IMG/VR virus record: IMGVR_UViG_3300025168_000515
Span: 1-27,575 of that record
Length of the DNA: 27,575 nucleotides
Source of the DNA: a virus
Strand: one strand, 5' to 3'
Shown: piece after piece, positions 1 through 27,575 of the stretch
How positions within the stretch are numbered: the stretch's first letter is position 1
Layout: each line of letters starts with the position of its first letter
Position numbers and translations under genes: made by a program
Notes under the pieces: model-generated
Database searches by the model: none
Told to the model about the DNA's origin: nothing
Seen by the model: the letters and a program-made list of their open reading frames with translations, nothing else

Positions 1-125
1 TAAACATCTATAATAATTGATGCCCACTTAGGAACTTTGCTGTTTTTTATAATCATTTTAACTCCAGAAAATTAGTAATCAACATTATACTTATACACGA
101 GTCATTCATTTTATTGGAGGAACAG

Positions 126-341
126 ATGGCAAGAAAAAGTACAAGTACAGCATCCGGTGCTGCAAAAGCACCAGAGTGCTGCGCAAAATGTGAAAAAGAT
201 ATTGCAGAACTTAGAAAAGAAATTGCAGCTTTAAAGGCTGCAATTGCAAAGAGATCTACAGACGGCGCTGACCCACGTGTTAATAAAATACTAGAAGCAC
301 TTGTAAAATACAGCTCAAAATTTAAAAGTTTGCTTTCTTAG
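126..341 (+). CDS. Small coiled-coil protein with CC-x2-C motif, unknown function
   Basis: Encodes 71 residues. I start it at ATG 126 because GGAGG at 116-120 sits five bases upstream; the in-frame TTG at 114 overlaps that ribosome binding site and is not needed. Residues about 17-22 carry ECCAKC, followed by a Lys/Glu/Ala heptad stretch (roughly residues 23-43) that should form a short coiled coil, and a basic C-terminus. The three close cysteines could bind metal or form disulphides, but a single CC-x2-C without partners is not diagnostic. No function is recognised. It lies upstream of a Gly-rich probable virion protein, in a region that otherwise codes for structural proteins, so a small virion or assembly protein is the best guess, by position only. 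Confidence 0.75.
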   Translation: MARKSTSTASGAAKAPECCAKCEKDIAELRKEIAALKAAIAKRSTDGADPRVNKILEALVKYSSKFKSLLS

Positions 342-350
342 GTCATATAT

Positions 351-399
351 AGATCAGGCCCAACACAAGCATAATTAACTGATCTCGCCAGTGTGTTGG
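351..399 (+). promoter_or_regulatory. Interleaved inverted repeats: candidate RNA pseudoknot in the leader of the next gene
   Basis: Two perfect inverted repeats are interleaved. AGATCAG (351-357) pairs with CTGATCT (379-385), and CCAACACA (360-367) pairs with TGTGTTGG (392-399). The order left-A, left-B, right-A, right-B is the topology of an H-type pseudoknot; the joining loops would be 2, 11 and 6 bases. Alternatively the two helices could exclude each other as a switch. The element ends about 16 bases before the AAGGAGG ribosome binding site (414-420) of the gene at 426. Pairing is read directly from the sequence; folding and regulation are inference. Confidence 0.5.
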
Positions 400-425
400 A
401 ATCTTGCGAAAATAAGGAGGAAATT

Positions 426-983
426 ATGCCTAAAGTAAAGTTTACAAATTCAAAAGGTTTACATCAAGAGTCGGGTACAGAGTCATTTGACCTTCAAGGC
501 GACGGTGTTTTATTTGGTCAAAGAAATAAAATATCTGGCTCTCTTAACTTAGGAGCAACACTATCACTTAATGATTCTGGAAAAACATTCATGATCGGAT
601 CAGGTTCAGCAGGTGCATTTACAATTGAATACCCTGTTACACATACTGGATGGAACGCAAAGTTTGTAGTAGGTCAAGATGCGGTTGTTTCTAAGGGTGG
701 CGCAAGAACAGGTCTGGGTGCAGCAGTAACACTTTCAGGATCAGACTCAGGTGGCGGTCACGTTGTAACAGGATCTTTTATTATTACAGGAACAGATGCA
801 GCACCAGTCGGAATTGTACAAGGAAACGGGTCAAATGTAGGTAAGATGATATTTGCTGCAGGCGGATTGGCTGCAGGTGCAAGAGCTGGTGATTACGTAG
901 AAATTGAAGTTTTAAGAGGTACAAAAGATACTTCTGATGGATTTATGGCTGTTGTTCACGGGCATGGATACTGTAAAAATTAA
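426..983 (+). CDS. Gly/Ser-rich probable virion structural protein
   Basis: Encodes 185 residues from ATG 426, preceded by AAGGAGG at 414-420; the longer in-frame GTG at 393 lies inside the leader structure and is rejected. The protein is rich in Gly, Ser, Thr, Val and Ala with alternating hydrophobic residues, as in beta-rich head-decoration, fibre or other exposed virion proteins. It has no signal peptide, membrane segment or catalytic motif that I recognise. A strong ribosome binding site, a structured leader and its own terminator (1006-1040) indicate a highly expressed unit of its own. A capsid decoration or accessory structural role is plausible by composition and context, not by recognised homology. 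Confidence 0.75.
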   Translation: MPKVKFTNSKGLHQESGTESFDLQGDGVLFGQRNKISGSLNLGATLSLNDSGKTFMIGSGSAGAFTIEYPVTHTGWNAKFVVGQDAVVSKGGARTGLGAAVTLSGSDSGGGHVVTGSFIITGTDAAPVGIVQGNGSNVGKMIFAAGGLAAGARAGDYVEIEVLRGTKDTSDGFMAVVHGHGYCKN

Positions 984-1005
984 ATCGTAACAATTTTTTA
1001 TAATT

Positions 1006-1040
1006 AAGGTGCTCCTTGCGGGTACCTTTTTTTATTTTTT
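1006..1040 (+). terminator. Rho-independent terminator
   Basis: The arm AAGGTGCTC (1006-1014) pairs with GGGTACCTT (1020-1028), giving nine pairs including two G-U, across a five-base loop. A T-rich run follows to about 1040. It sits 22 bases after the stop of the 426-983 gene and ends that unit. Confidence 0.8.
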
Positions 1041-1098
1041 AAAAAGACTTGCAGGACATTTAATTTATAATTAATATAAGGTACATAGCCTTCTGTAT

Positions 1099-1145
1099 AA
1101 CTTTAAATCGTAGCCACCTATCTATATTAGAGTGGTTTTAAAGTT
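1099..1145 (+). promoter_or_regulatory. Long inverted repeat in the leader before the GTG start at 1161
   Basis: The outer arms AACTTTAAA (1099-1107) and TTTAAAGTT (1137-1145) are perfect complements. An inner helix GCCAC (1113-1117) with GTGGT (1132-1136) stacks above a five-base left-hand bulge. The 14-base loop (1118-1131) contains TATATTA. The structure ends five bases before the AGGAG (1150-1154) of the next gene. It may control translation, or flank a late promoter in the loop. The pairing is seen; the role is inferred. Confidence 0.45.
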
Positions 1146-1160
1146 CACCAGGAGTCATCT

Positions 1161-1691
1161 GTGAAGGTCCCAGCAGCCCTTTTAAAGGAGCTCATAAGCA
1201 GTATTATTGATGAAGAGATAAGAAAAGTCAAAGGGGGATACAAGGTTTACCCTAAGAAACCTCAAAAAGGTAGAAAGACTCGAAAAGCACTTTCAAAGAA
1301 AGCGATGTCTTATAAAAAGGCACTTAGTCAGCTTCGTGCTGTTGAAAGAAGCAAAGCTATGAACGAGGCTGATCCTGAAAAAGGGACAGGCAGAAAACCC
1401 AAAGGAAGTGGCCGAAGACTCTATACTGATGAAAACCCTAAGGACACTGTGCCGGTCAAGTTTAGAACAGTCGAAGATATAAGAAAAACTTTTTCGTCTT
1501 CAGCATTTAAATCAAAAGATCATAAGCGCCAATCACAGATAATTAATCTATTGCATCAAAGAGTGCGCGCTGCATATGAAAACGCAAAAGATCCAAAAAC
1601 TAAAGCTAGACTTAAAAGAGCGTATGACTACGCAAAGAAAAGAAAAGAAGCTAGCAAAAAAAAGACTGAGCGATTAAAAAATAAAAAATGA
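1161..1691 (+). CDS. Highly basic protein with QLRAVE motif; candidate capsid-targeted protein
   Basis: Encodes 176 residues, about a third of them Lys or Arg. It starts at GTG 1161, with AGGAG (1150-1154) six bases upstream. The first 20 residues form an amphipathic helix that includes IIDEE, similar in style to the MKIT tags of the next two genes. Residues 25-65 carry a GGYKVYPKK stretch followed by QLRAVERSK, a combination I recall from uncharacterised phage and large-virus proteins. Residues 126-165 carry a second conserved-looking block (IINLLHQRVRAAYENAKDP). The charge suggests nucleic-acid binding, possibly as an internal head protein packaged with DNA. The stop codon overlaps the next start (ATGA at 1688), so translation is probably coupled. 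Function is unknown. Confidence 0.8.
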   Translation: MKVPAALLKELISSIIDEEIRKVKGGYKVYPKKPQKGRKTRKALSKKAMSYKKALSQLRAVERSKAMNEADPEKGTGRKPKGSGRRLYTDENPKDTVPVKFRTVEDIRKTFSSSAFKSKDHKRQSQIINLLHQRVRAAYENAKDPKTKARLKRAYDYAKKRKEASKKKTERLKNKK

Positions 1692-2587
1692 AAATTACAA
1701 AGATAAAATTAAAATTACTAATAGAGGCAAATTTAGCAATTTGGGGTTTTGATCGTGTATTAGGTAGATTTTTTAAAGATACTTTTAGAAAACTAGGAGG
1801 TCAGAAAAAAGAAAATTGGCAAAACACGAGATTTATCTACTGGTTACACGCCAAACCTATTGAATCTATTCTTAAAGGAAATATTCCGGGTGAGATAGGA
1901 GTGCGTGCATATCACAAAGATCAAATCATCAATAATCTCGGCTGGGACGCACCTTATGGTCTAGAAGTAGAAGGAAGAGTTACTTTAGCATCGATCGTTG
2001 ATATTTTTTCAGGGACTTCTATGCCTCATTTTAAAGGTCCGGGTTCTTGGCCGAGTGAGAAAGAAATTGAACCTCACTTTGGAATTGACAATGTTGATTT
2101 TTTCAAAACAAAACCAGGTCTAAAAAAATTTAGAAAATATCCTTCTTATGGAGAATATGCCTACAACCCGGAGGGTGGCCAGTTAGACATGGGTTTTATT
2201 GAAGACTTGTGGGAGGATACACCTGAAAATACTACTGAAAGTGAGCAATACGATTTCTTGCAAAGTAGAATCGCTAATAAAAGCAAAGAGGAGGTTGAGG
2301 AACTATTATTCGACGCGAGCATAATATTAGACGACAAGCGTATCATGCCTTCAGGCGAAAGCGTCGTCGAATGGTCAAGTAAAAATAGACCTGGCAATGA
2401 GTTTTTAATTGCAAATGCTGTTCCCGTTACTATCTGGATAAAAGAAGGTGATAGTTTTCCATCTAGTCTGCAAGATGCGGTTATAAATAGAAATTTAGAA
2501 GTAAAAACTATTTCTTCTGGGGAGTCAAAAATAGTCGAAAGACTAGAATTAAAAAAAGTAATTCGTGAGATTTTGAAATCTTTATAA
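1688..2587 (+). CDS. Unknown protein with MKIT...LIE N-terminal tag; weak ADP-ribosyltransferase-like pattern
   Basis: Encodes 299 residues, starting in a four-base ATGA overlap with the preceding gene. Residues 1-13 (MKITKIKLKLLIE) match the start of the next protein at eight of 13 positions, while the rest of the two proteins is unrelated. This suggests a transferable targeting tag ending in the (L/I)-x-E consensus cut by T4-type prohead proteases. The body has WLHAKP (His54), VRAYH (Arg73, His76), FSGTSM (about 107-112) and GNEFLI (Glu238). A His...Ser...Glu order like this occurs in ADP-ribosyltransferase and Tpt1-like folds, and T4 packages the ADP-ribosyltransferase Alt, but the resemblance is weak and unproved. 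The C-terminus (LELKKVIREILKSL) is itself amphipathic and tag-like. Function is unassigned. Confidence 0.75.
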   Translation: MKITKIKLKLLIEANLAIWGFDRVLGRFFKDTFRKLGGQKKENWQNTRFIYWLHAKPIESILKGNIPGEIGVRAYHKDQIINNLGWDAPYGLEVEGRVTLASIVDIFSGTSMPHFKGPGSWPSEKEIEPHFGIDNVDFFKTKPGLKKFRKYPSYGEYAYNPEGGQLDMGFIEDLWEDTPENTTESEQYDFLQSRIANKSKEEVEELLFDASIILDDKRIMPSGESVVEWSSKNRPGNEFLIANAVPVTIWIKEGDSFPSSLQDAVINRNLEVKTISSGESKIVERLELKKVIREILKSL

Positions 2588-2610
2588 CAAAAATCAAAGG
2601 CAAAGAAAAA

Positions 2611-3270
2611 ATGAAAATTACTAGAAAAAGACTAAGTCTAATTATTGAGTCCTTGCTTTCTGAAAGCAAGCATGGAGAAAAATATATTTGCCCCAAGTGC
2701 GGTCATGAGCACAAAGAAGAACCTGGTGAGAAATGTGCCAATTGTGGTCACAAATACGATGATCCATGGCAAGGAAAAGAGTGGGTAAAGCCTAAGGCAA
2801 AAGTTAATGAAAAAAAAGACATGACTTGTCCAGCAGCGACCACAGACATAAGTGTAAACACAGCAAACAGAGACAGAGCCAGAAAGCTTGACTGGATTAT
2901 GTACGGTCCTTTAAATGTAGAAGAACCAGGAAATTATTGGGAAAGAATTGCTGATAAATGGAACACTCTAGTTGAAGCAGCAAAAAAATCAAATTGTGGC
3001 AACTGTGTTGCTTTTGACAGATCGCCTAAGATGGTTGACGAGTGCATACCGGCGATTACAACAGAACCTGTTGCTGATGAATTTGGAGTCTTAGGTTACT
3101 GTTGGATGCACCATTTTAAATGTCATAGCGCAAGAACGTGCAATACTTGGGCCGCTGGTGGTCCAATTAAAACTGACCAGTCATCAAACGAGTGGATGAA
3201 AAGAAACCGCGAAGGTGCTACAAACAAAAGCCCGCTAGATCAAAAAATGTACAAAGACGACACTGCTTAA
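2611..3270 (+). CDS. Cys-rich metal-binding virion candidate: zinc ribbon plus HiPIP-like cysteine cluster
   Basis: Encodes 219 residues. Residues 1-13 (MKITRKRLSLIIE) form the same tag as in the preceding gene. A zinc ribbon follows, C27-x2-C30 and C42-x2-C45. The C-terminal half holds C129-x2-C132, C145, C164, C171 and C177 in the motifs CGNCVAFD, LGYCWMHHFKC and TCNTWAAGGP. The spacing C-x2-C-x12-C-x18-C with G-Y-C before the last ligand resembles high-potential iron-sulphur proteins, whose fourth Cys lies in a G-W-C context; zinc is the alternative. I recall this C-terminal domain as common in marine T4-like phages. Start ATG 2611 has only a weak AAAGG (2596-2600) ten bases upstream. Metal type, location and function are not established. 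Confidence 0.8.
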   Translation: MKITRKRLSLIIESLLSESKHGEKYICPKCGHEHKEEPGEKCANCGHKYDDPWQGKEWVKPKAKVNEKKDMTCPAATTDISVNTANRDRARKLDWIMYGPLNVEEPGNYWERIADKWNTLVEAAKKSNCGNCVAFDRSPKMVDECIPAITTEPVADEFGVLGYCWMHHFKCHSARTCNTWAAGGPIKTDQSSNEWMKRNREGATNKSPLDQKMYKDDTA

Positions 3271-3278
3271 AATAAATT

Positions 3279-3335
3279 CTTTTTCTATATTTGTCAATCA
3301 AAAAATCTGAACATATATATTAAGAACAGAAAAAG
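3279..3335 (+). promoter_or_regulatory. Candidate late promoter TATATATTA flanked by an inverted repeat, upstream of gene 13
   Basis: The AT-rich box TATATATTA occupies 3314-3322, and an identical nonamer lies upstream of the tail tube gene at 12974-12982. It is roughly reminiscent of the T4 late box TATAAATA. It lies between perfect complementary arms CTTTTTCT (3279-3286) and AGAAAAAG (3328-3335). In an AT-rich genome this could be chance. Confidence 0.3.
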
Positions 3336-3347
3336 TCGGAGATTTTT

Positions 3348-4505
3348 GTGGCGACATTTGCAAATACAACTAATGCAACCCCTTTCGGTGTATTTGATGA
3401 CGACTCTGAATTTAAAACAGAAGCAGATCAAATGGTCGTTTTTGTTAAGCGAAAGATGGGCGATGACGTCTTAAGTGTTGAACTTACAAAGAAACAAATT
3501 TTTGCCAACATGGAAGAGGCAGGTCTTGAATACAGTTCAATATTAAATCAATATCAAGCAAAATCTCAATTAGTAAACTTTTTAGGATTTTCGACAGGTA
3601 GCATGTCAGGTTCGCAAGAAAAATACGTAAGGGATAATCTTGAGTACTTGACAAGATTTGCTGAGCCCTATGCTATGGAAGCAGGCATTGGTGGCTCTTA
3701 TAATTCAACATCAGGTTCGATTCAATTACAAGGCGGTCGCCAAGACTACGATATGTATACTGAACTTAAGGATGGGAACGATACTCCTTTATTTGACAGT
3801 TCAAAAGGCAAGCTAAAAATAGCAGAAGTATTTCACTTTAACCCTCAGGCAGCATACAGATTTTTTGACACAACATCAGCTGTTAACTACTTAAATAACG
3901 AATTTTCTTTTGAGTCATTTACACCAGAAACAATATTTTATGTTTTGCCTGTTTTTGAAGATATTCTTCGCGCAGGGCAGCTAGATTTATCAAACAGAGT
4001 TAGAAGATCAAACTACTCTTACGAAGTTAATGGTACAAAAATAAGAATATTTCCTACACCAACAATAGGCTCTGAAAAGAAGCTTTGGATAAGAGTTCGA
4101 CAGTATCCAGATCCTACTTCACCTGCGTACAAAGATGAAATGATACACGGTGTATCAAACATGTCAAACATTCCATTTGGAAATCTAACTTATTCTAGAA
4201 TAAACTCTATAGGAAAACAGTGGATTAGACAATATACACTTGCTTTAAGTAGAGAACAGCTAGGTATGGTTAGATCTAAGTTTGGAAATATACCAATACC
4301 AGGGGGCGACGTATCTTTAAACGGCACAGATCTTGTAGCTCAAGGCCGCGAAGATCAGACAAACTTAAAAACACAGCTAAAAGAAATGCTTGAAACAATG
4401 ACTTATGACAAATTGATAGAAATACAATCTACTCGTGCAGAGCAGATGAACAAACAGTTACGTTACGTTCCAATGCCGCTTGGAAAAGCAATTTTTATGG
4501 GATAG
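3348..4505 (+). CDS. 13: Neck protein, T4 gp13-like head-completion protein
   Basis: Encodes 385 residues (T4 gp13 is 309). It starts at GTG 3348, with CGGAG ending seven bases upstream. gp13 forms the neck ring that closes the filled head beneath the portal so the tail can join. The N-terminal segment around residues 30-60 (MGDDVLSVELTKKQIFANM) aligns with the T4 segment containing NVELTPDQIYDCI. The C-terminal third (KQWIRQYTLALSREQLG, then PGGDVSLNGTDL) aligns with T4 NRWVKDYATALAKELNG and PGGVTVDGQRL. The middle is longer than in T4. Genes 14 and 15 follow directly, the T4 order, which supports the assignment. The alignment is from memory of the T4 sequence. Confidence 0.9.
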   Translation: MATFANTTNATPFGVFDDDSEFKTEADQMVVFVKRKMGDDVLSVELTKKQIFANMEEAGLEYSSILNQYQAKSQLVNFLGFSTGSMSGSQEKYVRDNLEYLTRFAEPYAMEAGIGGSYNSTSGSIQLQGGRQDYDMYTELKDGNDTPLFDSSKGKLKIAEVFHFNPQAAYRFFDTTSAVNYLNNEFSFESFTPETIFYVLPVFEDILRAGQLDLSNRVRRSNYSYEVNGTKIRIFPTPTIGSEKKLWIRVRQYPDPTSPAYKDEMIHGVSNMSNIPFGNLTYSRINSIGKQWIRQYTLALSREQLGMVRSKFGNIPIPGGDVSLNGTDLVAQGREDQTNLKTQLKEMLETMTYDKLIEIQSTRAEQMNKQLRYVPMPLGKAIFMG

Positions 4506-4508
4506 ATT

Positions 4509-5174
4509 ATGGGTAGATTTTTTATAACACCAAGAGAGATTAACTTTATTAATGATATTGCAAAAGAAATAGTCAAAGACGTAATTGGTCAAAAGATTTA
4601 TTATTTTCCAATTAGTGAAATTAAATCAAAAGTTCATGACGTATACGAAGAGTCACCTGATAAAGTATTTGAAAACCCTATTGAAATAGACTGCTTGGTA
4701 AAATACCAACCACAAGAAATAAGAACTAATAGGTTTGGGTCTGAAGAGTACTATACTGTTGAAGCATACGTTCAATCAAGAGATTTGCTTGACAAAGGTA
4801 TCGAAGTTTTAGAAGGAGACTTTTTCTCTTACGGCACAACTTTTTTTGAAGTAATTAAAGGGCCTGCTTCTGATGTCATCTTTGGTCAAATTGAACATAA
4901 AACTTACATTACAATAACCGGTAAGCAATCAAGAAAAGGCCAGTTTATATCAAAAATTTTTGGCCCTACATCAGAAGAATATACAGACTCAGACGCCGTT
5001 CAAGAAACATTTGTTCAACAACGAGGCGCAAAAACAAACAAAGAAGGTGTTACGGGTGACGTAAGAGAACTTCAAAAAAATGGTGTTCTTGATTCGCCAA
5101 TAACAGGACCAAAAGAAGTTTCTTCTCAAGGTGATCCTCAAAATGTAGGTTCTGCTTTTTACGATGAGGATTAA
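4509..5174 (+). CDS. 14: Neck protein, T4 gp14-like head-completion protein
   Basis: Encodes 221 residues (T4 gp14 is 256), starting three bases after gene 13. With gp13 it completes the neck that connects head and tail. Shared features with T4 gp14 are an early IYYFPI segment matching the T4 CYYVPR region, and a central beta-rich stretch (EGDFFSYGTTFFEVIKG) matching T4 EGDLIYFPMDNSLFEI. The polar, glycine-containing C-terminal tail from about residue 170 is also typical of the family. Its position between genes 13 and 15 agrees with T4. The sequence is divergent, so the call rests on motif order plus synteny. Confidence 0.85.
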   Translation: MGRFFITPREINFINDIAKEIVKDVIGQKIYYFPISEIKSKVHDVYEESPDKVFENPIEIDCLVKYQPQEIRTNRFGSEEYYTVEAYVQSRDLLDKGIEVLEGDFFSYGTTFFEVIKGPASDVIFGQIEHKTYITITGKQSRKGQFISKIFGPTSEEYTDSDAVQETFVQQRGAKTNKEGVTGDVRELQKNGVLDSPITGPKEVSSQGDPQNVGSAFYDED

Positions 5175-5176
5175 AA

Positions 5177-6379
5177 ATGAGTAACAGCCCGAAAGGTGAA
5201 AAAGTAATAAAAAGTTTTGATGGCAATAATGCACCAGATAATTTTGATATTCCTTCAATTGGAATTGAAGATTTAGACAGGGCAGTCTTTCAACTTTTTG
5301 ACAAAAAAATATTTTTTGAAGTTTCACATAAAGGAGCACTTCAAAAAGTACCTGTTATTTTCGCATCCGGGGAAAGATTTGCCCTTACAAGAAGAAAAAA
5401 TCCTATAAGAGACAGCGAAAATACTTTAATTTTACCTCTTGTTTCTATTATGAGACAAAGTATAGATTTTTCTCCCTCACAAGCAAACAAAAGAACAGCA
5501 ATATCATTTCGAGAACAAGAAAATTATATAATAAAATACAAGTTAAGTGAAAAAGACAGAAAGTATCAAAACATAATAAATAAGCAAGGATTAAAAAACC
5601 AACTTAATGTTTCTTCTGAGAAAAACTTTCTTTTAAATACACCTTCTCCTGGATTTTCTGTAAAACCTGATTCTGTTTCAACTCGACGATCTTCTGCAAA
5701 CATAGGCTTTTCAAGTGTTGCAAATATTTCACTAGGTGAAAATCTAGGAAGAAATATGTTTGAAATTATTGAAATACCATACCCGGAGTTTATTGCAGTT
5801 ACATATGATGTAGTTTTTTGGACACAGTATATGAAACAATCAAATCAAATGATAGAGACGCTTCTTCTAAATTTTACCGGTCAAGGAGAAGAAATTCCAA
5901 TAACAACAGACGGTGGTTACGAACTAGTTGCATTCTTTTCTGGTCCTTTTTCAAATTCAGGGACAAACTTAGATGACTTTACAGAATCTGAAAGAATTAT
6001 TAAGCATTCATTTTCTGTTACTATTCCAGGCTATATTATCAATCCTAAACACCCAGGAATGCCTAAGCTTTTAAGAAGTTATATATCTGCACCAGAAATT
6101 AATTTTGGTGTTTTTGAAGGAGACGCAGCAGTAATTGACTATCAACCTGAGAGAATGAAGGATAAAGTCAAAAGGCACGCACTTCAAGACTTAACAAATT
6201 TAGAAGAATCTGAACTTAGAAGAGGCGAAAGTAGAGAAGTACTTGAAGATAAAATAATTAATCCATTTACAAATAGTACAAAAACTCAATTTTCAAAAGT
6301 AAGACTAAGAAATCAAAGATCTGGTGAAACAGTTGCTTCATCTGAATTAATAGAGGAAATTGAGTCATTTGATTCATAA
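5177..6379 (+). CDS. 15: Tail sheath stabiliser / tail completion protein, T4 gp15-like
   Basis: Encodes 400 residues, longer than T4 gp15 (272). It starts two bases after the gene 14 stop, with GAGGA just upstream. gp15 caps the tail tube and sheath and docks the tail to the neck. The blocks occur in the same order as in T4: VPVIFASGERF (T4 VPITYASKEHF), ILPLVSIMRQSIDFSP (T4 ILPRINLHLVDFSY), AVTYDVVFWTQYMKQSNQMIE (T4 MIYELSIFTRYEDDMFQIVE), and HSFSVTIPGYIINP (T4 WSLTFEVNGWMYPP). The extra length is an N-terminal extension, an insertion near residues 120-190 and a charged C-terminal tail. This is one of the safest assignments in the window. Confidence 0.93.
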   Translation: MSNSPKGEKVIKSFDGNNAPDNFDIPSIGIEDLDRAVFQLFDKKIFFEVSHKGALQKVPVIFASGERFALTRRKNPIRDSENTLILPLVSIMRQSIDFSPSQANKRTAISFREQENYIIKYKLSEKDRKYQNIINKQGLKNQLNVSSEKNFLLNTPSPGFSVKPDSVSTRRSSANIGFSSVANISLGENLGRNMFEIIEIPYPEFIAVTYDVVFWTQYMKQSNQMIETLLLNFTGQGEEIPITTDGGYELVAFFSGPFSNSGTNLDDFTESERIIKHSFSVTIPGYIINPKHPGMPKLLRSYISAPEINFGVFEGDAAVIDYQPERMKDKVKRHALQDLTNLEESELRRGESREVLEDKIINPFTNSTKTQFSKVRLRNQRSGETVASSELIEEIESFDS

Positions 6380-6387
6380 TTAAAGAG

Positions 6388-6408
6388 ATGTTTAAGAATT
6401 CGAAACAT
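6388..6408 (+). promoter_or_regulatory. Dyad ATGTTTAAG-N6-AAACAT upstream of the first sheath gene
   Basis: A 21-base element with perfect arms ATGTTT and AAACAT separated by nine bases. The same element, 17 of 21 bases identical and with identical spacing, lies just after the -10 box of gene 32 (26933-26953). It could be a protein operator or an RNA hairpin. It lies 50 bases before the sheath start at 6438. Confidence 0.4.
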
Positions 6409-6437
6409 AGTTATAATAGAAAATTTAGGAGAAATTG

Positions 6438-9400
6438 ATGGCAGAACAAACTTTCAGATCTCCGGGATTCTTTGAGCGAGAGATTGATCTTACTCAGCGT
6501 ACTACAGAAATTGTAGGCACCCCGGCAGGAGTAATTGGAACTTCACAAAAAGGACCTGCGTTTGTTCCGGTAACCGTTGGTTCATTTGCTGACTTTGAAT
6601 CAAAATTTGGAACTCTAGATCCAGATAGATTTGGCCCTTATGCTGCAAATGAGTGGCTTAAAAATAGAACATCGCTAACTTACGTTAGAGTCTTAGGCGC
6701 AGGATCAAATTCCAGCACATCAGATATATCAGTTACACAAACAGCAGGAACAGTTAAAAACGCAGGGTTCTTACTTTCTGGTTCAAGGGCACACACAGAA
6801 GACGCAAGATATAACGGCGTCGTTCAGTTTTTAGGTGCAACACACGAAACAAGAACTGATGAGCCTACTGGATATCCTGTATTTACAGACAATAGCTCTA
6901 CAGATTCTACAGGAGGAATTAATCTATTACGTTCAGTTATTTTAACTGCGTCAGGTTCAAGATTACTTGTTTTAGATGCAAATCAATCATATACAGTTGA
7001 TAATGTATCAAATGACATTGCAACAATCAGTGCTTATGACGGAACTGCTGAGCAAGGAATATTTAAGCTTGTTCTTTCTTCTGCGATGGGATCATCATTT
7101 GGAAATGATGAGTCAAAAGCAGGACTTAGAATCTACACTGCTTCTCTTGATCCTTCAAGCCAACACTATGTTGGAAAAATACTAAATACAAGCCCAGATA
7201 GATTTGGAACAGAACAACATTTACTATATGCTGATTTACCTGTTGAATCTGAAATTGCAAGAGTAAAAGTTGCTGCAGGATCTGTGGCCGTGTTATCAGG
7301 TTCTGGTAACGTTGTGGGTTCTGGAGGCTTATCTGGTACACCCTTTACAGAGCTTTTTGGAAAGTTTAATACAAGGTACCAGACATCTAAATCTACTTCT
7401 TTCATATCGCAACCTTTTGGTGATTCAGAGTATGATCTTTTTCACTTTGAATCTCTTGATGACGGAATATCAGGAAATAAAAGAGTTAAGGTGTCGATAA
7501 CAAACTTAAGAAGATCAACAAATCCCAAAGATCTATATGGTACTTTTACAGTTTTGGTTAGAGACTATTACGATACAGACACAGATATTAGAATTCTAGA
7601 ACAGTATCCTTTGTGCACTTTAAATCCTGCTGATGGTGACTATGTTGGTACTAAAATTGGTGATTTAAGCGCAAAATATAATTTTGACGCAGAAACAGAA
7701 TCTGAGCGCAGGCTAAACGTAACAGGCAAAAGACCAAATAGATCTAGATACGTTAGAATTGTAATGAATGCTTCTGTTGAAGATGGCGATGTTCCTGCTC
7801 AAGCACTTCCTTTCGGATTTAGAGGCTTACCTGCAATAAAAACCACAACTTCTTTAACAGAAAATAGTTCATTTTTAGAAGGTGGAACATTAAACACATC
7901 AACGGGTGCCAGGCTCGGCTGTGTAGGTAGTAAAATTTTAACAGGATCAATTGTACCGCCCGTCCCAATGAGATTTAAAGCAACAAGAGGCGCAGTTTCA
8001 TCTTCTCCTTCTTTTGCAGGACACCCAGGTTTGCTTGAACTTGCAGATAATCGTATGTTTTTTGGCATAAAATTTGAAAGAGTACCTCTTGCAAGTGCAA
8101 TTACAAACCCTCTCTTGCAATCAAACGGTTCAGGAACTAGAAATAAATTACTTGACTCTTACTCTAAGCTATTAGGTATACAAAAGTCAGATGTTGTTGT
8201 TTCTGGTTCAAGTGCAGATTTAATTAACGATAATAAGTTTACTTTATCAAGAGTGGCACTTTCGAATAGACCTGCATCAGCAACACAAACACTAGACGAC
8301 GCTGTATCATTATCAACACAGTTAACTGGCTCTGTGTCTGATCATATGGTTGAGGCAGCGTACATAAGAAACGGTGTAATTGTTAAACCTAGATATACAA
8401 TTACAGACGGAACATTTAATAGATTAACCTTTGGAAGTTTAGCTGCTGCTAGATCTGCAACTGCATTTAATAAGTTTTCTGAATATATGAAGTTTACAAA
8501 TATGCTTTACGGTGGGTTTGACGGTCTTAACATATTAGACAGAGATCAAAGACTCATGAACGATAAGGCTTCAGATGCCGATTCAGGAGGAAAAGCAGCA
8601 GGCGGCGCAGACGGGTACATAAACCTTTCGTCTAACTCTTCGCCGGGTGCTGGAAAAGAAAACAACTCAATTAGCTCTTATAGAACTGCGATTTCAATAC
8701 TTACTGATCCTTTTGCTTCAAGAGTAAATATTGTCTCTATACCGGGAATTAGAAGCTCTTTTGTAACTGATCGTGCAATGGAAAAAACCAAAGAGTATTC
8801 TAAAGCGATATACTTGATGGACATTCCTGCTTACGATGATGATCTAAACAGACTTTATGACGATGCTACATCTAGACCAAACGTAAGAAAAACAACAGAA
8901 CAATTTGAGGCAAGAGCTCTTGATAATAACTACACAGCAACTTACTTTCCAGATGTAATTATTAATGACGAAATAAACGGAGATTCAGTAAACGTACCTG
9001 CGACAGTAGCAGCAATTGGTGCACTTGGGTTTAATGATAGAGTTGCTTTTCCTTGGTTCGCTCCTGCAGGATTTAATAGGGGTTCGCTAGACACTGTTTT
9101 AAATACTGAGGTGAGGCTCAACGCTGAAGATAGAAATGTTCTTTATGAATCAAGGATCAATCCAATTGCTTCTTTTCCTGATGGTGGCTTTGTAATTTTT
9201 GGACAAAAGACGCTTCAACAGGCTAAGTCTTCACTAGACAGAGTGAACGTTAGAAGAATGCTCTTAGAAGTAAAGAGAATCGTTTCTGATATTGCAAACG
9301 GTCTAATATTTGAACAAAATACCCCTGCGACAAGAGCAAGATTTATAAAACTTACAAAGCCAAAACTTGCAAGTATTCAGTCAAATCAAGGAATCGATTT

Positions 9401-9551
9401 ATTTAAGGTAGTAATGAACTCTTCTAACAATACCGCAGAAGATGCAGAGCAAAATAGACTTAATGGAAGGGTTATCTTAGTACCTACAAGAGCAGCAGAA
9501 TTTATTGCAATAGATTTCATTATTACCAATTCAGGCGTAAGTTTTGAATAA
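6438..9551 (+). CDS. 18: Tail sheath protein, T4 gp18-like (copy A)
   Basis: Encodes 1037 residues against 659 in T4. I use ATG 6438, with AGGAGA (6427-6432) upstream, rather than the adjacent TTG 6435. gp18 subunits form the contractile sheath around the tube. The N-terminal domain begins with REIDLT and continues through GTPAGVIGTSQKGPAFVP and YVRVLGAG. The C-terminal domain has PWFAPAGFNRG (around residue 872), GQKTL and LDRVNVRR (around 933), the conserved tube-proximal region of contractile sheaths. The extra length lies in the middle, probably as surface-exposed insertions. A second, clearly paralogous sheath gene begins 27 bases after its stop. Confidence 0.95.
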   Translation: MAEQTFRSPGFFEREIDLTQRTTEIVGTPAGVIGTSQKGPAFVPVTVGSFADFESKFGTLDPDRFGPYAANEWLKNRTSLTYVRVLGAGSNSSTSDISVTQTAGTVKNAGFLLSGSRAHTEDARYNGVVQFLGATHETRTDEPTGYPVFTDNSSTDSTGGINLLRSVILTASGSRLLVLDANQSYTVDNVSNDIATISAYDGTAEQGIFKLVLSSAMGSSFGNDESKAGLRIYTASLDPSSQHYVGKILNTSPDRFGTEQHLLYADLPVESEIARVKVAAGSVAVLSGSGNVVGSGGLSGTPFTELFGKFNTRYQTSKSTSFISQPFGDSEYDLFHFESLDDGISGNKRVKVSITNLRRSTNPKDLYGTFTVLVRDYYDTDTDIRILEQYPLCTLNPADGDYVGTKIGDLSAKYNFDAETESERRLNVTGKRPNRSRYVRIVMNASVEDGDVPAQALPFGFRGLPAIKTTTSLTENSSFLEGGTLNTSTGARLGCVGSKILTGSIVPPVPMRFKATRGAVSSSPSFAGHPGLLELADNRMFFGIKFERVPLASAITNPLLQSNGSGTRNKLLDSYSKLLGIQKSDVVVSGSSADLINDNKFTLSRVALSNRPASATQTLDDAVSLSTQLTGSVSDHMVEAAYIRNGVIVKPRYTITDGTFNRLTFGSLAAARSATAFNKFSEYMKFTNMLYGGFDGLNILDRDQRLMNDKASDADSGGKAAGGADGYINLSSNSSPGAGKENNSISSYRTAISILTDPFASRVNIVSIPGIRSSFVTDRAMEKTKEYSKAIYLMDIPAYDDDLNRLYDDATSRPNVRKTTEQFEARALDNNYTATYFPDVIINDEINGDSVNVPATVAAIGALGFNDRVAFPWFAPAGFNRGSLDTVLNTEVRLNAEDRNVLYESRINPIASFPDGGFVIFGQKTLQQAKSSLDRVNVRRMLLEVKRIVSDIANGLIFEQNTPATRARFIKLTKPKLASIQSNQGIDLFKVVMNSSNNTAEDAEQNRLNGRVILVPTRAAEFIAIDFIITNSGVSFE

Positions 9552-9578
9552 TTATAGTATGATATACGGAGAAACTAA

Positions 9579-12500
9579 ATGGCAGAACTAACTTTTAAAT
9601 CAGCAGGTGTAAGCACAAGAGAGATAGATCTTTCTGGCCCAACCCCTACTGGCCCTACAGGTGTACCAGCTGGAATTGTTGGCACGTCGGTTGAAGGGCC
9701 TGCTTTTGTACCACTTACATTTGCAAATTACGGAGAGTTTAAACTAGCATACGGTGCATCAGATGGATCTAAGTTTGGTCCAATTGCTGTAAATCAATGG
9801 CTAAAAAATGCTCAAGCAGTTACATATGTGAGAGTCTTAGGCGCAGGCGATGGAAAGAAAAGAAGCTCTGCTACAGGAAATGTTACAAATGCAGGGTTTG
9901 TAGCGGGTGCTTCTCAAGTTCAAGATAATGGAATAGTAGGAAACAACGTATATGCAAATGCAGGCGGAGATGGCCACGGAAGAGCGTATTTCCTAGGGTG
10001 TTTTATGTCTGAATCTGCAGGAAGCACAATTTTTTCTGATGCTGGTATTCAAAGCACAAATCAGACAAAAGTAAAGTCAGTCGCTGGATTCAAGGCTGTT
10101 GCACACTTAACAGGCGCGATTGTTGTAGAAAATACAACAGGTCTTAAAAGAGCATACCACTTTCACTCTGCTGCAAACGGAACTGCGGCACCAGCAACTA
10201 CTGCCCTTCCATCAGGTGTATTTATTAAAACAGACGGAGTTGCAGTTAATACAATTGCTTCTTCTTTTATATCACAGCTTGCAGATACCGACTCTCACTC
10301 AGGTACAATAACCGGTGGAACAAATGCGTCTTTAGCTCACTTCACTCAGTCGCTAGGTGGCATTTTTGGTAATACACTAATTTCTTATATTGACACAGGT
10401 GTGGCTGCATCAGCAGCAGCTAAAGTAACTTCACTAAGTAGAGATACACAGTTTAGATCAGGTTCAACAGCAGGCGGTGCAGTTCCTATTCTTAGAGGGG
10501 TCTTGCTTGCACCTAGTGGTGTAGTTCTTTCGCTTAGTGGAAATCTTGGAGGAACAAATACATCACCTGCTTCAACAGCAAATTCTTCAACAGTCAGAGG
10601 TTTTACTTCAGGTTCAATTAAGTTAACAGCAGGCGCACAAGATTTTGTACTCTTTATGAACGGTTATAAAGGTACAACTTCAAACCCAACTGCAATAACA
10701 GCTTCTTTCGATATGACTGCAAATAATTACTTTGCAAACGTCTTGAATACAGACCCTCTAAAAACTGAAGAAAAGGGTCACTTTCTTTATGGTTCATACG
10801 ATATTTATCCGACACTTGCAGTTGTAACAGGTGCAGACTCTGTTAGACCGGGCGCCTATTTGAAAGATGAAGAACCAGCTGCTATGATCCTTACTTCATC
10901 GCAAGCTAGAGTTGCAGCTGCAACAGGGGCACCTTCATCAACCGTTCCGGTTTATGAGTCTTTTGAAGATAGATTTAACTCAGCTAAATCTCCATACGTA
11001 ACTTCTCAAGGATTTGGTGCATCGCCTTATGACTTATTTAGAGTAAAAGCTCTTTCAGACGGAGCAGGGCTTTCAACAACATTTAAAGTTTCAATAGAAA
11101 ACATTGTCAAATCAAATTCAGATTCTGACCTTTACGGTACTTTTGATCTTCTTGTAAGAAAATTTGATGATACTGATGATGAACGTGTTGTTTTAGAGTC
11201 TTTTAGAGGGCTTTCTTTGGATCCTGGTTCTAGTAGATATGTTGCTAGGGCAATTGGAGATCAAGAAATACTTTTTAATTTTGACAATGACGCAGAATCT
11301 CAAAAAATTGTTGTTGACGGAACACACACTGTTAGATCAAGATATATTAGAGTTCAAATGTCTAATGCAATGAAAAAGAAAGAAGTACCTGATGAGGCAC
11401 TTCCTGTCGGGTTTAGAGGGCCCAACCACTTAGTTACATCTGGTTCTTTATTAAACTTTGTTCCTGTACCAGATTCAGTCAGTTCAGCTGCTATTCATAG
11501 AAGAATAATAGAACCTCCTTTCCCATACAGAATAAGTATTGCGCAAGGAACTGGGCTTAGCAAGCGTTCTGATGCAAATCTATACTGGGGTATGCAACCT
11601 AATAGAAGAGAAACAATTGCAACACCAAACGCAAACACTCCAATTGATGAGTCACTAAAGACATTTGTTAAGTACTTTCCAGACCATAGAAAAGATTCAA
11701 TTAATTTTTCTGTAGGTGGAAATGCAGGTGTGGCAGATCAAAATGGCACTGTGTTAGACAGCGACAGGTTTAACAATAACAGATTTTCATTAGAAAAAAT
11801 TCAAGTTAGAACTGGATCAAATACTTTTGCAGATCCGGAATACTGGCTTAGTGCATCTTATGTTAGGAATGGTGTAATAGCTGCAAACGCTACGAAGAAA
11901 ACAAGAGGCCTTACAGTAGATGACTTTGATATTGTAGGTAACAGAAAATATCTAAAATTTACACTGCCTCTTCAAGGCGGCTTTGACGGTGTAGATATTT
12001 TTAACAAAGACAAGCGTGACTTAACAAACAATGCTGCAAAGCGTGAAATAGATGATGAAACAAATCAAGGCGGCACAGCAGGATCAACAATTTCAGCTTA
12101 TAGAAAAGCTGTTGATATAATGGCTTCGACGTCAGACGTTGATATTCAGCTGCTTTCAGTTCCTGGAATAAGACACTCAGCTGTATCAGATTATGCAATT
12201 GATGCAATGGAAAATAGGTTTGATGCAATGTTGATTATGGACATTGAAGAAAGAGACCAGTTTAACACGGTTATTACTTCTTCAATTCAAAATCCACATG
12301 TTGCAAATACAGTTACGTCATTTAAGAATCGCGCACTCGACTCATCTTTTGCTGCTGCTTACTTTCCTGACGTGACAATTGAAGACCCGGATACAAGAGC
12401 GCTTGTTTCTGTGCCACCTTCAGTTGTTACAATTGGTGCTTACTCACTCAATGACAGAGTTGGTCATCCTTGGTTTGCGCCTGCAGGATTTACAAGAGGC

Positions 12501-12965
12501 GCTCTAAACACCGTAGAAAGTACAAACGTCAGCCTTAACAGGACAAACTTAGATGATCTTTATGATGCTGATATTAACCCTCTGGCGCAATATCCTGGAA
12601 GACCTCTTTCAATATGGGGCCAGAAGACACTACTTGCAGCAAACTCTGCGCTTGACAGAGTAAATGTTAGAAGGCTGTTAATTGATGTTCGTAGAAAAGT
12701 TCGAGGAGTTGCAAATACACTTCTCTTTGAACCTAACAGAACAGAAACACTTGATAGATTCTCAAACCTTGTTAATCCAATTTTGCAGTCTGTTCAAGAT
12801 GGTCAGGGTGTTGATAGATTCAAAGTAATTATTGATACAACTACTACAACACAGGCAGATGTTGAGAACAATACAATTAGAGGAAAGATCTTCCTTCAAC
12901 CTACAAGATCAATCGAATTCGTTGCACTAGACTTTGTTGTCACAAATGCTGGAACAACTATCTAG
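9579..12965 (+). CDS. 18: Tail sheath protein, T4 gp18-like (copy B, paralogue)
   Basis: Encodes 1128 residues, starting at ATG 9579 behind ACGGAGA. It shares with copy A the start (REIDLS), VPAGIVGTSVEGPAFVP, YVRVLGAG, the C-terminal HPWFAPAGFTRG (about residue 964), GQKTL, LDRVNVRR (about 1024) and the closing strands (PTRSIEFVALDFVVTNAGT). The middle differs strongly in sequence and length, with more Thr/Ser/Ala/Gly-rich blocks at about residues 90-330. Both copies keep the tube-contacting core and neither is disrupted, so both are probably made. They may co-assemble, occupy different parts of the tail, or one may carry host- or environment-facing decoration. Confidence 0.95.
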   Translation: MAELTFKSAGVSTREIDLSGPTPTGPTGVPAGIVGTSVEGPAFVPLTFANYGEFKLAYGASDGSKFGPIAVNQWLKNAQAVTYVRVLGAGDGKKRSSATGNVTNAGFVAGASQVQDNGIVGNNVYANAGGDGHGRAYFLGCFMSESAGSTIFSDAGIQSTNQTKVKSVAGFKAVAHLTGAIVVENTTGLKRAYHFHSAANGTAAPATTALPSGVFIKTDGVAVNTIASSFISQLADTDSHSGTITGGTNASLAHFTQSLGGIFGNTLISYIDTGVAASAAAKVTSLSRDTQFRSGSTAGGAVPILRGVLLAPSGVVLSLSGNLGGTNTSPASTANSSTVRGFTSGSIKLTAGAQDFVLFMNGYKGTTSNPTAITASFDMTANNYFANVLNTDPLKTEEKGHFLYGSYDIYPTLAVVTGADSVRPGAYLKDEEPAAMILTSSQARVAAATGAPSSTVPVYESFEDRFNSAKSPYVTSQGFGASPYDLFRVKALSDGAGLSTTFKVSIENIVKSNSDSDLYGTFDLLVRKFDDTDDERVVLESFRGLSLDPGSSRYVARAIGDQEILFNFDNDAESQKIVVDGTHTVRSRYIRVQMSNAMKKKEVPDEALPVGFRGPNHLVTSGSLLNFVPVPDSVSSAAIHRRIIEPPFPYRISIAQGTGLSKRSDANLYWGMQPNRRETIATPNANTPIDESLKTFVKYFPDHRKDSINFSVGGNAGVADQNGTVLDSDRFNNNRFSLEKIQVRTGSNTFADPEYWLSASYVRNGVIAANATKKTRGLTVDDFDIVGNRKYLKFTLPLQGGFDGVDIFNKDKRDLTNNAAKREIDDETNQGGTAGSTISAYRKAVDIMASTSDVDIQLLSVPGIRHSAVSDYAIDAMENRFDAMLIMDIEERDQFNTVITSSIQNPHVANTVTSFKNRALDSSFAAAYFPDVTIEDPDTRALVSVPPSVVTIGAYSLNDRVGHPWFAPAGFTRGALNTVESTNVSLNRTNLDDLYDADINPLAQYPGRPLSIWGQKTLLAANSALDRVNVRRLLIDVRRKVRGVANTLLFEPNRTETLDRFSNLVNPILQSVQDGQGVDRFKVIIDTTTTTQADVENNTIRGKIFLQPTRSIEFVALDFVVTNAGTTI

Positions 12966-12973
12966 AAAACCTA

Positions 12974-12982
12974 TATATATTA
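12974..12982 (+). promoter_or_regulatory. Candidate late promoter box TATATATTA before the tail tube gene
   Basis: This nonamer is identical to the one upstream of gene 13 (3314-3322). It lies 14 bases before the tube start at 12997 and just upstream of its GAGGAG ribosome binding site, so a transcript starting here would have a very short leader. The distance makes a promoter uncertain. Confidence 0.22.
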
Positions 12983-12996
12983 TTGAGGAGTTATAA

Positions 12997-13485
12997 ATGG
13001 CAGAAACACTATCAGTCACAGATATGTTACCAAACAAATTTGAGCCGAAAAGAAATTACCGGTGGGTACTTGCAATTGAAGGAATTGATTCGTTCTTAGT
13101 TGCAAAGGCAAACAGACCGTCAATTACTTTAACAGACAAGAAAATTGATTTTATAAACAGCTATCGCAGAGTAGCTGGAAAGCTTGAGTTTGGTGATTTA
13201 TCTGTAACACTTCACGATCCCATAGCTCCTTCAGGCGCACAGCAAGTAATGGAATGGATTAGAACTCATTACGAATCAGTTTCAGGTAGAGCTGGGTATG
13301 CAGATTTCTACAAGAGAGATATTCAGCTAAAAATGCTTGACCCAATTGGTACAGTTATTGAACTTTGGGATGTAAAAGGCTGTTTAATAACAAATACAAA
13401 CTTTCAATCACTTGACTACGGAAGCGATGATATTCAAATGATTGATCTTACAATAAAGTTTGACAACTGCGTTCTACAATTCTGA
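12997..13485 (+). CDS. 19: Tail tube protein, T4 gp19-like
   Basis: Encodes 162 residues, practically the same as T4 gp19 (163). ATG 12997 is preceded by GAGGAG. It forms the inner tube of the tail that conducts DNA. Family features are the N-terminal FEPKRNYRWVLAIEGID strand pair, the ANRPSI segment, the LEFGDLSVTLHDP block and the closing strands WDVKGCLITNTNF and LTIKFDNCVLQF. It directly follows the sheath genes, as in T4. A strong hairpin terminator follows (13512-13544), as expected for a protein needed in more copies than the downstream assembly and baseplate proteins. Confidence 0.95.
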   Translation: MAETLSVTDMLPNKFEPKRNYRWVLAIEGIDSFLVAKANRPSITLTDKKIDFINSYRRVAGKLEFGDLSVTLHDPIAPSGAQQVMEWIRTHYESVSGRAGYADFYKRDIQLKMLDPIGTVIELWDVKGCLITNTNFQSLDYGSDDIQMIDLTIKFDNCVLQF

Positions 13486-13511
13486 TTTAAAATAAGTTTT
13501 ACTGTCTTATT

Positions 13512-13544
13512 AAGCGATCGTATATTTATTACGATCGCTTTTTT
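13512..13544 (+). terminator. Strong rho-independent terminator between tail tube and chaperone genes
   Basis: AAGCGATCGTA (13512-13522) pairs perfectly over 11 bases with TACGATCGCTT (13530-13540) across a seven-base loop, and six T (13539-13544) follow. The next gene's GGAG (13547-13550) begins directly afterwards. Downstream genes must therefore rely on read-through or on promoters not visible here. Confidence 0.85.
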
Positions 13545-13555
13545 ATGGAGTAAAT

Positions 13556-14386
13556 ATGTCTAAGACAGAATTAATGGGCGCGACACCTGAAGGTGTCTCA
13601 CGTCAAAATGTGATGAAAGAAGAGTTTGGGTGGGAGGTGCCCGTTGAAGCTATTCCGCTTCCATCTCGTGGTTCACTATACGATCCTAATTCTATTTTAT
13701 ACAATAGAGATACTTTAAAAATAAAGTCTATGACTGCACATGAAGAAGATATACTTGCTTCTCCTGCTTTTCATAAAGATGGCTCTGTAATAACTCAACT
13801 AATTAAGTCTTGCTTGACAGATAAGTCAATAGATCCGGACCAGCTAATATTAGGTGATAGAATATCACTTATGGTAGGTATAAGAGTTACTGGCTATGGC
13901 CCTTCTTATAATGCTTCTTCAACCTGTCAAAGCTGTGGCCACTTAAATAAGTTTGAAGCAGATCTTTCTGCTTTAGAAATTAATAGATTAAAAATAGAAC
14001 CTGTATCACCAGGTAGGAATGAGTTTGAATTTAGCCTTCCTGTTACAAAGAAAAAAGTTACTTTTAAATACTTAACGGGAGGAGAAGATAGATTAAGAAA
14101 TCAAACTTTAAAAAATCAATCAAAAGTGTTAGGTCTTAAAATTGACAACAGTATTACTTCTTACCTTGAAAGCACTATAATATCAGTAGACGGAATTAGA
14201 GATAGATTGAAGATAAAGCATTTTATTCATAATATGCCTGCTTTTGATTCAAAAAAATTAAGGTCATTTATTGTAGATAACGAGCCAGGCATTAACATGT
14301 CTCATAGTCTTACTTGCGAAAGTTGTGGTGCAAGTAGTGATGTTTCTCTCCCCATAACTTCCGAGTTTTTTTGGCCCAGTACATAA
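13556..14386 (+). CDS. 26: gp26/T4_baseplate-family protein; N-terminal part of a candidate frameshifted tail assembly chaperone
   Basis: The zero-frame product is 276 residues. The sequence LPSRGSLYD (35-43), the helical region ending in ILGDRISLMVGIRVTGYG and the following STCQSCGH are typical of the T4_baseplate family that includes gp26. C124-x2-C127 and C254-x2-C257 probably bind one zinc ion. The frame ends in FFWPST. Between 14358 and 14386 it overlaps an open +1/-2 frame that continues to 14609 and contains seven consecutive T at 14366-14372. Its position between tail tube and tape measure is where most tailed phages place a tail assembly chaperone made in two forms by programmed frameshifting. 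Start ATG 13556 follows TGGAG immediately after the terminator. Confidence 0.88.
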   Translation: MSKTELMGATPEGVSRQNVMKEEFGWEVPVEAIPLPSRGSLYDPNSILYNRDTLKIKSMTAHEEDILASPAFHKDGSVITQLIKSCLTDKSIDPDQLILGDRISLMVGIRVTGYGPSYNASSTCQSCGHLNKFEADLSALEINRLKIEPVSPGRNEFEFSLPVTKKKVTFKYLTGGEDRLRNQTLKNQSKVLGLKIDNSITSYLESTIISVDGIRDRLKIKHFIHNMPAFDSKKLRSFIVDNEPGINMSHSLTCESCGASSDVSLPITSEFFWPST

Positions 14387-14609
14387 CTGGAGAGAAGCAT
14401 TCTTAGAAGAATGCTTCCTGCTTCAGATGCACTTGGGTATGTCATACACAGAGTTGCGAAGATTACCAGTTAGATACAGAACTTGGTATATAAAAAGATT
14501 GTCTAAGCATTTTGAAGATAAAAGAAAATCAATAGATAAAACACCCGATAGCGCTTCAAGTCAAGGATCATTTGACAAGTTTGAGAAAATGGTTAATCAA
14601 AAATTGTAA
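14358..14609 (+). CDS. Frameshifted C-terminal extension of the tail assembly chaperone candidate
   Basis: This frame is open from 14358 and has no good start: ATG 14427 and ATG 14442 both lack ribosome binding sites. Translated from the slip site it reads FGPVHNWREAFLEECFLLQ and then MHLGMSYTELRRLPVRYRTWYIKRLSK. This looks like the C-terminal helical domain of tail assembly chaperone T-type extensions, with a Trp, an acidic helix, a LPVRYR turn and a basic helix. Joining gene 26 by a +1 shift (skipping T14372) gives about 350 residues; a -2 shift on the same T run gives one residue more. The conserved-looking sequence begins before ATG 14427, which argues strongly that the segment is reached by shifting. 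The shift itself is inferred. Confidence 0.75.
   Translation, partial: LPSFFGPVHNWREAFLEECFLLQMHLGMSYTELRRLPVRYRTWYIKRLSKHFEDKRKSIDKTPDSASSQGSFDKFEKMVNQKL
14366..14372 (+). other. Candidate programmed frameshift (slip) site, seven T
   Basis: The zero-frame codons are GAG TTT TTT TGG CCC; the extension frame reads TTT GGC CCA. The two frames are open together only from 14358 to 14386, bounded by TAA in the extension frame at 14355-14357 and TAA in the zero frame at 14384-14386. The T run is the only homopolymer in that window. The shift required is +1 or -2, not the common -1. Confidence 0.65.
14394..14417 (+). other. Stem-loop downstream of the slip site, possible frameshift stimulator
   Basis: GAAGCATTCT (14394-14403) pairs perfectly with AGAATGCTTC (14408-14417) around a four-base loop TAGA. 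It begins 21 bases after the T run, inside the extension reading frame. There is no T run after it, so it is not a terminator. The distance is longer than for classical -1 stimulators. Confidence 0.5.
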
Positions 14610-14637
14610 ATAAGCCTATTTAATCATAGGAGAAGAA

Positions 14638-16839
14638 ATGGCCATTGAGCAATCTGACATGGAAGCCTTAACCAAAGCAATTAGAGCTGGTATTTCTGCT
14701 GGCTTTAGAGATCATTTCAAAGATGGCCGGTCAGGTCAAAATTTAAATAGAACATCTGTTTCAACAGAGGCAGATCTCCCACCGCCTCCTCCGCCACCAG
14801 AAAGATCAGAGTCACTAAGTACAACAGTTGATCTGTCTTTTACTGCAGGATCAGGTGTAGGTGCCGAGCAAGGCACTGTTTTTTCTACTATTGAAAATGT
14901 TGGAAATGCATTAATTCAAGCAAATAAAGTAGTTTTTGATAATGCATATGAAAACCAAAACAATAGAATGTCAGTACTTTTTAGAGGCATGGTTCAGACG
15001 TATGGCGCCGGACTTAAAGATATATCTTCAGAAGCATTTAATACAAATGACTTTGCTAAAATATCAAACACATATGCAAAAAATCAGCTTGAAATATTTG
15101 GAGGTCTAAGAAACGAGTACTTCAAAGAAGGCAGTGAACTATTTCAAATTGTAGAAGGTGACTTTGCAGATCTAAACGCAGAATTTGAAGACTTTTCTAG
15201 AAAGCTTAGTAACACAAACATACAAGCAATGAAGAAAATTAATGCAGATGCTATGAAAGATGTTATTAAGTTTTCAAAAGCAACAGGTATTGAAGCAGAA
15301 GGTGTTGCAGAGCTTGTCAATTTGCAATTTGTTAAAACAGGTGAAACAAGTACAAAAATTTTAGACAATTTAGTTAATCATGCTCAAAAAATTGGAAATC
15401 AAGTAGGCATAGCAATGCAAGACTTGCTTGATGATACTACTCAGATAATTACAAATGTAGGATTTTTTACAAAAATTGGAGAAGGAGGCGCAACTAGATT
15501 GGCAGCGTCTTTAAGACAGGTAGGTTTGTCAATACCTAGTTTTGAGTCAATGACAGGTGCTTTTAGAACTTTTGAAGGTGCTTCAAATATAATGAATGAG
15601 CTTTCTGCAGGCTTTAATATTCAATTAGATTCTGTTGAAATGATGGCGCTTGCAAACGAAGACCCAGAAGAGTTTCAAAGAAGAATAAGAGAAGTAATAA
15701 CCAGCCAGGCAGGGGACTTTGAGTCAATGTCTGGTACACAGCAGCGATTATTAGCAAATACTCTTAAATTGCCAATGGCAGAAATGAAGACATTCATGAA
15801 CACCAATCTTCAAATGACTGACAGGGCAACAATGCAAGGAGAGTCTGCAAAAGCAGATGCAATGACACAGAGTGAAACAGCTGACGTAATGGCTCAGTCA
15901 ACAATAAAGTATGCAAAGTCTGCAGAAGAGCTTGCTACAGCAGTCAAAGATCAAAGATTCTTATCAATAGCCCCTCAAATTAACAAACATGCTGAGTCTG
16001 TGGCTGGATATGGTTCTGCTATTCAAGGTGTACTAAGCAATACTTCAGCTTTTGGAAAAGTTTTAGAAGAAATGTCAGTAGGAAGTTTTGAAGTATATAC
16101 AACAGCAGCAGAAACAGCTGTAGAAGGACAGTTAGCCGTCGTTAGTGCTGGTGTCAAAGCCGGAGAAGAATTACTAAACTCACTTGCTGACAATATAAAG
16201 TCAGGAGCCGATACTGTAGAAGGAGCCATGGAGGCTCTTAGGGAAGCAATTGCTGCTATGTTTAGTCCGAACTCGATGCCTAACATATACATGCCAGTCA
16301 AAGAAGGTACTGAGTTTATGATAGGGTATCTTGAAAAAGATGCTTCACCTAGAATAGCTAACGGTCTTACCGGAGGATACGAAGGGTTAGGAGAAAGTAC
16401 AACCGAGCATACAGGTGCGGAGTCTTTGCCAAAGTTTGCGAGAGCTTTAGGGCCAGGCCTTGAGTTTGTGACTAAAACAATTGAAGAAGCATCAGATGAA
16501 ATAGGAAATATGTACTTATCACCCGGAGGTGCTGAAATTCCTGAAGTTGAAGCGCCTAAAGCCAAAAGTGTTGCAGAATTACAAGAATCAATAGCTAAAG
16601 AGCTTAACAGACAAATTTCTGAAACTGCATTAAGTGCTTCAGAGAGATCGCTAGGTGTTGCTTCTGGTATTGATTTAGAGTCTTTAAAAACAGCCATAGT
16701 CAGTGCAATCAGTACAGGCCTAGAAAATGCTGACCAGACTTCTAATATTACACTTGAAATTGATAAAAAGAAGCTTGCAGAAGTAATGATGACTGCAAAA
16801 ACTTCAGATAGAAAATCATTTGCTTACGTTGTGACCTGA
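14638..16839 (+). CDS. 29: Probable tail length tape-measure protein (T4 gp29 position)
   Basis: Encodes 733 residues (T4 gp29 is 590). It starts at ATG 14638 behind AGGAG, whose first bases lie in a small hairpin (CCTAT 14615-14619 with ATAGG 14626-14630). The predicted structure is largely helical and rich in Ala, Glu, Lys and Ser with no clear membrane segment, as expected for a protein that runs through the growing tube and sets its length. An N-terminal amphipathic helix is followed by seven consecutive prolines (residues 48-54). The segment MMALANEDPEEFQRRIRE (about 337-354) is reminiscent of tape measures I recall from T4-like marine phages. Position directly after the tail-tube and chaperone genes is the strongest evidence; direct homology to gp29 is not shown. 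Confidence 0.75.
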   Translation: MAIEQSDMEALTKAIRAGISAGFRDHFKDGRSGQNLNRTSVSTEADLPPPPPPPERSESLSTTVDLSFTAGSGVGAEQGTVFSTIENVGNALIQANKVVFDNAYENQNNRMSVLFRGMVQTYGAGLKDISSEAFNTNDFAKISNTYAKNQLEIFGGLRNEYFKEGSELFQIVEGDFADLNAEFEDFSRKLSNTNIQAMKKINADAMKDVIKFSKATGIEAEGVAELVNLQFVKTGETSTKILDNLVNHAQKIGNQVGIAMQDLLDDTTQIITNVGFFTKIGEGGATRLAASLRQVGLSIPSFESMTGAFRTFEGASNIMNELSAGFNIQLDSVEMMALANEDPEEFQRRIREVITSQAGDFESMSGTQQRLLANTLKLPMAEMKTFMNTNLQMTDRATMQGESAKADAMTQSETADVMAQSTIKYAKSAEELATAVKDQRFLSIAPQINKHAESVAGYGSAIQGVLSNTSAFGKVLEEMSVGSFEVYTTAAETAVEGQLAVVSAGVKAGEELLNSLADNIKSGADTVEGAMEALREAIAAMFSPNSMPNIYMPVKEGTEFMIGYLEKDASPRIANGLTGGYEGLGESTTEHTGAESLPKFARALGPGLEFVTKTIEEASDEIGNMYLSPGGAEIPEVEAPKAKSVAELQESIAKELNRQISETALSASERSLGVASGIDLESLKTAIVSAISTGLENADQTSNITLEIDKKKLAEVMMTAKTSDRKSFAYVVT

Positions 16840-16847
16840 GAAGATAA

Positions 16848-17096
16848 ATGAAATACTACCAACAAATACTAGACGACCTTTGCAAACAAAAAGATATTTT
16901 TTGTGAAGGAATGTCAGAAGAAGAAATTAAAGAAATAGATACTTATTTAGAAGAAGTTGTAAAAGAAATGGCTTCTTTCTTAGAAAATGTTGATCATATT
17001 GCTGAGGATCCACAAAAAAGAAAACGTGCAGCAGAACTTTTTAAAAATGAAATTAAGGAACAAGGATGGCAAGAGAAACTTTCAAAGATTTCTTAA
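16848..17096 (+). CDS. Small acidic helical protein, unknown
   Basis: Encodes 82 residues, with ATG 16848 eight bases after the tape-measure stop and a weak GAGAAG upstream. It is rich in Glu and Lys, with an almost wholly helical pattern (EEEIKEIDTYLEEVVKEM) and one Cys pair (C12, C19). The last 31 bases overlap the start of the next gene, whose ribosome binding site (AAGGA at 17056-17060) lies within this ORF, so translation is likely coupled. Its place between tape measure and baseplate genes suggests a small assembly factor or tape-measure partner. I do not recognise the family. Confidence 0.7.
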   Translation: MKYYQQILDDLCKQKDIFCEGMSEEEIKEIDTYLEEVVKEMASFLENVDHIAEDPQKRKRAAELFKNEIKEQGWQEKLSKIS

Positions 17097-20000
17097 GAAA
17101 TGAATCCCTACCTGCTGGAAAAGAAAATCCAGAGGGCATGATCAGCTACACAGTTGATGGCATTGCAGCGTTTGGAGATTCGTCTGGTTTAGGTTTGGAA
17201 ACAAATACTGGCCAGCCGCTTGTAGGTTTTGATGCTGCAGACCCTGATTCTGGTTTAACCGGTAGATTTTTAGATCACATAGTTAGAGAAGAAAATAATT
17301 TTTACAACTTCAAGAGAGGAAATTCTGAAGTTAATGCTGGAAATAGAGGTGATCATTTACAAGATCAAGATAGCTTTTTAGCAGGACCTTCTGACCCTAA
17401 GGGTTTACCTTATGTACCTCAAGGCACAGTAGAAGATGGACTACTAGAAGAGTACAGTAATAGTAGAAACTTTGAAGACATAACTTCAAACAACCCTAAC
17501 ACAGTAAGCCTAGATTCAATAATAAGCAAGGTTGACGGAGCACCGCGTGGTCCTGGATCTGAAAATGGACCATTTAATCAAAGAAGAGGCGCAAATGAGT
17601 TGTTAAAAGACTTATATGTGTCGGAAGACGGAACAGGCCCTACTGACTTTGTAGTTAAAGCATCAGTTGAGTCTCTTAAAAGAAACAATAGATTTAACAT
17701 TGAAAACAATTATTTAGAAACCAATACTTTTCCTGCAAGATCAGATATAGATTCAAATATAAATATGACAATACCTGGCTATAGAGGCATAGATCAAGAT
17801 GGCGACGGCAGACGTGACGAAAGAATAGTTTCAAGTACTTCGCTAGATGACCTTAAAAACATTGGATCTTCATTGCTTCTCAGGGCGTCAGGATATGATA
17901 TAAAAACAAGCCCAGGAAAAGACTTAGAAGTTGTTGAATCAACATTGTCAAATATTGCGTCAGGAGATCTTGAAGAATCACTTTACACTCAAAAGAAAGT
18001 AATGTCCAGACTTCTTGCAATGAATGCTACAGGTTTTCCGGCGACTGATCCGCTAGGTGTTTCTGTAAGAGCAGGAACAGGCATTGACCTTGACTATTCA
18101 AACGAAGAGTCGAAAAACTCTAATTCTTTTGGGTCAACTTACAACGATGCTGTTAGATTTACTGACTATTCTAGAGCGCTAAGGATTAAAACTGCCTTTA
18201 GATTAGTCGCAGTAGTAAGTGCTGCTAAAATACTTTTTGAATCAATTACAGATGAGTTAAGCACAAAAGAAATTAAAAAAATAAAAGAAGACATAAAAAC
18301 CATAGCTAAGAAGACAGACAAGGTACAGGCAGGAAAGCTTATTTTAGGGCAAAGTAGAAATTCAACAAGGTTTGTTGCCAAAAACTACTTTATGAATAAT
18401 CTTCTGACAGTGACATCGTTTAACTACGAAGAGTGTTTTAATGAAGGGCTTTTTGCTTTGTTTGGTAATAAGTCTGGCGAAGATTTAACAAAAGACGCTT
18501 TAGACGCAAACTCTACTAGCAAAGGTGCAAGTGTTAGAAAACTAGATTTTTCTGACTCACCTGGTTTTTGGCACGCTGTTTCAAACTCAATTATGAATTC
18601 TTTAGATGGATTTTCTGGCAACTTAGAAAACATTGGCGCGCCAAATAATGGTGACACAGAATCTGAAAAAGCTGCTATATCAAGGCTGCTTAATGAAAAT
18701 GATAAAATTCTTAAGGTTGTAAATATTATTGCGATTATAGGTGAGAAAAGTCTTCATGCAAAAAATGCTGTTAAAAATGCAAAGCTAAAAAATATAGAAC
18801 TTACAAGAGATCCGGACGCTCTTCCAAACTTACCTGGTCATAGAGTTGGAAAGAGCAGAATAGGAAAACAACCAGGCTCTTCAAGTGCTATGAATCCATC
18901 AATGGGCAATGAAACAACACTCGCTTGGGAGCAGAGCAGTGTGCCTTCTATGTACTTGCTTCCAATGAATATTATTCGAGCTGCCCAGACTCTAAATAAC
19001 TCTTTCTCAGGCGAAAATCCTATGCATGGAATGCTAGGTAGTAGAATGGTTAGAAATACGTATACTGGGCTTGATACAGACGGGTCAGCTGCTAGAATAC
19101 CAGGGCGTGTAGCAAAGATTGTTGAAGATCGACTAGACGCTGAATATGTTCCTTTTTACTTTCATGATTTAAGAACAAATGAAATTGTATCTTTTCATGC
19201 ATTTTTATCACAGCTAACAGATACAATTAGCCCACAATATACTCAAACATCTGCATTTGGTCGAATGGATCCTGTTCAAACTTATCAGAGTACAACAAGA
19301 TCTCTAAGCGTAGGTTTTACTGTTTACGCAACAAACAGAGAAGACTTTGATGAAATGTGGTACAAGATTAACAAGCTTGTGACAATGTTGTATCCTCAGT
19401 GGACAGCAGGTACGCTTGTCCAAGGAAGCCGAGGTGATCTATTTGGAGACCCGCCTAGTTTTTACCAGCCTATGAGTCAAGTCATTGGTGCGTCGCCTCT
19501 AATACGTCTTCGAGTTGGAGATGTAATTAAATCAAACTATTCAAAATTTGGGTTAGCAAGAACTTTTGGAATAGGTGACACGGGGATAAACGCAAGAATA
19601 AATGAAAAAACTTCTGGTGCTTTGAGCGATCCAACGACAATTGGCGGCTCTATATTTTCTGAAATTGTTACAGTAGTCAGAGAAGCAGCAATAACAATTC
19701 TTGTAGGTGTGTTTGGCTCACCACAGGGTCTACTTCAGATGCTTTCAACTGACGCACAAGAAATAGAGTCTGTTATGGGTAGAGTTGCTGCCCTAGGGGC
19801 TACTGATGCTGCGGCATCCGCTCTTTCTGAAATTCTTGTAAACGGTTTTGCAAACCCTCTAATGACAGCACAAATTATCGATAATATGAAAGATCCCAAT
19901 GTTTCTGGCGAAGATAAAAATCTACCTAAAGCATTTAAATATTTAAATCCAAACTTTATAGATGGATACTTTTGTGAAGACGATGGAAAAACTTACTTTA

Positions 20001-20722
20001 CAACAAAGCGAGTAATAATAGATGTTTTAGAAACAGTAAAAGGTACAGATGACAAGTTTTACTTTAAAGCAGAAGTAAAAGACAAGACCGCAGGTGAGCT
20101 ATTTCAAAAGAAAATCTTAATTAGACATGAAGATATATTTAATAGCCCGACTAGAACATTTAGCACTTCTTTAGCAGGAATACTTTTTGGCATTGGATCT
20201 CTAGACGCAGCCGGGGCACTAAATCTTGCAGCCCGAGCAGTATTTGGTGGCGGTCAAGCAGGTGGAGCGCTGACAGGTACAGTTAATTTTGCAACAAGTT
20301 TCTTGTCGTTTCTAATAGAAAACCCAGAGACTGTATTTATGAGACCAGAAGTCAACCCTTTTGTTCGTGCATTTAAATCTACTCGAGGACGAGGACTGGC
20401 GGGTGTTATGAAAGGTATTAACTTTAACTGGCTTGAGGACAACATTCCTTGGGAAACTGACTTTAATGCTCGTGCACCAATTGGATGTAACATAAGCTTT
20501 CAGTTTGATGTCATACATGACTTACCACCCGGTCTTGATCACACTGGCTATAACAGAGCACCACTCTATAATGTTGGTGAAATAATGAGAAGCATATCAG
20601 GCGACCCTTACGAAGAAGTCATATCAGAATCAGAACTTAACTTTAGAAAAGCAGGTAATCGAGGCGTTTTCCTTGACGGTGAACAGTATAGAACTCAAGG
20701 CACAGAAAAAGGTAAGAAATAA
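17066..20722 (+). CDS. Large baseplate/tail-hub structural protein, unassigned family
   Basis: Encodes 1218 residues from ATG 17066. The N-terminal 300 residues are polar and Gly/Asn-rich and include a DQDGDGRRDE loop (residues 243-252) of the type that binds calcium. Residues about 400-600 are helical. Residues about 695-840 contain FHDLRTNEIVSFHAFLSQL, SAFGRMDPVQTYQSTTRSL, MWYKINKLVTMLYPQW and LIRLRVGDVIKSNY. This strand-helix pattern resembles tube-initiator or hub proteins of contractile tails (T4 gp48/gp54 position), though I cannot name the family. The C-terminal part carries another beta-rich module. The stop overlaps the next start (TAATG), tying it to the LysM protein. A baseplate or tube-initiation role is inferred from location and fold pattern. 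Confidence 0.7.
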   Translation: MARETFKDFLRNESLPAGKENPEGMISYTVDGIAAFGDSSGLGLETNTGQPLVGFDAADPDSGLTGRFLDHIVREENNFYNFKRGNSEVNAGNRGDHLQDQDSFLAGPSDPKGLPYVPQGTVEDGLLEEYSNSRNFEDITSNNPNTVSLDSIISKVDGAPRGPGSENGPFNQRRGANELLKDLYVSEDGTGPTDFVVKASVESLKRNNRFNIENNYLETNTFPARSDIDSNINMTIPGYRGIDQDGDGRRDERIVSSTSLDDLKNIGSSLLLRASGYDIKTSPGKDLEVVESTLSNIASGDLEESLYTQKKVMSRLLAMNATGFPATDPLGVSVRAGTGIDLDYSNEESKNSNSFGSTYNDAVRFTDYSRALRIKTAFRLVAVVSAAKILFESITDELSTKEIKKIKEDIKTIAKKTDKVQAGKLILGQSRNSTRFVAKNYFMNNLLTVTSFNYEECFNEGLFALFGNKSGEDLTKDALDANSTSKGASVRKLDFSDSPGFWHAVSNSIMNSLDGFSGNLENIGAPNNGDTESEKAAISRLLNENDKILKVVNIIAIIGEKSLHAKNAVKNAKLKNIELTRDPDALPNLPGHRVGKSRIGKQPGSSSAMNPSMGNETTLAWEQSSVPSMYLLPMNIIRAAQTLNNSFSGENPMHGMLGSRMVRNTYTGLDTDGSAARIPGRVAKIVEDRLDAEYVPFYFHDLRTNEIVSFHAFLSQLTDTISPQYTQTSAFGRMDPVQTYQSTTRSLSVGFTVYATNREDFDEMWYKINKLVTMLYPQWTAGTLVQGSRGDLFGDPPSFYQPMSQVIGASPLIRLRVGDVIKSNYSKFGLARTFGIGDTGINARINEKTSGALSDPTTIGGSIFSEIVTVVREAAITILVGVFGSPQGLLQMLSTDAQEIESVMGRVAALGATDAAASALSEILVNGFANPLMTAQIIDNMKDPNVSGEDKNLPKAFKYLNPNFIDGYFCEDDGKTYFTTKRVIIDVLETVKGTDDKFYFKAEVKDKTAGELFQKKILIRHEDIFNSPTRTFSTSLAGILFGIGSLDAAGALNLAARAVFGGGQAGGALTGTVNFATSFLSFLIENPETVFMRPEVNPFVRAFKSTRGRGLAGVMKGINFNWLEDNIPWETDFNARAPIGCNISFQFDVIHDLPPGLDHTGYNRAPLYNVGEIMRSISGDPYEEVISESELNFRKAGNRGVFLDGEQYRTQGTEKGKK

Positions 20723-21012
20723 TGGGTATATCTAGATATAATTTTGTTAAAAGAATTCCAGGTGGAATCTCAATTAGCAGCGCTAGTTTTGTAATATTTA
20801 ATGCTGTTTCTAGAGGCATAATTTCTACAAACAACATTGTAATGGACGAAGGTAGAAGATTAGACCAAATAGCAGGAGAACAATACGGCGATGCCGGGTA
20901 CTGGTGGGTTATTGCAGCTGCAAGTGGGATTGGATGGGGTCTTCAAGTTCCGCCTGGAACACTTGTAAAGGTTCCAAATTCTTTAGATAAAGTAATAGGA
21001 TTGCTGATATGA
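20722..21012 (+). CDS. LysM-like baseplate protein (gp53 / gpX type)
   Basis: Encodes 96 residues, starting in a TAATG overlap with the upstream stop. Residues about 50-90 read RRLDQIAGEQYGDAGYWWVI, then GWGLQVPPGTLVKVP. This is a LysM-like module in the phage tail variant, with D-x-I-A at the start, the YGD...YWWVIA helix and the PPGTLVKVP strand. Such small proteins (P2 gpX, the LysM domain of T4 gp53) sit at the tube-baseplate junction. The N-terminal half is a beta-rich adaptor. The stop overlaps the hub gene start (ATGA), so the three proteins are probably translated in fixed ratio. Whether it binds peptidoglycan or only has a structural role is not clear from sequence. Confidence 0.8.
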   Translation: MGISRYNFVKRIPGGISISSASFVIFNAVSRGIISTNNIVMDEGRRLDQIAGEQYGDAGYWWVIAAASGIGWGLQVPPGTLVKVPNSLDKVIGLLI

Positions 21013-24000
21013 GTAACAGTTCTGATCTTAGAAACTATAACGTTGCTTTTGAAATATTTCTTGATGCAATTGATCAATACAGCAAGTTTGTTACCGGACT
21101 AGACAGCGGTCTTTTTAGAAGGTACGACTTAGAGCAAACGCAAAAATTTCCTGATCAAGAAGATGAAGAATCAAAAAAGCTTTTAACAAGTATTTTAGAC
21201 AGGACTGTTGGTGCTCATTCTTTTCTTGGAATGGAAACAGTATTAGAAAAGATAGCGGTGACAGACAGACGCGATTTTATTCTAAGCTGTTATTCTTTTG
21301 GCACAGGAGATATCAAGCACAATCAGACTTTTGAAAATGAATCTTTGAGAGCGTCTGGCACCTTGGAACCAGAAGATTCTTTGATCTCAATTTATGACGT
21401 AGTTAATACCAACTTTAAAAAGATCGATCCCAAGCTAACTGCACTACCTGAAGATTTTATAAATCAAGCTACAAGCCCTAGCGAAGTTCATCGATTTGAA
21501 AAACCTACACTTTCTGCCCATGTTATTAGAAAGTCTCAATACAGTCCTACAAACAGACAAGCAAGACATTTACCTATCTTTTTAAATGCAATTAGTGACA
21601 TTGAGATGTCAAGGTGTACTCCCTACTTAGATGTAAAATTCATTCACTCGAGAAATTTGGCCGCAGGTCTAGACATTATTGCAAATCCAAAAATGTCGTA
21701 CACGAGGCTTTTTAGGTTTGCAGCAAATGATACTTTTGATAATACAACTCCTTTAAATAGTAACTTAACAGATGCAAGTGAAATCGGACTAGATAGTTTT
21801 TCTTATATGAATCTTTTTACTTCACCACAAACAATGGTCAATGCTGATATTAATTCAAGTAACAACTCTTTTTCTAATATTACAGCATTTTCAGGAGAAG
21901 ACGAAGATGAAAGACCTACTTCTAAAAATGTACTAGATCCTTTTCAACCTTTACTTTCTTTAATATCGTTTGATGTAACAGAATCAGGTGGTGGCAAAGA
22001 AGGTTTTATGTCTAGCAAGCGTGCTTCTTTAAAAATTAAACTACATGACAAATCTAGAATGGCTGATATATCTCCTCTGATAGCAGTTAACGAATTTGCA
22101 TTTACAGATTTTTCTATAGAGTTTGGATGGTCACACCCAGACAGCAAGCTGACTTCTGATAATACTATCGGTAAATACATTAACAACCTTAGAAGCATCA
22201 ATACCTACGATCTAATAAGTTCCAGCTACAGTTTTGGAAAAGATAATACTGTAGATATTACCCTTGAGTTGGTAACGAAAGGTGCAAGTCACATTATACC
22301 ACTTGTATCAGCGTATAGCGGATATTATCAAAACATTGGTGTTTTTAAGGGTGTTATAAATGCTGCTATCGGTGTAATGGAAGGTCCTAGCGGAGAAAAA
22401 AATATTAGAAAAAGAAGAGATTTATTACCAAAAGTAAGACAGCGGCAAACAAAGTTGTCTTCGCTTAGTAGATTAACACCTTTTGAAAACTTAAAAAAAA
22501 TCAAAGCGATGGTAGATCAAATAGACGCTTCTAATATTACCAAAGACATAGAAGAATTTTATAAAGATTTAAAAACTTTGCTTAACGAAGGCGCTCAAGA
22601 TACAAGCGGAGAAACCATAGATCCAGGCATAAGTGATAAAGTTACTGGATTTTTTGCGTCGCCAGGTGATGTTTTTGAATCAAAGTGGGCAAGTTTAGAT
22701 AACACCCCAGATCCTTTTGCATATGCTTCCAGGTTTGAAGACGTTCAAACTTCGGCTTTCTGGCGAGGTGAAAGTAAAACACCTCATGATTCTTTTAGTA
22801 CTTTTTATAGTAATCCACAAATGCCTCATGTTACTCTCGGAAAGTTAATTACAAAATTTGTTGCATTTCCTCTTTCTACTTGTGGTATCTATGACGAAGT
22901 TCAAGTTTACTTTTATCCTGTTAATCACCACGCTGCTGGTGCAAGAAGGCATACAACAGCCAGCTTACCAATAGATCAAAACTTGCTTAAAGAGCAAATA
23001 GATAAAAAAATATCAAGTATTGACTCAAATGAAAATCCAAATGCAGGGCTTGCTGTTAATGGGTTTATTGCACTATGTCAAAACATTCTGAGAAGAAAAG
23101 AAATTTCTGCTTATGGTTTGCAAGAAACAGGCGGCACACATACAGGTTTTCCTGCTGATAATATTAAAAAAGGATTTTTAGAATCATCTCATGAAGAAAA
23201 AATTGAATTTTTAACCTCACTAGAAGCAGCCGCGCCTAGCTCTCCAACTGGTGCAATTGAAGATGAATTATGGCAGTATAAATATACACCTACACCTGGC
23301 GCAAGTCCTGAGGTGGTGTCAGAAGAAGAGCAAGAAGCAATTAATAAATTTTTAAAAGGAATTGAAGAACTAGGCGTTCAAAGTTTAGCAAATAAATTAA
23401 GTAGCATATACGGACCGGGCCGCGCAGCCGGTGAAGCTAGCGATGACGGAGTATCTTTGCTTGCAAGAGGAACTACATTTCAGCCAATTGATTTACAAGT
23501 ATTTTTTGAAGTGACACCTATCGTTGATGAAGCTGCAATTGGAGAGTCTGTTGCTTTGGACTCTTTTTCTAAAATACTTAAAAGTATTAAAGGAGAAGAC
23601 ATTTTAGATATTGACGGGCTTCTAACAGACAAGGTGCTTTTAAGAATACATATATTTGATAGCAATACTCTATCAAATTCAGATCCAGCTGTGTTGGGGC
23701 TAGATACAAACGAAGACGGCGCAATTATTGAAGGGTCTGAAACTGACTCTGCAACTTCAGAACTGATGGAAGAAGCTAGAAAAAATAAAAACAACTTTGA
23801 CTTTTGGAAGTCAATACTAAATTCTAAGTTTCCAACAATTACACATGGCCAGTCTAGTAGTGTTATTAAGAGTATTGATATTAATTCAAATATACCCAGC
23901 AACATATTAGATATGTACATAGTCGATTCATACGAACAAAGAATTGGAAAACAGACAGCCGAGGAGGCTGAAAATCAATGGGATGAAGCGACATTTTTTC

Positions 24001-24239
24001 CTTCAAATGTTTCTATTCAAATGATGGGAAACCCAATGATTAACAGAGGCACTGTTTTCTTTGTTGACTTTATGACAAAGACCAATTTGGACAATTTATA
24101 TGCGACCAATCAGGTTACTCATACCATCGCTCCTGGTAATTTTACAACAACATTAAGTTGTCTTCCATACGGTCAAGGAAGAGTTTCAGCAGCAAGAAAT
24201 AATATGCTTAAGAAGATAGATGATCTTGCAAAAAGCTAA
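21009..24239 (+). CDS. Large baseplate central hub-like protein (gp27/gpD-like C-terminus)
   Basis: Encodes 1076 residues from ATG 21009, overlapping the LysM gene by four bases. Residues about 315-440 contain ISFDVTESGGGKEGFMSSKR, SIEFGWSHPD and DLISSSYSFG. The C-terminal 90 residues contain PSNVSIQMMGNPMINRGTVF, FVDFMTKTNLDNLYATNQV and THTIAPGNFTTTLSC. Together these resemble the beta-barrel hub domains of T4 gp27 and P2 gpD, whose C-terminal sections carry similar binding-strand patterns before the spike attachment. An EF-hand-like loop DTNEDGAII is at about residue 899. It is much longer than gp27 (391), with large insertions. No lysozyme or spike domain is seen. The hub role is inferred from C-terminal pattern plus the adjacent LysM gene. 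Confidence 0.65.
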   Translation: MSNSSDLRNYNVAFEIFLDAIDQYSKFVTGLDSGLFRRYDLEQTQKFPDQEDEESKKLLTSILDRTVGAHSFLGMETVLEKIAVTDRRDFILSCYSFGTGDIKHNQTFENESLRASGTLEPEDSLISIYDVVNTNFKKIDPKLTALPEDFINQATSPSEVHRFEKPTLSAHVIRKSQYSPTNRQARHLPIFLNAISDIEMSRCTPYLDVKFIHSRNLAAGLDIIANPKMSYTRLFRFAANDTFDNTTPLNSNLTDASEIGLDSFSYMNLFTSPQTMVNADINSSNNSFSNITAFSGEDEDERPTSKNVLDPFQPLLSLISFDVTESGGGKEGFMSSKRASLKIKLHDKSRMADISPLIAVNEFAFTDFSIEFGWSHPDSKLTSDNTIGKYINNLRSINTYDLISSSYSFGKDNTVDITLELVTKGASHIIPLVSAYSGYYQNIGVFKGVINAAIGVMEGPSGEKNIRKRRDLLPKVRQRQTKLSSLSRLTPFENLKKIKAMVDQIDASNITKDIEEFYKDLKTLLNEGAQDTSGETIDPGISDKVTGFFASPGDVFESKWASLDNTPDPFAYASRFEDVQTSAFWRGESKTPHDSFSTFYSNPQMPHVTLGKLITKFVAFPLSTCGIYDEVQVYFYPVNHHAAGARRHTTASLPIDQNLLKEQIDKKISSIDSNENPNAGLAVNGFIALCQNILRRKEISAYGLQETGGTHTGFPADNIKKGFLESSHEEKIEFLTSLEAAAPSSPTGAIEDELWQYKYTPTPGASPEVVSEEEQEAINKFLKGIEELGVQSLANKLSSIYGPGRAAGEASDDGVSLLARGTTFQPIDLQVFFEVTPIVDEAAIGESVALDSFSKILKSIKGEDILDIDGLLTDKVLLRIHIFDSNTLSNSDPAVLGLDTNEDGAIIEGSETDSATSELMEEARKNKNNFDFWKSILNSKFPTITHGQSSSVIKSIDINSNIPSNILDMYIVDSYEQRIGKQTAEEAENQWDEATFFPSNVSIQMMGNPMINRGTVFFVDFMTKTNLDNLYATNQVTHTIAPGNFTTTLSCLPYGQGRVSAARNNMLKKIDDLAKS

Positions 24240-24275
24240 TTTAAAACAAGCATGTAAAATAGAAAATATTAACGC

Positions 24276-24281
24276 TATACT
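24276..24281 (+). promoter_or_regulatory. Candidate -10 box TATACT immediately before the polymerase-like gene
   Basis: TATACT ends six bases before ATG 24288, so initiation at the usual distance would place the first transcribed base at or next to the start codon. No ribosome binding site is visible there. The upstream -35 region (TGTAAA around 24253) is poor. A leaderless transcript is possible but unproved. Confidence 0.25.
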
Positions 24282-24287
24282 TTCTTT

Positions 24288-25367
24288 ATGCTTCAAAAGA
24301 ACTACAAAAAGAAAAGTATAGGTACACTACAAATAAATTCAGAGTTTACTAGATCTGGTAAAAATAAGATTGTAAAAATATCAAATTCTGATGATGTTTT
24401 GTCTATTAGAAATATTAATAAGTTTAGATCTTTATCTAATCTAGAAACAATCAAAGACTATAGAGGATATTTTTATAACTTTTCTAGAGATCTTAATATC
24501 ATTAATACAGATGTCAGATGGGATCTATTATTAGGTAATGGTATTTGTGACAAATATGACAAAGATCTTTTAAATAAAATTAAATTTTCTATTGATAAAA
24601 TTACTTCATATCATACTAATATTCTTAATAGAAGAAAGACACTATACGAAAATCTAAACAAGATTCTGGATGAGTCAGGTAATGAAATTGAAGTTCCGGA
24701 ATATTCACATGATGGAGTGACAGGCAGAACTACAATTAAAAAAGGTTTTAACTTTTTAACTTCTAAAAAAGAGTTTAGAAAAAAATGCAAATCTAAAAAT
24801 AAAGATAATATGCTGGTCAGTATTGACTTTAAGGCATGCGAGCCTAATCTATACTTAAGATCTTTGGGCATAGAAATATCAGACCCTGATATATACGAAT
24901 TTTTATCTAGTAAGCTTAATTTAGATGTAAAAGATAGAAGTACTTTAAAGAGAGGAATACTGTCAGTTTTGTATGGAGCGTCTGACAGCACTTCAAGTAA
25001 ATTACTAGGAAGTAAAAAACAAAATCTAGACAAGATAAAAAAATTCTTTAAAATCAAAGAGGTAGAAGAAGAACTAAAGGCCCAGTTTCAGAATACAAAT
25101 ACAATTTACAACTTATACGGGAGACCAATACACTCAGACAAAAGCATTCTTAACAAGTGGATTCAATCATCAGCAGTAGATTTTTGTAGTTTAGCATTTT
25201 TAAATTTTGTGGAGGAATTTAATTTAAATGTTTGCTACTTAGTTCATGACGATATGGTTGTAGATATTAGTAAAGAAGAATATGAAAAAATAAAAGACAT
25301 AACCGAGCTTTATGAACCTGACGCAAAATTAAGCCTTCCCGTAGAAATTACTATTCTAAACGCCTAA
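24288..25367 (+). CDS. Compact family-A polymerase-like protein without exonuclease domain
   Basis: Encodes 359 residues. The family-A polymerase motifs occur in order with correct internal spacing: TGR (145-147); motif A IDFKACEPNLYLR with D180 and E185 (equivalent to E. coli Pol I D705 and E710); motif B R217-x3-K221-x7-Y229-G230 (Pol I R754, K758, Y766-G767); LYGRPI (276-281); N289-x3-Q293 (Pol I N845, Q849); and motif C V-H320-D321-D322. Catalytic aspartates are present. The motif B Phe762 position is Leu, and the ILS there resembles the VMT of T7-type RNA polymerases, but the retained motif A Glu favours dNTP use. The 150-residue N-terminus is too short for an exonuclease. It lies among late structural genes and lacks a ribosome binding site. 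It could be a primase-like, repair or virion-associated enzyme; the function is unknown. Confidence 0.85.
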   Translation: MLQKNYKKKSIGTLQINSEFTRSGKNKIVKISNSDDVLSIRNINKFRSLSNLETIKDYRGYFYNFSRDLNIINTDVRWDLLLGNGICDKYDKDLLNKIKFSIDKITSYHTNILNRRKTLYENLNKILDESGNEIEVPEYSHDGVTGRTTIKKGFNFLTSKKEFRKKCKSKNKDNMLVSIDFKACEPNLYLRSLGIEISDPDIYEFLSSKLNLDVKDRSTLKRGILSVLYGASDSTSSKLLGSKKQNLDKIKKFFKIKEVEEELKAQFQNTNTIYNLYGRPIHSDKSILNKWIQSSAVDFCSLAFLNFVEEFNLNVCYLVHDDMVVDISKEEYEKIKDITELYEPDAKLSLPVEITILNA

Positions 25368-25375
25368 GTAATCTT

Positions 25376-26887
25376 ATGGCAAATAAAAAAATAAAATCAG
25401 AATCTTACGGTACACAACGTCAAACTTGGGCCGGAGGCGCAGGTGCTGGAAGCAACTTCCAGCACGGAAAAGACTTAGGTACACACACAAGAGGTAGTCT
25501 AGGTACAAGAGGCGCAGACTCAAACTGGAGCAGGGCTAGTCAAGCTGTTATGCCTTTAAATGCTTTTACACATTTTTTAGATGAAGACGAAGACGAAGAG
25601 TTTGATGAAGGCTACACTGTTGAAGACTCAAAATATGATCTTCAAGAAATTCTTCGATTGAACGAAGATTTAAGTGATGTAGGTGCTGCCGCTGTAGACA
25701 TAGCAACAGACTTAGGCGGTGACTTTGCTGCATCTGCAATTTCTGGATTAGATGTTACAAGAACAGTTGGGACAGGCACTAGTTTACTGTTTATTACTAA
25801 AAATATTTATGAAATTAAAAAAGGTCGCGAAAGAGCAGATGAAGTTATTCGCCAGTTTTTAAACAGGCCAACGAACGAAGCTGCAGAAAAAATGGCAGAC
25901 ATATTTGATTCACTTATAACAGATGTCATTGACCTTTTTCAAAGAACAATAGAGATAATACCTGATAGTTTGCCTATAGAAGAGTTTGGCTCAATAGCAA
26001 TTTCTATAGCCCAGAATTACAAGCGCGCAGCTAAATTTTTAAAGGCTTATTTTACGTTTAGAAAGGTAGATTCTATCACAGCTGTCGGCAAAAAATTTAC
26101 AGCTAAGTCTGTGCGAAGAGTCTCTTTTTACGGAATTGTGTCACCCATTATTAAGATGGTAATGAAGTTATTTAACTCTGACTTTGTTCCTGAAAAAGTC
26201 GAAGAAAACAAGTCTATAATCATGGGTACAATCTCAAGAATTGTATTGCTAGGCGATTTAATGGAAGACTACCATATTCAAAAAGAAGTAGCTATAGGTA
26301 TCGGAATACCAGAAGAAGATTTTGTTTACAGACACAGAATTTTACAGCCGGGTTCAGAAGCTGATGGTTACGATTATGAGTCACCAAGAAATGAACTTCC
26401 TTTTGAAGATAGAGTAGAAGAAGAAATAGAAATTAGAAGAGAAGAAATGGAACAAAGACAACCAGAGTATTCAGAAGGACTATTTGGACCTGACGCAGAT
26501 GATGATCTTTCTGAACCTGTTGTCGTTGGTGGCGCAGCAGCTGGCGCCGCATCTCAAAATTCTACACTTGGAAACGAATTCTTAAGAAAACTTTTCATAT
26601 CAAAACCTGGAGACGAAGGTCTTTTTAGAGAGTCTTTAGAAAATAAATCTTTACTTTACTTAATAGAAGAAAAAGATTCAGAGTTAGATGAAGAACTAGA
26701 AGAAGATGAAATAAACGAATTCTCAGGCGCCGGAGGCGGAGCTATAGGAACACTACCGCTAGGTATGTCGACAAAAGGCCCAAAGGGAAAAACCAGCGCG
26801 ACATCAGGTGGCACCGCGTTCCCTTACAGTAAGAAAAGTAGAACTGCTTTTAAGAAGTACGCTAAGAAGTCATTTGGCGGAAAATAA
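25376..26887 (+). CDS. Putative virion-associated protein with acidic, helical and basic segments
   Basis: Encodes 503 residues, eight bases after the polymerase-like gene, with no clear ribosome binding site, so translation is probably coupled. Segments in order are a Gly/Ser/Arg-rich N-terminus (1-60), an acidic patch (DEDEDEEFDE, about 69-78), Ala/Gly-rich and hydrophobic helices (about 100-145 and 195-265) that could touch membranes, a long acidic helical part (about 340-365), an EFSGAGGGAIGTLPLGM motif (from about 448) and a Lys-rich C-terminal tail. I recall EFSGAG...PLG motifs near the ends of other marine phage proteins. No enzyme signature is seen. The pattern suits an internal virion or ejected protein, but that is inference. 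Confidence 0.75.
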   Translation: MANKKIKSESYGTQRQTWAGGAGAGSNFQHGKDLGTHTRGSLGTRGADSNWSRASQAVMPLNAFTHFLDEDEDEEFDEGYTVEDSKYDLQEILRLNEDLSDVGAAAVDIATDLGGDFAASAISGLDVTRTVGTGTSLLFITKNIYEIKKGRERADEVIRQFLNRPTNEAAEKMADIFDSLITDVIDLFQRTIEIIPDSLPIEEFGSIAISIAQNYKRAAKFLKAYFTFRKVDSITAVGKKFTAKSVRRVSFYGIVSPIIKMVMKLFNSDFVPEKVEENKSIIMGTISRIVLLGDLMEDYHIQKEVAIGIGIPEEDFVYRHRILQPGSEADGYDYESPRNELPFEDRVEEEIEIRREEMEQRQPEYSEGLFGPDADDDLSEPVVVGGAAAGAASQNSTLGNEFLRKLFISKPGDEGLFRESLENKSLLYLIEEKDSELDEELEEDEINEFSGAGGGAIGTLPLGMSTKGPKGKTSATSGGTAFPYSKKSRTAFKKYAKKSFGGK

Positions 26888-26907
26888 AATTATTTGACAA
26901 TAATTTT
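26886..26907 (+). terminator. AT-only hairpin after the 503-aa gene, weak terminator candidate
   Basis: AAAATTATT (26886-26894) pairs perfectly with AATAATTTT (26899-26907) around TGAC. It overlaps the TAA stop of the upstream gene and ends in four T, just before the -35 region of the gene 32 promoter. The stem has no G-C pair, so termination would be weak. Confidence 0.35.
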
Positions 26908-26934
26908 GTAAACAATCCTCTCCTTTTGTATAAT
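26906..26934 (+). promoter_or_regulatory. Sigma70-like promoter of gene 32
   Basis: A perfect TATAAT (26929-26934) is preceded at 17 bases by TTGTAA (26906-26911, four of six consensus). Transcription would begin near 26941, giving a leader of about 54 bases. It is the only good host-type promoter seen in the window, consistent with a replication gene expressed earlier than the structural genes. A TTGACA at 26894-26899 is too far from the -10 box to act as the -35. Confidence 0.65.
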
Positions 26935-26953
26935 GTTTAAGCAATTAAAACAT
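26933..26953 (+). promoter_or_regulatory. Second copy of the dyad ATGTTTAAG-N6-AAACAT, at the gene 32 start site
   Basis: Arms ATGTTT and AAACAT are separated by nine bases and extend to seven pairs with A26932 and T26954. The element overlaps the end of the -10 box and the predicted transcription start, a classical operator position. The other copy is at 6388-6408. Confidence 0.4.
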
Positions 26954-26985
26954 TGCACATTAAATATTGCACATTAAATTTTAAA
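26945..26985 (+). promoter_or_regulatory. TTAAA-rich leader of gene 32, candidate autogenous translational operator
   Basis: Four TTAAA elements occur at 26945-26949, 26960-26964, 26974-26978 and 26981-26985, running into the AGGAG ribosome binding site. In T4, gp32 represses its own translation by binding cooperatively to an unstructured leader rich in UUAAA next to a 5' pseudoknot. The arrangement here matches the unstructured part. The operator role is inferred by analogy. Confidence 0.5.
26952..26979 (+). repeat. Perfect 14-base tandem repeat (two copies)
   Basis: ATTGCACATTAAAT occurs at 26952-26965 and again at 26966-26979, lying entirely in the gene 32 leader. It doubles the TTAAA elements and also an ATTGC that is complementary to GCAAT at 26941-26945. 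Confidence 0.9.
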
Positions 26986-26994
26986 GGAGAAAAA

Positions 26995-27575
26995 ATGGCA
27001 ATCGATTTCGACGCAATTAAACGTAAACTAGAAAGACTTAGCGGCGCAGACAAGAGTCGCAACTCAAAATGGAAACCTGAAGAAGGTGAAGAACATACTG
27101 TCCGACTTATCTCATTCCCGGATAATGACGGTCAACCCTTTAAGGAAGTACAGTGGTACTACAACATTCCGGGTTCTCGAGGTATGGTAGCACCTTACCA
27201 GTTTGGCAAAAAAGATCCTGTTCAGGAACTAATTAGCAAGCTTCGCGATGAGGGTTCAAAAGAATCCTACGAGATGGCAAAAAATCTCTACCCTAATATG
27301 CGCACCTATGCTGCTGTAGTAGTACGTGGTCAAGAAGATGAAGGAGTGAAGATTTGGGGCTTTGGAAAGACTGTTTATCAAAAGCTTCTTTCTATTATGT
27401 TAGATGAAGACTACGGTGATATTACTGATCCTCTCGAAGGTCGCGATATTAAGGTTGTTTGTACTAAGCCTCCTGGTAAAAAGTACGCAATGACTGATGT
27501 AATGCCTCGCGGCAAGGTTACTAAGCTTTCTACTAAGTCAAAACAAGCTTCTGAGTGGTTAGAAAATATTCCAAA
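26995..27575 (+). CDS. 32: Single-stranded DNA-binding protein, T4 gp32-like (N-terminal 193 codons; cut by window end)
   Basis: The frame runs from ATG 26995, with AGGAG upstream, to the window edge without a stop. gp32 coats single-stranded DNA at the replication fork and in recombination. The N-terminal basic helix (FDAIKRKLERLSG) corresponds to the cooperativity domain. The core includes NLYPNMRTYAAVVVRGQEDE, then GVKIWGFGKTVYQKLLSIM and LEGRDIKVV, matching the OB-fold region of T4 gp32 (ANILVVKDP, KVFKYRFGKKIWDKI, WEGANFVLKV). The zinc-binding subdomain expected near residues 55-80 has no Cys; the only Cys visible is C156. Arginine codons are nine CGN to one AGA, unlike the AGA-rich structural genes. 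The acidic C-terminal domain lies outside the window. Confidence 0.93.
   Translation, partial: MAIDFDAIKRKLERLSGADKSRNSKWKPEEGEEHTVRLISFPDNDGQPFKEVQWYYNIPGSRGMVAPYQFGKKDPVQELISKLRDEGSKESYEMAKNLYPNMRTYAAVVVRGQEDEGVKIWGFGKTVYQKLLSIMLDEDYGDITDPLEGRDIKVVCTKPPGKKYAMTDVMPRGKVTKLSTKSKQASEWLENIP

Follow-up and report, generated by a model that had tools for sequence, protein, structure and literature searches.

Tail assembly chaperones of T4-like phages were reportedly identified by Vladimirov et al. 2022 (Virology 566:9). In T4 itself, gp26 consists of the PF12322 domain alone and gp51 of PF12322 with a C-terminal extension of about 48 residues, so that T4 makes a short and a long product from two separate genes, which lie on opposite strands. 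PMC3004832 lists both proteins among the hub assembly chaperones; the tie between gp26 and chaperone function, which the original prediction for the locus studied here had put forward, is therefore not new. A 2016 review names T4 as the exception to the widely conserved frameshift in tail chaperone genes (PMC5009743). Within the T4-like phages, a passage of PMC10885494 (citing Vladimirov et al. 2022) describes separate short and long chaperone genes in some members, and a passage of PMC12846349 (citing the same work) describes poly-T -1 sites in others. The lambda G/GT genes (the family of Xu et al. 2004) shift by -1. In other tail chaperone genes the shift is -2 (phage Mu) or probably +1 (HSTV-2; PMC5009743), and neither direction is without precedent among tail chaperone genes overall. 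Frameshifts of +1 are also known from phage structural genes, as in SPP1 17.1 and Listeria phage PSA.

The DNA analysed here, called the window below, is IMG/VR virus record IMGVR_UViG_3300025168_000515 with a length of 27,575 bases. Its tail module contains, in order, two large sheath genes, a tube gene, a gp26-family gene and a gene for 733 residues (Table 1). The sheath genes, at 6435-9551 (1038 aa) and 9579-12965 (1128 aa), are very large and stand side by side, and both keep the conserved sheath C-terminus (phrog_23). In SP-15 a terminator is annotated at a place matching the hairpin found here after the tube gene. The 733-aa product gave no match in family searches, and a BLASTP comparison with the tape measure annotated in phage immuto showed no similarity; its putative tape-measure identity comes from its position and from annotations in relatives. 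The predicted placement between tube and tape measure is thus confirmed on the tube side, and on the other side it would follow from position and relatives. Two further genes lie downstream: 17066-20722 encodes a 1218-aa protein with no Pfam or PHROG match, and 24288-25367, adjoining the structural module, encodes 359 aa with a match of DNA polymerase type (phrog_17, E 1e-7). Neither Rfam nor tRNA scans gave any match in the window.

Table 1. Features of the tail chaperone region in the window
Feature	Position	Strand	Basis
Tail tube protein gene	12997..13485	+	phrog_4542, E 3e-31
Strong hairpin resembling an intrinsic terminator, between tube gene and chaperone gene	13512..13540	+	
gp26-family gene; zero-frame product is the putative short tail assembly chaperone, 276 aa, ending FFWPST	13556..14386	+	PF12322
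Region open in both frames, 29 nt	14358..14386	+	
Shift site TTTTTTTGG, zero-frame TTT TTT TGG; tRNA-Phe is proposed to slip by +1 at UUU_U and so pass over one T	14366..14374	+	
+1-frame extension, helical C-terminal domain (predicted), giving a putative long form of 350 aa in total	14370..14609	+	
Interrupted hairpin directly 3' of the zero-frame stop; clade-specific candidate 3' stimulator	14387..14426	+	
Putative tape measure protein gene, 733 aa	14638..16839	+	Position; tape measure annotated there in relatives

Residues 52-273 of the gp26-family product match PF12322 (T4_baseplate) with E 7e-16, exceeding the curated cut-off, and the product matches phrog_150 with E 7e-19. Its predicted structure (pLDDT 86) has the last helix finishing at the shift site and resembles SP-15, baseplate hub and hub-assembly-chaperone models in BFVD (E to 3e-21); a Foldseek search of the PDB gave nothing, the HK97 chaperone 2ob9 appearing just at E 6.8. 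The gene closes with TTT TTT TGG CCC AGT ACA TAA (protein ...TSEFFWPST*, stop at 14384-14386). A second frame, in +1 (equal to -2) phase to the first, is open exactly from 14358 to 14609 and reads ...FFGPVHNWREAFLEECFLLQMHLGMSYTELRRLPVRYRTWYIKRLSKHF..., and the nucleotides shared by the two frames include TTTTTTT at 14366-14372. In all these particulars the overlap is as originally described. The same is true of the missing start: the first ATG of the extension frame, at 14427, lies past the conserved FFGPVHNWREAFLEECFLLQ, when 20 conserved residues are already gone, and ATG, GTG and TTG are all absent before it.

The extension had also been expected to form a helical domain, and helices are indeed predicted, with core pLDDT above 90; the gp26 part and the extension were modelled separately rather than as a fusion, and the fusion length comes from conceptual translation. 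Among 25 aligned relatives the extension is conserved from FFG on. It shows a weak but recurrent match to DUF6760 (14367-14606 in the window; 16 of the 25 members, best E 1e-4), a family on which a literature search found no paper. Foldseek against BFVD gave nothing significant for the extension, a scan of genome contigs found no relative, and tblastn against cultured phages yielded no match; the cultured relatives were found through gp26 instead.

Relatives were gathered from IMG/VR using both the extension and gp26 as queries. The phase relation is identical in more than 50 of them, at 29% to 81% identity, and wherever both parts were recognised the extension is in +1 phase to gp26 in 136 of 137 loci. 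UUU_Y stands at the identical place in 143/143 distinct +1-phase sites from two large clades, usually as TTTTTTTGG; these contexts correspond to 83 clusters below 80% identity. Conservation of the overlap, proposed earlier as a check, is thereby borne out. TTT TTT TGG accounts for 109 of the 143 pooled sites and TTT CTT TGG for 29, while the lone TTT TTC row in that table is contig L130, which really belongs to a -1 class described below. Nearly all loci of the window's wider relatives carry TTTTTTTGGCC. The clade of Flavobacterium phage immuto contributes 53 distinct sites, all +1 (TTT CTT TGG 26, TTT TTT TGG 23, TTT CTA TGG 3 and TTT CTT TAC 1). Cultured phages share the arrangement, with TTTTTTTGGCC in Microcystis phage Mel-JY01 and TTTCTTTGGCC in immuto, and every +1-phase member examined has UUU_Y, the Gram-positive phages SP-15, GXN1, BRock and pSt2308 included. 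In LIS04 and L047/L048 it is the first of the two codons that supplies the usable UUU_U. L047/L048 (3749-3800) reads TTT TTA TGG and carries a second FFG-like stretch past the zero-frame stop, resembling a partial duplication of the junction.

The base following UUU is T or C exclusively in the 83 clusters, which is what re-pairing of tRNA-Phe(GAA) requires. Codon-position entropy in 30 aligned relatives peaks upstream of the site at the third base of the zero frame (1.71 bits) and downstream at the third base of the +1 frame (1.17 bits, versus 0.48 for the old wobble position); the wobble phase switches at the shift site. Although it is silent in frame 0 and lies 5' of the shift, the third base in the first Phe codon is T in all clusters, as against a TTT usage of 0.81 elsewhere in the +1-class genes, where TTC makes up about one fifth of Phe codons. 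The corresponding probability (P about 2e-8) ignores phylogeny and is naive because the sequences are related. On this comparative evidence both frames are under selection, and the overlap is no product of chance but real and old. Sequencing error, which had been named as a possible cause, is rejected, since 143 distinct contexts from many metagenomes agree with cultured phages.

We consider it quite probable that a programmed +1 frameshift of tRNA-Phe at UUU_Y yields a short and a long tail assembly chaperone. The shift itself, its exact codon and efficiency, and the chaperone function are what we infer, the last from homology and position. Most ribosomes on the gp26-family gene would stop at 14384-14386 and release the 276-aa short chaperone. 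A fraction would slip one base forward at the conserved Phe-Phe codons, with the P-site tRNA-Phe shifting from UUU onto the overlapping UUU or UUC, which it also reads. The shifted ribosomes would read on in the +1 frame as far as 14609 and produce the 350-aa long form, with the junction ...TSEFFGPVHNWR. Judging by analogy from lambda G/GT and T4 gp26/gp51, coating of the tape measure protein would fall to the short form, and the long form would bring in tail tube subunits through its C-terminal helical domain. The programmed frameshift and chaperone role of the original prediction are well supported by comparison, and of the two directions it had left standing, +1 is favoured.

The proposed site resembles bacterial prfB in its CUU_U or UUU_U sequence, the known prfB +1 sites (PMC5009743). 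It differs in that prfB combines a stop codon at the A site with a Shine-Dalgarno (SD) sequence upstream, whereas the A-site codon in the window is a sense codon (TGG or UUU; the codon next to the Phe pair is TGG) and the upstream stimulator is not conserved, SD-like 4-mers occurring in 26/136 loci. These differences count against our best reading, as do tests in E. coli prfB that found UUU_U less shifty than CUU_U (PMC5009743). Canonical -1 slippage (X_XXY_YYZ) does not describe the window, where the extension is in +1 phase and the heptamer would be G_UUU_UUU.

A stem-loop immediately 3' of the stop would tune the rate of shifting in the clade to which the window belongs. In the window it folds with a dG of -21 kcal/mol (z about -3). 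Among 35 distinct relatives 86% of the cells pair and 45 cells show compensatory change on both sides; covariation is 0.278 versus 0.196 in shuffles, of which 0/500 reach the observed value, and slid controls stay at or below 0.155. More distant +1 phages lack the stem-loop, and it is therefore a clade-specific element, one that probably adjusts the shift rate in this clade.

The same extension frame can be reached by other routes. The window's own U7 would let the P-site tRNA-Phe re-pair two bases back, and such a -2 shift, with its precedent in phage Mu (PMC5009743), would leave one extra Phe in the product (EFFFGPVHNWR); the invariant T of the first Phe codon is equally compatible with it. 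Nevertheless, relatives of the same phase offer poor or impossible -2 re-pairing at TTT CTA TGG, TTC TTT CGT (GXN1) and CTG TTT CGC (BRock, pSt2308), and always have UUU_Y. Because UUU_Y occurs in every +1-phase member examined while several relatives offer no -2 re-pairing, +1 is the common denominator, and we favour it over the -2 shift, which we regard as unlikely. In the window's clade the ribosome might instead slip by +1 two codons later, at CCC_N with tRNA-Pro, giving EFFWPVHNWR. Re-pairing on a Pro codon is possible for any CCC_N, Listeria phage PSA sets a precedent (PMC5009743), and CCC is present in 34 of the 35 stem-loop-bearing sequences. The stem would suit this slip better, for it begins 9 nt past CCC but 15 nt past the second Phe codon, a spacer longer than usual. 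In many other +1 relatives, however, the codon is CCT, CCA or CCG, L035 has CCT yet retains the stem, and the invariant wobble bases of TTT TTT are left without explanation, so that a shift at CCC appears quite unlikely. SPP1 17.1 and PSA, although likewise +1 in phage structural genes, shift at CCC mostly beside a stop codon and in genes that encode tube or capsid proteins (PMC6316719, PMC5009743).

Ribosomal shifting could also be dispensed with altogether. The extension might be a separate small gene started through translational coupling, as some annotations have it (Mel-JY01, OLIVR5), and an ATG, GTG or TTG of some kind does occur in frame in 38 of 88 distinct contexts. The other 50 lack any start codon ahead of the core in that frame, only 10/88 have a start with an SD-like sequence, the window offers none before 14427, and conservation begins right at the shift site; we hold this arrangement to be very improbable. 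Slippage of RNA polymerase on the T run, producing mRNAs one T short, might be imagined from the T7 that most members have. It is hardly credible for the class, as T runs never exceed three in 29 distinct sites TTTCTTTGG and 3 sites TTTCTATGG, and the -1 class retains a codon-phased U_UUU_UUY. The +1 shift of tRNA-Phe at UUU_Y remains our preferred explanation.

The jumbo and Agrobacterium phages GAP32, SE_PL, Atu_ph07, PA5oct and OLIVR5 carry T_TTT_TTC where the +1 phages have their Phe-Phe codons, and their extension lies in the -1 frame. L130 and the independent contig L242 (89% identity), both from the window's wider clade, read AAT TTT TTC TGG and also have a -1 extension, and L243 (1470-1560) has a U_UUU_UUU site almost identical to that of the window, yet its extension is in the -1 frame. 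This class shares with the +1 phages the gene and the Phe-Phe place, and differs in the frame of the extension and in the preceding base, which is U in 8/8 of the -1 cases versus 10/83 of the +1 clusters (Fisher P 3e-6, relatedness ignored). Profile comparison between sets without shared sequences relates the extensions of the two classes (P 8e-5 to 5e-7; reversed controls above 0.2). The gp26 tree nests L130 within the +1 rows, and its well-supported branches require at least 2 changes to account for the -1 state. With the -1 frame in distant relatives and in one lineage nested among +1 phages, the direction must have switched. We lean towards a view in which the gp26-family Phe-Phe site is ancient and indifferent to direction, permitting +1 at UUU_Y (with a sense A-site codon and, in one clade, a 3' stem-loop) or -1 at U_UUU_UUY, with at least two switches in an orthologous gene and the preceding base largely setting the direction.

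The locus shares with lambda G/GT its place after the tube gene, a proposed shift close to where the short frame ends and a C-terminal extension of the long form; an overlapping frame with a slippery site near the 3' end is present in 143/143 distinct +1 sites. It differs from lambda in direction and in protein family. The likeness to T4 gp26/gp51 lies in the PF12322 domain and in a short product accompanied by a long one with a C-terminal extension, the difference in the use of one gene with a frame overlap. As some T4-like phages have separate short and long genes and others poly-T -1 sites, this gp26/gp51-type pair is most likely encoded in the window by one frameshifted gene. Aligned directly by hhalign, the extension and the T4 gp51 C-terminus gave a negative result; the -1 class extensions show a weak link to that C-terminus (P 3e-4) and to the +1 class (P 8e-5), which is suggestive of homology between the extension and the gp51 C-terminus.

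Earlier publications already cover poly-T -1 shifts in T4-like phages and the role of gp26/gp51 as chaperones; what is new, so far as we could check, is the conserved +1 class with its stem-loop and the switch of direction. With what is probably a deeply conserved frameshift in a T4-type chaperone gene, the two genes of T4 can be seen as another way of arriving at this pair of products. Many environmental phages and some cultured ones are likely to have one protein per genome mis-annotated, split into a truncated hub protein and a small orphan ORF. The most interesting aspect is that orthologous genes would shift in opposite directions on nearly identical codons: forward or backward according to lineage, they may offer a natural and abundant test of what sets the direction of a frameshift.

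Follow-up and report, generated by a model that had tools for sequence, protein, structure and literature searches.

Near the right-hand end of the window (the whole 27,575-nucleotide stretch of viral DNA analyzed here, positions 1 to 27,575 of IMG/VR record IMGVR_UViG_3300025168_000515), a short polymerase gene, designated mini-PolA below, is preceded by a promoter-like element and lies between two large genes, the second of which is followed by the start of a gene for a gp32-like single-stranded DNA binding protein (SSB) (Table 1). As judged by sequence comparison and structure prediction, mini-PolA is a real, conserved, minimal family-A polymerase.

Table 1. Features of the mini-PolA locus, in window coordinates (residue numbers refer to the mini-PolA protein)
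Feature	Coordinates	Strand	Basis or remark
1,076-aa protein directly 5' of mini-PolA, a conserved neighbor ("hub" is a working label)	21009..24239	+	no significant PHROG match
Promoter-like element TGTAAA - 17 nt - TATACT, ending 6 nt ahead of the ATG	24253..24281	+	pattern; near-leaderless mRNA predicted
Mini family-A DNA polymerase (mini-PolA), 359 aa plus stop	24288..25367	+	ORF, motifs, Pfam/PHROG, model, alignment
mini-PolA layout: N-terminal part, short thumb, palm and fingers	24288..25367	+	
mini-PolA motifs: TGR 145-147; motif A D180/E185; motif B R217-K221-L225-Y229-G230; N289/Q293; motif C H320-D321-D322			
503-aa protein directly 3' of mini-PolA	25376..26887	+	no Pfam match, no significant PHROG match
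gp32-like SSB, start only, cut by the window end	26995..27575	+	ATG; upstream TTG at 26953 possible

Sequence and predicted structure of mini-PolA

The window protein matches Pfam family DNA_pol_A (PF00476) with an E value of 4.2e-9 (36.2 bits, against a cut-off of 34.3) and PHROG_17, "DNA polymerase," with 1.1e-7, and a profile of 57 family sequences reaches a solved Pol I at 9.2e-16. The profile searches therefore place the protein in family A and not in an unrelated family. Among related records, PF00476 exceeds its cut-off in 4 of 9 in one set and in 7 of 19 in another, the remainder matching below the cut-off; one of those 7 records, that of phage immuto, additionally has a full-length PolA.

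Every motif residue named in the original prediction is found at its predicted position (Table 1). In an alignment of 57 sequences, Y139, G146, R147, D180, E185, P186, D201, Y203, R217, K221, G230, Q293, D298, and D321 are invariant, Y229 and H320 are each kept in 56 sequences, N289 is kept in 44, and D322 is kept in 6. Position 225 is Leu in 48 sequences and Ile in 9. The residue at the position of Klenow His734 is Tyr in all 57, and that at the position of Glu883 is Ala in 32, Ser in 17, Asp in 6, and Gly in 2. E185, the motif A Glu that had been singled out as a DNA polymerase trait, is retained throughout, and we take it to occupy the position of Klenow E710, the ribonucleotide gate. We likewise assume that position 225 corresponds to Phe762 of Klenow, the numbering of which we also apply to His734 and Glu883.

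A fused FEN-like 5'-3' nuclease domain, a trait of PolA1, the Pol I ortholog, is absent from mini-PolA: the protein has only 359 residues and no Pfam match to such a domain, and a separate gene encodes the nuclease. As for the 3'-5' exonuclease domain, also a trait of PolA1, a Pfam search of the window protein found no match to an exonuclease family. In the structural model, about 83 residues, including three short strands and a helix, precede the thumb helices, and this stretch is possibly the remnant of an exonuclease domain.

The model, predicted from the 57-row alignment with a mean pLDDT of 95.1 and a pTM of 0.91, supersedes an earlier one from a 10-row alignment whose N terminus was poor (pLDDT 69.6). 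It contains the palm-fingers-thumb fold. VIA-align gave Z scores of 20.2 against T7 DNA polymerase (258 residues, 3.2 Å), 20.1 against Bst (263 residues, 3.1 Å), 19.8 each against Pol theta and Pol nu, and 19.5 against Klenow (264 residues, 3.1 Å); Taq is also within the range of 18 to 20, and the top scores are tied. The best match in Foldseek is Bst, with an E value of 1.4e-10, a TM score of 0.51, and an rmsd of 16.6 across the whole alignment, values which indicate that the parts of the model superpose better than the whole. At the sequence level, motifs A and C of the family profile line up with their counterparts in Aquifex Pol I. Pfam, PHROG, and the predicted fold thus agree with the proposal of a minimal family-A DNA polymerase with no recognizable exonuclease domain.

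The original prediction had also seen in motif B a leaning toward T7-type RNA polymerases. T7 RNA polymerase and the N4 virion RNA polymerase belong to the same palm superfamily as mini-PolA. By eye, motif B looks like its counterpart in T7 RNA polymerase, and a stretch of 25 residues around it can be aligned, but with a score that is not significant. When five proteins were compared with the family profile, E. coli Pol I gave an E value of 2.3e-12, T7 DNA polymerase 0.0031, and T7 RNA polymerase 11. The 50 fold matches listed by VIA-align are all DNA polymerases, with no T7-type RNA polymerase among them. The proposed leaning has no profile support in this comparison, and the motif A Glu in all 57 sequences opposes it.

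Gene order and promoter-like element

Contig L001 is identical to window positions 15211 to 27575 over 12,365 bases (100%) and thus derives from the same virus or from one indistinguishable from it in this region. Beyond the 503-aa gene, L001 carries genes for the gp32-like SSB, RecA, a 5' nuclease, and a DnaB-type helicase, followed by what appears by eye to be a ribonucleotide reductase gene. The respective Pfam E values are 4.2e-11 for SSB, 9.3e-65 for RecA, 5.7e-26 for the 5' nuclease (5_3_exonuc_N), and 4.9e-20 for the helicase. Among 49 of the cassette 5' nucleases, the motif EADD is found in 45 and GDxSD in 46, and three stricter patterns are found in 23, 36, and 36.

The conservation of this order was counted in 91 contigs, grouped into 66 clusters at 90% mini-PolA identity with the virus of the window included. 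The reference phages, and loci that repeated the same contig, were set aside, and each denominator reflects the clusters with flanks of the required length. The neighbor profiles were built from few seed genes, and L005, L033, L034, and the hub-like gene of the window match by construction. The hub-like gene is found upstream of mini-PolA in 58 of 60 clusters. Downstream, SSB is found in 50/51, RecA in 47/48, the 5' nuclease in 43/45, and the helicase in 41/42, and the four follow in the order SSB-RecA-5' nuclease-helicase in 41 of the 42 testable clusters. Between the hub-like gene and the earliest possible mini-PolA start codon, the distance ranges from an overlap of 29 bases to a gap of 105 bases in 56 of 58 cases, the other two being 895 and 1,674 bases. 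The exceptions to the gene order are L055, whose flank is without the hub-like gene, SSB, RecA, and 5' nuclease; L104, whose flank is without a 5' nuclease or helicase; and L120, without a hub-like gene. Additional genes occur between mini-PolA and SSB in two contigs. L034 (positions 9091 to 11293) encodes proteins of 200 and 523 aa, neither of which matches a PHROG and the latter of which contains, by eye, a ligase-like EKISGQN stretch, while L033 (positions 1962 to 2555) encodes a 197-aa phosphohydrolase-like protein.

A pattern of TG(TAAA/AACA), 13 to 18 nt, and TAnnn(A/T/G) was searched for ahead of the genes and compared with shuffled sequence. Of 60 relatives, 27 have it before mini-PolA (shuffled mean, 2.8; maximum, 7), a count that is partly circular as the pattern was written from mini-PolA upstream regions. 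The counts for other genes are independent of this: 19/58 before RecA (shuffled mean, 1.5; maximum, 5), 10/63 before SSB (2.8 and 5), and background levels before the hub-like gene (1/52), a gp53-like gene (1/52), the 5' nuclease (1/52), and the helicase (0/50). The -10-like box lies only 4 to 6 nt from the start codon in 22 of the 27 mini-PolA cases, and a nearly leaderless mRNA is therefore predicted. In G005, a related genome contig of 137,660 bases, a related pattern is found at 6 of 145 ORF starts, including those of mini-PolA and DnaE (shuffled mean, 0.65; maximum, 3). The DnaE upstream regions of 11 other records include 3 that match the pattern, and several others display, by eye, a related TGTAAT...TATAAT with an AGGAG leader.

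The original prediction placed the polymerase within the late structural region, flanked by the baseplate hub and a putative virion protein. The description of the two neighbors fits the window itself, but its last 581 bases already belong to the next gene, that for the gp32-like SSB. Mini-PolA lies at the junction with the SSB-RecA-5' nuclease-helicase cassette, has a promoter-like element of its own, and is not a stray of the late region.

Elsewhere in the window, two tandem tail-sheath-like genes (positions 6435 to 9551 and 9579 to 12965; 1,038 and 1,128 aa) have starts that are alike by eye. Pfam sheath families match the first weakly, with scores below the cut-off, and tail-sheath-like neighbors in G005 are, by eye, similar to those of the window. 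Otherwise different proteins, including those at window positions 1688 to 2587 and 2611 to 3270, share a start resembling MKITRRQLRQIIxE. A simple pattern of this kind is found in 10 of 146 G005 ORFs, a raw count without a chance control, and this shared start could be a sorting or packaging tag.

Relatives of mini-PolA and the polymerases that accompany it

Searches of IMG/VR with the single sequence returned 9 relatives, one of them the same virus. Alignments of 9 and 10 rows returned 11 and 30 relatives, respectively, and an alignment of 22 rows returned 176, of which the best 80 were used. A tblastn search of 50,697 phage records found no relative with the window protein and none with the diverged member L054, and a pattern scan of genome contigs gave 23 pattern matches with 0 confirmed relatives. 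In one relative (L045, positions 7959 to 8723), the mini-PolA frame ends early, at 254 aa, while similarity runs on to position 9016, a frameshift or an assembly error.

Among the 57 members, 55 match PHROG_17, 32 match PHROG_15971, 30 match PHROG_2573, and 9 match the unannotated PHROG_4756; for P0002 and immuto gp001, a search at an E value of 0.01 found no PHROG. BFVD contains short viral models of 313, 342, and 394 aa, one of which is marked as a fragment. The wider family is partly in GenBank already under the name "DNA polymerase family A" (immuto). A literature search, outside whose scope lies the directly relevant study of Czernecki (2023), returned no description of the mini-PolA family or its cassette in the text available to it, and the available portions of PMC6302109, PMC9069017, PMC8775771, PMC7139368, PMC7077304, and PMC12926913 contain no description of the family.

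A careful tree was built from 70 palm sequences, with two long-branched references omitted. In it, 56 environmental mini-PolA proteins fall on one side of a branch (100/98), and those of immuto, Mel-JY01, and LR756508 form another branch (100/100). The split between both groups together and 11 full-length enzymes has a bootstrap value of 98 and an SH-aLRT value of 75. Neither this tree nor a quick tree included crAss cr106_1 or L003. The tree favors a single origin for the environmental and immuto-type proteins, with modest likelihood support. In the immuto/Mel-JY01/LR756508 branch, His is aligned with E185 and Tyr with both R217 and H320, and the same catalysis may therefore not hold across the whole range of the cassette.

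The original prediction had expected a T4-like phage that replicates with gp43, a family-B polymerase. The genome to which the window belongs is incomplete, and we examined related contigs. G005, which carries a 68% identical mini-PolA, has a gene for a DnaE of 1,179 aa in which PHP, alpha, finger, and HHH domains are present, and no PolB match or other PolA match was found in it. Among 13 related IMG/VR contigs of at least 100 kb, 9 encode DnaE and none encodes PolB (PF00136) or a second PolA; the other four of the 13, G011, G015, G024, and G027, have no family-B or family-C polymerase and no second PolA, and they may be incomplete. DnaE is likewise encoded in the shorter contigs G012, G013, and G031. 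A gp43-type replicase was thus rejected for these related contigs. In GenBank records the cassette is accompanied by PolB (the cultured phage Mel-JY01), by a separate 777-aa PolA (immuto, also cultured), or by a DnaE-like ORF together with PolB pieces (the uncultured LR756508). The presence of DnaE, PolB, or a full-length PolA beside the cassette indicates that mini-PolA is a companion of different replicases. Judging from these gene contents, it is most likely a helper polymerase in phages that have some other replicase.

In Mel-JY01 (PP395634.1), the gene in the place of the 5' nuclease (positions 55792 to 56832) is annotated "DNA polymerase I," and the short polymerase-like gene (positions 50397 to 51623) is annotated "hypothetical." The G005 phage has a tmRNA gene with the tag ANNNLHFEQRLAA (L019, positions 7866 to 8199) and, by eye, GroEL-like and sigma-factor-like ORFs.

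Proposed function and comparison with known systems

Our results demonstrate the predicted fold of mini-PolA, its conserved catalytic residues, its gene order, and its coexistence with a different replicase. The explanation that we consider rather more probable than its competitors taken together is a split Pol I, in which mini-PolA would serve as an accessory gap-filling polymerase for lagging-strand and recombination intermediates, together with a separate 5' nuclease. Mini-PolA would be a primer-extending DNA polymerase cut down to the polymerase part of Pol I, and the genome would be copied by another polymerase (DnaE in the group of the window). The 5' nuclease would take RNA primers or flaps off Okazaki fragments, mini-PolA would fill the resulting gaps as well as those arising when recombination intermediates are resolved, and a ligase would then close the nicks. 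The 5' nuclease and the polymerase of Pol I would thus be two separate phage genes. We infer for mini-PolA catalytic activity, the use of dNTPs, joint action with the 5' nuclease, and a role on the lagging strand. The specialized repair or end-filling polymerase suggested in the original prediction is close to this role. According to the available part of a 2026 NAR survey (PMC12926913), a solo 5'-3' nuclease is retained almost always in bacteria that have no Pol I, in keeping with a functional separation of the two parts of Pol I. An ATP-dependent ligase was found in 4 of 16 records and an NAD-dependent ligase over the cut-off in 0 of 16 (Mel-JY01 has a weak match), so that the full Okazaki set was not found in G005 and most other records.

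The main rival is a polymerase dedicated to recombination and repair, which would extend 3' ends in RecA-made D-loops or in double-strand-break repair, in the manner of Pol theta and Pol nu, and would not take part in Okazaki maturation. In its favor are the very constant RecA and SSB genes downstream and the high structural scores of Pol theta and Pol nu, which are in the top group of matches. However, the 5' nuclease and DnaB helicase genes are about equally constant, and, as Bst, Taq, and T7 DNA polymerase score level with Pol theta and Pol nu, the fold does not single out the repair enzymes; we regard this reading as unlikely, if still worth serious consideration. Decidedly improbable is a translesion polymerase, error-prone because it is exonuclease-free, that would pass lesions that stop DnaE. 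A short protein that coexists with a replicase and has no recognizable exonuclease domain speaks for this idea, but the near-constant tie to the replication cassette speaks against it, as does the Leu or Ile at position 225: Taq with Leu at the equivalent of site 762 is slower but more accurate according to the available text of PMC9069017.

Two further alternatives appear highly improbable. Mini-PolA could be a degenerate, non-catalytic structural partner in the replisome, as the replacement of the usual E, R, and H in the immuto-type branch might suggest, but the window's own branch keeps both catalytic Asp residues, the motif B Arg and Lys, and the Gln in 57 of 57 sequences, down to about 20% identity. 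Alternatively, a primer-making, RNA-polymerase-like, or virion-packaged enzyme, for which the by-eye likeness of motif B and the virion genes on the left speak, is opposed by the profile comparison (though there T7 DNA polymerase itself scored poorly), by the motif A Glu and Q293 in all 57 sequences, by the DNA polymerases that make up the listed fold matches, and by the promoter-like element and the cassette, which link mini-PolA to replication genes; no support was found for the priming role and no evidence for the N4-style packaging that had been raised for this gene.

Returning to the split Pol I, we tentatively propose a broader picture, one that we hold to be possible but rather doubtful. 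The SSB-RecA-nuclease-helicase cassette of a broad lineage of large environmental phages would keep a split Pol I as a constant helper, while the replicase would be exchanged among families A, B, and C. Mini-PolA, expressed from its own near-leaderless promoter, would rank among the smallest naturally occurring family-A DNA polymerases dedicated to replication. This suggests that phage replication modules may center on an accessory polymerase that stays constant while the replicase is interchangeable. Phages that carry mini-PolA would be misread in surveys that treat phage PolA as the replicative polymerase. Mini-PolA offers biochemistry a natural minimal, exonuclease-free family-A enzyme, and the cultured phage immuto makes its role testable.

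Among known systems, mini-PolA has the fold (Z score, 19.5) and motifs in common with bacterial Pol I, that is, with the polymerase domain of Klenow, but is without the fused 5' nuclease and without a recognizable 3'-5' exonuclease domain, and it has Leu or Ile in place of Phe762, Tyr in place of His734, and Ala, Ser, Asp, or Gly in place of Glu883. T7 RNA polymerase has a motif B that is alike by eye, but profile kinship with mini-PolA is unsupported; the motif A Glu and Q293 are as in DNA polymerases. The families PHROG_15971 (376 positions) and PHROG_2573 (336 positions) comprise short phage polymerases of similar profile length and may already include part of the mini-PolA family or a sister group. 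The nearest full-length relative in the quick tree, and the best scoring of five proteins against the family profile, is the PolA of Roseobacter phage CRP-235, which has 701 aa compared with the 359 aa of mini-PolA and is encoded near primase and helicase genes. The Leu762 PolA groups of marine virioplankton (Nasko 2018, PMC6302109; Keown 2022, PMC9069017) share the Leu at position 762, but, as far as the available parts of these papers describe them, they are large enzymes (expected sizes of about 64 to 75 kDa; PMC9069017) beside RecB-, SNF2-, and UvrD-like helicases (PMC6302109), whereas mini-PolA has 359 aa and lies beside SSB-RecA-5' nuclease-DnaB. The closest parallels in arrangement are gp001 of Flavobacterium phage immuto (YP_010114413.1; 441 aa; "DNA polymerase family A") and WWT39333.1 of Microcystis phage Mel-JY01 (408 aa; "hypothetical protein"), each of which is, like the window protein, a short PolA encoded ahead of SSB-RecA-5' nuclease-DnaB.
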